64,000 nt of DNA from Pseudomonadota bacterium (GTDB taxonomy: Bacteria > Pseudomonadota > Gammaproteobacteria > Burkholderiales > Methylophilaceae). The position numbers were made by a program, and so were the translations under genes. The stretch's first letter is position 1. Each line of letters begins with the position of its first letter. This document shows, piece after piece, positions 1-64,000 of this stretch. The DNA is taken from NCBI GenBank assembly GCA_029556915.1, contig JAKQIT010000077.1:1-64000 (forward strand), written 5' to 3'. The notes under the pieces are model-generated. The model worked only from the letters and a program-made list of their open reading frames with translations. It ran no database searches and had not been told where the DNA came from.

Positions 1-132
1 GATTCAGACACAGTGCAACTAAACCAAAAAAGGAGGTGAAAACAAGTGACGTAAAATTAACTTTAGAGATAGAATAATTAACTTAAGGGTGGGTCAATAT
101 TCGATGCATTTAGTGGGTCAGATTTAGATGCA
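1..132. mobile_element. Probable end of an IS21-like insertion sequence, cut by the window edge
   Basis: Two related 20-bp direct repeats lie at 89-108 and 113-132. Each begins GTGGGTCA and ends GATGCA, with about 16 of 20 positions identical. Multiple short terminal repeats of this kind are typical of IS21-family ends. An interrupted integrase reading frame stops just inside the second repeat, as expected if the IS inserted there. No istA or istB gene can be seen because the window begins here. A short frame at 1-39 ending in TGA could be the tail of an IS gene, but it is too short to identify. Confidence 0.35.
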
Positions 133-684
133 ATTTAACAGGATTTGCTTTAATACCAAGATAATCGCATTGATTCTTCTTGGAGATATAGTTGAATCCT
201 TCTTGCGTCCGGTATCTTTGGCGAGAGATGAACGAAAGGTGAGGATGTCCTCACGACGGATGCTGCTGACTTCTCGATTTCCAAATTCAGGAATAATTCG
301 GCTATCAATAATTTGGCGAACTGTATATTTATAGCTTCTACGCCAACCTACAGACATTTCCAAGTACCATTGCTCACAGAACACTTTAATAATAGGTGTG
401 CCAGTGACATGATTAAGTTTGTCTGAGTTGACCTTGTTGATTACAAGCACACTTGGCATCGGAGCTAAATCAAACTTTTGTGCTAGTTTGCTTTGTGGAA
501 AATATCGACGATAATCAAAGGTGTTATCTGCAATTTCAGCTTCAATTGCTTTTAATACTTTTTCCAATTTTATACGATTGCACTTGTTATCTTGCAAGCT
601 TGTTTGTTCGCGACACCTAACCCCCTTAAATCTAAAGTCAAAAAATAACAAATTATTATCTGATCTTGCTCTTATACTAGCCAT
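124..684 (-). pseudogene. Tyrosine recombinase (integrase), 3' half lost
   Basis: About 186 residues remain from the ATG at 684, which overlaps the end of the upstream small gene. The N-terminal part resembles the Arm DNA-binding domain of DUF3596-type integrases (basic, Phe-rich start, then KLEKVLKAIEAEI). A SAM-like core-binding domain follows (YKYTVRQIID, IPEFGNREVSSI, RREDILTFR). The frame ends before any catalytic domain: the Arg, His-x-x-Arg and Tyr motifs are absent. Full-length relatives are about twice this size. The break coincides with IS-like terminal repeats at 89-132, so insertion is the likely cause. It is the recombinase of an older element left of the tRNA-Asn island and should be inactive. 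Confidence 0.75.
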
Positions 685-910
685 GGCATACACCACCATT
701 CGCCATAGGAATTGCAAATGCCGCCTTTGAAGCATTTAAAATATCATTCTCTATGGTTTCCCATATGTAAAGAATTTTTCTGCGTCCAAATGGGCGTACA
801 TAATGTACACCCTCAATTAATACACTATCCTTAAGTTGTTCACGAATTGTGCGTGCATCATATTGAATGCGAGTTGAAAGCTGTTCAGTAGTAAGAAAGG
901 TGCTACTCAT
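677..910 (-). CDS. AlpA/excisionase-like small DNA-binding protein
   Basis: This 77-residue protein begins with a helix-turn-helix-like segment (LTTEQLSTRI, then DARTIREQL) resembling MerR/AlpA-type excisionases and phage regulators. Its stop overlaps the integrase start by 8 bp (ATGGCTAG), so the two genes are translationally coupled, an arrangement common for a directionality factor with its integrase. The helix-turn-helix call rests on pattern only. Because the integrase is broken, this is probably a leftover part of the same element. Confidence 0.6.
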   Translation of the reverse strand: MSSTFLTTEQLSTRIQYDARTIREQLKDSVLIEGVHYVRPFGRRKILYIWETIENDILNASKAAFAIPMANGGVCHG

Positions 911-1031
911 GATATTCTCCTATTTTAGTTAGTAGCAGATGAAACATTATTATTGCATCTGTAACAATATAGTATCACATTTTGCATCAAATGCAACTAT
1001 TTTGTTACGTTTGAAACAATGGAGTTTAAAG

Positions 1032-1268
1032 ATGATTAGATTTAAGATTCAAGAGCTCTTGGCACTTAAACAATTTAATGATGGTAAGAGGGTAACTTTA
1101 ATTGAAGTAGGTGAAGCAACTGGAATAAATCGAATGACCTTATCTAGAATGATAAATACTCGTGGATACAGTACTGTGACTGATAATCTGGATAAATTAT
1201 GTTCCTTCTTTAATTGTAAAATAGAGGACTTAGTAGAATTTATACCAGAAGGCGAAGAAAAAACTTAG
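1032..1268 (+). CDS. XRE/Cro-like helix-turn-helix regulator
   Basis: The protein is 78 residues from the ATG at 1032, which has GGAG at 1021-1024. An in-frame ATG further upstream would add 31 residues that look non-coding. The helix-turn-helix is visible as VTLIEVGEATGINRMTLSRMIN followed by the dimer-type tail LDKLCSFFNCKIEDLVEF, matching the short HTH_26/XRE family. It diverges from the AlpA-like gene, so it may regulate that element, but its operator is not identified. It ends about 80 bp before an array of 11-bp repeats and about 165 bp before the tRNA-derived attachment repeat. Confidence 0.75.
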   Translation: MIRFKIQELLALKQFNDGKRVTLIEVGEATGINRMTLSRMINTRGYSTVTDNLDKLCSFFNCKIEDLVEFIPEGEEKT

Positions 1269-1347
1269 TCGCAAATAGACTAATGATAATTGGGCACAAT
1301 ATCCGTTAGTCAAATGTATAAGTTATTAAATATACTTAAAATTTAAT

Positions 1348-1391
1348 GGGCACGAATATGGCACAGAACGGGCACAAACTGGGCACAGTGC
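1348..1391. repeat. Four tandem 11-bp GGGCAC repeats next to the attachment site
   Basis: GGGCAC (or TGGCAC) starts at 1348, 1359, 1370 and 1381, exactly 11 bp apart. A fifth copy lies at 1292. Direct repeats phased at one helical turn beside an att core are the usual form of integrase arm sites or excisionase sites. The array abuts the left 48-bp tRNA repeat, so it probably belongs to the older element whose integrase is broken. The rest of 1269-1625 holds no gene: it contains this array, a terminator, the att repeat and AT-rich DNA. Confidence 0.6.
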
Positions 1392-1393
1392 AA

Positions 1394-1426
1394 AAACAAA
1401 AAAGCCTTGCATCTCTGCAAGGCTTT
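1394..1426 (-). terminator. Intrinsic terminator downstream of the displaced tRNA-Asn 3' end
   Basis: On the minus strand an 11-bp perfect stem (AAAGCCTTGCA / TGCAAGGCTTT) with a 4-nt loop runs into a T-rich tract. It sits seven bases beyond the left att repeat. It has the same relation to the tRNA 3' end as the hairpin beside the intact tRNA at 21655-21686, so it may be the terminator of tRNA-Asn from before this island inserted. Confidence 0.7.
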
Positions 1427-1432
1427 ATATAT

Positions 1433-1480
1433 TTGGCTCCTCGACCTGGGCTCGAACCAGGGACACACGGATTAACAGTC
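1433..1480. repeat. Left attachment repeat: 48-bp copy of the tRNA-Asn 3' part
   Basis: These 48 bases are identical to 21692-21739, the 3' part of tRNA-Asn from the anticodon arm to the CCA end. Identity stops at 1481 (G here, C in the intact gene), so only a partial tRNA is present. It is the displaced tRNA end produced by site-specific integration. Confidence 0.93.
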
Positions 1481-1600
1481 GGTCGCTAATGCATTAAACT
1501 ATTGATAAATATTGAAAATCTATATTAACTAGGCGTAACCAATATTAATTTAAAATCAGTAATTTAGCGTAATTAACATTAACCTAAAAAAACTCAGCAT

Positions 1601-1617
1601 TGTACTGATTTTGTACC
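1601..1617. other. Putative integrase arm sites, left end
   Basis: TGTACT at 1601 and TGTACC at 1612 lie 11 bp apart, within a 19-bp block (1601-1619) that differs at only three positions from 21617-21635 at the other end of the island. Matched repeats just inside both ends of an element are the expected form of arm-type sites for its integrase. This is inference from sequence pattern. Confidence 0.5.
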
Positions 1618-1625
1618 TTTAGCTG

Positions 1626-3722
1626 TTAACTAAGAGCGTTGACAAACTTATCACACTCATCAATCACGTACTGCGGCACAACTGGAAACTTTGTTGGATT
1701 TAGCTGATATATAGAATTATTCTCTATGTGAAAAGCTTCATTTATGAATTTTTGAATAACCAATGATTCAATATCTAGTTCTTTATCATCAAAGATGATT
1801 CTGTAGATATGCAGCTTTTCATAATTATTGGTAGTCGCTTCATATAGGCTCTTCATAGCTGCATCATCAACAGTTAAATTTAATAACGCCGGGTAATCAA
1901 AAGTAAGTAATTTTTCTTTAATTCCGTCAATTCCTGAGTTAATTTCCTCGGGGGTCATTTCTCGAAGAACGCCAGAATCGTGAAGCGTTAATTGACTACG
2001 CTTATGAAATAAATTTGATAAAACAGCAAACTCGAGTTTTTTATTATTTGTTACCTCATAATAACGTCTCAAATAAACTAGCTTGTTAAGCTCTCCTATT
2101 GGCAGATTTAGATTTTCAAGGTGAATATCAATGAAAGATTTAACATCTGTTTTTGCAATCTCTTTCTCAGATAACACTGACTTATTATTCTCAATAAAAG
2201 TAGCAAAAGGCTTTTCAAAACGATCAGTATGCTGATAAATCATATCAACAACTGGATCAAAATCATGTGTTAGTAAAAGTACAGTTTTCCCTCGGAACGA
2301 ATTATTAGCGCGGAAAAGCATATCTACAATTGCGTACTTTTTATTTTTATCGAATGACGAAATAGGATCATCCAAAATAATTAAATCTGGAGAGGCTTTC
2401 AATGCGTCAAACATAAACAAGACTAAAGCAAATGCATTGCGCTCCCCGAAACTTAGGTGTGACTTGGCTTCACCTACATCAGCTGTTGCGTCAAGGTGTA
2501 TCAATTTAAGCTTGTGCTTACCTTGGCCGTCTTCTACCAAGTTTACGTTGTATCTATATCCTGCGTTTCTCAGAAATGCATTTATTTGTAGGCAATTCTC
2601 TTTTACTAATTTTTCTATCAAAGCTTTTTGCTTATTGATACACCCCTGTAATTCACCAGCCTCTTTGAGCACCTCATCAATAGCATTGTTTACAATATCT
2701 ACCTTTTCTTTTGTAACTTTTGAGTTAAGGTGATGATAGAGACCTATATCAATTTTATACCCCTTCAGCTCATCCATCACTTTATCTACATCTTTCAGCG
2801 ATAAGAAACCAAGCTGCTGTGCTTTCAAAAATTTACCATTAAGAAGCCCAATTTGATTATTAACCTCTCTGAAGTACTCTACTTGATCATCAGAATAACC
2901 ATCTACATTTGCGACAAACTCGTTAATTTTGTTTTTAGTATCATCAGAAAAGTAGTTGCTTAGTCTCTTAAACACACTAACCAATTTATTCAAATTTTGA
3001 ATATTTTTTGGTTCATAAACTTCACTGACTTTTTTTATCGTTTCTTTCTTATCTTGGATATCGTTAGTACAGTATGGGCAGTCAGTAGAAACATCAAGGT
3101 AGCTTTTGCCGTCAATCTGCCACTGCATCCATTTGTAATTTTCTGGATGTTGAATGTAACTTTTATATCCCTCCAAACCTAGAGGGATATGTTGCATTTT
3201 ATTGCCACCCTTTAAAGCCTTAGCAACATTACTGCTTCCATGAATTCCTGTCTTAGTTGGTTTTCCGAAATTTGAACTAAGCTCATTAAAGTCAGCTATT
3301 AATGCAGTTATTTCTTGGTCTGCAGCTAACATTTTCTTTATGGTGTCTACTCGTTGCTCTATCTCCTTAAGTCCCTCATCATATTTATCATTACGAATAA
3401 ATATATCAAAGCTACCCTTGAGAAGATCATCAGTCTGAAACACAAATTCGCTAATGTAACTCTCATCAAACACTTTTACACTTGCTATTGAGTCGGCTCC
3501 ATTTACTGTTGGTTTTTTAGTTTCATCAATTAGATGCTTAAATGGCTTTAGTTTAAGCAACTCATTGCCACCGTTTTTCTTATCAGAAACTGCGGCACAG
3601 ATAGCTTTAGAAATCGTACTCTTACCTGTACCATTGATAGCATATTTGATGTTTAGTAAACCATCTTTAATTTCTACGGTTCCTTGATCGATGTTATTAC
3701 AATTTAAAATATCAATTATCAT
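1626..3722 (-). CDS. AAA_13-family ATPase, RloC/PrrC-like; predicted defence protein
   Basis: The protein is 698 residues from the ATG at 3722, which has GGAAA about 7 nt upstream; a longer frame to 3791 lacks a ribosome-binding site. It has the split ABC/SMC-type ATPase layout. Walker A is NGTGKST near residues 30-36, a long helical insert carries CPYC at 215-218, the ABC signature LSFGE is near 423, and Walker B LIILDDPISSFD is near 447. This is the AAA_13 layout, which includes the anticodon nucleases PrrC and RloC; RloC has a Cys-x-x-Cys zinc hook in its coiled coil. I cannot confirm the nuclease triad in the C-terminal 200 residues. Their most conserved-looking segment (NEAFHIEN) may belong to another effector type. 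The gene is divergent from the Fic gene across a large palindrome. Confidence 0.65.
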   Translation of the reverse strand: MIIDILNCNNIDQGTVEIKDGLLNIKYAINGTGKSTISKAICAAVSDKKNGGNELLKLKPFKHLIDETKKPTVNGADSIASVKVFDESYISEFVFQTDDLLKGSFDIFIRNDKYDEGLKEIEQRVDTIKKMLAADQEITALIADFNELSSNFGKPTKTGIHGSSNVAKALKGGNKMQHIPLGLEGYKSYIQHPENYKWMQWQIDGKSYLDVSTDCPYCTNDIQDKKETIKKVSEVYEPKNIQNLNKLVSVFKRLSNYFSDDTKNKINEFVANVDGYSDDQVEYFREVNNQIGLLNGKFLKAQQLGFLSLKDVDKVMDELKGYKIDIGLYHHLNSKVTKEKVDIVNNAIDEVLKEAGELQGCINKQKALIEKLVKENCLQINAFLRNAGYRYNVNLVEDGQGKHKLKLIHLDATADVGEAKSHLSFGERNAFALVLFMFDALKASPDLIILDDPISSFDKNKKYAIVDMLFRANNSFRGKTVLLLTHDFDPVVDMIYQHTDRFEKPFATFIENNKSVLSEKEIAKTDVKSFIDIHLENLNLPIGELNKLVYLRRYYEVTNNKKLEFAVLSNLFHKRSQLTLHDSGVLREMTPEEINSGIDGIKEKLLTFDYPALLNLTVDDAAMKSLYEATTNNYEKLHIYRIIFDDKELDIESLVIQKFINEAFHIENNSIYQLNPTKFPVVPQYVIDECDKFVNALS

Positions 3723-3803
3723 TTTTATTTCCGAAGATTTTAAAAGTCTAACAATTACAACATAAAAATAAGCCGCCAAACTATCCGCCAAACGACCCGC
3801 CAG

Positions 3804-3852
3804 TAGAATACTACTTGCACTATAGTCTATTGATAACTATAGTAGTATTCTA
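3804..3852. promoter_or_regulatory. Large palindrome, probable operator between the ATPase and Fic genes
   Basis: A perfect 12-bp inverted repeat (TAGAATACTACT at 3804-3815, complement at 3841-3852) surrounds two copies of the self-palindromic octamer ACTATAGT, at 3819-3826 and 3836-3843. It lies between divergent genes, 82 bp from one start and 28 bp from the other. Regulators often bind such sites to control both directions. CCGCCAA is also repeated near 3773, 3785 and 3874. No regulator gene is adjacent; the Fic protein itself or a host factor could be responsible. Confidence 0.55.
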
Positions 3853-3880
3853 AGTATAAGCTTACAGACTGTATCCGCCA

Positions 3881-5104
3881 ATGAATACTAAGGTAATCCG
3901 CACACCTCCTGCTACTAATATTGCTCAAATGGAGCCGATGCTACCTCAAGCAAGAGAGACTGATAAGCTACTATCCCTTGCCAGCGAATTACGTGAAAAA
4001 GCTATCAAGCTGACGGCAAATCCTCTGCCAGGACTAAACAAAAGCCTATCCATCATTTTGCGGGCAATGAACTCATACTACACTAACAAGATAGAGGGTC
4101 AGCACACTCTACCAGCGGATATCGAATCTGCTCTCAACAACCAATACTCCAACAATCAAGATATCGCCCGTAAACAGCGTATAGCTAAAGCTCACCTTTT
4201 AACCGAGGCTTGGGGTGAAGATTACATCGCAGATAAAACTTGGCGTGAGGTCTACTGCTCCGATTTAATCACAGATATTCATTACCAGCTTTACAGTTAC
4301 ATGGATGAAGCCGATCGCGTTGCAGAGAACAACGAGCCTGTCAATGAAGGGAAATTCAGAACTCAAAATGTGACTGTTGGAATACACATGCCTCCAGATG
4401 CAAAGCATCTACCCAGCTTTATTGAACGATGGATTCAAGCTTACAGCAAGCTACCTGATGGGGATATGGCACTAATTGGTTTCGCATGCTCTCACCATAG
4501 ACTTGCTTGGATTCACCCTTTTAATGATGGTAATGGGAGAGTAACGAGGTTACACAGCCACTTGCTACTCCACTCAATGGGCTTGACTAGTGGTTTATGG
4601 TCACCTATGCGAGGCTTAGCACGCACGCACCAACAATATTATGCGCATCTACACAACGCAGATAATTTAAGAAATGGTGACTATGACGGAAGAGGTGCGC
4701 TCACAGAACAAGGTCTAGTTGAATGGATTCAATACTTCTTACGTATCTGTATTGACCAAGTAACATTCATGGAAAGCATGCTTAAGTTGACTGACTTTAA
4801 AGACCGTTTGGGAACATTGTTGTTGGTTGAAGAGAAAAAAGGAAAGTCAGGCTTAAAAACAGAAGCGCTCATACCATTGCATTACATTGCGATTACTGGC
4901 CCTATTGAACGTGGAGAGTTTAAAAAAATGACAGGGATGGCTGAGCGCTCTGCCGAGCGCCTTTTAAAAGCATTACTTGATTACAAACTATTGCTTTCCG
5001 ACTCACCTAAAGGAAAAGTCTATATAGGTATACCTTTGCATAGCCTACAATTTCTATTTCCTAAACTCTGGCCAGAGGCTGAGTCCGAGAATTTGAATAA
5101 CTAA
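3881..5104 (+). CDS. Fic-domain protein, putative AMP-transferase with N-terminal inhibitory motif
   Basis: This 407-residue protein carries the complete Fic active-site motif HPFNDGNGRVTR at residues 212-223: catalytic His, phosphate-binding GNGR and the final Arg. Fic enzymes usually transfer AMP from ATP to a hydroxyl group of a target protein. Residues 68-73 (TNKIEG) fit the inhibitory helix motif (S/T)xxxE(G/N), placed N-terminal to the Fic core as in class II Fic proteins, so it should be self-inhibited through Glu72. The C-terminal ~100 residues look like a winged helix (MTGMAERSAERLLKALLDY). It is first in a run of same-strand genes, 22 bp before the STAND gene. It could be a regulator, a toxin-type effector or part of the defence cargo. 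Confidence 0.9.
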   Translation: MNTKVIRTPPATNIAQMEPMLPQARETDKLLSLASELREKAIKLTANPLPGLNKSLSIILRAMNSYYTNKIEGQHTLPADIESALNNQYSNNQDIARKQRIAKAHLLTEAWGEDYIADKTWREVYCSDLITDIHYQLYSYMDEADRVAENNEPVNEGKFRTQNVTVGIHMPPDAKHLPSFIERWIQAYSKLPDGDMALIGFACSHHRLAWIHPFNDGNGRVTRLHSHLLLHSMGLTSGLWSPMRGLARTHQQYYAHLHNADNLRNGDYDGRGALTEQGLVEWIQYFLRICIDQVTFMESMLKLTDFKDRLGTLLLVEEKKGKSGLKTEALIPLHYIAITGPIERGEFKKMTGMAERSAERLLKALLDYKLLLSDSPKGKVYIGIPLHSLQFLFPKLWPEAESENLNN

Positions 5105-5126
5105 AAAAATCAAAAAGGATTATTCA

Positions 5127-8100
5127 TTGGCAATTAATTGGCAAGACATCAAATCGTTTAATGGCTCTCAAAATAATGCTTTTGAAGAACTCGTTTGTCA
5201 GCTAGCAAGAGAAGAGTCTCTTCCTAATTTAGCAAGCTTTACTAGGGTTGCAGCTCCTGACGGAGGGGTTGAAGCTTATTGGCAATTAGAAAGTGGTGAA
5301 GAGCACGGATGGCAAGCTAAGTACTTTTCAAGTATGGGTGACTCTCAATGGTCACAGTTAAAAAAGTCTTTTGAAACCACGCTTAAAACTCATCCCAAGT
5401 TAACCAAATACTTTATCTGTATACCATTAGATCGCCAAGACCCTAGAATTGAAAACCAAAATTGGTTTATGGATAAATGGAACAAGCACACAAAGACTTG
5501 GATAGCAGATGCTAAAAAAATTGGACGAAATATTACTTTCGAATACTGGGGAAGCTCTGAGTTAATACATCGTTTATCGCAAGAGAAGCATGCTGGCAGA
5601 GGGCTATTCTGGTTTTCAAAAGAAGAATTTACGGATGAATGGTTCAAAACTCAACTTGAAAATAGCATTTTAAATCTAGGGCATCGCTACACCCCTGAGC
5701 TTAATTTCGAACTAATCATATCAAAACAATTTGACAGTATGAGCAGAAATGACGGTTTTCGAGATTACTTCAAGGCTGAGGTTCACAAATTTCTAAAGCC
5801 TTTTAACAAACTAGATTCAAATTTTCTAAAACAGCCTGATGTATCTAATTTAAAGCTATTACTAGACACTCAGTTTGATCTATCTCAGAAAAAAGGGATT
5901 GCAAAGCTTGAAATTCAAAAATTAAATGAGAACTTGGTCCTCATACAGAAGCTCCTCAGTCAGCATGCAGACAGCCTTAGAGCTGAAGCTAAAAAAACCT
6001 CAAAAGATTCCGTCCAATTTGAAAAACATAACACTGACATCGCTTTCGATGCGTTGTATACATTCAAACACTTTATAAGTGGGTCTTTATTAAAACTCGC
6101 CAATTCACCAGTAATGTTGCTCACTGGTGAAGCTGGTATTGGTAAATCTCATTTGTTAGCTGATATAGCCATGAGTAGAGTTAGTAAAAACCAAGCCTGC
6201 ATATTGCTTCTTGGACAACACTTCAGCAATGATGACCCGCCCTGGACTCAAATACTAAGAAATTTATTACGAGTTAATTGTAATGAAGCAGAACTACTTG
6301 GGGCACTCAATGCAAAGGCTGAGGCTCAAGGAGAGAGGCTTCTATTTATTATTGATGCGATTAATGAAGGTAGAGGGCGCTACTTTTGGAAGAACCATAT
6401 CAGATCATTTATAAAGGACTTCTCAAAATATCCATGGTTAGGCCTAGTGTTAAGCATTAGATCTTCATACGAAGAACTGTTGGCCTCTGAAAAAACAATT
6501 CCACAACAAGAAGCTGTGAGAATAGCGCATTACGGATTTGATGGGGTTGAGTATCAAGCTTCAAGCTTTTATTTTAAGCGGTATGGGATTGAACAACCAA
6601 ACAGCCCATTACTTCGCCCTGAGTTTGGCAACCCACTATTTTTAAAATTATTTTGTGAGGGGCTAGCAAGATCGAATCAAAAAAGCATCCCCAAGGGCTA
6701 TGGAGGAATCAGCACTATTCTCGATTTCTTTCTAACAAGTGCCGATGAAAAACTGTCTGAGCCTTCTTATTATGATTACCAACCAGCCTCAAGTAAAAAA
6801 TTAGTACGCAAAGTCATTAATGAATTAATTAAATTCAAATTAGATAAAAACCTTAGTTACATTCCTTATGAAAGTGCCGTTGAACTAGCCAATACAATTG
6901 TCTCAACATATAGTCAGAAGAGAGGCTTTATAGATTCACTCATCTCTGAAGGCGTGCTATCCAAAAATCTTTATTGGGATAATGGCGAAAATTTCGAAGG
7001 TGTTTACTTTGCTTACGAACGATTTGAGGACCATTTAACGGTTGATTACTTATTAACGTCTCAACTTGAAAATCATAGCCCAGAAAGTTTATTTAAAACT
7101 AATGGGAGTTTTAAAAAATACTTTCTGTACGAATATCAATATCAAGGTTTAGTTGAAGCACTTTCGATTCAACTTCCCGAAAAGGCCGATAAGGAGCTAT
7201 ACGAACTAATTGATGAGGAAAGCAAGTCAAAACGTTCAATTATTGAAGCTTTTATTCAAAGTCTCGTTTGGAGAAAGCCAGAGTCAATCAAACTCAAAAC
7301 AAAACAATATATAGATAAAAACATATTAAATAATCAAGATGGTTTTACTTTATTCTTTGAAATGCTTTATTCCGTCGCAGCTGAACCTGAACATATCTAT
7401 AACGCAAATTTTCTGCATCAATATCTTTATCCATTATCGATGGCCGATCGAGATGCTGTTTGGACGACGTTTCTACATGATATGAGTTTTGAAGAGTCAT
7501 CAATAAATAGACTTATTGAATGGACTTATCAATTACAATCCGACATTAATCACAACTTGAATAATGAATCTGTTTTACTGGCGAGTAAAGCTATTGCATG
7601 GCTTTTTGTATCCACCAATATTAAATTTAGAGATACCGCAACAAAAGGGTTGGTTTGTTTACTCATCAATAATATTCCAGTAGCAAAACTGCTACTTAAA
7701 GAGTTCTCTGCTATAAATGACCCTTACGTTTACGAGCGTATCTTGGCTGCCATTTATGGCGCCATTCTTAACTCAGACAATATTGAAGGCCTTGGTGACT
7801 TAGCCAAATATATTACTCAAAGTGTATTTGAGCAAGAGGAAGTTTACCCTAATGTGCTAGTCCGAGACTACGCGAGAAATATTGTTGAATATGCCCTGTA
7901 TAAACAAGAATTCGAGTTAAAAAATCCCAAAACTATTAGGCCGCCATACAATAGTAAATTCCCAGATGCATTTCCGACCAATGAAGAAATCGATTCATAT
8001 AAATTCGAATCTCCGTCAAAGGACTCCAGAGAACAGTGGGGGCAAAATGCAATTTTAAGATCAATGATCACAGAATATGGCAGAGGTATCTGTTCGTATG

Positions 8101-9341
8101 GAGATTTTGGTAGATATACATTCCAAAGCGACCTTTATCATTGGAGCTACAAATTTGATCCCAACGATTTGAGCAACTATGCCTGTAAACTAATATTTGA
8201 TAAGTACCGATATGATGTTAAAAAACATGGTTATTTTGATGTCAATGCTAGTGGCGGAGATAGGCAAAGAAATAAAGTTGAGCGTATAGGTAAGAAGTAT
8301 CAATGGATAGCGCTGTATGAGGTTTTAGCAAGGCTTTCTGATAATTTTGAAATGCAAGACCCTTCAAGCGGTTGGAATAAAGAGAAAAATTACATTTGGT
8401 ATCAAGGTTCATGGGATCCATCTGTTAGGAATATAGACCCTACCTTAATTACCTATTCTCTTAAAACAGTTCAAAATGACCGTGATCACTCCTGGTTGAG
8501 AAAAATTGAATATAAATCTTGGGAGGGGTCTACTAAGAACTGGCTGGTAAGCACTAACAACCTACCAAACCCTAAAGACATCATCTCTCTCAAAGATCCT
8601 AAAGGTGAAGAGTGGATTCTTTTAGAGACACATTTGAGATGGGATGAACCCGTACCTATTGGATATGAGGATTATGAACACCCCCATAAGCACCTTAGTT
8701 ACGGTATTCAAAGTTACTTTACTCCATCTGAGCAAGTCGAAAAAGTGGTTGACTGGGTTAAGCGAAAGGGTTTTGGTCAATGGTTGCCTCATAGTTCTGA
8801 CCAATACCAAATCTTTTCACGTGAATACTATTGGTCCGCGGCTTATAAATACTTTGATAACCCATATTATGGAAGGACATTATGGGAGGCGGTAGAAGGT
8901 GATGATGCACACTCAAACCTAGGTTCAGTGATGGTTACAACTGAAAGCCATAATTGGGAATCTAACTCTATCGATAGTGAGGTTAACTCCTATATGGCTC
9001 CTAGAGAATTTATGTTTCATAGCCTTGGACTAGAATATTCAAAATTGATTGGGGAGTGGACAAATAGCGTAGGGGAAACTATTTGTTTTGACCCATCAGT
9101 GAATCGCTCTGGAATACAAGCACTCGTGATTAGAAAAGATGCCTTGTTAAAGTTTTTAGCTGAAAATAATTTAGATGTATTTTGGACGTGTTTGGGCGAA
9201 AAAAACATTCATGGTAACGGATTCACTTCTAAGTCTGAAGAAATAAGTCGATGGTTAGAGCTTTCAGGCGTCTTTACATTTAAAGCTAATCAATTAGTTG
9301 GCGACCTAGTTACCAGAATTAGAAAGCCTAGCAGCAGATAA
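5127..9341 (+). CDS. Nuclease-STAND NTPase, Avs-like antiviral sensor candidate
   Basis: The product is 1404 residues. Translation probably starts at TTG 5127, with AAAAGGA seven bases upstream. The N-terminus looks like a PD-(D/E)xK nuclease of the Mrr/Cap4 type: E20, then DGGVEAYW at 45-52 and QAK at 63-65. The central NTPase has Walker A GEAGIGKS at 334-341, Walker B ending in DAINEG at 410-415, and a sensor-like LVLSIRSS strand. Roughly 700 C-terminal residues are large, Trp/Tyr-rich and without a motif I recognise, which suits a sensor domain. This order (nuclease, STAND NTPase, long C-terminal sensor) is that of the antiviral Avs proteins, and the nuclease type is closest to Avs4-like forms. 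The subtype is inference. It is followed after only 6 bp by a HEPN-like gene. Confidence 0.7.
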   Translation: MAINWQDIKSFNGSQNNAFEELVCQLAREESLPNLASFTRVAAPDGGVEAYWQLESGEEHGWQAKYFSSMGDSQWSQLKKSFETTLKTHPKLTKYFICIPLDRQDPRIENQNWFMDKWNKHTKTWIADAKKIGRNITFEYWGSSELIHRLSQEKHAGRGLFWFSKEEFTDEWFKTQLENSILNLGHRYTPELNFELIISKQFDSMSRNDGFRDYFKAEVHKFLKPFNKLDSNFLKQPDVSNLKLLLDTQFDLSQKKGIAKLEIQKLNENLVLIQKLLSQHADSLRAEAKKTSKDSVQFEKHNTDIAFDALYTFKHFISGSLLKLANSPVMLLTGEAGIGKSHLLADIAMSRVSKNQACILLLGQHFSNDDPPWTQILRNLLRVNCNEAELLGALNAKAEAQGERLLFIIDAINEGRGRYFWKNHIRSFIKDFSKYPWLGLVLSIRSSYEELLASEKTIPQQEAVRIAHYGFDGVEYQASSFYFKRYGIEQPNSPLLRPEFGNPLFLKLFCEGLARSNQKSIPKGYGGISTILDFFLTSADEKLSEPSYYDYQPASSKKLVRKVINELIKFKLDKNLSYIPYESAVELANTIVSTYSQKRGFIDSLISEGVLSKNLYWDNGENFEGVYFAYERFEDHLTVDYLLTSQLENHSPESLFKTNGSFKKYFLYEYQYQGLVEALSIQLPEKADKELYELIDEESKSKRSIIEAFIQSLVWRKPESIKLKTKQYIDKNILNNQDGFTLFFEMLYSVAAEPEHIYNANFLHQYLYPLSMADRDAVWTTFLHDMSFEESSINRLIEWTYQLQSDINHNLNNESVLLASKAIAWLFVSTNIKFRDTATKGLVCLLINNIPVAKLLLKEFSAINDPYVYERILAAIYGAILNSDNIEGLGDLAKYITQSVFEQEEVYPNVLVRDYARNIVEYALYKQEFELKNPKTIRPPYNSKFPDAFPTNEEIDSYKFESPSKDSREQWGQNAILRSMITEYGRGICSYGDFGRYTFQSDLYHWSYKFDPNDLSNYACKLIFDKYRYDVKKHGYFDVNASGGDRQRNKVERIGKKYQWIALYEVLARLSDNFEMQDPSSGWNKEKNYIWYQGSWDPSVRNIDPTLITYSLKTVQNDRDHSWLRKIEYKSWEGSTKNWLVSTNNLPNPKDIISLKDPKGEEWILLETHLRWDEPVPIGYEDYEHPHKHLSYGIQSYFTPSEQVEKVVDWVKRKGFGQWLPHSSDQYQIFSREYYWSAAYKYFDNPYYGRTLWEAVEGDDAHSNLGSVMVTTESHNWESNSIDSEVNSYMAPREFMFHSLGLEYSKLIGEWTNSVGETICFDPSVNRSGIQALVIRKDALLKFLAENNLDVFWTCLGEKNIHGNGFTSKSEEISRWLELSGVFTFKANQLVGDLVTRIRKPSSR

Positions 9342-9347
9342 AATAAC

Positions 9348-9893
9348 ATGGAAGAGTTTAAATCCTTTGATACTTTACTAGAGGCTGATGAGCGTTGGAA
9401 ATGTTTTGCAACTCTCGGCACTACAACAAGTCTGCCCAAACCATACACTATTGAGGATATGTACATCTCAATTGAAAAAATAAAACTTAATGAAAATATA
9501 CCTGAAGATGTTAAAAGCCAATTTAACGTCGCAAAAATGCTAGGTGTTTACGCTTGGTTATATTATCCATTTCATCAAATGGCAGAATTAAAAGCATTTT
9601 CAACATTAGAAATGGGTTTACGCATTCGTTTCCCTCACATAAAAAACTTTAGCAGACTGCTATCTCATGCTGTTGAAAATGGTTTCATTAAAGATGCTGG
9701 CTTTAGCAATATTCAGCAAAGTCCAAATGACTCTATTTGCTACAGTAAAACATTGCCTGCACTTATTCCGTCGATAAGAAACGATTTAGCACACGGCACA
9801 ACTACACTGCATCCAGGCTCGTTATTCACAATAAATAACTGTGCCGAAATACTTAACCAGCTATTTCCTACTTCAAATCCTCCTAAGATTTAG
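9348..9893 (+). CDS. HEPN-like domain protein, candidate partner of the STAND nuclease
   Basis: This protein of 181 residues has a helical C-terminal half containing IRNDLAHG at 143-150. R144 and H149 fit the R-x(4)-H signature of HEPN ribonucleases and HEPN-type adaptors. The remainder shows no recognised domain; helices around LGVYAWLYYPFHQMAELKAF could form the bundle. The start lies 6 bp after the stop of the STAND gene, indicating co-translation and probably joint function. It might be an RNase effector, an antitoxin-like partner or a structural subunit. The R-x(4)-H match alone cannot tell active from inactive HEPN proteins. Confidence 0.55.
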   Translation: MEEFKSFDTLLEADERWKCFATLGTTTSLPKPYTIEDMYISIEKIKLNENIPEDVKSQFNVAKMLGVYAWLYYPFHQMAELKAFSTLEMGLRIRFPHIKNFSRLLSHAVENGFIKDAGFSNIQQSPNDSICYSKTLPALIPSIRNDLAHGTTTLHPGSLFTINNCAEILNQLFPTSNPPKI

Positions 9894-9931
9894 GTATATG
9901 ATAACTACTCCAATCAAGATGAATAATAAAA

Positions 9932-12679
9932 ATGACACTTAGCTGGAACGAAATCAAAACACGTGCAAATGCCTTTTCAAAACATTGGGCAGATGCAGCC
10001 AATGAAGATAGCCAAGCCAAACCGTTTCTGATCGACTTTTTTGAAATATTCGGTATTACCGATAAACGCGTAGCCACCTTTGAACATGCGGTCAAAAAGT
10101 ACGGTGGTAGAGATGGTTATGTCGATTTATTTTGGCCAGGTATCTTAGTCGTTGAAATGAAAAGTAAAGGCAAAAATCTTACCCGCGCTTTTGATCAAGC
10201 CATTGATTATTTTTCTGGCATTAAAGAGCGTGATTTGCCCCGCTATGTGTTAGTGAGTGACTTTCAACGATTTGAATTACATGATTTAACAACTAATACC
10301 ATTACTGAATTTGCTCTTAAAGACCTTTACAAGAACGTTAAATCGTTTGGATTTATTGCAGGTTATCAAACACAAGTTATTAAACCGCAAGACCCAATTA
10401 ACATCAAAGCCGCTGAGCGCATGGGCAAGCTGCATGATGCCCTTAAATCGGTTGGTTATGATGGACATGTATTAGAAGTCTACTTAGTGCGTTTACTCTT
10501 TTGCTTATTTGCAGAAGACACCACCATTTTCGAAAAAAGCCTGTTTCAAGACTATATAGAAAACAAAACTAAAGAAGACGGCAGTGATTTAGCGCACCAC
10601 ATTACCAGTTTGTTTTACGTGCTTAATACGCCCGAAAATAAACGTCTAAGCAACCTTGATGAAAGCCTAAACGCATTCCCTTATGTCAATGGTAGACTAT
10701 TTGAAGAGAACCTACCGCCCGCACAGTTTGATAGCAAAATGCGTGAAGCGTTATTGGATTTATGTGCATTGGATTGGAGCATCATCTCCCCAGCTATCTT
10801 TGGTAGCTTATTCCAAAGCATCATGGATGCAAAAGCACGCAGAAATTTAGGCGCGCATTACACCAGCGAAGAAAACATTCTTAAACTGATTAAGCCTCTC
10901 TTTTTAGATGCACTCTGGGCAGAGTTTGAAAAAGTAAAAGGCAACAAAAAACGTCTGCAAGAATTTCATCAAAAACTACGCACGCTTAACTTTTTTGATC
11001 CTGCCTGTGGTTGTGGTAACTTTTTAGTGATTACTTATCGAGAGTTACGCCTACTAGAGCTAGAAGTATTACGCGCTACCCATAAAACAGGCCAGTTAGT
11101 GATGGATGTGCAGGCACTGATTAATGTCGATGTTGACCAATTTTATGGTATCGAGATTGAAGAGTTTCCTGCGCAAATTGCGCAAGTGGCGTTATGGCTC
11201 ACCGATCATCAAATGAATATGCGAGTTTCTGAAGAGTTTGGCGCTTACTTCGCGCGTATTCCACTCAAAGCGACACCCCATATTACTTGCGCTAACGCCC
11301 TGCAAACCGATTGGGAAAGTATATTGTCTGCGCAAAAATGCAGTTATATTTTGGGGAATCCTCCGTTTTTGGGGAAAAGCAATCAATCTGCCGCACAAAA
11401 AGCTGATATGCAGTTAGTTTGCAGCAACATAAAGAGTGCTGGCTTGTTGGATTTTGTAGCAGCTTGGTATATCAAAGCTGCACGTTATATGCAGATTAAC
11501 AATACGATTAAATGCGCATTTGTCTCTACCAACAGCATTACGCAAGGCGAACAAGTTAGTGTACTTTGGGGTTGGATGCTCGCGCAAGGCATTAAAATGA
11601 ACTTTGCACACCGCACTTTTAGCTGGAGCAATGAGGCGCGTGGCAAAGCCGCTGTACACTGTGTCATTATTGGCTTTGGTTTACAGGATATTCATGAGAA
11701 ATGGATATATGAATATGAAGATATTCAAGGGGAACCTCACGTAGTTAAAGTTAAAAATATCAATCCATATTTGGTAGATGCGCCCGATTTAATTTTAAGT
11801 AAGTCGCGTAAACCTATTTGCCAAGTTCCAGAAATGGCTTACGGAAGCAAACCTACGGATGGGGGACATTTATTATTTACAGAAGCTGAAATGTTTGATT
11901 TTATTAAGATTGAACCACTGTCTAAAGAATTTATTAGGCCCTTCATCGGCTCAGAAGAGCTAATAAATGAAAATGGTAGGTACTGCTTATGGCTAAAAGA
12001 TATAAGCCCCCAAATTATTCGACAAATGCCAAATGTGATGAAACGAATAGAGTCTGTACGTCAAATGAGAATGGAAAGTACGAAGTTACCTACTCAGGCA
12101 TTAGCGGCCACCCCAACTATTTTTGGTGAACTGAGACAACCAACAACTGATTACCTAGCCATACCAGAGACATCTTCTGAAAATCGTCAATTCGTACCAA
12201 TTAGGTTTTTAAGTAAGGAAATTATTGCAAGCAATTCGATGTACACAATTCAAGATGCAAATATTTATTCATTTGGTTTACTTTGCTCAAACATGCATAT
12301 GGCCTGGATGCGAACTTTATGCGGTCGCTTAGAAAGTCGATACCGTTATTCTGCTAGTTTAGTTTACAATAATTTCCCTTGGCCTGAACCAACTGAAAAA
12401 CAACAGTTAGCCATTGAAGTTGCTGCCCAAGCGGTGCTTGATGCGCGAGCAACTCAGCCTAACGCTAGCTTGGCCGACTTATATGATCCTCTGACCATGC
12501 CAGCCAATTTATTGAAAGCACACCAAACGCTAGATAAAGCAGTCGATGCTGCCTATGGCTACAAAGGCGTGAACACTGATGCCGCACGCGTAGCATTTTT
12601 ATTCGAACATTATCAAAAAATCACCTCACTACTACCTACAGAACAAAAGAAGAAAACTAAGAAAGGTAAAAAACGTTGA
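9932..12679 (+). CDS. MmeI-like single-chain restriction-modification enzyme (type IIL/IIG)
   Basis: The protein has 915 residues. The N-terminal domain fits a PD-(D/E)xK nuclease (D65 in GYVDLFWPG, E75 and K77 in VVEMKSK). A helical linker and an N6-adenine methyltransferase core follow, with motif I DPACGCGNF at 356-364 and motif IV NPPF at 476-479. The C-terminal ~350 residues would hold the target-recognition and helical spacer regions. This nuclease-methylase-specificity fusion is the MmeI family, which both methylates one strand and cleaves DNA. Start ATG 9932 is 38 bp after the HEPN gene. The last residues are Lys-rich, and the stop overlaps the next start. The recognition sequence cannot be read from this sequence. 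Confidence 0.82.
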   Translation: MTLSWNEIKTRANAFSKHWADAANEDSQAKPFLIDFFEIFGITDKRVATFEHAVKKYGGRDGYVDLFWPGILVVEMKSKGKNLTRAFDQAIDYFSGIKERDLPRYVLVSDFQRFELHDLTTNTITEFALKDLYKNVKSFGFIAGYQTQVIKPQDPINIKAAERMGKLHDALKSVGYDGHVLEVYLVRLLFCLFAEDTTIFEKSLFQDYIENKTKEDGSDLAHHITSLFYVLNTPENKRLSNLDESLNAFPYVNGRLFEENLPPAQFDSKMREALLDLCALDWSIISPAIFGSLFQSIMDAKARRNLGAHYTSEENILKLIKPLFLDALWAEFEKVKGNKKRLQEFHQKLRTLNFFDPACGCGNFLVITYRELRLLELEVLRATHKTGQLVMDVQALINVDVDQFYGIEIEEFPAQIAQVALWLTDHQMNMRVSEEFGAYFARIPLKATPHITCANALQTDWESILSAQKCSYILGNPPFLGKSNQSAAQKADMQLVCSNIKSAGLLDFVAAWYIKAARYMQINNTIKCAFVSTNSITQGEQVSVLWGWMLAQGIKMNFAHRTFSWSNEARGKAAVHCVIIGFGLQDIHEKWIYEYEDIQGEPHVVKVKNINPYLVDAPDLILSKSRKPICQVPEMAYGSKPTDGGHLLFTEAEMFDFIKIEPLSKEFIRPFIGSEELINENGRYCLWLKDISPQIIRQMPNVMKRIESVRQMRMESTKLPTQALAATPTIFGELRQPTTDYLAIPETSSENRQFVPIRFLSKEIIASNSMYTIQDANIYSFGLLCSNMHMAWMRTLCGRLESRYRYSASLVYNNFPWPEPTEKQQLAIEVAAQAVLDARATQPNASLADLYDPLTMPANLLKAHQTLDKAVDAAYGYKGVNTDAARVAFLFEHYQKITSLLPTEQKKKTKKGKKR

Positions 12680-13446
12680 TGCCCAATATTTTAGGTATGT
12701 TTCTAGAAAAGCTGTGGTGGTTACTCCCCTTATTGATCATCGTCTCTACGCTTAAAACCCCTTGGTTTAAAGGCTTATTTGGTGAATGGTTAGTTAAGAT
12801 TTCTGCGAAGTATCTACTTGATAAAGAGATTTATCACGCTATCCATAATGTAACGCTAGAGACTCCTGACGGTACAACGCAGATTGACCATGTGTTTGTT
12901 TCTCAGTATGGTATTTTTGTTGTCGAAACCAAGAACTATACAGGCTGGATTTTTGGTAGCGAGCATCAGCCAACGTGGACACAGAAAATATATAAGACCT
13001 CGCACAAGTTTCAAAACCCACTACGCCAAAACTATAAACATTTAAAAGCATTAGAAGCAGCACTTGATATACCCATTGATAAACTTCACTCTGTGATTGT
13101 ATTTGTAGGGGGCAGTACTTTTAAAACTGACATGCCAGCCAATGTGACATACGCAGGTGGCTATATTCGTTATATTAAATTATTCACTTCACCTGTCATT
13201 ACTGAGCCAGAACTGCAAATGACATTAAGCTTGATTCAAACCAAACGACTCAAGCCTTCATTTAAAACAAACCGAGAACACGTTAAAAATGTGCAAGTAA
13301 GGCTAGACCCTACAGCAGCAAAACTTTGCCCTAAATGCGGTAGCGATATGATTTTAAGAACCACTAAATCTGGTGGCAATATAGGTAAACAGTTTTGGGG
13401 ATGTTCGCAGTTTCCAAATTGTAGATCATTTCAGCCCTTAGTTTAG
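12679..13446 (+). CDS. NERD-domain protein with C-terminal topoisomerase-type zinc finger
   Basis: The protein is 255 residues from ATG 12679, whose A is the last base of the preceding TGA; TTG 12676 is an alternative start. An N-terminal hydrophobic segment (LWWLLPLLIIVST) is followed by a NERD (nuclease-related) domain: TQIDHVFVSQYGIFVVETKNYTGWI carries the Asp and Glu-x-Lys expected of this PD-(D/E)xK relative. A C4 zinc ribbon closes the protein (CPKCG ... FWGCSQFPNC), as in the DNA-binding tail of topoisomerase I. NERD proteins are frequent in mobile and defence islands, but their substrate is poorly defined. Tight coupling to the restriction enzyme suggests it is the last gene of the cargo operon. 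Confidence 0.85.
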   Translation: MPNILGMFLEKLWWLLPLLIIVSTLKTPWFKGLFGEWLVKISAKYLLDKEIYHAIHNVTLETPDGTTQIDHVFVSQYGIFVVETKNYTGWIFGSEHQPTWTQKIYKTSHKFQNPLRQNYKHLKALEAALDIPIDKLHSVIVFVGGSTFKTDMPANVTYAGGYIRYIKLFTSPVITEPELQMTLSLIQTKRLKPSFKTNREHVKNVQVRLDPTAAKLCPKCGSDMILRTTKSGGNIGKQFWGCSQFPNCRSFQPLV

Positions 13447-14007
13447 ATAGTACTAGATGTATTACCTGAAGCTAAACAAATCATGTCGTCACGATCATTT
13501 GGTGCGCGCGTAAGCGATATTTCCGATTTAACTGAAGCAGTGACTTACCACGCCACAAATGCAGCTCACAGGCTTCGGAATAAAGGCTTATTTACGCAAG
13601 CAGTGTATGTGTTCATTCAAAACAGCCCGTTTGACCAGGCGCAGTTTTATAGCGCTAGTTTATCGGTCGCATTACCTTCACCCACCGATTGCACCTTGAA
13701 AATTACTAATGCTGCACTATGGCTGCTTAAAAGAATATTCAAGCAGGGGATTTATTTTCAGAAATGCGGGGTAATGCTAATGGAATTGATGCCTGAAGGT
13801 GGTCAGCAAATAGATCTGTTCGGATACTCTGCAAACGAGCCTAAGTCTATTAATCTTATGGCTGCTATGGATCGAATTAACAAAAAATACTCTAAAGGCA
13901 CTATTAAGCTTGCTTCTGAAGGTGTTGATAAAGCCTGGGCGATGAATCGTAACTTTAAGAGCCCTAACTATACGGGTAGCTGGAAGGAGTTGCCTGTTAT
14001 TGGATAA
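13447..14007 (+). pseudogene. umuC: C-terminal remnant of UmuC (DNA polymerase V subunit)
   Basis: The frame is open from directly after the NERD stop and encodes about 186 residues. The first internal ATG is at 13483. KQIMSSRSFGARV, the YHATNAAHRLR segment, the KCGVMLMELMPEG segment, QIDLFGY and the end NRNFKSPNYTGSW align with the little-finger region and tail (DUF4113) of UmuC. The catalytic palm and fingers of a ~420-residue UmuC are missing, and umuD is absent. In-frame reading from the first base after the NERD stop suggests a deletion or recombination junction at about 13447. A functional polymerase is impossible; a small beta-clamp-binding peptide cannot be excluded. Confidence 0.85.
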
Positions 14008-14051
14008 TCAATATAAAAAAATAGCTATTTTCGCGCGCGCGAAAAATTACT

Positions 14052-14210
14052 TCATTCAGAAGGGATTTCAGTTTCTGAATGCGTGGATATGTTTTTATCA
14101 TCTGGTTTGCTCCAGGTGATAAAGGCAGGCAAATCCAATTTTTCGAATTCGTTTTCTTGGGTGTACTCGGTCTTTCCAGTTAAACCATCAATATCTACAA
14201 TCACTGTCAT
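14052..14210 (-). CDS. Small acidic protein of 52 residues, unknown
   Basis: An ATG at 14210 opens a 52-residue frame (MTVIVDIDGLTGKTEY ... SETEIPSE), starting 7 bp after the antitoxin-remnant stop on the same strand. It is acidic, with no membrane segment or recognised motif. The close spacing suggests co-transcription, but the reading frame is short and could be chance. Confidence 0.35.
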   Translation of the reverse strand: MTVIVDIDGLTGKTEYTQENEFEKLDLPAFITWSKPDDKNISTHSETEIPSE

Positions 14211-14217
14211 AGCATCC

Positions 14218-14409
14218 TCATTTTTTGCTTGAATTTATCAATCGCGCTTGTTCAATATTTTGCATGGCCAGTTTTAATAGCTCTTGATTGCCCGCATCTC
14301 TGACATCAGATAAATACGAAGCAATCGCTTCTTCATCGACCAAGTACTCAATCGGATCGAAGTTTTCAAGATTTACCACCTTGAGTAAAGCGGGCTTATT
14401 TTTTCTCAT
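14218..14409 (-). pseudogene. Truncated HigA-like addiction-module antidote
   Basis: The 63 residues include FDPIEYLVDEEAIASYLSD and LLKLAMQNIEQAR, which match the N-terminal half of the 'addiction module antidote' family (TIGR02684 type, usually about 95-100 residues). The helix-turn-helix that normally follows is missing; the frame ends NSSKK. No RelE/ParE-like toxin gene adjoins it. This looks like a decayed toxin-antitoxin locus. A shortened antidote without DNA binding is the alternative. Confidence 0.6.
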
Positions 14410-14486
14410 AATTATGACCTGATTTGCCTTATTAGAATTAAAGAGTCCATTAAATTTATATTCAAGGGCTTACGCATAAGAACTCT

Positions 14487-14520
14487 TGTGAATATTTCTC
14501 AAATTTGAAAAATATTCACA
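14487..14520. repeat. 11-bp inverted repeat in the gap after the lipoprotein gene
   Basis: TGTGAATATTT at 14487-14497 pairs perfectly with 14510-14520 around a 12-nt loop. It lies between the lipoprotein gene and the antitoxin remnant. It has no downstream T-tract on the minus strand, so it could be an operator rather than a terminator. Confidence 0.5.
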
Positions 14521-14531
14521 ATTTTCTAACA

Positions 14532-15116
14532 TCACTTATTGGTACGCATATCTCTAACTACCCATCCATCGCCAGTTTTATAAAGTATTTCACTCAGTTC
14601 ATCTTTATGCTGTCCGTTAACTAACTTCTCAACTATTTCTAAATTACGCTGAAATTCAGGTTGAGTTGACCACTTGGCCAAGTTATCAATTTTGTACGTG
14701 TAAAACGCTTTAATTTCATTTCCCTGGGGCGATAATATCACTCTAGTAATATTATCAACCTCAAGCATGCCTAAACACATTGCACCCTGTTTAATTTTCT
14801 TGATGGTCAACCCAACCGACAAGGCATCCAGTTCGATATAGTATTTACTGCCTTCAGGTGTCAGTTCGTAATGTTTGTTTTTACCATCTGGTGAAGCTGT
14901 AACTAATCCAGCGATTGCATAACCATTTAGAAATTTTCCAATAAGTGACTTCTGATCAATTTCATCTAGACTAATCGGCAACTTTCCTCTGAACTCAAAA
15001 CACCCGCTATGAATATCATCGTTGTATTTATTCAAAGCTGCCTTGATAGCATCGTCTGAAGGTTCATTATTGCTACACCCTGCTAGGAGCAGGGCAAGGA
15101 TTATTATTTTTCTCAT
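14532..15116 (-). CDS. Predicted lipoprotein, unknown function
   Basis: From ATG 15116 (GAGAG six bases upstream; ATG 15122 is an alternative) the protein has 194 residues. It begins with a lipoprotein signal (MRKIIILALLLAGC), the lipobox Cys at about residue 14. The mature part is soluble with three further Cys residues and no domain I recognise. It lies 25 bp downstream of the MobC-like gene on the same strand. Conjugation loci often carry small lipoproteins for entry exclusion or the mating-pair channel, but nothing here identifies such a role. Confidence 0.7.
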   Translation of the reverse strand: MRKIIILALLLAGCSNNEPSDDAIKAALNKYNDDIHSGCFEFRGKLPISLDEIDQKSLIGKFLNGYAIAGLVTASPDGKNKHYELTPEGSKYYIELDALSVGLTIKKIKQGAMCLGMLEVDNITRVILSPQGNEIKAFYTYKIDNLAKWSTQPEFQRNLEIVEKLVNGQHKDELSEILYKTGDGWVVRDMRTNK

Positions 15117-15141
15117 ATTCATCTCTCTATAAACTTTGGTT

Positions 15142-15672
15142 TTAATTTGCGCACCATGCCTTTTGTGATGATCTTACTAAGTCATCTATTCGATCATCGG
15201 TCTGCTGTATGGCGCTTTGTAGCTCATTAAGAATCTCCATTTTTACTCGATCTGTTTCATAGAAGTTCTCGTTCAGGGCTTTTGCGATCTGGTTCACATT
15301 TCTGCCGATGGCCAACAGATTTCTATTGCTCTCTCTAAGTGCACTAACTTCATCTTGAACCACGACTGGATGACCAAGAACGTGTGACTGAATCAGAGCA
15401 GCAATCCAACGGCCTAAACGCATCCCTTTGGATTTTGCTCGTTCGATAGCGGCCTGCTTGATGTATTGAGGCAATAGAGTAGGCGTGTAAACCAAGTCCA
15501 GATTTTCGCCCTTCGGTTTCTGTACAGGTTTCAGATTTAACCCAACCTGACTCAATCCCTCGATGATAAAAAAGCGAATCAACTCTGATTCTTTTACGTC
15601 CGTCAGAGTAGAAATTTCCCTCAATCTAGCCTTGAGTTCTGGGTCTACTCTTACTGATAAAAACTGTGACAT
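15142..15672 (-). CDS. mobC: MobC-like relaxosome accessory protein
   Basis: This 176-residue protein has an N-terminal ribbon-helix-helix-type segment (FLSVRVDPELKARLREI ... ESELIRFFI). The C-terminal part has the mobilisation signature NRNLLAIGRNVNQIAKALN of MobC-type relaxosome proteins, followed by a helical tail. MobC proteins bind oriT and help the relaxase open DNA at the nick site. The upstream DNA (15673-16093) contains two oriT-like repeats and phased TACTACA boxes, likely targets. A relaxase gene normally follows; here a lipoprotein gene and gene remnants follow instead. Confidence 0.75.
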   Translation of the reverse strand: MSQFLSVRVDPELKARLREISTLTDVKESELIRFFIIEGLSQVGLNLKPVQKPKGENLDLVYTPTLLPQYIKQAAIERAKSKGMRLGRWIAALIQSHVLGHPVVVQDEVSALRESNRNLLAIGRNVNQIAKALNENFYETDRVKMEILNELQSAIQQTDDRIDDLVRSSQKAWCAN

Positions 15673-15730
15673 ATATTCAATTCCTAATGCTAAATATGTG
15701 AGGGGAGCAGGAGTTTGTGTGACGATGTAA

Positions 15731-15788
15731 CATCAAACTGGTATCCTGCCCTAGACGTCTTCCCTCACAGTTTTTAAGGGTTTGATGT
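15731..15788. other. oriT-like repeat 1 with IncP-type nick motif
   Basis: The core GTATCCTGCCCTAGAC (15741-15756) contains ATCCTG followed by C, the nick consensus of IncP/MOBP origins of transfer (YATCCTG|Y). Perfect arms CATCAAAC (15731-15738) and GTTTGATG (15781-15788) flank it. A second inverted pair, TGTGAGGG at 15697-15704 and its complement at 15762-15769, could form a relaxosome hairpin. It lies directly upstream of mobC, where an oriT is expected. The cleaved strand is not proven. Confidence 0.6.
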
Positions 15789-15805
15789 ATTAAATTTAAG
15801 CTCGT

Positions 15806-15898
15806 ACTACACATTTACTACACTTTTTTCAGTGTGATTTCCCTGTTTGAAGTCGCGTACTACACTATTACTACAAAGTTACTACACGTTTACTACAT
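15806..15898. repeat. Phased TACTACA boxes between the oriT-like repeats
   Basis: TACTACA occurs at 15806, 15817, 15859, 15870, 15881 and 15892. Within each run the spacing is exactly 11 bp. Direct repeats on one face of the helix are typical of cooperative binding by ribbon-helix-helix proteins such as MobC, or of initiator iterons. The assignment to a specific protein is inference. Confidence 0.65.
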
Positions 15899-15924
15899 AA
15901 AAGGTCATTTGTAGCCCAAAGTAA

Positions 15925-15982
15925 CATTAAATGCGTATCCTGCCCTAGACCTCGACCTTCAAAGTTTTTATGAATTTGGTGT
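15925..15982. other. oriT-like repeat 2
   Basis: This is an imperfect direct copy of 15731-15788. The 16-bp core GTATCCTGCCCTAGAC (15935-15950) is identical, as is AGTTTTTA downstream. The flanking arms have diverged and no longer pair perfectly. A duplicated nick region is unusual, since one copy suffices for transfer. Confidence 0.55.
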
Positions 15983-16010
15983 AGAAGGTTCGCCTAGTTT
16001 TTAAGACCTT

Positions 16011-16071
16011 CCTACAAACTATCCACACCGTTTCTACATCAATTCTACAAAGACGCTTCACACTTTCTACA
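16011..16071. repeat. Second 11-bp phased array (TCTACA boxes) before virB5
   Basis: CCTACA at 16011, TCCACA at 16022, TCTACA at 16033 and 16044, a degenerate box at 16055 and TCTACA at 16066 keep an 11-bp step. It resembles the TACTACA array upstream and ends 23 bp before the virB5 stop codon. The whole 15673-16093 gap has no gene. Confidence 0.5.
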
Positions 16072-16093
16072 AAATGAGTTCAGTCAGCAGGAA

Positions 16094-16762
16094 TCAAAAT
16101 CTCGGCGCCTCGCCGTGTAATGCTTTTAAGCTAATCTCTTTTGCCCTTTGGTTTGCCATTTCATTTTGGGCTTGAGCTAATTGTGAAAGCATCATGAGTT
16201 TGGTTTGCTCGTTTTGCATCATTACTTGTTCGGCCTGAATACGCGCCTGCAACTCTGCTACATCCTTTGCATCTGGCGTTTGATCTAACTTGTCTAACAG
16301 CACTTGAATTGTGTCGAACCGTTGTGAAGCTTGCGCATACCCAGCCTCTGCCATTGCACGATTGATTGCTACTTGATTAGCGTTGGATTCAAACGCTTTT
16401 GCTGCATCACTATTTGGATTCAATGACGTGTTTTCGATACCCATTAATTTGGCCGCAGATCGAATTGAAGCCCAGTTACCATACCCATTATTCAGTATGC
16501 TTTGATAATCGGCAGGTAAGTATTTGCGTAATGCAGGGTTATTCACCAATGAAGCCATCCCCCGAATGCCATTCAAGCTGTTAAAAGTAGTTTGGAGCTG
16601 TTGGTACTGTTGCTGCATTTGTTGGAACTGTTGCCCCCATGCTGCCACCTGTTGGATTTGTTGTGCTAAGTTCGTTGCATCTATTACAGGAATACCTGCC
16701 TGTACATTTAAGTTGAAGCACAACCCCATAGTGATGAGGAATTTGTAGATCATTTTTTTCAT
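16094..16762 (-). CDS. virB5: VirB5-family type IV secretion pilus-tip protein
   Basis: The protein has 222 residues, with a signal peptide (KFLITMGLCFNLNVQA) then GIPVIDATNLAQQIQQVAAW. This mature N-terminus and the Gln-rich helix after it (QQFQQMQQQYQQL) are typical of VirB5. A coiled region LQARIQAEQVMMQNEQTKLMML closes the fold. VirB5 is a minor pilus component at the tip of the conjugative pilus. It is encoded 15 bp downstream of virB6 on the same strand, the usual pairing. No other mating-channel genes (virB4, virB8-virB11) are present in the element. Confidence 0.8.
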   Translation of the reverse strand: MKKMIYKFLITMGLCFNLNVQAGIPVIDATNLAQQIQQVAAWGQQFQQMQQQYQQLQTTFNSLNGIRGMASLVNNPALRKYLPADYQSILNNGYGNWASIRSAAKLMGIENTSLNPNSDAAKAFESNANQVAINRAMAEAGYAQASQRFDTIQVLLDKLDQTPDAKDVAELQARIQAEQVMMQNEQTKLMMLSQLAQAQNEMANQRAKEISLKALHGEAPRF

Positions 16763-16777
16763 TGTTATCTCCGTTGG

Positions 16778-17827
16778 TTAAAATCCATTACTATTACTTT
16801 CTAATCGCATTTCCTCTCTTTTCGCTTTCTTTTTAGCCTTCACACCTTCAGCCCACCGCTTGTTACTCTCTTTTTGTCTAGCTCGTCCACGTTTCTCACT
16901 TCGTGATTGGCCAGTAACAAAGTTTTTAGTGTTTCTGTATCCACCAGATAATTTATTAAGCGCTGCATTAACAAAACCCAAGGTTGAAATTGCAACACCA
17001 CCGGCTAGGCTGGATGCGATAGATGGAAGCTGCAATAGCACTAAAATAGCTACCGAACAAAGGAATATCATCGGAAATATCTGAGCATACTGAGGATCGC
17101 TGCCAGAGCCATTTAAACCAGTCACAGCATTCAAATAGGCTTGAATGATGCTAAAGAACATTTGCATAGAGGCTGCTGATAAAACGATTAAAAGCATGAA
17201 GTTGACACACTGACCTAGCCATTGCTCAAAAAAGCGCTTGGTGGGCTCAAAAATCACCAGTAAGATGAAAATTGGCCCTATCGCCAGTAGTAGAGCCAAG
17301 GCAAATTTCGAGAGTATTAGTAAAAAACCTCCGAAAGCAATCATCGCTGCTGAAACTAACCATATTAGCCATCCAGCAAGCACCATGCTGATATCTGGCC
17401 AGATACCAGGAGAGGTACTGGATTTTTCATTAAAGTGACTGCCTAACTCATATTGCTGAGTAAATAGCTCATCAAGAAAACTTCCGTTATTCCCGGTTGG
17501 TGGACTTCCTGCAACAACGGAAGCTAATGCATCAGGTGTGTTCCAAAGAAAATCAACAATGTAAGTTTGATATAGACCGAGTGATGTACTCAAACCTAAT
17601 ATGATACTCATACGAATAAAACGATTTACCGCATCTGTCACGGGCTCTTGGATAATACCCCTGAGCATGCTCCAACCCCAAAAGCAAACATAAATCACCA
17701 TAAGTTGAGTTCCTAGGCTAGATATTGATGCCATTACATTTTGAGAGGTTGTAGTAATGTATGTTGTGATTACTGCATCAACTTTGGTCATCGTATCTTC
17801 AACGAAGTGAAATTCAGGATTAGCCAT
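16778..17827 (-). CDS. virB6: VirB6/TrbL-family type IV secretion inner-membrane protein
   Basis: This 349-residue polytopic membrane protein has hydrophobic segments near residues 38-62, 72-100, 145-172, 174-200, 210-225 and 248-285. The loop KRFFEQWLGQCVNFMLLIVLS is the conserved VirB6/TrbL core. The tail is basic and cytosolic. VirB6 forms part of the inner-membrane channel for DNA transfer. Its start overlaps the stop of the upstream membrane gene by 8 bp, so the three genes 18140-16094 form one operon. Confidence 0.82.
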   Translation of the reverse strand: MANPEFHFVEDTMTKVDAVITTYITTTSQNVMASISSLGTQLMVIYVCFWGWSMLRGIIQEPVTDAVNRFIRMSIILGLSTSLGLYQTYIVDFLWNTPDALASVVAGSPPTGNNGSFLDELFTQQYELGSHFNEKSSTSPGIWPDISMVLAGWLIWLVSAAMIAFGGFLLILSKFALALLLAIGPIFILLVIFEPTKRFFEQWLGQCVNFMLLIVLSAASMQMFFSIIQAYLNAVTGLNGSGSDPQYAQIFPMIFLCSVAILVLLQLPSIASSLAGGVAISTLGFVNAALNKLSGGYRNTKNFVTGQSRSEKRGRARQKESNKRWAEGVKAKKKAKREEMRLESNSNGF

Positions 17828-18140
17828 GTTTCACCTCTTGAAGACTTGTATTTGATTTATTTAGCTTATGAAGATCAAGCTTTGTCTTTGCGAAGGTCAA
17901 CACAAGCATTGCAAAGTACATGAATACTAATTCTGAACTTTGATGTAGTCGAATTACATCAACGGTCTTATCAGCAATACATATGAAAAGCACTATCTGG
18001 CACCAAACCAGCAAAGTTATAGTGATGTAGGGGTTCAGAAATAACGATGCTAAACCATTCTTTTGGGCATGATTTATTAAGTTCTGTATTGAATATGTGA
18101 TCGCTGCTGAACTGATTATCAGCAAAGTTAGGTCTTTCAT
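17820..18140 (-). CDS. Small inner-membrane protein upstream of virB6
   Basis: The 106 residues contain three hydrophobic stretches (LTLLIISSAAITYSI, ITITLLVWCQIVLFICIA and ELVFMYFAMLVLTFA) and a short polar tail. I do not recognise the family. Its position first in the virB6-virB5 operon suggests an accessory transfer or entry-exclusion role, which is inference. Transcription would start in the oriV region upstream. Confidence 0.65.
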   Translation of the reverse strand: MKDLTLLIISSAAITYSIQNLINHAQKNGLASLFLNPYITITLLVWCQIVLFICIADKTVDVIRLHQSSELVFMYFAMLVLTFAKTKLDLHKLNKSNTSLQEVKHG

Positions 18141-18173
18141 TTTTTCTCCATTTTTTGTTTTCTAATTACTTAT

Positions 18174-18368
18174 TTATCCACAGGCCAATGGGTTAAATAA
18201 AGGTTAAAAACGGTTAGCACGTCTAAAAACAACAATTAACCCATTAAATTAATTAAACTAAATATTTTTCTCGGTCGGTCAGAACACAATGTTTGGTCGG
18301 TCTAAACACAATAGTCGGTCGGTCAGAACACAATAGCTAAAGGCGAAATAGGTCGGTCACAACACAAT
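18174..18368. other. Probable oriV: DnaA box, AT-rich stretch and four iterons
   Basis: A perfect DnaA box TTATCCACA lies at 18174-18182. GGTTAA repeats at 18191, 18202 and 18212 and an AT-rich stretch (18235-18270) follow. Four 18-bp iterons of the form GGTCGGTCAGAACACAAT then begin at 18273, 18295, 18317 and 18351; the first three are 22 bp apart, and copies differ by one or two bases. A TrfA-like initiator gene ends 14 bp further on. DnaA box, AT-rich DNA and 22-bp-spaced iterons are the parts of an RK2-type origin. Confidence 0.8.
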
Positions 18369-18381
18369 AGTTTTCATACAC

Positions 18382-19308
18382 CTAAAACCTTTCGACATGA
18401 ATCAATTCACCAACTATTTCCCAAGATTTTAAAAACTCAACTCGCATCAATTCGTTAAGCGCTTTCTTAACATTTTCTTTTAGATGTTTGTTCATTACAG
18501 TGGTCAAACCAGCGCCTTTTTTCAATGTAGATAGCTTAATGGGATATGGCTTTCGATGGCTTGCGTAATAGCCATGAAGCCATGTTGCAAGTCCCCTAGG
18601 TAGATCTAAACGCTGCTTCCATTCAATTTGCGTGTATTGCAAGTCTCCAAATAATCTTACTAACTCGGGAGCAAGCTCAACTTGATATTTTGCTAATGGC
18701 CTTTTTGTAACTTCATCACGCCATCTAAATCTTGGAATCATTGAAAGGCTGACACCTTCCTTCAGTCGATTAGAATATAGAGATAGTGCAGTTGCTTGCA
18801 TGCGAATCAAGCAACTTCTCAAACGGATATAACTATCTTTACAAATCGGCCAATTAATTGATTTACAAAACCCATAAGCCGTAAAGTCGATGGTTGCGCC
18901 TAAAGAACGCTCTTTGGATAAATGAATGAGTTGTAACCATACGGTTGCATCATCCTGACGTAGCTCCTCACCAGAGTAGGTTATTTGACCGTCACCAATA
19001 ATAGGCACGCAGAATTCTTTGTAGTTGCTACGAGGCTGATTCTGATTTTTAGCGTTAAATAGGGCAGAGTGCAGGAATTCATTGGGTAAGCACCTTACAG
19101 ATTCTGGCCATAGGGGTAATTGATTAACTATTACAGCAGGCAAAACAGGAAGTATTTTATCTTTGCGTGATTTACGTAAAAATGCTTCTGCAGCTTTTTT
19201 GGCTATGTTCGGAAATGGATGTAAATTTAGATTGCTAGTAATGGCTTGCAAACAACTATCCGCCTCGCTGAGGTCTTCGAATAGGGTAGAATGTTCAACA
19301 TGATTCAT
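18382..19308 (-). CDS. trfA: TrfA-family plasmid replication initiator
   Basis: The 308 residues align by eye with TrfA of IncP plasmid RK2. Shared segments include LPLWPESVRCLPNEFLHSALF, ITYSGEELRQDDATVWLQLIHL, the FTAYGFCKSINWP helix, YTQIEWKQR, and TWLHGYYASHRKPYPIKL. TrfA binds iterons as a monomer and recruits host DnaB and the beta clamp. Four iterons and a DnaA box lie just downstream, which explains where it would act. A replication initiator inside an integrated element implies a plasmid ancestor or replication after excision. Length is intermediate between the short and long TrfA forms. Confidence 0.88.
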   Translation of the reverse strand: MNHVEHSTLFEDLSEADSCLQAITSNLNLHPFPNIAKKAAEAFLRKSRKDKILPVLPAVIVNQLPLWPESVRCLPNEFLHSALFNAKNQNQPRSNYKEFCVPIIGDGQITYSGEELRQDDATVWLQLIHLSKERSLGATIDFTAYGFCKSINWPICKDSYIRLRSCLIRMQATALSLYSNRLKEGVSLSMIPRFRWRDEVTKRPLAKYQVELAPELVRLFGDLQYTQIEWKQRLDLPRGLATWLHGYYASHRKPYPIKLSTLKKGAGLTTVMNKHLKENVKKALNELMRVEFLKSWEIVGELIHVERF

Positions 19309-19319
19309 TGCAGAAAAAA

Positions 19320-19532
19320 TCAGGCTTCGTCAATAATCTGAGCTATTGCAGATGATTTAAACATCACTCGTCTACCAAGCTTCACTCGTGCTTTTTTAAA
19401 CTTTTCCGCCATGCTTGTATTGCGACATAGCGTAACTCTTAGTCCTTCAGTACTTCTCCCCAACAGCTCAGCACAATCTTTCATGGAAATTAATATTCCA
19501 TACTGCTTCATTAATGCCTCTTCGGTTGTCAT
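19320..19532 (-). CDS. Small helix-turn-helix DNA-binding protein upstream of trfA
   Basis: This protein has 70 residues, with a MerR/AlpA-like helix-turn-helix (MKDCAELLGRSTEGLRVTL) and a basic segment (KKARVKLGRRVMFKSSAI) matching plasmid-type small regulators. It precedes trfA by 11 bp on the same strand, so it is probably a co-transcribed copy-number or replication regulator. The family assignment is from motif shape alone. Confidence 0.65.
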   Translation of the reverse strand: MTTEEALMKQYGILISMKDCAELLGRSTEGLRVTLCRNTSMAEKFKKARVKLGRRVMFKSSAIAQIIDEA

Positions 19533-19646
19533 TCGCTTAACTCCAATTAAATTACGCTAAATTGCTTAAATTTCGCTGGAATAGTAAATGGCAAACAACT
19601 AAGATAATAGGGTAAAAAATCAACAACAATTACAAGATCAAAAATT

Positions 19647-20537
19647 ATGCAACTGTTTGTTTTAGATAAAAATATTCAGAGATCATTTCATGCTAAGGTT
19701 CAATTTAAGAAAATTTTTATTGCACATAGCTACAAATTTCGTACTGATATAGATGTACTGCGAACAGCACTATGGTTTGATTGTTTAAAATCACACTTAA
19801 ATGTAATAAGTGCATATGGAGTTAGAAACTCTGTTGTCCCAAAACATATTAATGAAAATCAATACAACCCATTCCAAGAAATAAAATGGGCAAAATACCA
19901 AACTGGAAAGCATACCCCTACAAAAAGGGTAGCTGAGTTAGCCGAAAGTGTTGTTCCCAATTCCAGGGTTATTTTGGATCATGTTTTATGGCGTATTTTG
20001 AAGGCGCCGACACCAACACCTCAGATGATTAAATCGTACTTAAGCCAATTAAATAGCGATGTGAAAGGCGTGCTTTATACAAATCAAATGGGAAGATTGC
20101 GTCGAAAGAAAGTTGATAGTCAATTGTATAAAGCTCTTGAGAGAGTATCCAGCCTAGATGCATTAGCGGCACTGATTTTGCTTCTGAGAGAGGGGGAGGA
20201 AAATAAGTTCAAGTTCAGGTCACTCATTCATTCAATTTATAACACCTGCCTTATAGTTTTTTCTATTGAGCTATATTCAAAATATAACGATTATATTTAC
20301 TCAATTTTTTACGACCGTGTTTTTAGCAGATTAGATGATGAGATTTACGATCTTAAAAATTGGGATAATCAATTTGCTGAGAAACTAATTATGCTGAATT
20401 CCTTATGCGAAAAATTAGCAAATAAAGTTGGTTTCGATGAATCTCAACCAAAACCTAGAAGCAAATATTTGCAAAAATTATTAGATGGTGATTACGGTCT
20501 TCCAATAGCAGATGCGCTCGCTCCCAATTGGGTATAG
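19647..20537 (+). CDS. Uncharacterised 296-residue protein
   Basis: I do not recognise this protein. It is soluble and rich in Lys, Leu, Asn and Tyr, with no signal peptide. There are two helical stretches (LYKALERVSSLDALAALILLL and FRSLIHSIYNTCLIVFSIELY) and a C-terminal basic patch. It is convergent with the integrase gene (3 bp between stops) and divergent from the trfA regulator. The A+T-rich codon use resembles the cargo genes. Position between replication and integration modules suggests a mobile-element accessory gene. Confidence 0.7.
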   Translation: MQLFVLDKNIQRSFHAKVQFKKIFIAHSYKFRTDIDVLRTALWFDCLKSHLNVISAYGVRNSVVPKHINENQYNPFQEIKWAKYQTGKHTPTKRVAELAESVVPNSRVILDHVLWRILKAPTPTPQMIKSYLSQLNSDVKGVLYTNQMGRLRRKKVDSQLYKALERVSSLDALAALILLLREGEENKFKFRSLIHSIYNTCLIVFSIELYSKYNDYIYSIFYDRVFSRLDDEIYDLKNWDNQFAEKLIMLNSLCEKLANKVGFDESQPKPRSKYLQKLLDGDYGLPIADALAPNWV

Positions 20538-20540
20538 TTT

Positions 20541-21581
20541 TTAGCTGTTAATCTTGTCTAGCTTTTGTACTAAATCCTCAGCTCTCAGGTGAGTATATCG
20601 CCTCAGCATTTGCATGCTTTTATGCCCACTGATTGAAGCCACTTCCTGATCGCTAAGGCCGGCTTCAACTAATCTGCTTACAGCTTCATGGCGCAAGTCA
20701 TGAAAATGCAATTCAGCAAATCCCAAATCTTTTTTTATTTGAATCCAAACTTTATTGAACTGATAAGGTTTCCGTTTTAAATCTTTACCAGGTTCACCAA
20801 AAAATACTAGATCTGTATCTTCAGGTAACAATGGGTTTGTAATAGCGTACTGTAAGACTTCGGTAGCACGTTTAGTAAGTGGCACTGTCCGTGGGGAGTT
20901 GTTTTTAGTATCATTTAAGCTAACAATTCTGCGCTTAAGATCTACTTGGTGTTTTTTTAAATTAAGTATTTCAGACTGACGCATGCCAGTTTCAATGGCT
21001 AATTGCACAATCCAGCCTAACATAGGGTTTGAGTGTTTTTTTACTGCTTTAAGTAACTTTGCTTGATTTTCTGGTGATAAGCGATGGTTTCTTCCCTCAC
21101 CTGGACTTGGTTTTCGGATATTTGCCACTGGATTATAGGCAAGACCTATATGCCATTCTTTGATGGCAATGGTAAATAAATGACCAATTAAGGCTAACTC
21201 TAAGCGTACGGTATTATTTGACTTGCCTTGATCTAATCTCATATCCCGGTATTGAGCGACCAGATCAGGCGTAACAGAAGCGAGTGAATATTTCCCAAAA
21301 TGCTTTCTAAGCAATTTAAGTCTGCCAGCCTCACGGATTTGAGTGGTATTTTTTTTGGTTGGAACAACTTCTCGGTTGTATCTATCAAAAGCATCAGAGA
21401 TTGACATTTTCTCGGAGAGTGTACGCTGGATGAAAACTCCTTGCACCATTTCATCCTCAGCCCGCCTAGCCCAGTCTTCGGCATCACGTTTAATACGTAA
21501 AGTTTTAGATGCTGTTGGCCAGCCTTTTCGGCGGACGACTGCCTTCCATTTACCAGATTCTGTTTTAACAATCGTTGCCAT
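20541..21581 (-). CDS. int: Tyrosine recombinase, integrase of the tRNA-Asn element
   Basis: The product is 346 residues from ATG 21581. A longer frame to 21725 would read through the tRNA gene and is rejected. Catalytic features are complete: Arg in TGMRQSEIL, HDLRH at 294-298, His320 in SGHKS, and the nucleophile Tyr329 in LRRYTHL. An N-terminal Arm/SAM-like region precedes the catalytic domain. It lies beside the intact tRNA-Asn and reads away from it, the usual layout for elements that use a tRNA 3' end. It should catalyse recombination between the 48-bp repeats at 1433-1480 and 21692-21739. No excisionase is evident next to it; the small gene at 19320-19532 is a candidate. Confidence 0.93.
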   Translation of the reverse strand: MATIVKTESGKWKAVVRRKGWPTASKTLRIKRDAEDWARRAEDEMVQGVFIQRTLSEKMSISDAFDRYNREVVPTKKNTTQIREAGRLKLLRKHFGKYSLASVTPDLVAQYRDMRLDQGKSNNTVRLELALIGHLFTIAIKEWHIGLAYNPVANIRKPSPGEGRNHRLSPENQAKLLKAVKKHSNPMLGWIVQLAIETGMRQSEILNLKKHQVDLKRRIVSLNDTKNNSPRTVPLTKRATEVLQYAITNPLLPEDTDLVFFGEPGKDLKRKPYQFNKVWIQIKKDLGFAELHFHDLRHEAVSRLVEAGLSDQEVASISGHKSMQMLRRYTHLRAEDLVQKLDKINS

Positions 21582-21616
21582 TTTTGTTCTAAATAAAAAG
21601 GTGTAAGATTGGTGAC

Positions 21617-21654
21617 TGTACCGAATTTGTACTTTTTGAGCAAAGTACAAAATG
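21617..21654. other. Putative integrase arm sites, right end
   Basis: TGTACC at 21617 and TGTACT at 21628 are 11 bp apart and match the pair at 1601 and 1612. An inverted copy, AAAGTACAAAATG, lies at 21642-21654. The site is between the integrase start and the tRNA, so binding could also repress int. Function is inferred. Confidence 0.5.
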
Positions 21655-21686
21655 AAAAAAGCCGCTGACATTGCTGTCAACGGCTT
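21655..21686 (-). terminator. Intrinsic terminator of tRNA-Asn
   Basis: On the minus strand the stem AAGCCGTTGACA / TGTCAGCGGCTT (12 bp with one wobble) and loop GCAA run into six T residues, six bases beyond the tRNA CCA end. It lies inside the element, which thus supplies its own tRNA terminator in place of the one displaced to 1394-1426. Confidence 0.8.
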
Positions 21687-21691
21687 GTATC

Positions 21692-21739
21692 TTGGCTCCT
21701 CGACCTGGGCTCGAACCAGGGACACACGGATTAACAGTC
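21692..21739. repeat. Right attachment repeat within tRNA-Asn
   Basis: This is identical over 48 bp to 1433-1480. It covers the 3' part of the tRNA from the anticodon arm through CCA, the preferred crossover region for tRNA-targeting integrases. The 5' part of the tRNA (21740-21768) is outside the repeat and marks the chromosomal side. Confidence 0.93.
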
Positions 21740-21768
21740 CGTTGCTCTACCGACTGAGCTATCGAGGA
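21693..21768 (-). tRNA. tRNA-Asn (anticodon GTT)
   Basis: This is a 76-nt tRNA with encoded CCA. The acceptor stem TCCTCGA pairs with TCGAGGA, the D-arm is AGCTCAGTCGGTAGAGCA, the anticodon loop CTGTTAA gives anticodon GTT, and the T-arm has GTTCGAGCC. The gene is intact and is the integration target of the island. A 9-bp inverted repeat (21781-21789 with 21811-21819) lies just upstream. Confidence 0.97.
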
Positions 21769-21837
21769 ATCGGTGGTGTTGCTTCACAAGTTTTGCTTTT
21801 TGGCTTAAATTTGTGAAGCCGTGATAATAATGACTTC

Positions 21838-21872
21838 AAGTGCTTTGGTCAATGCTAAAAAGCACTTTTTTT
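21838..21872 (+). terminator. Hairpin with T-tract after aspC
   Basis: AAGTGCTT at 21838-21845 pairs with 21860-21867 and is followed by five T residues on the plus strand. The aspC gene approaches from the other side, so the T-tract faces away from it. It may work in both directions or protect aspC from tRNA-region transcription. Confidence 0.4.
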
Positions 21873-23076
21873 ATACTTTAAGTGCCTTTTCAATTCTATC
21901 AAGCGCGTTTTGTAAGTTATCCATGCTGGTGGCGAAAGAAATTCGGAAATAGCCTTCTGCTCCAAAAGCTGAGCCAGGCACAACCGCTACGTCAAAGCTT
22001 TCGAGTAGATATTCAGCTAAGGCCATATCAGTAGTGGCACTGATTTTGCCAGTTTGATGTAAGCGCGCAATTGCACCACGCGCATCTACAAACGCGTAAA
22101 AAGCTCCGCCTGCCATGAGGCAGCTCAGACCGGAAATATGATTAAAACGGTCAACAACGTATTTGTGACGTTCTTTAAAGGCAGTAACCATCGGCTTGAT
22201 GCAATCTTGCGAACCTTCTAGCGCGGCTTGGGCTGCCACTTGTGAGATAGAAGTGGCATTACTGGTTGATTGGCTTTGCAAAATTTCCATCGCTTTAATA
22301 ATGTACGCAGGGCCAGCCGCATAGCCAATGCGCCAACCTGTCATTGAGTATGCTTTAGAAACGCCATTTAAAACGATACAACGGTCTTTAAGTGCGGGCG
22401 TAGCGTTGAGGATGTTGTAAAACTTATCCCCCGTTAAATTGACATGCTCGTACATATCATCTGTTGCCACTAGCACGTGTGGATGACGAAGTAATACCTC
22501 ACCTAAGGCTTTGAGTTCATCCAAGCTATAAACTGCACCAGTTGGGTTAGACGGTGAGTTAATCATAAAAATTTTGGTTTTAAGGCTAATCGCGGCTTCT
22601 AACTGCGCGGGTTGTAGCTTAAAACCTTGCTCAATACCGCATTCAATGATGATTGGCGTTGCTTCAGCAACCATGGCAATATCGGCATAACTTACCCAAT
22701 ATGGCGCGGGAACAATCACTTCATCGCCCTTGTTTAGTACTGCCAGACACAAATTAAAAATGGTTTGTTTGCCACCTACACCTACAATCACTTCATTAAT
22801 CGCGTAATCAAACCCATTTTCATTTTTGAACTTATTCACAATCGCTTTTTTGAGGCTGGGGATGCCAGAAACGGGCGTGTATTTAGTAAAACCATTATCA
22901 ATGGCTGTTTTTGCTGCATCTTTAATATGCTGAGGAGTATCAAAATCAGGTTCACCCGCAGCAAGGGCAATAATTGGGCGGCCTTCTGCTTTGTACTTTG
23001 CGGCTTTTGCAGTAATGGCAAGCGTAGGGGATTCTTTAATTGACTGTACGCGATTAGATAGAGTGATTTGAGCCAA
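21871..23076 (-). CDS. aspC: Aspartate/aromatic-type aminotransferase (class I, PLP)
   Basis: This protein of 401 residues has the class I aminotransferase features: GEPDFDTP at 41-48, the NSPSNPTG loop at 173-180, and the PLP-binding Lys241 in SKAYSMTGWRIGYAAG. The closing FRISFATS supplies the carboxylate-binding Arg. The sequence fits subgroup I-gamma aspartate aminotransferases common in Proteobacteria, which exchange the amino group between aspartate and 2-oxoglutarate. It is the first chromosomal gene beyond the island and is transcribed alone. The exact substrate range cannot be told from motifs. Confidence 0.9.
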   Translation of the reverse strand: MAQITLSNRVQSIKESPTLAITAKAAKYKAEGRPIIALAAGEPDFDTPQHIKDAAKTAIDNGFTKYTPVSGIPSLKKAIVNKFKNENGFDYAINEVIVGVGGKQTIFNLCLAVLNKGDEVIVPAPYWVSYADIAMVAEATPIIIECGIEQGFKLQPAQLEAAISLKTKIFMINSPSNPTGAVYSLDELKALGEVLLRHPHVLVATDDMYEHVNLTGDKFYNILNATPALKDRCIVLNGVSKAYSMTGWRIGYAAGPAYIIKAMEILQSQSTSNATSISQVAAQAALEGSQDCIKPMVTAFKERHKYVVDRFNHISGLSCLMAGGAFYAFVDARGAIARLHQTGKISATTDMALAEYLLESFDVAVVPGSAFGAEGYFRISFATSMDNLQNALDRIEKALKV

Positions 23077-23358
23077 AATATTTTCCTGGAGACTTAAATA
23101 TTATAGGTAAGTAAAAAGGCAATATTTTACGCGTAAATATTTGGTTTAGGAATCATTTGTAAGAATAGGGGGTGTTTTTGTTGTTAATCTGCCGATGAAT
23201 AGTTAATATTTTGCTTTATAGTTGAATAATATGTTGATGTTTTTATTGATATAAAGTAAATTCGGTTTTGAGTTGAATTGTTAAATGATGTAATTTAACT
23301 ATCAAATATCGAGTAAAAAAACAGCAATGCGGGCATAACAACGATTAAAAGTGCATCA

Positions 23359-25221
23359 ATGAGTAGGGTGAATGGATTGAAATTTCAACGTGAATTTATA
23401 TTAGTATTGGGCTTAATTGCACAACATGGTGTTTCTCATGCCGACACGCCTGTTGTGGAATCAAAACCAAATACGACACTCTCTACGGCAGCAGAGGCTG
23501 CCAATGCAGCTGTTAATGCCGCCAATGCTGCTGCTAATGCTGCTAATGCTGCTGCAGCTGCTGCAGGCGCTGCCGCAAATGCTATTAACGCAGTTCTGCC
23601 ACCATCGCAACGCGTGCCATTGTCGAATACTTCAATGCCAGCAACCTCGCTTACTACGCCTTCCTCTGCAGCAAACGCAAGAGCAAGTGAGCAAAAAGCA
23701 GATACTAAGTTAGATAAAGCGCTTAATTTACCGCTAGAAGATTTTATTGGTAGCGCCGACTCTGCAAAATCAGACCCGTCCAACAGCTTGTTTGCTGGAG
23801 GTCAGTTTTTTGTGCCACAGGATCGCAGCTTAATAGGTTTAGTTGGTGCCTATGAAATTCCTGTAGAGGCTGATGCGAGCGCTGAGTTTACATCTGGCGT
23901 TGCACAAGTACGTGAAGATGGCTCAGTAGATGTTGAATCTATTAGTGCCATTAATTTATCAGACGCGGTTAAAGCTTCATTAGGCTTTAGCCGAGAAGTG
24001 TTGGTGGCCTCATCGCGTGTAAATCAAGCAAAAGCACAAACAGGCCAAGCCAAAGCTTTCTTATTACCCTCATTACTATTAAATGTGAAAACTGGGCGAG
24101 AAATATCTGAGCCTGGTTCACAGTTAGACCCTGTAACAGGTAAAGAAGTCTCGCGGAGTAACCATAATCGTTCTGACTTAAATTTAACTTTGAGGCAGCC
24201 CATTCTAGACTTACCAAGCTTATACGACTGGAAGCGACGTGAAGTGGTCGAGACTTCCCGTTCAGAAGGCATGCGATCAAGCCAAGGCGACGTTTATCTG
24301 GCAACCGTTAACGCATACTTGACTTTGGCTTCTAGCAGATTGCAAGCGAACATGGCTAAAGACTATGAGGCGCAACTTAAAGAACTGTTCTTTTACGTTG
24401 AAAAGCGTGCGAACGCTGGAGCATCAAGCAATTCAGACAAAGAGCGCGTTCGTGCGCGTGGCCTCAATGCTAAATCTTCAAGAATCGAGCAAGAGGCAGC
24501 GCATGCAGCGGCAGGGATTGAGTTAGTTCGACTAATGAATTTAGCTCCTGGTGTCATTCGATTACCTGATTTAGAGGATGTAGGCTTGTCTGTAGTGCCG
24601 CAAGAGTTAGATCAAGCCATGTCAATGGCAATTGCGTCAAACCCTGATATTGGTGTTTTACAAGCCGAGTTAAAAGCGGCAGAAATTGATCAAAAAACAG
24701 CCAAAGGTCGCTATATTCCAAGGTTTGACCTAGAGTATTCTAATTCTGACAGCGTTCATGCTGGTGGTGCAACGGGTAATCAGCGTGATCAACGCTTAAT
24801 GTTAGTGATGAATTGGTCGATTTTTAATGGCGGTAGCGATTTAAAATTTAATGAAGAAAAAGCAGCGCGTTATGAAGAAATAAAATATCGCTTAGATGAT
24901 CAACGTCGTCGCGTTATACAGTCACTCACAGCACAGTATGCCACACTAGAAGCAACCCGAAGCCGAATTGCAGCTGGCTATAAAGAATTAGAGTCAATCT
25001 CAGTTGCCGCCAATGCAATGTCTAAAAAGATGATTTCAGGCAATCAATCATTGCTGGATATGCTTGATGTATATGACCGGTATTATCAAGCACGCACACG
25101 CTTGGTCTCACTGCATACGCAAGAAATGACAGCTGTAGCGCAAATTGCACGTCTTGTTCAGGGCACCCCTAGCCAAAATCAATTAGCCAGCAACCCGCTA
25201 GGTGAACTAGAGAACCAATAA
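23359..25221 (+). CDS. TolC-family outer-membrane protein of a type I secretion system
   Basis: The product is 620 residues. A signal peptide ends near VSHA. A low-complexity Ala/Asn segment follows (about residues 44-80, repeating AANAANA). The outer membrane efflux domains start near residue 195 (INLSDAVKASLGFSREV) and include two helical repeats of the TolC type, with QPILDLPSLYDWKRREV in the first and FNGGSDLKFNEEKAA in the second. It would form the outer-membrane channel for the RTX protein encoded downstream. The ~190-residue N-terminal extension is long for the family. It is first of six same-strand secretion genes. Confidence 0.88.
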   Translation: MSRVNGLKFQREFILVLGLIAQHGVSHADTPVVESKPNTTLSTAAEAANAAVNAANAAANAANAAAAAAGAAANAINAVLPPSQRVPLSNTSMPATSLTTPSSAANARASEQKADTKLDKALNLPLEDFIGSADSAKSDPSNSLFAGGQFFVPQDRSLIGLVGAYEIPVEADASAEFTSGVAQVREDGSVDVESISAINLSDAVKASLGFSREVLVASSRVNQAKAQTGQAKAFLLPSLLLNVKTGREISEPGSQLDPVTGKEVSRSNHNRSDLNLTLRQPILDLPSLYDWKRREVVETSRSEGMRSSQGDVYLATVNAYLTLASSRLQANMAKDYEAQLKELFFYVEKRANAGASSNSDKERVRARGLNAKSSRIEQEAAHAAAGIELVRLMNLAPGVIRLPDLEDVGLSVVPQELDQAMSMAIASNPDIGVLQAELKAAEIDQKTAKGRYIPRFDLEYSNSDSVHAGGATGNQRDQRLMLVMNWSIFNGGSDLKFNEEKAARYEEIKYRLDDQRRRVIQSLTAQYATLEATRSRIAAGYKELESISVAANAMSKKMISGNQSLLDMLDVYDRYYQARTRLVSLHTQEMTAVAQIARLVQGTPSQNQLASNPLGELENQ

Positions 25222-25247
25222 TAAATGATGATGTTCGGGGAATATAA

Positions 25248-25952
25248 ATGGTGCTAGAAGAAAACAACGACAGCGCAGATGTGTTTTGGCCAGGTTACGT
25301 TGATGCCGTCACAAATTTAGTACTTAACTTATTATTTATGCTTACTATTATGATAGTGGCGGTTTTTATGTTTGCGCTTGAGCTAAGCCGCCATAAAAAT
25401 GAAATTCCTGCTCCTGTGGTAACTACCGCTGCTACTGAAGAAAAGTTAGCAGGTGATACCAATCAAGTATTCTCAGAAAACTTAAAAGCTAAAGAAGAAA
25501 AAATTGTTGCTTTAGAGCAGCAGGTTGATGCGTTACGTAAACAAATTCAAACTAAAGATTTGCCTGTGACTGTAAAAAACAATCAGTCACCAACACAAAA
25601 AATAGTCATTGTGAAGACACCTTTATCTGAATCTGGTAAAGGTTTGCAAGACTCACCGTTGTCAGGTGGTGGCGTTGTGGTACATTTTCTACATGAAGCT
25701 GTTACGCTAACAGAGCCAGAGGCAAATGCTGTACGCAAAGCCATTACTCAAATAGCCAATAAAGGTGGGGCACGCATCGTTGTAGATGTGCCAGCAGGAT
25801 TTACAGAGGCTAAGCGCTTAGGTTACTACCGAGCGATGGCAATCCGCAATCAACTTATTGCCTTGCGAGTTCCTGCAGAAAAGATTGATGTCTCTGTTCG
25901 CGAAGGTAAAACAAGCGCAGATAACACTAAAGTTTTGGTTATGGAGCCTTAA
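25248..25952 (+). CDS. MotB/OmpA-like protein, peptidoglycan-anchored proton-channel subunit (SiiA-like)
   Basis: The 234 residues have one N-terminal transmembrane helix (LVLNLLFMLTIMIVAVFMFAL) preceded by FWPGYVD. Asp19 takes the place of the proton-carrying Asp in MotB-type proteins. A short coiled coil follows (residues ~75-103), then a compact OmpA-like peptidoglycan-binding domain with GGARIVVDVP and the helix RAMAIRNQL. It lies 26 bp after the TolC gene and 3 bp before the HlyD gene. With the MotA-like protein at 27296-28618 it would form a MotAB-like channel, as SiiA and SiiB do in Salmonella SPI-4. Assignment to that role is by analogy. Confidence 0.75.
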   Translation: MVLEENNDSADVFWPGYVDAVTNLVLNLLFMLTIMIVAVFMFALELSRHKNEIPAPVVTTAATEEKLAGDTNQVFSENLKAKEEKIVALEQQVDALRKQIQTKDLPVTVKNNQSPTQKIVIVKTPLSESGKGLQDSPLSGGGVVVHFLHEAVTLTEPEANAVRKAITQIANKGGARIVVDVPAGFTEAKRLGYYRAMAIRNQLIALRVPAEKIDVSVREGKTSADNTKVLVMEP

Positions 25953-25955
25953 CTA

Positions 25956-27221
25956 ATGCCTACACGCTTCACTTCCAACATTAATCCAAGAACCACTTTT
26001 GTGATATTTTCAGTCGCAGCTGGATTAGCATTTTTGCTATGGGCAAAACTATCAAGTGTTGATGTGATTGTGCGAACCGAAGGCCGCATTGTGCCTGCTG
26101 GAAAGTCTCAAATTGTGCAGCATCTTGAAGGTGGTATAGTCAGAAACATATTAGTGCATGAGGGCGAGATTGTTAAGGCGGGGCAGCCATTGATGGACCT
26201 ATCTGACATTCAGGCACGTTCGAACTTAGATCAAGGGCAATCAAGATTGTTTTCATTACAAGGCAGAGAAGCGCGTTTATCTGCAGAGTCTTCGGGTGCA
26301 TCAAGTATAAATTTCCCAAAAGGATTAAATGATGAAAACGTCCGCAGGGCTGAAATTTCAGCTTTTCAGGCACGCCGCGCAAGAGTGAATGAAGAGGTGC
26401 AAGTGTTGCGTGATCAAAATGCACAAAAACGCGGTGAAATTGCCGAGTCAGAAAGTAGGCGTAGAAATCTTTTGTCTGAGTTAGATGTTGCTAAACAGCA
26501 ATATCAAGTGATAGAAGGGCTTAATAAAGACAACGCAGCTTCGCATTTAGAGCTTTTGGATAGCCAATCACGCGTACAGCGATTGACTTCGCAGATAGCA
26601 GAAGCAGAGGCAACTGCGCCGCGTTTACGCGCCTCGATGGCTGAAATTGAATCACGCATAAGTGAAGTATGGGCAAAATATCGTGCTGAAGCTTCTTCAG
26701 AGTTAACGCAAGTAAGAGCTGACTTAGAAAAATCTAATCTTGAAAAAACGACTAATGTTGACAGACTAAATCGAAATCAAGTGCGTGCTCCCGTTTCAGG
26801 CTTTATTAACCGATTAGTAGTGACTACCGTGGGTGGCGTAGTGCGCCCAGGAGAGGTACTCATGGAGATTACCCCTGATGACAAGGGGGTGTTGATTGAA
26901 GCAAAAGCCAAACCAAATGACAGAGCCAATTTGCGTAGTGGTCTAAATGCAAGAGTACGGATTGGTGCTTATGATTATGCAACGTATGGGACATTAGAAG
27001 GTCAAGTCGTAGAAGTTAGTGCTGACACCTTGGTTGATGAAAGAGAAGGACGCTATTACCGTGTGATTGTCAAAGCAAATGCTGAATCAGCACACAAAAT
27101 AGCGATTGTGCCGGGCATGACCGCCGTGGCAGATATTGTAGTTGGAAAGCGTACCGTGTTGTCTTACTTGCTTTCACCGTTGTTGCGTTTTAGGGATGGT
27201 GCGTTTCGTGATCCAAGATAA
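25956..27221 (+). CDS. HlyD-family membrane fusion protein
   Basis: This 421-residue protein has one transmembrane helix near residues 15-31, then the HlyD pattern: VRTEGRIVPAGKSQIVQHLEGGIVRNI (split lipoyl domain, first half), a long periplasmic coiled-coil hairpin (~90-270), and the second half with VRAPVSGFINRL and VGGVVRPGEVLMEI. It bridges the inner-membrane ABC transporter and the TolC-like channel. It is encoded 3 bp after the MotB-like gene. Confidence 0.92.
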   Translation: MPTRFTSNINPRTTFVIFSVAAGLAFLLWAKLSSVDVIVRTEGRIVPAGKSQIVQHLEGGIVRNILVHEGEIVKAGQPLMDLSDIQARSNLDQGQSRLFSLQGREARLSAESSGASSINFPKGLNDENVRRAEISAFQARRARVNEEVQVLRDQNAQKRGEIAESESRRRNLLSELDVAKQQYQVIEGLNKDNAASHLELLDSQSRVQRLTSQIAEAEATAPRLRASMAEIESRISEVWAKYRAEASSELTQVRADLEKSNLEKTTNVDRLNRNQVRAPVSGFINRLVVTTVGGVVRPGEVLMEITPDDKGVLIEAKAKPNDRANLRSGLNARVRIGAYDYATYGTLEGQVVEVSADTLVDEREGRYYRVIVKANAESAHKIAIVPGMTAVADIVVGKRTVLSYLLSPLLRFRDGAFRDPR

Positions 27222-27295
27222 ATTGAGCGCTGTGGTCTTGGCTAATATTTTGGATAAATTGATTAATTGAAGTTTAATGATATGGATAGTTGTTT

Positions 27296-28618
27296 ATGTA
27301 TAAACGATTAAGAGTTTACTACCTTTATACCGCCTTACCTTTTGTTTTGCTGCTCCTTGGCGCGGCAATTTATCATAAGGCGATTTTAAAAACCATTACG
27401 TCTAACCCGCACCCACAGGTGAACTACTTGATTTTTGCTATTACTTTAGTGGGGGGCGTATTGATTTTGTTAAATATTGGCAAACTTATGCACGAAGCTA
27501 AAGAATTAGCCAAATTTGCCGTTGCTAAAAAAGAAGGTACAAAGGTTGAAGAACTGGTTGAGCATGCACTTAACTGTGATGCTGACATTGCCTATGTGCT
27601 ACGTATGATGGCTGTTACAACTGACCGCTCAATCACGCATCAAGAACAAATTGCTATTGAAACAGAACTGCATAAAGCTTCTAGCCGTATCAATAGTCGT
27701 AACGCTATTCCACAGTTTTTAGGTGGTTTGTTGGTGGGCATGGGGCTGTTAGGTACTTTTATTGGTTTGCTCGCTACATTAGATGATATTGCGGTATTGA
27801 TTTCAAGTTTTGGTTCTTTAGACATGAAAACGGCAGATCCTATCGCTGTATTTAGCCAAATGGTGAAGCGTATGGAAGCGCCTATGCATTCAATGGGCAT
27901 TGCGTTCTCGGCCTCGATGTACGGTTTATTGGGTTCGATTGTGCTAGGTTTTATGATGGTTTCTGTACGTCGCTGTATCAGTGAAATTATGTCAAATCTT
28001 GGTTCTGAAGTAGCCCAACATATAGAGTTTGCTTTGGCGCGTGACGGTTTTGTCTATAGCAGAAGCGGCATTAAGGCTGGATTCACTAAACGACCAACAG
28101 AGGCATTAACAGCCAAAGATATGATGGGTAATTCGACAGAAGCGGCAGAAAAAGCACCTGTTACTACAACAACAGGAACTTCTGAAGCGAAAGAGCCTGC
28201 AAAATCCACAATGTTCGCTTCTAAAAGTAAACCTAGTATCGAATTTGAAGGTGAGCTTTCAGATGAAATTAGAGTACTAAAACGTATTGAAGAGCGTATT
28301 GCAGAATCCGCCCGCATACAAGAACGCACAATTAGCGTAGAAATTGAAGATTTTAGTAAGCAGCGGGCAGAAACATTGCGAGTATTAGCTGAAAATTTGG
28401 AGGCTTCAACACAATTTCGTGCAGAGCTACAACGCGTAGGGAGGCAACTAGGCGACATAATCCGCATGAGCGATAAAGGGCAGATGGAAATCAATGACCA
28501 AGTACGTGAGCTAAAATTGGGCACGGTAGATGGCTCTGCAGAAACACATCGCTTACTCATGGCTTTAATTGAGCTTCAACGTAATACTTTAGATGAGTTG
28601 CGAGCTGGAAGACAATAG
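27296..28618 (+). CDS. MotA/TolQ/ExbB-like proton-channel protein (SiiB-like)
   Basis: The product is 440 residues from ATG 27296; TTG 27290 would add two. Four transmembrane segments are visible: near 8-28, 40-60, 142-165 (FLGGLLVGMGLLGTFIGLLA) and 200-222 (MGIAFSASMYGLLGSIVLGF). The last two and LLGTFIGL are the conserved MotA/ExbB core. The C-terminal ~200 residues are cytosolic, with an Ala/Thr/Lys-rich linker and predicted coiled coil (LSDEIRVLKRIEERI onward). This long tail is absent from flagellar MotA. Placement between HlyD and RTX genes suggests the channel energises or gates secretion or adhesion. Its likely partner is the MotB-like protein. Confidence 0.75.
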   Translation: MYKRLRVYYLYTALPFVLLLLGAAIYHKAILKTITSNPHPQVNYLIFAITLVGGVLILLNIGKLMHEAKELAKFAVAKKEGTKVEELVEHALNCDADIAYVLRMMAVTTDRSITHQEQIAIETELHKASSRINSRNAIPQFLGGLLVGMGLLGTFIGLLATLDDIAVLISSFGSLDMKTADPIAVFSQMVKRMEAPMHSMGIAFSASMYGLLGSIVLGFMMVSVRRCISEIMSNLGSEVAQHIEFALARDGFVYSRSGIKAGFTKRPTEALTAKDMMGNSTEAAEKAPVTTTTGTSEAKEPAKSTMFASKSKPSIEFEGELSDEIRVLKRIEERIAESARIQERTISVEIEDFSKQRAETLRVLAENLEASTQFRAELQRVGRQLGDIIRMSDKGQMEINDQVRELKLGTVDGSAETHRLLMALIELQRNTLDELRAGRQ

Positions 28619-28723
28619 TAATTTTACTTGACCAAATTATTAAGCATACATGCCAGATTATTTATAGCTTTGGTATATATTTTGCTTATATTTAGTACAG
28701 GCTTATTAAGGAAGTAAATCAAA

Positions 28724-31700
28724 ATGGCAAATCAAAAGACAGTAAAAGATCTGCAAGCGATAACAAAAGGCACCGTAGAGACTGGAGCTAAAGTGCTTCA
28801 AGTAGGTGACCTGATTCGAGCTGTCCAAACTGCTGACGGTACTGTCAAAGTCAAGGAAGCATTAAACACGCTTAAGCTTGTGGATGTGGCTGATGTGGAT
28901 TTGTTGCTAACATTCGCAAATGGAGATCATGTCATCATTCCAAATGGTGCCCTAGATGCATTGGGAGTTAACCCTCCAAACGCCGATTTTTTAGATGCTA
29001 CAATTAACTTATCTGAGTTATTTAAGCTCGTTGGTGTTGCCAATCCAGCGAAAGCAGGTAGCTTACGCTTAGTAAGCGAAAATATTGATGCAAACCCACC
29101 TAGTGAATACGCTGAACCACAAACAGAACATATTCCTGACATAGCGCCACCTGCACCAATGGTCAAAGTAGGAGCAGGTACATCTTCTGGAACTGGTAAA
29201 GGGCCTGGAAATGGCGTGGGAGCCGGTGAAGGTGAAGGTGATGTTCCTGCAACCGTAGTACCTTTGGTAACCGCCCAGCCTTCAGTCTATAGAGTTGGTA
29301 AGACGACACAAAGTGTTCAAGATGTTCTGGATGGCACAGGCTTAGGTTTGCCTAATGCAACTGCTGCACTTTATACATCATCGGAATTTAAAGTTACTCC
29401 TTCAGGTCGTGCTGATTTGCCGCTTGGGGCGTATGATGCTACAGCTTCTTCAGACCAGTTAGCTGCCCGTGCAAGTCCAGCAGGTCAATCTACTCGTGAA
29501 ATAATTAATGGATCAGCAATAGCTGATAATATTGATTTCAACGCTGCTTTCAGTGCAGGGGTTGGACAGTGGAGCAAAGATTTACACATTACCTTAAATA
29601 ATTTCTCACAAGTTGATTCTATCCAACTGATATTTAATGCTGCCAAAATCGCACTTATTCCAGGATTTAATATCGTAGGTACTGGCGTCACTCGTGACAG
29701 TCCAACATCAAACTCCTGGCATGTGACCCCTGATGCAGCTATGTTGCTAAATGGGCTAGATGTTTTTATCGTTTACAATGTTAATGACAGTGCTGCTCCA
29801 GTCGATTTTGGTGCAGATGTAATAGTTAACGGTAATGCTGGGCCGTTCGCTTTCGAGGTAGTAAACAACTTAAATTTCACTTGGCGCGATGCTGTAACTC
29901 AAGAAGATTTTACGGTGACCAGTTCTACAGGTGACCCTCTCATGGTACTACCGAGGGCTGGCGTAGGCGTTGAAATTTTTGCTGGTGCAGGCAATGACAC
30001 TATCAATGCTGGTGCAGGCCCTGACTTGATTCACGGTCAAGATGGTGACGATAATATTGGTGCAGGTACAGGCAATGATGTACTCGATGGAGGCATAGGA
30101 GCTGACGTTCTTGATGGTGGACAAGGAATCGATACTGCAACCTACTATAATGCAGCAACAGGAGTTATTGCTTCGCTAGAAACCGGGTTAGGGGTTGTGA
30201 ACAGCGGTGAGGCTGCTGGGGACACTTACGTTAACATTGAAAATTTAACTGGATCGGATTTTGATGACGTACTCATTGGTGATGCACAGAAGAATTTACT
30301 CATTGGCGGTATAGGTAACGATAAACTCATTGGCCGTGGAAATGGTGACATACTAAATGGTGGGGACGGTAATGATACTGCCAGTTTTGAATACGCAGTA
30401 TCAGCGGTTACAGTAAGCTTGGCAAGTAACACTGGAACACAAGGTGAAGCCGATGGCGATGAACTGATTTCTATAGAAAATTTAATAGGCGGCGCTGGCA
30501 ATGACACATTTATTAGTGGCTTAGGCGTTCAGGCTAACGCTTATGATGGGCGAATTGGTATTGATACAGTCAGTTACCTAGCTTCTACTAGTGGCATTGC
30601 AGCTACACTTACTGCAGGGCTGATTACTCAAACCAATGATGCCGCAGGTGATACTTTTACCAGTATCGAAAACTTGGTAGGAAGCAACCAAAATGATACT
30701 TTAGCTGGAGATGCCGCAAATAACCAGCTTAACGGCGGCATTGGCAATGATGTTCTCGAAGGGTTGGCGGGTGCTGATAGTTTGATTGGTGGTGGTGGTA
30801 ATGACACCGCAAGCTTTGAGCATGCAGCATTGGGGGTGACAGCTTCTCTCAATAGCGTATTTACAGTTGGCCCTGTAGTGACACAGTCCAATGACGCTGC
30901 TGGTGATACATACTCAGGCGTTGAAAATCTCAGAGGTTCAAATTTTAATGACACTTTGATTGGTGACAATAGTGCCAATATTTTAACGGGTGGCGAAGGT
31001 GATGACGTCCTAGAGGGGATGGAAGGTTCTGATACTCTGATTGGCGGGAACGGTAATGACACAGCAAGTTACGCACATGCACTAACAGGCGTAGCTGCAA
31101 CACTCACGGCAAGTCTGGCTGGGTTTAGTAGTTCTGGTGATGCGGCCAGTGATACTTACGATAGCATTGAAAACATGACGGGCAGTAGCTATAACGACAT
31201 TTTGATTGGTGATGCCAATAACAATATTTTAAATGGTGGTGATGGCGACGATATTTTAGAGGGTTTTGGTGGTATTGATACACTGATTGGTGGCACAGGT
31301 AGCAACACCGCTAGTTATGAACACAGCTCGGCAGGTGTGCTTGCATCCTTACTCGACCCAAGTCTCAACACAAATGATGCAGCAGGCGACACATATACCA
31401 ATATTCAAAATTTATTAGGCACGGCACTCAACGATGAATTAACTGGCAATGCAAGCGACAATGTGCTCACTGGCAGTGGCGGTGATGATTTAATTTCTGG
31501 TGGCGCAGGTGTTGACAAGCTATTTGGGGGTGACGGAGATGATACGCTTGTGGATGATGGTGCTGGCGTAGCTGAGCTAAATGGTGGTGCTGGGAACGAC
31601 ATTATTCGATTGACCAATTTTGATACAACAGTTGACGCTGTTGTGGGCAGTACAGGAATAGATACATTAATAATCGATAAAGTTGCGGCTACGGATATTA

Positions 31701-34700
31701 CCTTTAATATGCAAACCTCAATCAATCAGGCGGGTGGTGTTCTTCATAACGGATATGGTGGTGGTACGGTTATCGGTAATTTTAATGGCGTAGAAAATGT
31801 CACGGTGACAGGCACTAACAGACTGTATGTGTTTACCAATAATGGTGACAATGTCATTACTGGTGGCGCTGGGTTAAGCGATACAGTTGATTATCGCAAC
31901 GCGACAGGTGGTGTAAATGTTAATTTAGCCACTGGTATTGTGACAGGTGGAAGTGGTAACGATACATTGTCTAACATTGAATACATATACGGTGCTAGCC
32001 AATGGGATGATGTATTGATTGGTAATGACGCGAATAACTGGATTCGCGGCATGTACGGCAGTGACTATATCGATGGTGGAAATGGAATCGATACGTGGTA
32101 TCTTGATTGGTCTGGTCAATCAGCCACGGCCTCGCTACTGACAACTGCGCAAAATGCTGCAATGGGTATCGCCATGACTGCTGAAGGTGCAGGCAATACC
32201 ATTTTAAATATGGAAAATATTTATGCAAGCGCTGGTGACCTTGTTTATGGTAATGCAGTGGCAAATGATCTTTACGGACGCGGTCTTTTAGAGGGTTTTG
32301 TAGGTGCAGATAATTTACGTGCTGCAACGCCAGCCGCAACCGCAAGCTATGCCAATGCAGGAAATACATATTTAGCAAGCCAAGGCCTTACCACGGCCGC
32401 TGGACAAGGCGTGACTGCAACGCTAACTAGCGCTTTTGGCGCTGGACCAGCAGTTTTTAATAGTGGGGATGCGGCTGGGGATACTTATGTTAATGTTAAT
32501 AACTTACAGGGCTCAGCTTTTAATGATGTGTTAATTGGTAATGGGTTAGTCAATATTATTGATGGTGGTGCAGGTGACGATGTTTTAGAAGGGCTTGGTG
32601 GAGCAGATACGTTTAGAGGTGGCGCTGGCATTGACAGTGTGAGTTATGCGCACTCTACAGCAGGTGTTATTGCAAGCTTGGCAAACCCACCAAGTAATAC
32701 TAATGATGCAGCTGGCGATAATTATTCTAGTATTGAAAACCTTATAGGTTCAAACTTCAACGATACCCTAGTGGGTGATGGTAATGACAATATATTAGAT
32801 GGTGGATTAGGGGTTAACACGCTAGATGGTGGTGGTGGTTTTGATATAGCTAGTTATTTAAATGCTACAGGCGCCGTGACGATAACAATGACGGGGGCTG
32901 GATCAGGCACTGTAACAGGTGCGGGGCGTACAGATACGTTACTCAATATTGAGCGTGTAGTTGGTTCTAATTTTACTGATAGCATTACAGGCACTACTGG
33001 GGACGACTGGATTGATGGTGGTGAGGGCGCTGATGCCATTGATGGGGTAGGTGGCAATGACACTATCTCATATGTAACTGCTACTGGTGGCAGAACGGTT
33101 GTGTTAAACAGTTCAAGTTCAGATGGTAAGGTATTAAGCAATTTTGAGAATATTGTTGGCTCAAACTTTGGCGATGTACTTACTGGAGATATCAACAACA
33201 ACATCATTGAAGGTGGATTAGGTAACGATACCCTCGATGGAGCAGGCGGTCTCGATACAGTGAGTTACTCACTTTCAACTGCAGCAGTATCTATCAACAT
33301 TTCTACTTCTTCCGTGCTAGGTGTTGCTGCTAACACTGCCACTGGCGGTGAAGGTAACGATACTTTAAGCAATTTTGAAAATATTACTGGTTCCGTCTTT
33401 AATGACATTTTAATTGGGGACGGTAATGCTAATGTGATTAATGCTGGCGATGGCAATGACTTGCTGGTGGGCGGGGCGGGTGCTGACACATTAAATGGCG
33501 GAAATGGTGTGGATACAGCCTCTTATGCAAATGCACTATCTGCAATTGCTGTCACTATTAATGGTGCTGGCACATTAGGCGATGCAAATGGTGACACGTT
33601 AACTAGTATTGAAAATCTCATAGGTTCAGCTTTTGATGATTTGATAACAGGTGACGGTGCGAATAACGTGATTGATGGTGGTGCAGGTAATGATGTAATC
33701 AACGCTGCTGGCGGCGTTGACACAATTTCATACCTAACTGCCGCTGCTGCAGTGAGTGTTAATTTGAGTAGTGCAGGCATCAATGCAACAGGCGGAGCAG
33801 GTAGTGATACGCTAACTAATTTTGAAAATATCATTGGCTCAAATTTAGATGATACTCTCGTAGGAGACGGCGCGGTTAATACTATTGAAGGTGGGCTGGG
33901 CAATGATACATTGGATGGTGCTGGTGGTTTAGATACTGTGAGCTACGAAAATGCTAGTGGTGGAGTTTCTGTGAATATTTCTGGTGTAACTGTATCTGGC
34001 ATTGCGGCAAACGCATCATCTGGGGCTGCAGGCAACGATCTATTAAGTAACTTTGAAAACATAACAGGCTCTGTATTTAATGACACGCTCATCGGCAACG
34101 CTGGGGCAAACACAATCGACGGAAGTGCTGGGGACGATATTTTAATTGGTGGGGCAGGTGCTGATGCATTAGTTGGTGGAGCTGGTATTGATACGGCTTC
34201 TTATGTGAACGCTACCTCAGCAGTGAGGGCAACGCTTGGTGGCGCCGCATTAAGCCATCTAGGTGATGCTTTAGGTGACTCCTACTCAGGGATTGAAAAT
34301 CTAACTGGCTCAGATTTTGACGATATTTTATACGGCGATAGTGGCAAGAACTTGATTATAGGTGGTGCTGGCAATGATGATTTGCGAGGTTTTGATGGTA
34401 ATGACATCATAGATGCCACACAAGGCTTAGACCAAATATATGGGGGGAATGGGGACGATACTATTATTGTTTCGGCAACCTCTGTTGGTGTGGCAGCACA
34501 GTATCGTGGTGAGGGTAATAATTCAACGGCATTTAATGGTGGCGACACACTAAAACTAACGGGCTTAGTGGCTGGCAGTTACTCTTTATCCGCTTTGGCA
34601 AATGAAACAGACAGTATGGAATTTTTAGATATGCGTGATGCAGTTAATACCAGCTTGAATATAGCGAGCTTAGATGTGCGCAATTTTGTTGATGGTGGCA

Positions 34701-34864
34701 ACGGTTCAAATATGTGGATTAAAGCAAACACTGGAGATATATTTAATTTTAACGCCTTGGCTGGTGAAACCTTGCAAAGCTTTAATGTGGCTAATGGCGT
34801 AGATTATGTGGTGTTTGATGCTACCAATACCCAAGTGGCAGCTATTCACTGGCAAACAGCATAA
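28724..34864 (+). CDS. Giant RTX repeat protein, putative type I-secreted adhesin
   Basis: The protein has 2046 residues; ATG 28724 has AAGGAAG nine bases upstream. Residues 1-140 form an N-terminal domain without a signal peptide, followed by a Gly-rich linker (~155-175). Residues ~176-410 form a separate domain. From ~418 to ~1915 there are repeated modules of about 75-95 residues. Each has calcium-binding nonapeptides (GGxGxDxLx), then TASYxxA, GVxASL, NDAAGDTY and IENLxGSxFNDxLxGD. The last ~130 residues lack RTX and should carry the C-terminal secretion signal. It is flanked by its own T1SS genes. Function as a surface adhesin or biofilm protein is inferred; no enzymatic domain is visible. 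Confidence 0.85.
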   Translation: MANQKTVKDLQAITKGTVETGAKVLQVGDLIRAVQTADGTVKVKEALNTLKLVDVADVDLLLTFANGDHVIIPNGALDALGVNPPNADFLDATINLSELFKLVGVANPAKAGSLRLVSENIDANPPSEYAEPQTEHIPDIAPPAPMVKVGAGTSSGTGKGPGNGVGAGEGEGDVPATVVPLVTAQPSVYRVGKTTQSVQDVLDGTGLGLPNATAALYTSSEFKVTPSGRADLPLGAYDATASSDQLAARASPAGQSTREIINGSAIADNIDFNAAFSAGVGQWSKDLHITLNNFSQVDSIQLIFNAAKIALIPGFNIVGTGVTRDSPTSNSWHVTPDAAMLLNGLDVFIVYNVNDSAAPVDFGADVIVNGNAGPFAFEVVNNLNFTWRDAVTQEDFTVTSSTGDPLMVLPRAGVGVEIFAGAGNDTINAGAGPDLIHGQDGDDNIGAGTGNDVLDGGIGADVLDGGQGIDTATYYNAATGVIASLETGLGVVNSGEAAGDTYVNIENLTGSDFDDVLIGDAQKNLLIGGIGNDKLIGRGNGDILNGGDGNDTASFEYAVSAVTVSLASNTGTQGEADGDELISIENLIGGAGNDTFISGLGVQANAYDGRIGIDTVSYLASTSGIAATLTAGLITQTNDAAGDTFTSIENLVGSNQNDTLAGDAANNQLNGGIGNDVLEGLAGADSLIGGGGNDTASFEHAALGVTASLNSVFTVGPVVTQSNDAAGDTYSGVENLRGSNFNDTLIGDNSANILTGGEGDDVLEGMEGSDTLIGGNGNDTASYAHALTGVAATLTASLAGFSSSGDAASDTYDSIENMTGSSYNDILIGDANNNILNGGDGDDILEGFGGIDTLIGGTGSNTASYEHSSAGVLASLLDPSLNTNDAAGDTYTNIQNLLGTALNDELTGNASDNVLTGSGGDDLISGGAGVDKLFGGDGDDTLVDDGAGVAELNGGAGNDIIRLTNFDTTVDAVVGSTGIDTLIIDKVAATDITFNMQTSINQAGGVLHNGYGGGTVIGNFNGVENVTVTGTNRLYVFTNNGDNVITGGAGLSDTVDYRNATGGVNVNLATGIVTGGSGNDTLSNIEYIYGASQWDDVLIGNDANNWIRGMYGSDYIDGGNGIDTWYLDWSGQSATASLLTTAQNAAMGIAMTAEGAGNTILNMENIYASAGDLVYGNAVANDLYGRGLLEGFVGADNLRAATPAATASYANAGNTYLASQGLTTAAGQGVTATLTSAFGAGPAVFNSGDAAGDTYVNVNNLQGSAFNDVLIGNGLVNIIDGGAGDDVLEGLGGADTFRGGAGIDSVSYAHSTAGVIASLANPPSNTNDAAGDNYSSIENLIGSNFNDTLVGDGNDNILDGGLGVNTLDGGGGFDIASYLNATGAVTITMTGAGSGTVTGAGRTDTLLNIERVVGSNFTDSITGTTGDDWIDGGEGADAIDGVGGNDTISYVTATGGRTVVLNSSSSDGKVLSNFENIVGSNFGDVLTGDINNNIIEGGLGNDTLDGAGGLDTVSYSLSTAAVSINISTSSVLGVAANTATGGEGNDTLSNFENITGSVFNDILIGDGNANVINAGDGNDLLVGGAGADTLNGGNGVDTASYANALSAIAVTINGAGTLGDANGDTLTSIENLIGSAFDDLITGDGANNVIDGGAGNDVINAAGGVDTISYLTAAAAVSVNLSSAGINATGGAGSDTLTNFENIIGSNLDDTLVGDGAVNTIEGGLGNDTLDGAGGLDTVSYENASGGVSVNISGVTVSGIAANASSGAAGNDLLSNFENITGSVFNDTLIGNAGANTIDGSAGDDILIGGAGADALVGGAGIDTASYVNATSAVRATLGGAALSHLGDALGDSYSGIENLTGSDFDDILYGDSGKNLIIGGAGNDDLRGFDGNDIIDATQGLDQIYGGNGDDTIIVSATSVGVAAQYRGEGNNSTAFNGGDTLKLTGLVAGSYSLSALANETDSMEFLDMRDAVNTSLNIASLDVRNFVDGGNGSNMWIKANTGDIFNFNALAGETLQSFNVANGVDYVVFDATNTQVAAIHWQTA

Positions 34865-34873
34865 CATTTAACA

Positions 34874-36952
34874 ATGGTGAATAATAATGCTATCAATGCC
34901 GATTTGCCTGAATCAGGCTTAAATCAGCAGGATGTCCTCAATGCCATATTAGTTTTATGTAGTACCAATGAATATGGAGCAACGAAACTCAGCCAAGCTT
35001 TAAACACACTGACCAGCAAAACAGATAACTGGTCAGCGCAAGCGCAACAATTAAGCCATGACGGATTTGTAGCACAGCATTTGCAGTCATCATTGCAAAA
35101 TGTCTTGGCCATTTCAGGTGATATTGCGTTGCTGAATCTACACAATGGCGGATTTTTACTTCTATATTGGCAACATCGACAATGGCATACAGTGAATGCA
35201 CAAGGTGAAGCCATCGCTGTAGTGCCTGAATCTGCAGCTAATGCGCTAACTGAAGGTATTGTGATGCGCATTCCGCATGATAATAAAAATATTGGGGGTC
35301 AAATAAACTCATTGCGTACGGTTTGGTCTGCACTTCGCGGGGCTTGGCTTGAAGTAGGGTTATCCAGTTTATTCATCAACCTAGGCCTGTTGTTATTACC
35401 ACTTTTTTCAATGTTGGTTTATGACAAGGTGGTGAGTAATGGCGTGTTTGAAACCTTATGGGCGCTTACACTAGGGATGAGCATTTACCTACTTACTGAT
35501 ACGGGAATGCGTATCGTAAGAGCGTGGTCAACAGAGCTTATAGCCGAGAAGTTGACGCGCCAAGGGGATGAGTCAGTATGGCAACGTTTAGTTGCAAAAA
35601 ATGAATTAACTGGCGGTTTTGCAAAATTTCTATCTAATTATAGAGATTTATCCATTTCTCGTGATTTTGTATCCTCTACCTACTTATTAGCACTGGCCGA
35701 TTTACCCTTTTTATTATTGTATTTATTAGCTATTGGCATCATTGCATGGCCGATGGTGATTGTTTCAATACTTTTAGTCATCGTCTATGCAATCGCTGGT
35801 GGTTTGTTGCAACTTCGTAATAATCGTTTAGCAAAGCAGTCTGAACAGTTAAATACACAAAAATTAGGCTATATGGGCGAAGTGTTAAGTGCATTGGAAG
35901 TCGTTAAAACCGTTCCAAAAGCAAATTATTTTTTACGCAATTGGCGTGATTTGTCAGAAAAAACTGCACATGTAGAAGGGCAGCGGCGTTTGGTAACTAG
36001 CCACTCTTCTAGCTTAGCGGCTGGGATGATGACATTTAGTACGGTTGCAATGCTTGTTGCCGGGGTTTATTTAATTGATGCACGTGCATTGTCAGTTGGC
36101 GGCTTGATTGCGTGCAACTTGCTCAATGCGCGCGTTATGTCGCTAGTCACTTCTTTGTACATGGTGATTGGGAAATGGCAAGATTTTCAGCGCGCATCAA
36201 AAAGAATGGATGCAACTATTCCGACCCTAGAAGATCACGAATATACAACGCGTCAATCAGTCATTGGCGATATTTTCGTGATTAAACTTTCTAAGCTATA
36301 CCCAGACCGCCCCACAGCATTAGATGCGGTCACTTTTAATGTAACTTCTGGTGAGCGTATTGCTTTGCTTGGTAAACCAGGTGCTGGTAAATCTACCTTA
36401 TTGCGTTGCATCGCAGGGTTAATTAAGCAAGATAATGGTCAGGTTTTAATAGATGGCTTATCTTTAGACGATATTGCGCCCTCAGATCGTGCAAAATGGC
36501 TGGCATGGAAATCTCAAGAACCAGCATTATTTGCAGGAACGCTGGAAGAAAACTTACTGATTGCTGGAAGTGCGGCAGGTAGCCAGCGTCTAACGCAAGC
36601 TATTTGGGCATCAGGCTTAGAAGATGAGATTAAAAGTGGCCGCATTTCATTAGGCATGAAGCTAGACGAGCGTGGCGGAAATTTATCTGGCGGGCAAAAA
36701 CAAAAAGTGGCACTAGCCCGCGCATTTGCACAGCCTAGTCGTATTTTATTGCTCGATGAGCCAACATTAGGCTTAGACCCTGAAAGTGAAAACTTATTGG
36801 CTACAAGATTACCGCAAATTTTAAAACCAGAAGATGTGTTAATTATGACAACGCATAGCGCCATTATGCTCAACGTAGCAAAGCGCGTGATTGCCTTAGA
36901 TGGCGGTAAAATTATCGCCGATGGTCCTAGAGATAAGCTGGTAAGAACTTAA
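34874..36952 (+). CDS. Type I secretion ABC transporter (LapB/HlyB type)
   Basis: The 692 residues comprise an N-terminal ~130-residue domain without the C39 peptidase Cys, a membrane domain with about six helices (~165-430), and an ABC ATPase: Walker A GKPGAGKS at 500-507, signature LSGGQ at 604-608, and Walker B ILLLDEP near 627-633. A peptidase-like domain lacking catalytic Cys is typical of RTX exporters, which recognise the C-terminal signal without cleaving a leader. The start is 9 bp after the RTX stop. It is the last gene of the secretion operon; a palindromic repeat follows at 37030. Confidence 0.9.
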   Translation: MVNNNAINADLPESGLNQQDVLNAILVLCSTNEYGATKLSQALNTLTSKTDNWSAQAQQLSHDGFVAQHLQSSLQNVLAISGDIALLNLHNGGFLLLYWQHRQWHTVNAQGEAIAVVPESAANALTEGIVMRIPHDNKNIGGQINSLRTVWSALRGAWLEVGLSSLFINLGLLLLPLFSMLVYDKVVSNGVFETLWALTLGMSIYLLTDTGMRIVRAWSTELIAEKLTRQGDESVWQRLVAKNELTGGFAKFLSNYRDLSISRDFVSSTYLLALADLPFLLLYLLAIGIIAWPMVIVSILLVIVYAIAGGLLQLRNNRLAKQSEQLNTQKLGYMGEVLSALEVVKTVPKANYFLRNWRDLSEKTAHVEGQRRLVTSHSSSLAAGMMTFSTVAMLVAGVYLIDARALSVGGLIACNLLNARVMSLVTSLYMVIGKWQDFQRASKRMDATIPTLEDHEYTTRQSVIGDIFVIKLSKLYPDRPTALDAVTFNVTSGERIALLGKPGAGKSTLLRCIAGLIKQDNGQVLIDGLSLDDIAPSDRAKWLAWKSQEPALFAGTLEENLLIAGSAAGSQRLTQAIWASGLEDEIKSGRISLGMKLDERGGNLSGGQKQKVALARAFAQPSRILLLDEPTLGLDPESENLLATRLPQILKPEDVLIMTTHSAIMLNVAKRVIALDGGKIIADGPRDKLVRT

Positions 36953-37029
36953 ATTTTAAGTCTATTTGTGGTGTGAAAACTGGCAGTATTTTTCGCTTAA
37001 AAACACTTACCTTTTTCTTAAAAAAAACT

Positions 37030-37083
37030 CCCGAGAAAATTTTACACCTCTGCAAGCCGCATGGATACTGGCTTACAGAGGTG
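37030..37083 (-). repeat. Dispersed palindromic repeat, copy 1 (inverted orientation)
   Basis: CACCTCTGC-AAGCC and GGCTT-A-CAGAGGTG form a strong stem around an 11-nt loop (GCATGGATACT). The loop and the flanking CCCGAGA are the reverse complement of the arrangement in copies at 42094 and 48966. It lies between the convergent ABC transporter and envelope operons and could act as a bidirectional terminator. Confidence 0.8.
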
Positions 37084-37171
37084 CTAAAATGAAGACGCTA
37101 AAATATTGCGTGTTTTTAAGGTTTTTTTAAACTAACAAATATGCTTGGTATTGATTTAGAAAAATAATTAT

Positions 37172-37666
37172 TTACCAAGACTTTAATACAATTTCTTCTA
37201 CATTTTTTTCTGCACAATCTTCATTGCTACAACCAGAAACTTCTTTCCATTCTGTTGGAAAAGGCATTTTGTTGACAGGCAAATCTGCACCATCGAGTGC
37301 AAAACCAAGCGAAAACACCGCTGCGCCGTTTTTAACTGTAAAAGCTTTCGTATTCTGCGCTACATTTACCATGGCTTTTGCTACGCTTGCAGGTACCGCA
37401 TCATCGGTATCCACCCAAGCTTTTACCTTGCCATCCTCGCGCACAGCCATCACTAAAAACCCCCAAGCTTGTTGTTCAGGCAATGTGGTAATTTCTTTGT
37501 TAATGTTGCGCTCAACTTCTTTAACGTATTGATCCATTTCATCAATTCCATTTAATTTTTGCAGCATCACTTCTTTAGGTTGCATTAAAAAAATGCGTAA
37601 ATACGCAGCATTCGCAGCGTGGCTTGCAAGTGGCAATAATAATAAAACTGTAGCTAAAAATTTCAT
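37172..37666 (-). CDS. Small exported protein, unknown
   Basis: This 164-residue protein has a clear signal peptide (KFLATVLLLLPLASHA, cleavage before ANAAYL). The mature protein has two Cys residues in SGCSNEDC, which could form a disulphide or bind metal. No family is recognised. It lies 47 bp downstream of the trypsin-like protease gene on the same strand, so it is probably the last gene of the envelope operon. Confidence 0.65.
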   Translation of the reverse strand: MKFLATVLLLLPLASHAANAAYLRIFLMQPKEVMLQKLNGIDEMDQYVKEVERNINKEITTLPEQQAWGFLVMAVREDGKVKAWVDTDDAVPASVAKAMVNVAQNTKAFTVKNGAAVFSLGFALDGADLPVNKMPFPTEWKEVSGCSNEDCAEKNVEEIVLKSW

Positions 37667-37713
37667 ATTGATATCCTTATATAAGTTTATGATTAAACGA
37701 AAAGTTTGAGAAA

Positions 37714-38724
37714 TTAACAGGACTCTTTACAAGTCAAAAGTGCAATAAATTCTTGCGCTAAATCTTGATTTACATTTGCAATGGCGCGCTGAATTTCATC
37801 TACAGCGACTTGATCTCCTGCAGATTTTGCCATGACTCCTAACCTGAATAGGGCGTCGGTATTGCTGGCATCCAGCGCGACAGCGCGTTGGTAACTCGCT
37901 TTAGCAGTATCAAGCAGTTGCAGATTTTCTTGCGCGATGCCTAACTCATACCACGCATCAGAATTATTAGGTTCTTTTGCAAGCCAGTTTTCTGCCACTT
38001 GAGCGAGTTTTACCCAGTCTTTTTTGAGTTCAGGAATAGCCATTTGCATAAAAAATGGTTTTTTATCATCATCCTCTTCCCAAAAAGCTTTGCCTGTAAT
38101 AGGAAACTTGGTTTCAACTGGAAGCTTTTGCAAATCAGCCAACCACTCAATGGGCAATGAATAAAAATAGGCTGGGCGACCTGGTGTTTTAAAAGTATTA
38201 ATGCCCAGTAAATTGCCTTCTAAATCGAAAATGCCGCTACCACTTGCGCCCATTAAAAATTTAGCGCTGCTTCTAATGACATTTCCACCGTCAAACTGAT
38301 AGGTGGCCTTAATTGTACCCGCTGAGGTGAGCGGGTTTGGCACGCCGTTAGAGTGACCAATGGATAATACTTCTTGTGACCGTTTAATATCTGCCGCTTT
38401 ACCAATCGGCGTGGGGATAAAAGGAAGGTTGGGAGAGCTAACTAAACATAAATCATGCCATCTATCGGCTTGTACTGAGGCAATGGGGTAGCTATCTTCA
38501 CCGCGGGCTATCCAAGGTTCTTTGGTACTGCGAAAAATATGGCAATTAGTAATCACCATATCTTTCGCTACTACTACGCCAGAGCCGTAGGCTAAGCCCC
38601 CTGTGTTGTTATAGCCGCGTATCATGACTACGGCTTGTAGTGATTTCAATATTTTGGCTTGGTCTAAAGCAAGCGCGGGTTCAATTGAACAAAATAATGC
38701 TACAAGCACTAGAAATTTGCGCAT
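37714..38724 (-). CDS. Periplasmic trypsin-like serine protease with C-terminal TPR
   Basis: The protein has 336 residues with a signal peptide (KFLVLVALFCSIEPALA). The chymotrypsin-fold catalytic residues are visible: His62 in ITNCHIF, Asp91 in HDLCLV, and Ser161 in MGASGSG. After residue ~220 there are about two TPR units (NSDAWYELGIAQENLQLLDTA and the following ALFRLGVMAKSAG). No PDZ domain is present, unlike DegP. It shares an operon with an M48 protease, so periplasmic protein quality control or processing is plausible; the substrate is unknown. Confidence 0.82.
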   Translation of the reverse strand: MRKFLVLVALFCSIEPALALDQAKILKSLQAVVMIRGYNNTGGLAYGSGVVVAKDMVITNCHIFRSTKEPWIARGEDSYPIASVQADRWHDLCLVSSPNLPFIPTPIGKAADIKRSQEVLSIGHSNGVPNPLTSAGTIKATYQFDGGNVIRSSAKFLMGASGSGIFDLEGNLLGINTFKTPGRPAYFYSLPIEWLADLQKLPVETKFPITGKAFWEEDDDKKPFFMQMAIPELKKDWVKLAQVAENWLAKEPNNSDAWYELGIAQENLQLLDTAKASYQRAVALDASNTDALFRLGVMAKSAGDQVAVDEIQRAIANVNQDLAQEFIALLTCKESC

Positions 38725-38785
38725 TTATATCTCCAATGTAACAAAATGTTTAAATTATTTTGTTATGAGATACGCGATGTTAAAT

Positions 38786-39718
38786 TTAGTTCTTAAGTAC
38801 GTAAAATCTATTTAGCAAGGTTTTAGCATTTTTAACGCCATCAAATTTGTTGCCTGCACTGTTACCAAGCTTAGTAAGACGTTCATCGGGATGAGGGTGC
38901 GTTTTAAAAAGTAGCGCAACACTATTATCGGCTTTGTTGGTTTGGCCTATGCTTTGCAAAACTTCCGCTAAACCATAAGGCTCATAACCGGCACGTGTTG
39001 CCAGTACCATACCCATACGGTCTGCTTCAAACTCGGCTTCTTTATCTAAACTTCGCGCGCTAATTTCAGCGCCGCTATCAATCGCTTTTTTAGCGAGTTT
39101 ATTATCTTTAGCAAAAATTTCTGCTAATTTTCCAGCCCCAAAGCCTACTAGCTGCTGCTTTTGCAGCACTTTTAGTTGATGTTTTTTAGTAACATGCGCT
39201 ATTTCATGCGCCAGCACGCCAGCCAATTGCGCCTCATTTTCTAACTTTTGATACAGCCCTTTAGTGAGCAATACATAACCTCCTGGTGCTGCAAAAGCAT
39301 TTAAATCGGTACTTTCAATCACGCCAAAACGCCAAGGCAAATCTGGACGTTCTGACTGACTTGCCACCCAACGCCCCACTTGATTAACATATTTTTGCAA
39401 AGCTTCATCATTAACCAAAGGTGCAGCACCTAATAGGCTACCTGTAATATTTCGCCCTAAAGCAACTTCTTCATCACGGCTTGGGTTTTTCCAGTCAATG
39501 GTAGGCTGATTTTCATCAGGCTTTGTTTCTGTTGTGGCGGTATTTTGGTTAGCACTGGTGGGGCTGACGCTGCTGCTATCCTCTTTGCTGATATTTTCTA
39601 ATTGTTGTTTGGCCACATCCTCAAGTGCTTTACCTAAATCAAGGGCATTAGTTGAAGTTGCAAAAAATGTTGCCAATAATCCAGCCATCGTCAAAACATT
39701 GCGTTTAAAGTTGGTCAT
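38786..39718 (-). CDS. M48-family periplasmic metalloprotease
   Basis: This protein of 310 residues has a signal peptide to about residue 25, a low-complexity Ser/Thr/Glu linker (~45-75), then the M48 domain. The zinc motif HEIAH is at 171-175 and the third ligand Glu lies in EAEFEADRMG near 230. The GGYVLLTKGL segment is typical of BepA/LoiP-like proteases. It lacks BepA's TPR tail. Its ATG overlaps the stop of the SH3 gene. It probably acts in outer-membrane or cell-wall quality control together with the neighbouring SH3 and trypsin-like proteins. Confidence 0.88.
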   Translation of the reverse strand: MTNFKRNVLTMAGLLATFFATSTNALDLGKALEDVAKQQLENISKEDSSSVSPTSANQNTATTETKPDENQPTIDWKNPSRDEEVALGRNITGSLLGAAPLVNDEALQKYVNQVGRWVASQSERPDLPWRFGVIESTDLNAFAAPGGYVLLTKGLYQKLENEAQLAGVLAHEIAHVTKKHQLKVLQKQQLVGFGAGKLAEIFAKDNKLAKKAIDSGAEISARSLDKEAEFEADRMGMVLATRAGYEPYGLAEVLQSIGQTNKADNSVALLFKTHPHPDERLTKLGNSAGNKFDGVKNAKTLLNRFYVLKN

Positions 39719-40221
39719 TATTTGACTCCTTTCAAATAAGCAAACTTGACAGCTTTTAAATCGCCCGCCGTAGCAAATTTTTGCCCATCGTCAGCTGAAA
39801 GCGTAAAACTTTCTAATTTTGTTATTTCTTGCTCATTAAATTTAGCCGCTTTAAGCTCTTCAGCATTTAAACCGCGTACCCCTGTGGTGGAAATCACTTG
39901 TCCCGTACCCGTGCGACCACTTGCGACATCAATCACACCTTTGACTTGATTGTTAGCACTTGCTGTGCCACGTTTCACTGAAAATAAACGAACCCAACCT
40001 GTACTTTTTTTGGTTTTAATTTGCAGCCATGCGCCTTTTTTGCTCAAAATATTCACGCTTTCGCCTTTAGCTATGGTGCTGAGCGTTTTAGCATCTGAAA
40101 ACGGCTCAGCACGTAGCGTATCTGCTTTTAAAGCAGTGCCAGTTTCTGCCAAAGCAATTGCGGGGGCAAGTATGCCAAATAAGGCAAGTTTGATTAACCA
40201 AGTCATCTTTAATTTTTTCAT
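39718..40221 (-). CDS. Exported bacterial SH3-domain protein
   Basis: The product is 167 residues. A signal peptide (LIKLALFGILAPAIALA) is followed by an SH3_3-like domain with LRAEPFSDAKTLSTIAKGE, GAWLQIKTKKSTGWVRLF and a closing basic strand. Bacterial SH3 domains often bind peptidoglycan peptides. The tail (~95-167) is without a known domain. The start overlaps the CHASE2 gene stop by 4 bp (ATGA), and its stop overlaps the M48 start, so the three genes are translationally coupled. Confidence 0.82.
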   Translation of the reverse strand: MKKLKMTWLIKLALFGILAPAIALAETGTALKADTLRAEPFSDAKTLSTIAKGESVNILSKKGAWLQIKTKKSTGWVRLFSVKRGTASANNQVKGVIDVASGRTGTGQVISTTGVRGLNAEELKAAKFNEQEITKLESFTLSADDGQKFATAGDLKAVKFAYLKGVK

Positions 40222-41948
40222 GCTAATTCCTTTGTTGCTGTTGATTGCTCATGCTCTAATTTAATAATGGATTGGGCAAATAGCGTGCGCCATTGCGATG
40301 CTAATGAAAGCGCAGATGCATGGCTAATTTTGCCCTCATGTACTGCATAACGCACGACTAGCTTTTCGGATAGACCTAAATCCTCAATTAAAGTTGGCAA
40401 TTGCTCTGCAATATGCTGCGCATCCTGTTTTGCGGCGGCGATATACTCAGGTTTATTTTCGGAAAACTGCCAGCTGATTGCCACCATATCGCCAAATAAC
40501 CCCCAAATACCGCCTTGCGTACCGTTGATCACTTCAATATTGCATGGTGTTTTGCTAATTAACTCAATATTGCGTTTTAATTTTTTAATCAGCGTATCGT
40601 CTAGTACGTCGTCATTTTCTGGGTCTAAACTTTCGATGGCAATAGGCATCACGATGATTTGTGTTTCCGCGTCGCTGGATTTTGCCCCAAAAACCAGCCA
40701 GCGTTGTAATGCGCGGTCATTCGCAAGGGCATATACTTTTGCTATACCAAAAAATGCCACCGCCCATAATATCGGCGCAGTTAAATCTAAATAGGTGTTG
40801 GTCAAATTAATCGCAAAATACGAAAGCACCAATAAACCGATTTGGCCGCTGGTAAAAAGTCGGTTAAAGCGGTCACGATCGACATTTTTATAAAAGGCGA
40901 GGGTGGTGAGCCAAATTAACAATAGGCTAAGCAAAATATATGGTGTTTTGCCGCGCCACACTTTTAGATAATCATGGTGCTTGACGTTATCAATCGCTGT
41001 GGCAAGGATTTCCACCCCTGGAAACTGCTTATCCATCGCCGTGGCTTTAATATCAAATAATCCAGGTGCGGTGGAGCCAATAATCACGATTTTGTCGGTA
41101 AATTCGTCTTGCGAGCGTTTTTTAATTTTGCTGCTTAAATCTGTGAAAACATCACTAAATGATACGTAAGTGTAGCTAAAAGGCTTGCCACGCCAGTTGA
41201 TTAACATGTCTTTGGGGATGGGTGCGTAAGGATAAGAGTTCATCTCGTTATATTCACCCACTATCAAAGGTAGCGATGGTAATTGCCAGCCATAATCATC
41301 GTGCATCATGCGGTATTCGCGAACGATGCCGTCATTATTGGGGTAAACATTGTGTGTACCCAGTCTATTTACTTTTAATGCGGCTTCAAAATGCGGCAAA
41401 ATAGCGGCCAAAGTCGCATTTTTATCGGCATTTTGCGTGGCTTTTAAGCCTGGAATTTGCGTAAATTTAAGCGCACTTTTACTATCTTGGCTTGGGTCAA
41501 GTCGCAATATCGGAAAAAACACATTATCCGCCCCCGCGATAATCTCGTTAAAATATTCATCGCCCTCTGGCCTAAAAATATCAGCATCGCTAAACAGCAC
41601 ATCAAACACAATGGCTTTGGGTTTTTGCGCTTGAATATTCTCAACCAACTCGCCCATGACTTGGCGCGACCATGGCCAACTACCAAACTCTTTAGCAAAC
41701 GCTTGCAAACTCGCCTCGTTAATGTCAACAATCACGATATTGCTGTCAGGCTTGGGCTGCAAAATGCGGTGTTTGACCATAAAGTCAAACGCGCTGTCGC
41801 GCATATTCAGGCCGACATGAAACACGTTGGCATCAACAAGCACCAACAAGCTGAACAAAGTGGCTAAATAAATATAAAAATTATTTTTAAGCTTACGCGT
41901 GAGCTTTGTCAGCGTTTGGCCAAGCAGGAGTTTAAGTTTGGTAAACAT
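40218..41948 (-). CDS. CHASE2 sensor protein with a cyclase-like, apparently degenerate C-terminal domain
   Basis: The protein has 576 residues. One helix at ~24-42 leads to a periplasmic CHASE2 domain (~50-325) with NIVIVDINEASLQAFA, PWSRQVMGELV, KIVIIGSTAPGLFDIKATA and FPGVEILATAIDN. Three helices follow (~333-352, 362-380, 388-405). CHASE2 proteins usually end in an adenylate cyclase, kinase or GGDEF domain. Here the ~150-residue end shows GLFGDMVAISW at 483-493, reminiscent of the class III cyclase metal strand. The first metal Asp position (IIVMPIAIESL) appears lost, so activity is doubtful. It heads the envelope operon and may sense envelope or adhesion state. Confidence 0.8.
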   Translation of the reverse strand: MFTKLKLLLGQTLTKLTRKLKNNFYIYLATLFSLLVLVDANVFHVGLNMRDSAFDFMVKHRILQPKPDSNIVIVDINEASLQAFAKEFGSWPWSRQVMGELVENIQAQKPKAIVFDVLFSDADIFRPEGDEYFNEIIAGADNVFFPILRLDPSQDSKSALKFTQIPGLKATQNADKNATLAAILPHFEAALKVNRLGTHNVYPNNDGIVREYRMMHDDYGWQLPSLPLIVGEYNEMNSYPYAPIPKDMLINWRGKPFSYTYVSFSDVFTDLSSKIKKRSQDEFTDKIVIIGSTAPGLFDIKATAMDKQFPGVEILATAIDNVKHHDYLKVWRGKTPYILLSLLLIWLTTLAFYKNVDRDRFNRLFTSGQIGLLVLSYFAINLTNTYLDLTAPILWAVAFFGIAKVYALANDRALQRWLVFGAKSSDAETQIIVMPIAIESLDPENDDVLDDTLIKKLKRNIELISKTPCNIEVINGTQGGIWGLFGDMVAISWQFSENKPEYIAAAKQDAQHIAEQLPTLIEDLGLSEKLVVRYAVHEGKISHASALSLASQWRTLFAQSIIKLEHEQSTATKELA

Positions 41949-42251
41949 AAATTGCGTTAAAAAATCGCTTTTAAGTATGAAAGGGAGTTTTAATCATAAA
42001 ACTTTTTTACGCACTGTGGGTTTGTTTTTTTAGATAATTTTCAAGTTGAGAAAACCAATAAAATGACTATCATTTTTCACATCTTCCCAACAGCACCTCT
42101 GCAAGCCAGTATCCATGCGGCTTACAGACGCATAAAAATCTCTCGCATGTATTTTTGCATTAAAACAATCATTTTATTTTGGTAAAAAATGTGGGCTGTT
42201 GCCGAGCGACGACGGCCAGATTTTGGCTGACTTCCGTTATAATGATACGCA
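41949..42251. other. Divergent intergenic region between the CHASE2 operon and rmuC
   Basis: About 300 bp with no gene. It should hold promoters in both directions, but I see no convincing -35/-10 pair. It contains one copy of the dispersed palindromic repeat (42094-42145). Confidence 0.5.
42094..42145 (+). repeat. Dispersed palindromic repeat, copy 2
   Basis: CACCTCTGCAAGCC, loop AGTATCCATGC, then GGCTTACAGACGC, followed by ATAAAAATCTCTCG. Stem, loop and tail match the copy at 48966 and the reverse complement of the copy at 37030. Confidence 0.8.
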
Positions 42252-43589
42252 ATGAATATCATCACATTACAATGGATTGCGGTCTTAATTATCATCATTT
42301 TGTTGGTTTGGTTATTGTGGCGTAGCTACCAAAATCAGTCAGCAGAACAGTTACTTCAGCAACTTGAAGAAAAGCACCGCGCCATGTTGTTAGACCTCAA
42401 TGACGGCCTCAATAAACTGGGCGACCGCTTGAACAGCGCCGCGCAAGAGAGCAGTGAGCGACTAAAAAACGGCGTGACGAATGAATTGCAAACCACCCGT
42501 GAAGCCATGCAAGCGTTGCAAATGGCACAAAATAACAGCTTGGCGCAAACGCGCGAAACCGTACTAGAAAAACTACACATTACCTTAGCCGAACAAGGTA
42601 AAGCGCAACAAGCGCTCATCAATGACACTATGCTAAAAGCTACGACCACACTCACGCAAAGCGTGGAAAGTTTAGGCAAAATTGTCGATAGTCGTTTAGA
42701 GCAAATTGGCGGCAAAGTGTCTGAGCGCTTAGACGAAGGCTTTAAAAAAACCAACCAAACTTTTATTGATGTGATGGCGCGGCTAGCGACCATTGATGAA
42801 GCGCAAAAGAAAATTGATGGCTTAACGACCAATGTGGTGAGTTTGCAAGAGTTACTGGGTGATAAACGTAGCCGTGGCGCTTTTGGCGAGGTGCAATTAG
42901 AGGCGCTGGTGCGTAATGTGTTGCCTGTGAATTCGTTTGCGATGCAACACACCTTTGCCAATGGCACACGCGCAGATTGCGCCTTGTTTTTACCCGAACC
43001 AACAGGCACAGTAGCGGTGGATAGCAAATTTCCGCTTGAAAATTATCACCGCATGTTTGATAGCAAATTAAGCGATGCTGAACAACTGGCCGCAGAAAAA
43101 CAATTTAAACTAGACGTTAAAAAACATGTCGATGATATTGCCAATAAATATATCATTTCAAATGTCACCTCTGATGGCGCGGTCATGTTTATTCCAGCAG
43201 AAGCAGTGTTTGCTGAATTGCATGCTTATCATGCCGATGTGATTGAATATGCGATGAATAAGCGCGTGTGGGTCGTCTCACCGACCACGTTGATGGCAGT
43301 GCTTAACACTGCGCGCGCGGTGCTTAAAGATGTGGAAACACGTAAGCAAGTACATGTGATTAAAGAAGAATTAGGCAAACTGAGCAAAGACTTTGGCCGC
43401 TTTGATGCGCGCATGAAAAAACTGGCTGACAACATTCGCCAAGCGCATGAAAATGCGCAAGAGGTGCATATTAGTAGCCAAAAAATTTCTAATCGTTTTG
43501 CGCAAATTGAGCGCGTTGAGCTCGCTAGCAAGCCACTAGATGTGCTGGACATCGTCGATGATAAAATTGATGATATTATTGATAAATAA
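42252..43589 (+). CDS. rmuC: RmuC-family DNA recombination protein
   Basis: The 445 residues include an N-terminal membrane helix (WIAVLIIIILLVWLLW), a long coiled coil (~30-195) and the RmuC domain with LLGDKRSRGAFGEVQLEALVR, VAVDSKFPLENY, and MFIPAEAVFAELHA. The domain belongs to the PD-(D/E)xK nuclease-like group; RmuC limits inversions at short inverted repeats in E. coli. It is alone on its transcript or leads into moaD 23 bp later. Confidence 0.93.
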   Translation: MNIITLQWIAVLIIIILLVWLLWRSYQNQSAEQLLQQLEEKHRAMLLDLNDGLNKLGDRLNSAAQESSERLKNGVTNELQTTREAMQALQMAQNNSLAQTRETVLEKLHITLAEQGKAQQALINDTMLKATTTLTQSVESLGKIVDSRLEQIGGKVSERLDEGFKKTNQTFIDVMARLATIDEAQKKIDGLTTNVVSLQELLGDKRSRGAFGEVQLEALVRNVLPVNSFAMQHTFANGTRADCALFLPEPTGTVAVDSKFPLENYHRMFDSKLSDAEQLAAEKQFKLDVKKHVDDIANKYIISNVTSDGAVMFIPAEAVFAELHAYHADVIEYAMNKRVWVVSPTTLMAVLNTARAVLKDVETRKQVHVIKEELGKLSKDFGRFDARMKKLADNIRQAHENAQEVHISSQKISNRFAQIERVELASKPLDVLDIVDDKIDDIIDK

Positions 43590-43612
43590 GATTAGAAATT
43601 AGATATAACTAT

Positions 43613-43870
43613 ATGAAAATTAAAATTTTATACTTTGCAAGAATCAAAGAAGCTTTAAAGTTTTCAAGTGAATACTTAGAATTGCCCGAAGAATCATTAA
43701 CATTATTGTCATTAAAAGCTTATTTAGCTAAACGCAACGACACTTGGCAACAAATGCTCATGGGCAAGCTTAAAGTACGCGGTGCAATTAACCACGCGCT
43801 TGTTGATGACGCTGCATTGATTCACGATGGTGACGAAGTAGCATTTTTTCCACCCGTAACAGGTGGGTAA
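43613..43870 (+). CDS. moaD: MoaD, molybdopterin synthase sulfur carrier subunit
   Basis: This 85-residue ubiquitin-like protein begins KIKILYFARIKEAL and ends in PPVTGG. The C-terminal Gly-Gly is thiocarboxylated and delivers sulfur for molybdopterin formation. DDAALIHDGDEVAFFPP is the conserved strand before the tail. It is 5 bp before moaE, its obligate partner. The ATG at 43613 follows a weak ribosome-binding site. Confidence 0.95.
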   Translation: MKIKILYFARIKEALKFSSEYLELPEESLTLLSLKAYLAKRNDTWQQMLMGKLKVRGAINHALVDDAALIHDGDEVAFFPPVTGG

Positions 43871-43875
43871 ACCCA

Positions 43876-44325
43876 ATGCCCGTGCGCGTACAAACCCAAG
43901 ATTTTGATGTTGGCAGTGAAATTAGCTGCCTGCACAAATCGTGTCAGATCACTGGTGCAGTGGTGAGCTTTGTCGGCTATGTGCGTGACTTGAGCGATAA
44001 TGTCGCAATCTCACAACTCACTTTAGAGCATTACCCTGAGATGACCGAAAAAGCGTTGGAGAACATTATTCAACAAGCCAAAAGTCGCTGGCCAATTTTT
44101 GATGCTTTGGTCATACATCGTGTTGGCACGCTAAAAGTGTGCGAGCAAATTGTGCTGGTGGCGGTAAGCGCGGCACATCGTGGTGATGCGTTTAAAGCAT
44201 GCGAGTTCATTATGGATTATCTAAAAACCGAAGCGCCTTTTTGGAAAAAAGAAACTTCATCAAAAGGTGAGTTTTGGGTTGAGGCGAAAGATAGCGATGA
44301 ACTCGCGCGAGAAAAATGGCAATAA
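43876..44325 (+). CDS. moaE: MoaE, molybdopterin synthase catalytic subunit
   Basis: The protein is 149 residues and close to the usual MoaE length. Family segments are GAVVSFVGYVRD, LEHYPEMTEKALENI, VIHRVGTLKVCEQIVLVAVSAAHR, and the catalytic Lys region PFWKKE. It inserts the dithiolene sulfurs into precursor Z using thiocarboxylated MoaD. It follows moaD directly. The neighbouring protease starts at ATG 44369, after the moaE stop. Confidence 0.95.
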   Translation: MPVRVQTQDFDVGSEISCLHKSCQITGAVVSFVGYVRDLSDNVAISQLTLEHYPEMTEKALENIIQQAKSRWPIFDALVIHRVGTLKVCEQIVLVAVSAAHRGDAFKACEFIMDYLKTEAPFWKKETSSKGEFWVEAKDSDELAREKWQ

Positions 44326-44368
44326 GATTTCAACCAATAATCAATCAAAGTTACATCAATTAAGCAAC

Positions 44369-46474
44369 ATGGCGAAACTACTCACTCCACAGCAACTAAC
44401 ACTGAATATTAATCTAGCGCAATTTCAATTTGCTAACACATCTGAGCTGGTTAATATTAATCAAGGCGCACAGCAAGCTGCTTGGGTGGCACAACCAGAG
44501 GCTAAAAAAGCAGCTGAGTTTGGTTTAAATATTCAGCAGACTGGTTTTAACTTGCTGGCTTTAGGCGAGCCTGGCACTGGGCGCACCACATTAATGTTAA
44601 GCGCAATGCATGAATCTGCTAAAAAATTTGATGCCCCAAATGATTTAATCGCGCTGTATCAATTTGATCGAAATGGTAAACCTTTATTTTTGAAATTGCC
44701 AGCTGGGCAGGGCGTGCAGTTAAAGCTGGCATTAGAATTGTTTATACGCCAACTGGCAAAATCGCTCACAAATTTACTTGAAGCTAAAATCAAAGAAAAC
44801 TCACTTGCTCCTATTCAGACTTTTATATCTGAGCAACTCGCCGCCATTACTGCGAGTATCCCTTTAATCAAAACTAACACTGACCTTCAACATTATTTTA
44901 ATAGTTTGCAGCAAGATGTATTAGATTCTTTAGAAGCTTGGCAACCTGGCCCAAACGGTGAAACAGAAAATATAGAAGCGCTATTAAGTGAAAGTTTTTT
45001 TGGTCGTTACCGTGCAAATGTACTGGTAGAACATCAAGCTAGTCAGGCTGCCCCTGCGATTTATGATAATGATCCAAGTTTGCAATCGCTATTTGGCGGT
45101 ATCGAGAGTGCGGGCGACTCTAGTAACACGCCAGATTTTATGCGCTTGCGTGCAGGTAATTTGATACGTGCTGATGGTGGATTTTTATTGCTAAACTTAC
45201 GTGATATTTTGGCCGATGAAGCAAATGGCACGCAATTATTAGAAAAACTGCATCGCTTTTTGCGTAATGGTACATTACAAATTGAAGACCTTAGCAGTGG
45301 CAGCAATCAGGGCAGTAGCTTCGTCAGCGCTCAAGCATCGATTTCTGTATCGACAAAACTCGTGTTAGTTGCGACACGTGAAGATTATTATGAGCTGATA
45401 GACGAAAAAGCAGACTTTTTTAGCTATTTTCCTATCAAAATTGAATTTGCCGAAAAAGTTAATACCAGTGCAGAAAATTATGCCGCTTACGCTAGTTTTA
45501 TTGCACAAAAATGCCATCAATATCAAACTAAGCATGTGACCAAAGCGGCAGTTGCGGCTTTATTACAGGCGATGCACAGACTTGAAGAAGACCAAACGCG
45601 TATTAGCACAAAATTTTACATCTTAGAAAAGCTTTTGCTAGAAAGCGCTGCCACTGCCGCTCAGCGAAACGCCAATTTAGTTGACTTAGAAGATGTTAGT
45701 GCGGCACTTAATCGACGTTATGCACGCCACAGTTATATTGAGGCGCACACGCGTGCAAGCATTGTTGATAATGAGCTCATGATTAATGTGCAGGGTGAGG
45801 CCATCGGACAAATTAACGGGCTTACCCATATTGATCTAGCAGATGCTAGCTTTGGCTCACCTGTACGTATTTCTGCAAATTGCTATGCGGGCAGACAAAA
45901 TGTGGTGACTATAGACCGCGAAGTGTCTATGAGCGGACCCACACATGATAAAGGCGTGATGATTTTACAAAGCTGGTTGCACAGCAACTTTGCGCAATTC
46001 AACCCTTTAAACCTTACGGCATCACTTGTGTTTGAGCAAGAATATACGGGGGTCGATGGAGACTCAGCTTCTTGTGCTGAATTATTTGCCATATTGTCTT
46101 CGCTGGCACAAGTGCCTATTAAACAAGGTATCGCCGTAACTGGTGCACTCAATCAACATGGAGAAGTGCTTCCAGTAGGTGGCATTAATGAGAAAATTGA
46201 AGGTTATTTTAGAGTATGTAATGACTTGGGCTTAGACGGGAAACAAGGTGTGCTGATTCCACAACGTAACATGAGACACTTAATGCTGAGTGATGAAGTC
46301 ATCAATGCCGTAGAAAATGGACAATTTCATATTGCAACAATGGATAATATCGCTGAAGGCATCATGCACCTAAGCAATAATAGCTTAGCCGCAATTAATC
46401 AACTATCAGAAGCAAGATTAAGTCAATTTAAACAAATTTTAGAAAAAAACAGCCCGGTTAATTATAAAAAATAA
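44369..46474 (+). CDS. LonB-like ATP-dependent protease (AAA_32/Lon_C)
   Basis: The product is 701 residues from ATG 44369; an upstream in-frame ATG lies inside moaE and is unlikely. The N-terminal AAA_32 region contains a P-loop GEPGTGRTT with Arg where Lys is usual, a form seen in this family. The Lon-type protease domain has the catalytic Ser566 in DGDSAS and Lys609 in GGINEKIEG. It lacks the N-terminal LAN domain of LonA and has no membrane segment. It probably degrades damaged or regulatory cytosolic proteins. The last base of its stop codon is the first base of the hslR ATG. Confidence 0.87.
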   Translation: MAKLLTPQQLTLNINLAQFQFANTSELVNINQGAQQAAWVAQPEAKKAAEFGLNIQQTGFNLLALGEPGTGRTTLMLSAMHESAKKFDAPNDLIALYQFDRNGKPLFLKLPAGQGVQLKLALELFIRQLAKSLTNLLEAKIKENSLAPIQTFISEQLAAITASIPLIKTNTDLQHYFNSLQQDVLDSLEAWQPGPNGETENIEALLSESFFGRYRANVLVEHQASQAAPAIYDNDPSLQSLFGGIESAGDSSNTPDFMRLRAGNLIRADGGFLLLNLRDILADEANGTQLLEKLHRFLRNGTLQIEDLSSGSNQGSSFVSAQASISVSTKLVLVATREDYYELIDEKADFFSYFPIKIEFAEKVNTSAENYAAYASFIAQKCHQYQTKHVTKAAVAALLQAMHRLEEDQTRISTKFYILEKLLLESAATAAQRNANLVDLEDVSAALNRRYARHSYIEAHTRASIVDNELMINVQGEAIGQINGLTHIDLADASFGSPVRISANCYAGRQNVVTIDREVSMSGPTHDKGVMILQSWLHSNFAQFNPLNLTASLVFEQEYTGVDGDSASCAELFAILSSLAQVPIKQGIAVTGALNQHGEVLPVGGINEKIEGYFRVCNDLGLDGKQGVLIPQRNMRHLMLSDEVINAVENGQFHIATMDNIAEGIMHLSNNSLAAINQLSEARLSQFKQILEKNSPVNYKK

Positions 46475-46878
46475 TGACTGCTAAAAATGAAACTGAAGAT
46501 ACAAAGTACCGCTTAGACAAATGGTTATGGGCTGCGCGTTTCTTCAAAACTCGCAGTCTAGCCACAACTGCGATTGAATCAGGAAAAGTTCATGTGGATG
46601 GCGACCGCGTTAAACCAGCTAAAGAAGTGCACAATGGGCAAATTATTCGTATTAAAACCCGCGATTTTGAAATTGAAGTAAATGTGCTAGCCTTATCCAA
46701 TGTTCGTCGAGGCGCTCCTGAAGCTGCTTTGCTCTATGCAGAAACGCAAGCAAGCATGAGTAAACGGCAAAGCGCTAAAATAACGGGTGAAAATGAATAT
46801 GCTCAACGCGATAGAGGGGCAGGAAGACCCACAAAACGACAGTTGAGGGATATAAGAAAATTCACTCACTCTGTTTAA
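46474..46878 (+). CDS. hslR: Hsp15-like S4-domain RNA-binding protein
   Basis: This 134-residue protein is an S4 RNA-binding domain (YRLDKWLWAARFFKTRSLATTAIESGKVHVDGDRVK) with a basic tail rich in Lys and Arg. It matches Hsp15, which binds 50S subunits carrying nascent chains after translation errors and helps recycle them. The start overlaps the upstream protease stop by one base, so they are co-translated. It makes a functional pair with a protease in heat-stress handling. Confidence 0.92.
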   Translation: MTAKNETEDTKYRLDKWLWAARFFKTRSLATTAIESGKVHVDGDRVKPAKEVHNGQIIRIKTRDFEIEVNVLALSNVRRGAPEAALLYAETQASMSKRQSAKITGENEYAQRDRGAGRPTKRQLRDIRKFTHSV

Positions 46879-47122
46879 GCTTATCTAATAAAAACTAACA
46901 TATTATTATTTACAGCATTCCAATTTACAGCCTATTTACTGGGAAATTTTTCTGGTCATTGTGCACAACATTGTGATAGAATCCGCGCTCGTTACGTGAA
47001 TGTAATGAATTTTTTGTAAATTTACACACAACCCTTTCAAGGGTGCTTTGTATAAAGTATTTAAAAATCAAAGTGTTTCTGGTGTTGTGTGAATTATTAA
47101 CCCTTTTGAAAAGAGAATATTT
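46879..47122 (+). promoter_or_regulatory. rpsB upstream leader
   Basis: A 244-bp gap with a short hairpin ACCCTT-TC-AAGGGT near 47033-47046 and a second ACCCTTTT run just before the gene. Leaders of rpsB are commonly the site of autogenous control by S2; I cannot define the element here. A possible -10 (TGATAGAAT) lies near 46974. Confidence 0.35.
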
Positions 47123-47866
47123 ATGTCAGTCACAATGCGTGATATGTTAGAAGCTGGTGTGCATTTTGGCCACCAAACCCGTTACTGGAACCCAAAAATG
47201 GCAGAGTACATTTTTGGTGACCGCAACAAAATCCATATTGTCAACCTTGAAAAAACCCTGCCTTTGTTTGAAGAAGCGCAAAAACATGTGCGCACTTTGG
47301 CGGCTAATAAAGGTCGTATCTTATTTGTAGGCACTAAACGCCAAGCTCGTGAAATTGTAAAAGAAGAGGCAACACGCGCTGGATGTGCTTATGTGAATCA
47401 CCGTTGGTTGGGCGGTATGCTTACCAACTTTAAAACAGTGAAGCAATCCATTAAACGTTTGCACGATTTTGATGCGATGTTACTTGATGGCAGCTTAGAA
47501 AAATTCGGTAAAAAAGAAGCTTTAGGTTATAAACGTGAAATTGAAAAACTTGAGCGTTCAATTGGCGGCATTAAAGAAATGGGCGGTTTACCTGATGCCA
47601 TTTTCATTATTGACGTGGGCCACGAAAGCGGTGCAATCACTGAAGCGCAAAAATTGGGCATCCCTGTGATTGGTGTAGTTGATACCAATAACTCACCTGA
47701 TGGTGTGGCGTTTGTGATTCCTGGTAACGATGACTCTAGCCGTGCTATTCGTCTATACGCACGCGGCATTGCTGATGCAGTGTTAGAAGGTCGTAGTTCT
47801 GTCATTACTGAGATTGTAAAATCTGCTTCTGAGGAAGCAACAGAAACTGCAGAAGTTGCCGCTTAA
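47123..47866 (+). CDS. rpsB: 30S ribosomal protein S2
   Basis: The 247 residues show the full S2 pattern: [19 protein letters not shown] at the start, [36 protein letters not shown], and [13 protein letters not shown]2 joins late in 30S assembly at the platform and helps in mRNA binding. It heads the rpsB-tsf-pyrH-frr cluster. A hairpin terminator lies directly downstream, allowing rpsB-only transcripts. Confidence 0.98.
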
Positions 47867-47880
47867 TTTGCATGCGTTTA

Positions 47881-47903
47881 AAAGGGGCTTTATGCCCCTT
47901 TTT
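47881..47903 (+). terminator. Intrinsic terminator between rpsB and tsf
   Basis: AAAGGGGC pairs with GCCCCTTT around a 5-nt loop and is followed by T residues. It probably attenuates read-through into tsf, giving more S2 than EF-Ts transcript. Confidence 0.85.
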
Positions 47904-47983
47904 CAATTTTAATATATTCAAGTAAATCAAATAATTAAATGGTTTAGTTAAAGCTATTTAATATAAAAATTAGGAGCTTAAAA

Positions 47984-48859
47984 ATGGCTGAAATTACCGC
48001 AAGCATGGTAAAAGAATTACGTGAGCGCACTGATGCGCCAATGATGGATTGTAAGAAAGCGCTCACTGAAGCAGAAGGTGACATGACACGTGCAGAAGAG
48101 ATTTTACGTGTACGTTTTGGTAACAAAGCAAGTAAAGCCGCAGGCCGTGTTGCCGCTGAAGGTACAGTTGGCGTAAGCATTAGTGCAGATGGCAAAACTG
48201 GTGCAATGGTTGAAGTAAACTCAGAAACTGACTTCTGCGCCAAAAATGAAGACTTCTTAAAATTTGTAAATGAATTGGCTAACGTGATTGCAAGCAATAA
48301 CGCTGCTGACATTCAAGCTGTAGCAGCCTTGCCTATGCGCGGCGCTACTGTTGAAGAAACACGCGCCCAATTAGTAGGTAAAATTGGTGAAAACATTACG
48401 CCACGCCGTTTTGTGCGCCCAGCAGTACAAGGTAAATTAACAAGCTATATTCATGGTAGCAAAATTGGTGTGTTAGTTGACGTTATTGGCGGCGATGATG
48501 CACTGGCTAAGGATATTGCCATGCACATTGCAGCAGCTAAGCCAAAATCTTTGGACGCTTCAGGTATTGCACCAGAGTTGATTGAAGCAGAGCGCCGTGT
48601 TGCCATCGAAAAAGCCAAAGAAGCGGGCAAACCTGAAGCTATGTTAGAGAAAATTGCCGATGGAACTGTGCAAAAATTCTTAAAAGAAGTGACTTTGCTT
48701 AGCCAAGTGTTTGTTAAAGATGATAAATTCACCATCGAGTCTTTACTTAAATCAAAAGGCGCATCTGTGGCATCATTCACGATGTTTACGGTGGGCGAAG
48801 GCATTGAAAAAGCTGTTGTTGACTATGCAGCAGAAGTGGCCGCAGCAGCAAAAGTATAA
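47984..48859 (+). CDS. tsf: Elongation factor Ts
   Basis: The product is 291 residues. The N-terminal UBA-like domain ([25 protein letters not shown]) and the conserved core [15 protein letters not shown] identify EF-Ts, the GDP/GTP exchange factor of EF-Tu. MHIAAAKP and [10 protein letters not shown] mark the later domains. It follows rpsB after a terminator and is followed by another, so tsf can be a short transcript of its own. Confidence 0.98.
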
Positions 48860-48881
48860 TTACTTTTAGCAAGCAAATAAG

Positions 48882-48914
48882 TGGATTAAGCGTCATGCTT
48901 AATCCATTTTTTTT
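48882..48914 (+). terminator. Strong intrinsic terminator after tsf
   Basis: A perfect 10-bp stem TGGATTAAGC / GCTTAATCCA with a 5-nt loop is followed by eight T residues. Confidence 0.95.
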
Positions 48915-48965
48915 GGCATTATTTAAGTGAATTTTATTGGGTTTACTAGCACATATCATTTTAGA

Positions 48966-49018
48966 TGCTCTGCAAGCCAATATCCATGCGGCTTCCAGAG
49001 GCATAAAAGTCTCTCGGG
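48966..49018 (+). repeat. Dispersed palindromic repeat, copy 3, in the tsf-pyrH gap
   Basis: CTCTGCAAGCC, loop AATATCCATGC, then GGCTTCCAGAGGC, followed by ATAAAAGTCTCTCGGG. It matches copy 2 in orientation. The 361-bp tsf-pyrH gap (48860-49220) contains the terminator, this repeat and an AT-rich stretch likely holding the pyrH promoter, but no gene. Confidence 0.8.
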
Positions 49019-49220
49019 CAATTTTAACGATGCAAATTCACTTAATATTAGCCGATATTTTTACTTGGCTATTTATTTAACAAAACGTGTATAAAACACT
49101 TTATCTGCAGGTGTTTTTTACAATTTTATTCAACATTTATGCACGGTTTTTGTGCCTAAAAAGTCGTTTTTATGCTTAAATAAGCAAACTTAAATTTCAG
49201 CTAATTTTTACAGGAAAACT

Positions 49221-49934
49221 ATGAGTAAACCAGCCTTTAAGCGCATTCTTCTTAAACTCTCAGGCGAAGCTTTAATGGGAGATGATGCTTATGGCATAAA
49301 CCGTGCGACCATTACTAATATTGTCGCTCAGGTCAAAGAAATTGTCGATTTAGGTGTTGAAGTGGCAGTGGTTATTGGCGGTGGTAATATTTTTCGCGGC
49401 GTTGCACCAGCAGCGGCTGGAATGGATCGAGCGACGGCAGATTACATGGGCATGTTAGCAACAGTGATGAATGCCATGGCTTTGCAAGATGCGATGAAAA
49501 ATATTGGCTTAAATGCACGTGTACAAAGTGCGCTTAATGTTGAAGTGGTCGAGCCTTATATTCGTGCCAAAGCAATACGATATTTAGAAGAGGGCGTAGT
49601 GGTGATTTTTGGTGCAGGTACAGGTAATCCGTTTTTTACGACAGACACTGCAGCTGCTTTACGTGGCATGGAAATGAATGCCGAGATTGTGCTAAAAGCA
49701 ACGAAAGTGGACGGAATTTATACTGCCGACCCTAAAAAAGATGCGAATGCTACACGTTATGAAACGGTTACATTTGATGAAGCCATTGCTAAAGACTTAA
49801 AAGTGATGGATGCCACCGCGCTTACTTTATGTCGTGACCAAAAAATGCCAATTTCTGTGTTTAGCATATTTAAGCAAGGCGCCCTTAAACGTGTGGTGAT
49901 GGGCGAAAATGAAGGCACGCGCGTGGTGATTTAG
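49221..49934 (+). CDS. pyrH: UMP kinase
   Basis: This 237-residue protein is of the amino-acid-kinase fold: [12 protein letters not shown] at the start, [13 protein letters not shown], the [20 protein letters not shown] substrate region, and [13 protein letters not shown]. It phosphorylates UMP to UDP for pyrimidine and RNA synthesis. It is separated from tsf by a terminator and has its own promoter region. The length is typical. Confidence 0.98.
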
Positions 49935-49955
49935 TAGAGTAAGTTGGAGACTTAA

Positions 49956-50513
49956 ATGATTGAAGATGTGAAAAAAAACGCTGAGCAAAAAATGCAAAGA
50001 TCACTTGAGGTTCTCAAAGCAGACCTTGCAAAGGTGCGTACCGGTCGCGCACATGTTGGCCTGCTTGACCATGTGATGGTCGAATACTATGGCTCGATGG
50101 TGGCAGTCAACCAAGTAGCCAATGTCAATTTAGGCGATGCCCGCACAATAAATGTACAGCCGTTTGAAAAACCAATGATTGCAAAGGTAGAAAAAGCTAT
50201 TCGTGACTGTGATTTAGGCTTAAACCCTGCAACTAATGGCGATATTATCCGTGTGCCGATGCCAATGCTCACCGAAGAGCGCCGTCGCGATATGACTAAG
50301 ATTGTGCGTTCAGAGGCTGAAGGAGCAAAAGTGTCCATTCGTAATGTGCGACGTGACGCCAACGATGCCCTTAAAAAAATGCTTAAAGATAAAAGTATTT
50401 CTGAAGACGAAGAACGTCGTGCGCAAGATGATATTCAAAAATCAACTGATAAAGCGGTTGCTGAAGTTGATAAGTTGCTACAAGTTAAAGAAGCTGAATT
50501 GATGGCAGTTTGA
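49956..50513 (+). CDS. frr: Ribosome recycling factor
   Basis: This is 185 residues, the usual length. Segments include [47 protein letters not shown] and the Lys-rich helical end with [14 protein letters not shown]. With EF-G it splits post-termination 70S ribosomes. It follows pyrH by 21 bp in the same transcript, the standard order. Confidence 0.98.
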
Positions 50514-50604
50514 TTAAAATGAAAATGCAAATAATGCTGTAGCTTTTTGTTATATTTTAATTCATAACTGCAGATAACTATTGGAATAATAAGACTGGGC
50601 ATAG

Positions 50605-51363
50605 ATGGCTTTTTTTACTAGCGCAACACAAACTGTGCCAGAGGTGCCAAAAACGCCTAAGCACATTGCCATTATCATGGATGGCAATGGTCGCTGGGCA
50701 CGTAAGCGCTTTTTACCGCGTGTGGCTGGACATAAGCGTGGGGTTGAAACCGTTCGTGATGTGGTCAAATACTGCCTAAATTTAAAAGTTGAGCATTTAA
50801 CATTATTTGCCTTTAGTAGCGAAAACTGGCGCAGACCACCTGAGGAAGTCTCGTTCTTAATGGGCCTATTTATGCAAGCACTTCAACGAGAAGTGCAAAA
50901 GCTGCATAAGAACAATATCAAACTGATTATGATTGGTGATCGTAGCCGTTTCGATGCGCCACTGGTTGCGCAAATAGAGGCTGCAGAAACGCTGACTTCA
51001 CACAATACCGCGCTTACGTTGACGATTGCAGCTAACTACGGTGGACGATGGGATGTCTTGCAGGCGGTCAATAAAATGCAGGCTGCCGCACCACAGCTAG
51101 CTGGATATTATCGTGAAGATCATCTCACCCCTTACTTAGCAATGCACTATGCGCCCGAACCAGATTTATTCATTCGCACTGGTGGCGAGAAGCGCATTAG
51201 CAACTTCTTGCTATGGCAATTAGCTTATACCGAGCTTTATTTTACTGACACTTTATGGCCAGATTTTGATGAAACAGCCTTTAACTTGGCCATCCAATCT
51301 TACCAAAATCGTGAACGCCGTTTTGGGCGCACCAGTGAGCAGCTTCTAGAACCCAAAGCTTGA
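50605..51363 (+). CDS. uppS: Undecaprenyl diphosphate synthase (cis-prenyl transferase)
   Basis: This protein of 252 residues has the active-site segment IAIIMDGNGRWA, with catalytic Asp26, the conserved FSSENWRRP, and the substrate-binding RTGGEKRISNFLLWQ followed by YTELYFTDTLWPDF. It makes the C55 lipid carrier for peptidoglycan and O-antigen from farnesyl diphosphate. It lies 7 bp before cdsA, beginning the envelope part of the cluster. Confidence 0.97.
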   Translation: MAFFTSATQTVPEVPKTPKHIAIIMDGNGRWARKRFLPRVAGHKRGVETVRDVVKYCLNLKVEHLTLFAFSSENWRRPPEEVSFLMGLFMQALQREVQKLHKNNIKLIMIGDRSRFDAPLVAQIEAAETLTSHNTALTLTIAANYGGRWDVLQAVNKMQAAAPQLAGYYREDHLTPYLAMHYAPEPDLFIRTGGEKRISNFLLWQLAYTELYFTDTLWPDFDETAFNLAIQSYQNRERRFGRTSEQLLEPKA

Positions 51364-51370
51364 TTTAAAT

Positions 51371-52198
51371 ATGCTTAAAACTCGCGTCATTACTGCCATC
51401 TTATTAGCCATAGGTTTTTTAATAGCTTTATTTAATACTTCTGGCATAGCATGGTCGCTCATCACTTTGGGCGCAATGCTTATAGGCGTTTGGGAGTGGG
51501 CAAAGCTTATTAAATTAAGAAAACATGCTACCCATATTTATTTAGTCATCGCGTTATTTATAGGTTTATTGATTATTTATGCGCCTAGCACAGCTTCAGG
51601 CCATTATGTTGATGAAGTGGTGTTTGGTTTGCTCGGTCTATCAACGCTATTCTGGCTAATTATCGCCCCCATTTGGTTGCTAACTAGAAAATATTTTCAG
51701 CATAAATTCTGGATGGCAATACTCGGTATAGTTTTGCTACTGGCAACGTGGGTTGCCCTCGGCGGTTTACACGCAATTAGCCCATGGTTACTTTTAACTA
51801 CACTCTTTACAGTTTGGCTAGCAGACAGCGCGGCATATTTTGCAGGTAAGCAATTTGGCAAACACAAACTTGCACCAGAAATCAGCCCAGGAAAAACATG
51901 GGAAGGCGTCATGGGTGCGCTTTTAGCCGTAACGGTATTTGGCTTAGTGCTATGTTATTTTCAGCATATTAGCCGTTGGTTAATCGTAGGTTTATGGCTA
52001 ATAGTCGTGCTTAGCATTATGGGAGATTTATTTGAGTCCCTACTAAAACGTCAAGCTGGCGTTAAAGATAGTAGTCATTTATTACCTGGGCATGGTGGTG
52101 TGCTCGATCGTATCGATGGCTTAATACCGACGCTACCATTAGCGTTGTTCTATATTTACTTTCCATTATTCGCGAATTTACAACTTCATGCACGATAG
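51371..52198 (+). CDS. cdsA: Phosphatidate cytidylyltransferase (CDP-diglyceride synthase)
   Basis: The 275-residue inner-membrane protein has about seven to eight hydrophobic helices. It ends with the CDP-alcohol synthase signature: [21 protein letters not shown] and [11 protein letters not shown]. It activates phosphatidic acid with CTP for phospholipid synthesis. Its stop overlaps the dxr start by 11 bp. Confidence 0.96.
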
Positions 52199-53399
52199 CA
52201 TCAAACCAACGCGCCAACATGTCACAATATTAGGTGCAACGGGTACTATTGGTATCAATACCTTAGACGTCATTTCACAGCACCCAGAACGATTTTCCAT
52301 CTTTGCGTTAACGGCTAACAATAACGTGAATAGCATGTTTAGTTTGTGCCAACAATTCAAACCGAAGTTTGCGGTCATGCTCAATGAGTCTTCTGCACAT
52401 GCTTTATTGGCGCAACTAAAAGCGATTGGTAGCGACACAGAAGTTTTACATGGAGAGGCTGCATTATGTGAAGTCTCTGCACATGTGGAGGTCAATATAG
52501 TGATGGCCGCTATTGTAGGTGCAGCTGGACTGCACCCAGCGATGGCCGCGGCACAAGCAGGCAAACGCGTGCTGTTAGCGAATAAAGAAACGCTAGTGAT
52601 GGCTGGAAACTTATTTATGCAAGCTGTAGAGCAGGGTGGTGCAACTTTACTGCCTATAGACAGTGAGCACAATGCAATTTTTCAAGTGATGCCACAAGAA
52701 AAGCAGCCTACGTTGAGCGCTATGGGGGTTAAGCGTGTGTTACTGACAGCTTCAGGTGGCCCATTCAGAAATGCCAGTTTAGATGAATTAAAAGTCGTTA
52801 CACGCACCCAAGCATTAAATCATCCTAATTGGGTCATGGGGCCAAAAATCACGATAGACTCAGCTACTATGATGAATAAAGGTTTAGAGGTCATCGAAGC
52901 GCATTGGTTGTTTAATGCACACCCTTCGCAAATTGAAGTGGTAGTGCATCCGCAAAGTGTCATTCATTCTATGGTGGAATATATTGACGGAAGTGTTTTA
53001 GCGCAATTAGGTAACCCTGATATGCGCACACCAATTGCCTACGGACTTGGCTACCCTGAGCGTTTGCAAAGCGGTGTAAGTAGCTTAGATTTAATTTTGA
53101 CAGCAAGATTAGATTTTTGCGCACCGAAGTTAACGCATTTTCCGTGCTTACGTATTGCTTATGAAGCTTTAAATGCCGGTGGTACTGCGCCAGCAATATT
53201 AAATGCGGCTAACGAAGTTGCTGTAGAGGCATTTTTAGAAGATAAAATTGGGTTTATGGATATTCCGAATATTATTGAGGCGGTGTTGACATCCTCCGAT
53301 ATTAAACCTGTTGCTTCTATCAAACAATTAGTAGCCGTAGATGAAGAAGCTAGGCAACAAGCTTCTATACAACTGAATCGACTATGTACACGCTCCTAG
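52188..53399 (+). CDS. dxr: 1-deoxy-D-xylulose 5-phosphate reductoisomerase
   Basis: The protein has 403 residues. The NADPH-binding GATGTIG is at 16-22 and the metal-binding [11 protein letters not shown] includes the conserved Asp and Glu. [33 protein letters not shown] and [12 protein letters not shown] are family blocks. It catalyses the second step of the MEP isoprenoid pathway, feeding uppS upstream. It overlaps cdsA at the start and rseP at the end, so it is translationally coupled in both directions. Confidence 0.97.
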
Positions 53400-54742
53400 C
53401 ATTTATTGTGACTATCGGCATTTTGGTGACAGTACATGAGTATGGTCATTTCCAAATTGCAAAATGGTGTGGTGTGAAAGTGTTAAAGTTTTCAATCGGC
53501 TTTGGCAAGCCGTTATGGTCAACATTTTTAGGTAAAGACCGTACCGAATTTATTATCGCGGCAATTCCACTAGGCGGTTACGTTAAGTTTTTAGATGAAA
53601 AAGAAGCGCTAGAAACAAACGAAAATATTAAATTCAGTGAATCAGATTTAAAGCGTGCGTTTAACCGCCAGCACGTACTTAAACGAATGGCAATAGTATT
53701 AGCAGGTCCTTTCGCTAATTTACTTTTAGCTGCTTTGCTTTATTGGCTGTTACTAATGTCAGGCGTGACTGGTATTAAACCAATGATTGGTCAAGTGATT
53801 GCTGATAGTCCAGCTGCATCTGCAGGATTTATGCCAAACGATGTTATTAAAAGTATTAATGGTAGCGAAATAGACACTTGGAAAGAGGCCAGTTTCGCTT
53901 TTGTTACAGAGTCTTTAAAAAGTGATAGCGTAGAAGTTGAGGTGCTTGATCGTTATCAAAAAACACAAATTCGCAATTTAAACTTGCAGAGTTTTGATTT
54001 TGAAAAATCAAAACAAGATGTGATGACTGCATTAGGATTAACGCTATATGAAGTAAACATTCCTGCGCGTATTGGCGAAATAAAAGCTGGGGCTGCAGCA
54101 GATATTGCAGGGTTAGAATTGGGCGATTTAATTTTAAGTGTCAACCAAAAAAGGGTGGCTTATTGGCAAGACTTTACCCAAGAAGTGAGGCAAAACCCAG
54201 ATAAACCTATTGCCGTTTTGGTTAGGCGAAATCAACAAGAAGTTATGCTTAATGTTACGCCAAAAGCCAGCACAGTGGACGGTAAAACGGTTGGTATAAT
54301 TGGGGTGGCGGTTCTAGATAGCAGAGTTACGACCACATACTTCTCTGTAGCTGTAGCACTTAAAAAAGCAGTAGCAACTACTTGGGATACTTCAATCTTA
54401 AGTTTAAAGTTAATGGGCAGATTAGTGACGGGGCAACTTTCACTCAAAAACATGAGTGGCCCTGTCACCATAGCCAATGCCGCTGGAGAGAGTGCGGACA
54501 GAGGACTCAAGCCTTATATTGCGTTTTTGGCTTTTATTAGCATTAGTATAGGTGTAATGAATCTATTGCCTATACCAGTGTTAGATGGAGGTCATTTCAT
54601 GTATTATATCGTTGAGTTCGTCACAGGTAAGCCAGTGCCAGAATCAATATTGATTATCGGGCAAAAAATTGGCCTGTTTTTACTAGGGCTCATGATGGTC
54701 ATCGCATTCTACAACGATATTATTAGATTAATAACTGGTTGA
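53384..54742 (+). CDS. rseP: Site-2 zinc metalloprotease RseP
   Basis: The 452 residues carry HEYGH at 18-22 in the first membrane helix and the [11 protein letters not shown] block near 395-405 in the last ones, which together bind catalytic zinc. Two PDZ domains lie between (~125-195 and ~215-290). RseP cleaves anti-sigma factor RseA within the membrane to release sigma-E and also clears signal-peptide remnants. The start overlaps the end of dxr by 16 bp. The location before bamA is the common one. Confidence 0.96.
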
Positions 54743-54783
54743 TTCTGATGGCTTTTAAACATTCAACTCTTACTCAATAAACT

Positions 54784-57105
54784 ATGGCGCAAACAAAAAA
54801 ATCGTTGAATCAACTTAAAGTAAAGTCTATTTTACTTATTATTACTAGCTTGTATGCGGGCAATTCTTTTGCACTTGAGCCGTTTGTCGTAAAAGATATT
54901 CGAGTTGAAGGCATACAGCGCACTGAAGCAGGCACAGTTTTTACTTATTTGCCAGTTAAAGTCGGTGAAACAATGAATGATGAGCTAGCTTCTGAGGCAA
55001 TAAAATCGCTTTACGGAACAGGCTTCTATAAAGATGTGCGCATCGAGGCAGAAGGCGACGTGCTAGTGGTCACGGTTCAAGAGCGCTCATCAATTGCACA
55101 AATAGATTTTAGTGGAAATAAGTCATTCCCAACTGACAAAATGAAGGAAGGCTTAAAACAAATAGGTATTGCTGAAGGGCAAATTTATGACAAGTCGCAA
55201 TTAGACCGTGCTGAACAAGAGATTAAACGGCAATATTTAGCACAGGGTAAATATGGCGCTACTGTCAAAACGGTAGCATCTCCATTGGAGCGGAATCGTA
55301 TTGCAGTACGATTTGACATTGAAGAGGGAGTGGTTGCTAAAATTAAAAGCATTAATATCGTGGGTAATCAAGCATTTACGATGGATGATTTACGCGCCGA
55401 GTTTCTTCTTACTACACCAAATTGGATGAGTTGGTGGAATAAAGACGATCAGTACTCTAAACAAAAGCTCAATGCAGACTTAGAAGCAATGCGCTCGTTT
55501 TATATGAATAAGGGTTATTTAGAGTTTAATATTGACTCTACTCAAGTATCAATATCGCCTGATAAAAAAGACATTTATATTACTGTTAATATTACAGAAG
55601 GTGAAAAATACACGATTTCTGACGTGAAATTAGCAGGTGACACTATTGTGCCTGACACTGAATTGGAACAGTTAATCTCTTTTAAAAAAGGAGATACCTT
55701 TAATCGCGAAAAAATAACGCAATCTAGTAAAGCGATTAGCGACCGATTAAGTAATGATGGATATGCATTCTCAAACGTAAATCCTGTGCCAGAAATCAAC
55801 AAAGAAGACCATACTGCGGCTTTTACATTTTTTGTTGACCCTGGTAAGCGCGTATATGTGCGCCGCATCAATATTGCAGGCAACACCAGAACTCGCGATG
55901 AAGTGATACGCCGTGAAGTGCGCCAACTTGAGTCAGCTTGGTACAACTCAAATAAAATCAATCGCTCAAAAGAACGTATAGTACGTACCGACTTTTTTTC
56001 TGATGTTAACTTAGAAACGCCGGCAGTACCAGGTGCTACTGATCAAGTGGATATGAATATTAGTGTGACAGAAAAATCTACAGGTAGTGTACAGTTCGGC
56101 GCTGGTTTATCGAGCAATGACGGGGTAACTTTTGGCATTACAGTCAATCAAAATAACTTTTTAGGTACGGGAAATCGCGTATCAGCGAATGTGAATACAG
56201 GCAAAATTAACACTGTATACTCTCTATCCTTTACTGACCCATACTATACGCCAGATGGGGTTAGTCGTGGTTTTGATATTTACCGACGTGATGTAGATAC
56301 AAGCTCATCTAGTGTTAGCTCATACAGTTCATCAAGTTATGGTGGTGGTGTGCGCTTTGGGATACCGCTAAATGAGCGAGATGGTCTCAGCTTTGGTCTA
56401 GCAGCCGACTTTACTAAAGTCGACTTAACAAGTGAGAGTCCAATTCAATACCAGAAGTTTTGTGGTAATGACTCTGGCTGTAGCAGCAACTCAGTTGTAG
56501 CTTCTGCTGGTTGGTATCACGATAGCCGCGATAATATTCTGTTTACTAATAATGGTGTTTTACAAAGATTGAACGCTGAAGTTTCACTACCAGTATTAGA
56601 TTTACATTACTATAAAATTGATTATAAGCATGCTTGGTTTAATAACTTTTACAAAGATTTCACCTTTATGCTTAACGGTGAAATTGGGTATGCAGACTCT
56701 TATGGTAATAAAAACTATCCTTTCTTCAAGCATTTCTTTATGGGAGGGGTAAACTCAGTTCGCGGTTATGACAATGGTTCGCTTGGCCCAAGAGATATCG
56801 ACCCTAGCACTGGTGAAAGCTTTGCAGTGGGCGGTACAAAACGTTTGTTAGGGAACGCGGAGTTATTCATGCCGGTGCCTGGCTTAAAAGATTCGAAGCA
56901 ATTTAGGTTAAGTGCATTTATTGACGGGGGTAATGTCTACGACAGCGATGGTTCAATTGGTAGTGATTTAAGGTACTCTACAGGCGCAGGGGTAAGCTGG
57001 GTATCACCATTTGGTCCATTAAAACTGATTTACGCAAAGCCGCTGAACGACAAAAAAGGTGATGACACTCAAACTATTCAGTTCCAATTGGGAACACAGT
57101 TTTAA
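54784..57105 (+). CDS. bamA: Outer-membrane assembly factor BamA
   Basis: This 773-residue protein has a signal peptide (ending NSFA), five POTRA domains (~30-430) starting [19 protein letters not shown], and a C-terminal Omp85 barrel. The conserved loop motif [13 protein letters not shown] and the terminal Phe of LGTQF are present. BamA inserts beta-barrel proteins into the outer membrane, including the TolC-like protein in this window. The start is 41 bp after rseP. Confidence 0.97.
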
Positions 57106-57152
57106 ATTGTAAATATACACAAAAGCTGTTTTAGGCTTTTAGGAGATATAAA

Positions 57153-57671
57153 TTGAGTCAAAAGTTTATTAGTCGTCTTTTGCATATTTCTTTAATGGTT
57201 AGCAGCTTGCTATTTTTTTTTAGCGTCAATGCTGCAGAATTAAAAGTAGGATATGTGCAAGTAGAGAAAATCTTGCAAGAAGCTCCGCAAACGGCAGAAA
57301 GTGGGAAAAAATTAGAGCGTGAGTTTGGTCCAAGATCACAAGAACTTGACAAACTTTCAAAACAAATCAAAGAATTAGAATCAGCACTAGATAAGGATGG
57401 CTTAACTATAACTGATGCTGAGCGTAGAACTAAAGAACGTGATGCTCAAAATATTAAAGTCGAATTCCAGCGCAAACAGCGTGAGTTACGTGAAGACATC
57501 AACTTACGTAAAAACGAAGAGTTAGCCAGCCTACAAGACCGAATAAACAAAGCCGTCCAATCTGTAGCCAAAGCAGAAAGTTATGATTTAGTGATGTATA
57601 GCGGTGTTGCTTATGCTGCAGATAAGATTGACATTACTGATAAGGTACTAAAGCTATTAGGTAAAAAATAA
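57153..57671 (+). CDS. skp: Skp/OmpH-family periplasmic chaperone
   Basis: The product is 172 residues; the annotated start is TTG 57153, preceded by AGGAGA. A signal peptide ends at NAAEL. The mature part begins KVGYVQVEKILQEAPQ, then a long charged coiled coil (~45-130) that forms the tentacles of the trimer. Skp holds unfolded outer-membrane proteins on their way to BamA, encoded just upstream. Confidence 0.93.
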   Translation: MSQKFISRLLHISLMVSSLLFFFSVNAAELKVGYVQVEKILQEAPQTAESGKKLEREFGPRSQELDKLSKQIKELESALDKDGLTITDAERRTKERDAQNIKVEFQRKQRELREDINLRKNEELASLQDRINKAVQSVAKAESYDLVMYSGVAYAADKIDITDKVLKLLGKK

Positions 57672-57689
57672 TTCAACTCTTTTTAAAAC

Positions 57690-58751
57690 ATGGTCAAAGG
57701 TAATCTAGTGAGTCAAGAATACACACTTAGCGATATAGCTTTAGAGTTAGGTGGAAGAATAGTAGGTGATGGCACAGTAAGTATTGCAAGGGTTGCATCA
57801 TTAAGCCATGCTAAACAGGGTGATATTTGCTTTATCAATGACATAAAATACCAAAAGGCTGTTGCTGAATGTCAGGCAAGCGCTTTCGTATTAAGAGAAA
57901 ATGACATTTCATTAACTCAAAAGCCTAAAATTATCGTTGAAAATCCCTATGTTTATTTTGCGAAACTTTCCACTTTATTAAATCCACCAGCCAAGAGCGC
58001 TGTAGGTATTGCAGAAAATGTATTCATTGCTCTGACGGCTAATGTCTCTGCAAGTTGTAGTATCGCACCTAATTGTTATATCGGCGAAAATGTCGTGCTA
58101 GGGGATAATGTGATTGTTGGCGCAGGAAGTGTCATTGAAAATGATGTATTCATTGGAGCCAATTCCCGCTTAGAACCGAACGTCACTATCAAACAAAAAT
58201 GTAAGATAGGTGATAATTGTCATATCTTTTCTGGTGCAGTTATTGGCTCTGATGGCTTTGGTTATGCGCAAGAAAATGATGTTTGGATTAAAATTCCGCA
58301 AGTAGGCAGAGTTGTTATAGGTAATAATGTCGATATAGGTGCGAATACTACCATTGATCGTGGGGCCTTAGACGATACAGTAATAGAAGAGGGCTGTAAG
58401 TTAGATAACTTAATTCAAATAGGCCATAACTGCCTTATAGGAGCACACACGGTAATTGCAGGTTGCGTTGGTATTGCTGGCAGTGCAGTAATAGGCAAAC
58501 ACTGTAAAATTGGTGGGGCAGCGATGATTCTAGGTCATTTAGAAATTGTTGATAACGTCACTATTTCTTCAGGTAGCATGATTACACGATCTATCACAAC
58601 TCCTGGCGTTTATACAGCATTAATGCCATTCCAACCGCATAAAGAGTGGCTTGCAACTGCCTCTAAAATAAGACATTTAGATGAGTTGGCAAATAAAATT
58701 AAATTGCTAGAAAAAGAGTTAGCTCTGTTAAAATCAGCGTTAAGCAATTAA
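57690..58751 (+). CDS. lpxD: UDP-3-O-acyl-glucosamine N-acyltransferase
   Basis: The 353 residues have an N-terminal uridine-binding domain, then many left-handed hexapeptide repeats ([17 protein letters not shown] onward), catalytic His246 in IQIGHNC, and a C-terminal helix. LpxD adds the second acyl chain in lipid A synthesis. ATG 57690 gives MVKGNL; a GTG start is possible at 57708. It is followed 22 bp later by fabZ. Confidence 0.96.
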
Positions 58752-58773
58752 CTATTAATGAACTGAGAATCGC

Positions 58774-59238
58774 ATGATAAAAACTATAGATACCAGCATG
58801 AATATTCATGAAATTTTAGAGCATTTGCCACATCGTTACCCTTTCGTTTTAATTGACAAAGTAGTCTCAATGGAATTGGGCAAAGAAATTACTGCTATTA
58901 AAAATGTCACAATTAACGAACCTTTTTTTCCTGGGCATTTTCCTTACCATCCAGTAATGCCTGGCGTACTAATTGTAGAGGCTATGGCACAAGCCGCTGC
59001 AGTATTATCATTTAAAACAATGGATGCAAAACCTAATGACGAATCAGTTTACTACTTCGCTGGAATAGATAATGCACGTTTCAAAAAACCCGTCTCCCCA
59101 GGCGATCAAATTGTGTTAAATGTTAAAATAGATAGAATTTTAAAAGGTATATGGAAATATACAGGCGTGGCATCTGTCGATGGTGACGTCGTTGCTGAGG
59201 CGAGTATGATGTGCATCCTTAAAGCAATAGAAAAATAA
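58774..59238 (+). CDS. fabZ: 3-hydroxyacyl-ACP dehydratase FabZ
   Basis: The product is 154 residues with a hot-dog fold. His55 in [13 protein letters not shown] and Glu69 in VEAMAQ are the catalytic pair. [13 protein letters not shown] is the usual N-terminal block. It dehydrates 3-hydroxyacyl-ACP for fatty-acid elongation, competing with LpxA/LpxD for hydroxyacyl-ACP; the clustering balances the two pathways. Confidence 0.97.
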
Positions 59239-59283
59239 TATTAAATCAATAAGTTAATTATACTATCTGAAGTAAGATTTTAA

Positions 59284-60063
59284 ATGCCAGCAAAAATTCA
59301 CGCTACTGCCATCATAGATAAAAATGCAGAGTTAGATTCAAGTGTCGAAATCGGCCCTTATTCTATTATTGGGCCAAATGTCAAAATTGACTCTGGAACG
59401 CGAATTGCTGGTCATGTGACAATCAGCGATCACACAGTTATCGGTAAAAATAATCATATTTATCAATATTCTTCTCTTGGTGAGGCTCCACAAGATAAAA
59501 AATACAAAGGTGAGCCAACTTTATTGGAAATCGGCGACAACAATACCATCCGTGAATTTTGCACATTTAACCGTGGCACAGTGCAGGACAAAGGCACTAC
59601 AAAAATTGGCAACGATAATTGGATTATGGCCTACGTGCACTTGGCACACGATTGTGTGATTGGAAATCACACAATTTTTGCAAATAATGCTTCTTTGGCA
59701 GGGCATGTGGATGTACACGACTACGCTATTTTAGGTGGCTTTACTCTAATACACCAGTTTTGCAAAATTGGATCACATGTAATCACGGCTGTTGGTTCTG
59801 TAGTATTCAAGGACATCCCACCTTATGTTACAGCTGCAGGGTACGATGCGAAACCACATGGGATTAATGCTGAGGGACTAAAACGAAGAGGCTTCTCAAC
59901 TGAGGCAATATTAGAGGTTAAACGTGCCTACAAAACCCTATATCGCCAAAATTTAACCTTAGAAGAAGCAAAAATCGAACTATCAAAAAAAGCCGAGTTA
60001 CATCAGGAAATTCAATTGTTGGTTGATTTTCTCAATACATCTACACGCGGCATCGTCCGATAA
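59284..60063 (+). CDS. lpxA: UDP-N-acetylglucosamine acyltransferase
   Basis: The 259 residues have hexapeptide repeats (IGPYSIIGPNVKIDSGT), the catalytic His122 in LAHDCVIGNHT, HQFCKIGSHV, and a helical C-terminal domain. It starts lipid A synthesis by acylating UDP-GlcNAc at O3. The ATG at 59284 lies 45 bp after fabZ. The gene order lpxD-fabZ-lpxA-lpxB is standard. Confidence 0.97.
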   Translation: MPAKIHATAIIDKNAELDSSVEIGPYSIIGPNVKIDSGTRIAGHVTISDHTVIGKNNHIYQYSSLGEAPQDKKYKGEPTLLEIGDNNTIREFCTFNRGTVQDKGTTKIGNDNWIMAYVHLAHDCVIGNHTIFANNASLAGHVDVHDYAILGGFTLIHQFCKIGSHVITAVGSVVFKDIPPYVTAAGYDAKPHGINAEGLKRRGFSTEAILEVKRAYKTLYRQNLTLEEAKIELSKKAELHQEIQLLVDFLNTSTRGIVR

Positions 60064-60072
60064 GTAAGCATC

Positions 60073-61242
60073 ATGAAAATTGGTATTGTTGCAGGAGAAG
60101 CCTCTGGGGATTTACTCGGTAGCCACCTGATAGCCGCACTAAGAAAACATCAACCTGATATTCAATTTATAGGTATCGCCGGTCCCAAAATGATAGGTGA
60201 GGGTGCCACTAGCTTATTTGCAATTGAGCAACTCTCTGTTCGTGGTTATATAGAAGTAATTAGGCATTTACCAAACCTGCTTGCATTACGTAAAAATTTA
60301 CTGAAGCAACTATTGGCTGAAAAAATAGATTTATTTATTGGTGTAGATGCTCCGGACTTTAATTTTTGGCTGGAAAAAAAGTTGAAAAATAGAGGGATTG
60401 TTACCATTCACTATGTCAGTCCATCCATTTGGGCATGGCGCAAAGGGAGAGTTAACGCTATTAAAAAAGCTGTTACACACATCCTAGCATTATTTCCTTT
60501 TGAGCCAGCTCTATACGAACAAGCTGAGATACCTGTAACTTATGTAGGACACCCCTTAGCAGACTTATTACCTTTACACCCCAATGTGTTAGAAGTTAGA
60601 GAGAATCTCAAACTTAAGCCAACCCAAACTGTTATTACTTTGTTGCCAGGTAGTAGACAAAGCGAGGTTGCTCATCATGCAGATTTATTTATTAGGACTG
60701 CGCATCTTATTAATCTTGAATTTCTTAAAGAGGGAAAGAGCGATGCTATATTCTTAGTGCCATTGATTACACGTGAAACACGTACAATTTTTGACAAAGC
60801 ACTAAATCAATTTTTACTCACATTAGACGAAAATAGCGTTAGCCCACCAATTACAGTCATGTTTGGTCATGCACATGAAGCAATGGAAGCTTCTGACTTT
60901 GTGATTGTGGCTTCTGGCACAGCCACATTAGAAGCGGCTTTGTTAAAAAAACCTATGATTATCACTTATCGTATGTCTAATTTAAGCTGGCAAATACTAA
61001 AGAGAATGCGTTTACAGCCATACGTGGGCCTGCCTAACATACTAGCTGAGCGATTTGTTGTACCTGAACTAATACAAGATGATGCTACACCAGAAAAAAT
61101 TTCTGAAGCTACCATCAGGTTAATGGCCAATAAATCTGAGTTGGAGATGATAAAGATTGCTTTTACAAATATACATCAGCAGTTGAAACAAAACACATCC
61201 GAAAAAGCAGCACAAGTTATTCTTGATTACCTAAAGCATTAA
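60073..61242 (+). CDS. lpxB: Lipid-A-disaccharide synthase
   Basis: This 389-residue GT-B glycosyltransferase of family GT19 has IGIVAGEASGDLLGSHL at the start, SPSIWAWRKGRV, GHPLADLLP, and SGTATLEAALL in the nucleotide-sugar site. It joins UDP-diacyl-GlcN and lipid X into the disaccharide core of lipid A. It ends the cluster; rnhB, which often follows, is not here. Confidence 0.97.
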   Translation: MKIGIVAGEASGDLLGSHLIAALRKHQPDIQFIGIAGPKMIGEGATSLFAIEQLSVRGYIEVIRHLPNLLALRKNLLKQLLAEKIDLFIGVDAPDFNFWLEKKLKNRGIVTIHYVSPSIWAWRKGRVNAIKKAVTHILALFPFEPALYEQAEIPVTYVGHPLADLLPLHPNVLEVRENLKLKPTQTVITLLPGSRQSEVAHHADLFIRTAHLINLEFLKEGKSDAIFLVPLITRETRTIFDKALNQFLLTLDENSVSPPITVMFGHAHEAMEASDFVIVASGTATLEAALLKKPMIITYRMSNLSWQILKRMRLQPYVGLPNILAERFVVPELIQDDATPEKISEATIRLMANKSELEMIKIAFTNIHQQLKQNTSEKAAQVILDYLKH

Positions 61243-61318
61243 AACTTAATTTAACATAATATACATTATACGAAATGGTATATTGGTTACACGTAATTAC
61301 TGCTTAGCACACTGCTAG

Positions 61319-63109
61319 CTATTTTGATGTCAAAGCATATACCACAATATTATCTCCAGCCGTATAGCCAAATATTGAATTTCCACCTGCCGCTACAGCA
61401 ACATATTGCACACCATCAACTTCATAGCTAATCGCAGGCGCGTTTACGCCTGCATCTACATTAACTTGCCATAGCAAATCTCCAGTGTTACTACTGTATG
61501 CATTAAAGTTGCCGTTACCTTCTCCTGTAAAAATTAGACCACTTGCTGTACTTAATATGCCTCCCATTAAAGGCTGCTCAGTTTTAACTTGCCATTTCAG
61601 TTTGCCAGTTGCCAAATTGATCGCAGAAATAATTCCCCATCGGGCATCTTTTGTAGGTTCAGATACTGCATATTTAATGGCTGGTTTGCCTTCTTTTGCA
61701 GGTTCATCTACAAGCGTATATTTAATGGGCGCATGAATACCAGCTACAAAACTCATTTGACCTTTTTCATCTAGTGCGCTTGGGCTCCAATTCGAGCCCC
61801 CCAGAATGCCAGGATATAGTACCGTACCTTCTTTTGTGGCTTTGGCAAAAAGATTTTTTTGTGGCACAAAGGCTTCAGACTTCATCAACAGCTTGCCCGT
61901 TGCTCTATCGTTCACAAAATACCAACCCGTTTTGCTCGCCTGCCCAACTGCAGGGATGCTTTGGCCATTTTGTATGTAATTAAACAAAACTGGGGGACTA
62001 GCTAAATCATATCCCCAGACATCATGCGGTACTTGTTGATAATGCCATTTGATTTTTCCTGTTTCAGTATCTAAAGCAACCAAGGACACGGTATATAAGT
62101 TATCTCCGGGGCGTGAAATATCATTCATTTGCGGACTTGGGTTACCAGTTCCAAAAAATAACGTGTTCGTATTAACGTCAATAGCTGGGGTACTCCACGC
62201 AGACCCACCACCATAACGCCATGCATCTTTATTGTTGACTAGATTAGCTTTTTCAGCAGCAATATCTCGATTAAGTGAAATTCCATCAGAAGTAGTTTCT
62301 GCAAAAACACCCTCCCAACCTTGGGAAGGAATTGTATCAAACTGCCAAATACGCTGACCGTTTTTAACATCATATGCTGCCAAAAAACCTGGGCGACCAT
62401 AGCGTCCATTTACACCCACAACAGCCCCTAATGGCGCATCTTTTGTTGGTGTGTCTAAATGCAAACCATAGCCTACGCCAGTCACGCCGACAATCACCTT
62501 ACCGCGATACACTACGGGAGCCATCGCAATGCCAATACCTGTGCCTCCATAAGACTCTTTTTGGCTTTTAACATCTGATTTACTCAACGAAGTAGCATCT
62601 TCGGTTAAAGCGGTGTCATCCGCCACATCGATATCCCATATTTTCGCCCCAGTTTTTGCATTTAGTGCAATTAAACGCGCATCTACAGTACCAATAAACA
62701 CCATTCCATCACTTACCGCCACCCCTCTATTGGCAGGCCCACAACACATTTTCCAGTTAGCGCGGCGCTCATGTTGGTAACGCCAGAGTTCTTTACCTGT
62801 TTTTGCGTCTAAAGCCACCACATGGTTATAAGGTAACGCAACATACATTACACCACCTGTCACAATTGGTGTAGCCTGAAAGCTTGCGGATACACCACTT
62901 TTGAATTTCCAAGCCAAGCCTAAATTTTTAACATTCTGCGGGTTAATTTGCGTTAATGGTGACATGCGTTGGTTAGTATAATCGCGACCGAAACTTGGCC
63001 AATCAGTTTTAATTTGGCTGGACGATTGATTAGGAATATTTGTACATGAAGCTAATATTAAGCAACAAGCCAACAGGGGTGATTTTAAAAACATCATGCT
63101 TTTACTCAC
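61319..63109 (-). CDS. PQQ-dependent alcohol dehydrogenase-like quinoprotein, predicted lipoprotein
   Basis: The 596 residues form an eight-bladed propeller with PQQ/Trp-docking repeats (e.g. VVALDAKTGKELWRYQ). Adjacent Cys122-Cys123 in KMCCGPANRG match the disulphide ring over PQQ. FFGTGNPSP followed by RPGDNLYTVSLVALDTETG and QVPHDVWGYD belong to the active site. A lipobox (LILASC) indicates an anchored lipoprotein, unlike soluble methanol dehydrogenases. It lacks the C-terminal cytochrome domain of quinohaemoproteins. Substrate is not determined. It is convergent with lpxB and divergent from the ycaO gene. Confidence 0.85.
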   Translation of the reverse strand: MSKSMMFLKSPLLACCLILASCTNIPNQSSSQIKTDWPSFGRDYTNQRMSPLTQINPQNVKNLGLAWKFKSGVSASFQATPIVTGGVMYVALPYNHVVALDAKTGKELWRYQHERRANWKMCCGPANRGVAVSDGMVFIGTVDARLIALNAKTGAKIWDIDVADDTALTEDATSLSKSDVKSQKESYGGTGIGIAMAPVVYRGKVIVGVTGVGYGLHLDTPTKDAPLGAVVGVNGRYGRPGFLAAYDVKNGQRIWQFDTIPSQGWEGVFAETTSDGISLNRDIAAEKANLVNNKDAWRYGGGSAWSTPAIDVNTNTLFFGTGNPSPQMNDISRPGDNLYTVSLVALDTETGKIKWHYQQVPHDVWGYDLASPPVLFNYIQNGQSIPAVGQASKTGWYFVNDRATGKLLMKSEAFVPQKNLFAKATKEGTVLYPGILGGSNWSPSALDEKGQMSFVAGIHAPIKYTLVDEPAKEGKPAIKYAVSEPTKDARWGIISAINLATGKLKWQVKTEQPLMGGILSTASGLIFTGEGNGNFNAYSSNTGDLLWQVNVDAGVNAPAISYEVDGVQYVAVAAGGNSIFGYTAGDNIVVYALTSK

Positions 63110-63238
63110 AAAAAAAGTTATTGTAATAATTTACACGTTTAGCAGAAAAATTACATCATCAATATCATGAATATCAATTCATATCATTATTATTTGTCTG
63201 CGCATGATATTCTCTTATTTTTTAGTTAAAAGCTTCAA

Positions 63239-64000
63239 ATGACCCATCCACAAACCACAATTGCACACGCTGGAAGAAACGAAACATTTATCCCTAGCAA
63301 AGATGCTTCTTTAGAATATTCCATCGCCACCTTACAAGGCAAGCTACTCGCTCTTGGTATTGAAGTTGAAGAAAAATCTTGGCTTAATGAAATTGAAGGC
63401 ATTTGGTCAGTACATGTCATCGATAAAGACTGCCATCGCCTCTTTACCAATGGCAAGGGCGCTAGCCAGCTAGCGGCACGCGCCAGTGCTTTGGGCGAAT
63501 ACTTTGAGCGACTGAGTACCAATTATTTTTGGACACATTTTTATCTAGGTGAAGCCATTGCGAATAATGCTTATGTGCATTACCCAAATGAAAAATGGTT
63601 TACACTGAATGGCAATAAATGGCCTAAAGAGTTGCTCACGCCTGACTTGCAAAAGTTCTACAACCCAGAAGGCACAGTGCTGGCAAGCCAGTTAATTGAT
63701 CTAAATTCTGGCAATGCTAAACGGGGCATTTGCGCGATTCCTTACACACGCCTGCGTGACAACAAAATTGCTTATTTTCCAGTGAATTTGATTGGAAATT
63801 TGTATGTTAGTAATGGCATGTCGGCAGGCAACACCATGATGGAAGCACGCACACAAGCGTTAGCTGAGATTTTTGAACGCAATATAAAATATAAAATTAT
63901 TCGTGATGGCATTTGCCTGCCAGATGTACCAGAATCTGTGATTAGCCGCTACCCACGCATAGCGGCTGGTATTCAAGGCTTACGCGATGCTGGTTATGGC
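63239..64000 (+). CDS. ycaO: YcaO-domain protein, 5' part (runs off the window)
   Basis: An open frame of 254 codons from ATG 63239 continues to the window edge. Sequence features are IEVEEKSWLNEIEGIWSV, GASQLAARASALGEYFERLST, and the EARTQALAEIFERNIKYKI helix, typical of E. coli YcaO-like proteins. YcaO is linked to beta-methylthiolation of ribosomal protein S12 and uses ATP to activate amide backbones in related enzymes. The C-terminal part is missing because of the window limit. An opposite-strand frame at 63235-63522 is a shadow. Confidence 0.88.
   Translation, partial: MTHPQTTIAHAGRNETFIPSKDASLEYSIATLQGKLLALGIEVEEKSWLNEIEGIWSVHVIDKDCHRLFTNGKGASQLAARASALGEYFERLSTNYFWTHFYLGEAIANNAYVHYPNEKWFTLNGNKWPKELLTPDLQKFYNPEGTVLASQLIDLNSGNAKRGICAIPYTRLRDNKIAYFPVNLIGNLYVSNGMSAGNTMMEARTQALAEIFERNIKYKIIRDGICLPDVPESVISRYPRIAAGIQGLRDAGYG

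What the first reader, a model, noticed from the sequence alone, without database searches (positions are those of the whole stretch)
3881..13446. Five-gene defence-type operon: Fic, nuclease-STAND, HEPN, MmeI-like R-M, NERD
Five same-strand genes with gaps of 22, 6 and 38 bp and one overlap combine functions usually found in separate systems. The 6-bp gap links a nuclease-STAND NTPase (Walker A 334-341, Walker B 410-415) with a HEPN-like protein (R144, H149). I do not know of a described system with this exact composition. It may be a two-gene system (STAND plus HEPN) beside unrelated defence genes, or one composite.
Basis: partly seen in the sequence, partly recalled or inferred. Interest (0 to 1): 0.8.

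Follow-up and report, generated by a model that had tools for sequence, protein, structure and literature searches.

The report
Defence-gene cargo with an orphan HEPN
A mobile DNA element sitting in a tRNA gene carries several independent phage-defence genes in one row, including a known sensor (Avs2), a restriction enzyme and a small, undescribed predicted RNA-cutting protein; the row as a whole looks like a stack of known parts rather than a new machine.

Summary
The five genes are real and lie as described. The 'nuclease-STAND' is Avs2, a known defence protein: it scores above NCBI's curated cut-off and matches a solved Avs2 over residues 168-1396 of 1404. The Fic, MmeI-type and NERD calls hold. 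The small protein is probably HEPN but fits no Pfam family. The STAND-HEPN pair does not recur: this HEPN family is absent from 24 of 24 Avs2-related stretches examined, and Avs2 from 46 of 46 other HEPN loci. MmeI relatives lack HEPN, Fic and NERD in 9 of 9 stretches. HEPN relatives do turn up in restriction-modification (R-M) loci, 10 of 39, four also with Fic. That exceeds the genome average but not, significantly, Avs2-centred loci. All are cargo of a 20.3-kb element bounded by 48-bp tRNA-Asn repeats. Best reading: accreted defences, with the HEPN a probable suicide RNase guarding an R-M enzyme (PrrC-like logic), as proposed in 2013 for HEPN + R-M + Fic/Doc neighbourhoods. New: one small HEPN family.

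The parts
1433..1480 (.). distal 48-bp repeat (att site), exact copy of part of tRNA-Asn
   Evidence: exact repeat of 21692-21739
1626..3791 (-). AAA_13 / SMC-like ATPase, PADLOC candidate PDC-S06, divergent from the operon
   Evidence: 877.9 bits; PF13166 54.4 vs 36 bits
3881..5104 (+). Fic protein with HPFNDGNGRVTR core and TNKIEG (S/T-xxx-E-G) at residue 68; best PADLOC model SoFic, but far below NCBIfam's SoFic cut-off
5127..9341 (+). Avs2 (AVAST type 2): N-terminal nuclease-like region, STAND ATPase, C-terminal region
9348..9893 (+). HEPN-like small protein, RNDLAH motif, no Pfam family above cut-off
9932..12679 (+). MmeI-type IIG restriction enzyme-methyltransferase
   Evidence: (PDLC03598 1259 bits)
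12676..13446 (+). NERD nuclease-like protein with topoisomerase-type Zn ribbon
13483..14007 (+). 3' remnant of umuC (IMS_C + DUF4113)
15142..15672 (-). MobC/NikA-like mobilisation protein (MobC 24.5 vs 23.2 bits; NikA-like below cut-off)
16094..16762 (-). type IV secretion protein (PF07996; VirB5-type by recall)
16778..17827 (-). TrbL/VirB6 conjugal transfer protein
18382..19308 (-). TrfA replication initiator
20541..21725 (-). tyrosine integrase of the element
21692..21739 (.). tRNA-proximal 48-bp repeat (att site)
21693..21768 (-). tRNA-Asn(gtt), insertion target

Best explanation
The operon is a stack of separate anti-phage genes accreted as cargo on a plasmid-derived integrative element in tRNA-Asn and probably co-transcribed. 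Avs2 is a stand-alone sensor-effector: by analogy with its family (recalled, not tested here) it binds a phage terminase, oligomerises and activates its N-terminal nuclease. The MmeI-type enzyme restricts unmodified DNA on its own. The HEPN is inferred to be an RNase that is held off while restriction works and shuts down translation when restriction is blocked, as PrrC does for its type I R-M system. Fic may add a protein-modifying toxin layer. NERD is an accessory nuclease of unknown target. Shown: the identities, the element, the lack of Avs2-HEPN linkage in the loci sampled, the repeated R-M/Fic neighbourhood of part of the HEPN family. Inferred: HEPN activity, its guard role, co-transcription and every phage effect.
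For: Avs2 identity. HEPN family absent from 24 of 24 Avs2-related stretches; Avs2 absent from 46 of 46 other HEPN loci. MmeI relatives without HEPN, Fic, NERD or Avs2 in 9 of 9 stretches. HEPN relatives in R-M loci: 8 of 39 with type I hsd genes, plus L075 head-to-head with a true MmeI-type gene and L045 with an Eco57I/MmeI-like methyltransferase, so 10 of 39. In L044, L049, L058 and L060 the HEPN gene lies between hsdS and hsdM. Fic in 5 of 39, four of those five with R-M. Genome background predicts 0.19 N6_Mtase and 0.37 Fic hits for that much DNA; 7 loci with HsdM (8 with L045) and 5 with Fic were seen. The R-M label is scattered over a quick family tree (10 changes; 4 forced by well-supported branches). 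HEPN: R144, N145, H149 and G150 invariant in 37 of 37; AlphaFold model pLDDT 92.8; the best PDB matches, though weak, are mostly HEPN proteins. Element: 48-bp repeats, integrase, TrfA, T4SS and MobC-like genes. Prior proposal of HEPN + R-M + Doc as a layered defence: PMC3710099 (passages).
Against: The R-M linkage of the HEPN family is not significantly above that of Avs2-centred loci (10/39 vs 3/24, p 0.34; type I alone 8/39 vs 3/24, p 0.51; Fic 5/39 vs 0/24, p 0.15; 10/39 vs 4/24, p 0.54, if an annotated hsdM fragment in L139 is counted), so general defence-island clustering could explain it. 29 of 39 HEPN loci show no R-M gene in the DNA held; 14 of the 46 HEPN stretches are shorter than 15 kb. 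The local Hsd and Fic models were built from proteins of the HEPN loci themselves, which favours finding them there. PDB fold matches are not significant (best E 0.42; HEPN entries TM 0.32-0.54, rmsd 8-13), and a better superposition (E 0.15, TM 0.53, rmsd 2.6) is to an unnamed viral protein. The 6-bp Avs2-HEPN spacing, with no obvious ribosome site before the HEPN ATG by eye, suggests translational coupling to Avs2 in this one genome.
Confidence: 0.68

Rival explanations
1. Avs2 and HEPN form a two-gene system in this lineage: HEPN is an extra effector that adds RNA cleavage to Avs2 after phage sensing.
For: 6-bp gap, same strand; no obvious ribosome-binding site before the HEPN ATG by eye. 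Genes are known to be added to defence systems, including nuclease-protease pairs in AVAST (PMC12799240, passages read).
Against: 0 of 24 Avs2-related stretches carry this HEPN and 0 of 46 other HEPN loci carry Avs2. Genome G306 has members of both families on different contigs. The Avs2 has its own nuclease-like N-terminus (by eye).
Confidence: 0.1
2. Pure accident: five unrelated defence or toxin genes stacked by island recombination; HEPN has no functional tie to any neighbour.
For: Avs2, MmeI and HEPN relatives are found without the others elsewhere; R-M linkage of HEPN does not exceed that of Avs2 loci significantly; 29 of 39 HEPN loci have no R-M gene in the DNA held.
Against: HEPN relatives lie between hsd genes in four loci and beside an MmeI-type gene in a Planctomycetota MAG, and the R-M-linked ones are scattered over the tree.
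Confidence: 0.2
3. Fic and HEPN form a controlled toxin pair: Fic AMPylates the Ser/Thr next to the catalytic His and keeps the RNase off, as MNT enzymes do for other HEPN toxins (recalled).
For: Fic in 5 of 39 HEPN loci against 0.37 expected; it overlaps the HEPN gene by one base in L042; Ser/Thr follows HG in 35 of 37 members; PDB matches 1 and 4 are AMPylated HEPN toxins; Fic is commoner among the R-M-linked HEPN loci (4/10 vs 1/29, p 0.011, a test chosen after seeing the data).
Against: 34 of 39 loci have no Fic in the DNA held; the Fic proteins are of different kinds (200-407 aa); the Ser may be structural. Against Avs2 loci the Fic excess is not significant. No AMPylation was tested.
Confidence: 0.05

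Closest known systems
Avs2 (AVAST type 2; NCBIfam NF041813; PDB 9o4e)
   Same: Whole-protein score above curated cut-off; aligns to 9o4e over residues 168-972 and 973-1396; Walker A/B present.
   Different: Phmmer did not align the N-terminal 167 residues with 9o4e, so the effector part may differ from that structure; PADLOC model PDLC02162 does cover 1-1394. Sits in a row with Fic, HEPN and MmeI.
R-M-linked HEPN proteins with Fic/Doc neighbours (PrrC/RloC-type neighbourhoods, PMC3710099)
   Same: HEPN motif, R-M genes and Fic in the same neighbourhood; mobile element.
   Different: Here the HEPN is a small solo protein with no Pfam family above cut-off, the R-M is a single-chain MmeI type, and Avs2 sits between Fic and HEPN.
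MmeI-type IIG enzymes (PADLOC REase_MTase_IIG)
   Same: All five MmeI Pfam domains, E-x-K, DPACG and NPPF motifs.
   Different: Downstream NERD and upstream HEPN, absent beside 9 of 9 relatives examined.

Membership tests
Avs2 | score above NCBIfam NF041813 cut-off (1000 bits) | tested here: met
   1258.9 bits
Avs2 | STAND ATPase with Walker A and B | tested here: met
   GEAGIGKS 334, LFIIDA 406; NACHT PF05729 27.3 vs 26.7 bits
Avs2 | large C-terminal region homologous to a solved Avs2 | tested here: met
   9o4e_A E 3.7e-236, two stretches reaching residue 1396
Avs2 | N-terminal nuclease with active site | tested here: inconclusive
   GGVEAYW...WQAKYF looks PD-(D/E)xK-like by eye; no Pfam nuclease hit at E 0.1
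Avs2 | activation by phage terminase | not testable with these tools
   needs experiment; feature recalled from the literature
HEPN superfamily | conserved R-x4-6-H motif | tested here: met
   R144 and H149 invariant in 37 of 37
HEPN superfamily | HEPN helical fold | tested here: inconclusive
   helical model, pLDDT 92.8; five of the seven best PDB matches are HEPN entries but none significant (best E 0.42); weak Pfam HEPN hits in some of 37 members
any described Pfam HEPN family | match above the family's cut-off | tested here: not met
   window protein: no HEPN family at E 1. Other members: HEPN_Apea in 6 of 37 (best E 0.0091), HEPN_RiboL-PSP in 3 (best E 0.0025), singles of others; cut-offs are not shown for these
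PrrC-type R-M guard | HEPN gene recurrently inside R-M operons | tested here: inconclusive
   R-M gene in 10 of 39 loci, well above genome average but not significantly above Avs2-centred loci
PrrC-type R-M guard | tRNA cleavage released when R-M is blocked | not testable with these tools
   experiment needed
MmeI type IIG | N-terminal nuclease, helical spacer, methylase, TRD and C domains in one chain | tested here: met
   all five Pfam domains above cut-off

The most novel reading that the evidence does not exclude
Fic and this HEPN family form an AMPylation-gated suicide RNase that guards R-M enzymes: Fic keeps HEPN off by modifying the conserved Ser/Thr next to the catalytic His, and phage attack on the R-M enzyme releases it. 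The window would be a single-chain (MmeI) version with Avs2 inserted between the two genes.
Probability: 0.06. Interest if true: 0.65.

Novelty: new member of a known kind. Interest (0 to 1): 0.3.

Why it matters
It shows that an apparently novel five-gene system is best read as an accretion of known modules on a tRNA-Asn element, and it isolates the one part without a family model: a small HEPN family with an invariant RN...HG motif that recurs in R-M and Fic neighbourhoods in several phyla (by the record titles) and is a cheap candidate for a PrrC-like guard RNase.

Tried and rejected
STAND-HEPN as a recurrent pair: tested from both sides and not found. MmeI + NERD or MmeI + HEPN as a fixed unit: not found beside 9 of 9 MmeI relatives with wide flanks. 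Viral carriage of HEPN: no confirmed relative in two viral-contig scans and none in phages by tblastn. The genome-contig scan with the Avs2 sequence found no relative. A related element in PLSDB: only a match of about 51 bases at the tRNA repeat, in one Variovorax plasmid. Promoter and terminator scans were uninformative (23 promoter-like sites vs 31.2 expected, 12 terminator-like vs 8.9). A link of HEPN with R-M beyond the defence-island background: not significant.

Rows dropped or limits: the HEPN census used the 39 loci plus L012, L013, L014, L016, L029, L031 and L032, with the window; L034 and L035 (weak or cut) were left out; L015 and L030 are the same loci as L042 and L062. L013 and L053 share flanks, and L065 and L069 are near copies. 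L067 and L075 had their HEPN ORF masked by a longer ORF and were re-examined; these two, L013, L032 and L078 are not in the tree or HMM. 14 of the 46 stretches are under 15 kb. The 24 Avs2-related stretches come from 13 of 58 plasmid records and 10 genomes; L019 and L020 lie on one contig, three are Moraxella plasmids, some Avs2 genes are split, and weaker genome hits (G029, G349, G515, G555) were not fetched with wide flanks. Observed hsd and Fic genes were found with local models built from the HEPN loci, while the background used Pfam families on other genomes, so the enrichment figures are rough. Genome sizes were typed as rounded there. The tree is a quick one, 16 of 39 inner branches open.

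Papers: PMC3710099 passages only; PMC12799240 passages only; others only as search listings. No paper holding both 'Avs2' and 'HEPN' is in the library searched. The terminase mechanism of Avs, the Fic inhibitory motif, MNT control of HEPN toxins and the VirB5 name are recalled.

Full report
Observation. The five + strand genes lie where stated, with gaps 22, 6 and 38 bp and a 4-bp (TTG start) or 1-bp (ATG start) overlap. Pfam, PADLOC and NCBIfam scans give Fic, Avs2, no family above cut-off for the 181-aa protein, an MmeI-type IIG enzyme with all five MmeI domains, and NERD with a zinc ribbon. Motifs expected of active enzymes are present in Fic (HPFNDGNGRVTR, and TNKIEG), Avs2 (GEAGIGKS), MmeI (E-x-K, DPACG, NPPF) and NERD (E-x-K).

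Surroundings. A divergent AAA_13 gene, a PADLOC candidate (PDC-S06, 877.9 bits), lies at 1626-3791. An exact 48-bp repeat at 1433-1480 and 21692-21739 is part of tRNA-Asn (21693-21768); an integrase lies beside it at 20541-21725, and between the repeats are MobC-like, T4SS (PF07996), TrbL/VirB6 and TrfA proteins. So the defence genes are cargo of a 20.3-kb plasmid-derived integrative element. A umuC 3' remnant directly follows NERD. No near copy of the element is in PLSDB.

The STAND is Avs2. NF041813 gives 1258.9 bits against a cut-off of 1000, PADLOC 1450 bits over 1-1394, and the solved Avs2 9o4e E 3.7e-236; the first 167 residues are not aligned to 9o4e. Relatives at E 0.001 or better were found in 5 of 274 class genomes and 10 of 349 phylum genomes, the own genome included in each; at E 1e-20 in 58 plasmids; with the NF041813 model at E 1e-30 in 2 of 289 genomes of another class. 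In 24 Avs2-related stretches (13 plasmid records, 11 stretches of 10 genomes) the HEPN HMM found nothing even at E 10; Fic and MmeI were not found either. The nearest relative by identity (54%, L018) has a UbiX-like gene downstream, by eye.

The HEPN. It has few relatives: 4 of 274 and 7 of 398 genomes, own genome included; 2 plasmids with the window protein, 13 with a longer member, 12 of them Streptomyces plasmids with partial matches; no phages; 39 loci in genome contigs. R144, N145, H149 and G150 are invariant in 37 of 37 aligned members, and Ser/Thr follows in 35 of 37. Some members touch Pfam HEPN families weakly (best E 0.0025). The AlphaFold model is confident (pLDDT 92.8). Five of its seven best PDB matches are HEPN entries (7ae6, 4nqf twice, 8xdj, and 1wwp, which PMC3710099 lists as HEPN-T), but none is significant (best E 0.42) and rmsd values are 8-13; ranks 5 and 6 are clamp-loader chains. 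Among viral models the best is an unnamed 310-aa protein (E 0.15, TM 0.53, rmsd 2.6). I take the protein as a HEPN family without a Pfam model, mainly on the motif.

HEPN neighbourhood. Avs2 is absent from all 46 other loci examined. Type I hsd genes are within the DNA held in 8 of 39 (L042, L043, L044, L046, L049, L058, L060, L071); L075 has a true MmeI-type gene head-to-head and L045 an Eco57I/MmeI-like methyltransferase. Outside those 39, L016 (25 bp after hsdR) and L029 also carry R-M genes. Fic is present in 5 of 39, four of them R-M loci. Against 86 N6_Mtase and 169 Fic matches in 294 Mb of 80 genomes, 0.19 and 0.37 were expected in 0.645 Mb; 7 loci with HsdM (8 with L045) and 5 with Fic were observed. 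The R-M label needs 10 changes on a quick tree, about as many as in shuffles (mean 10.6), with 4 forced by well-supported branches, so linkage was gained or lost repeatedly. Against this, Avs2-centred stretches also have type I R-M genes in 3 of 24 (4 if an annotated fragment in L139 is counted), and the difference is not significant (p 0.34 for any R-M, 0.51 for type I; 0.54 with L139). The linkage stands out against the genome, but is unproven against the defence-island background.

MmeI. At E 1e-30, 18 of 229 class genomes have a relative, the own genome included with a second copy (74% identity). In 9 stretches fetched with wide flanks (two of them under 15 kb) none has HEPN, Fic, NERD or Avs2 beside it.

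Reading. Avs2, MmeI and HEPN relatives occur without each other, so the operon is best seen as accreted defences. The HEPN most likely acts as a suicide RNase, and its best candidate partner is the R-M gene downstream rather than Avs2. This follows the proposal for HEPN + R-M + Doc neighbourhoods in PMC3710099 (passages). No activity was tested. The boldest open reading is a Fic-gated HEPN guard of R-M enzymes.

Noticed in passing
window 1433-1480 and 21692-21739: Exact 48-bp repeat from tRNA-Asn bounding a 20.3-kb integrative element with integrase, TrfA, T4SS, TrbL/VirB6 and MobC-like genes.
   Followed up: yes
window 13483-14007: 3' remnant of umuC directly after the NERD gene, suggesting that the defence cargo replaced or interrupted a umuC gene; Moraxella plasmid L039 also has a Y-family polymerase gene about 3.8 kb after its Avs2 relative.
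   Followed up: partly
window 124-735: N-terminal part of a second integrase (Arm-DNA-bind_2, SAM-like) just outside the distal repeat, perhaps another element's remnant.
   Followed up: no
G000 contig C16:123098-125854 (L111, L123): Second MmeI-type gene in the same genome, 74% identical, without HEPN, Fic or NERD beside it.
   Followed up: partly
L139 14218-14790: Another annotated HEPN-domain protein 1.7 kb after an Avs-like gene on a Vibrio harveyi plasmid, with a recombinase gene between; it does not match the HEPN family of the window.
   Followed up: partly
L019 and L020 (one contig): Two Avs2-like genes on one contig, the second followed after 65 bp by an HsdM-like gene of a type I-like R-M set.
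   Followed up: no
window 28724-34864: 2046-aa repeat-rich protein between an outer-membrane efflux-like protein, a membrane-fusion-like protein and an ABC exporter-like gene: looks like a type I-secreted adhesin set (by eye).
   Followed up: no
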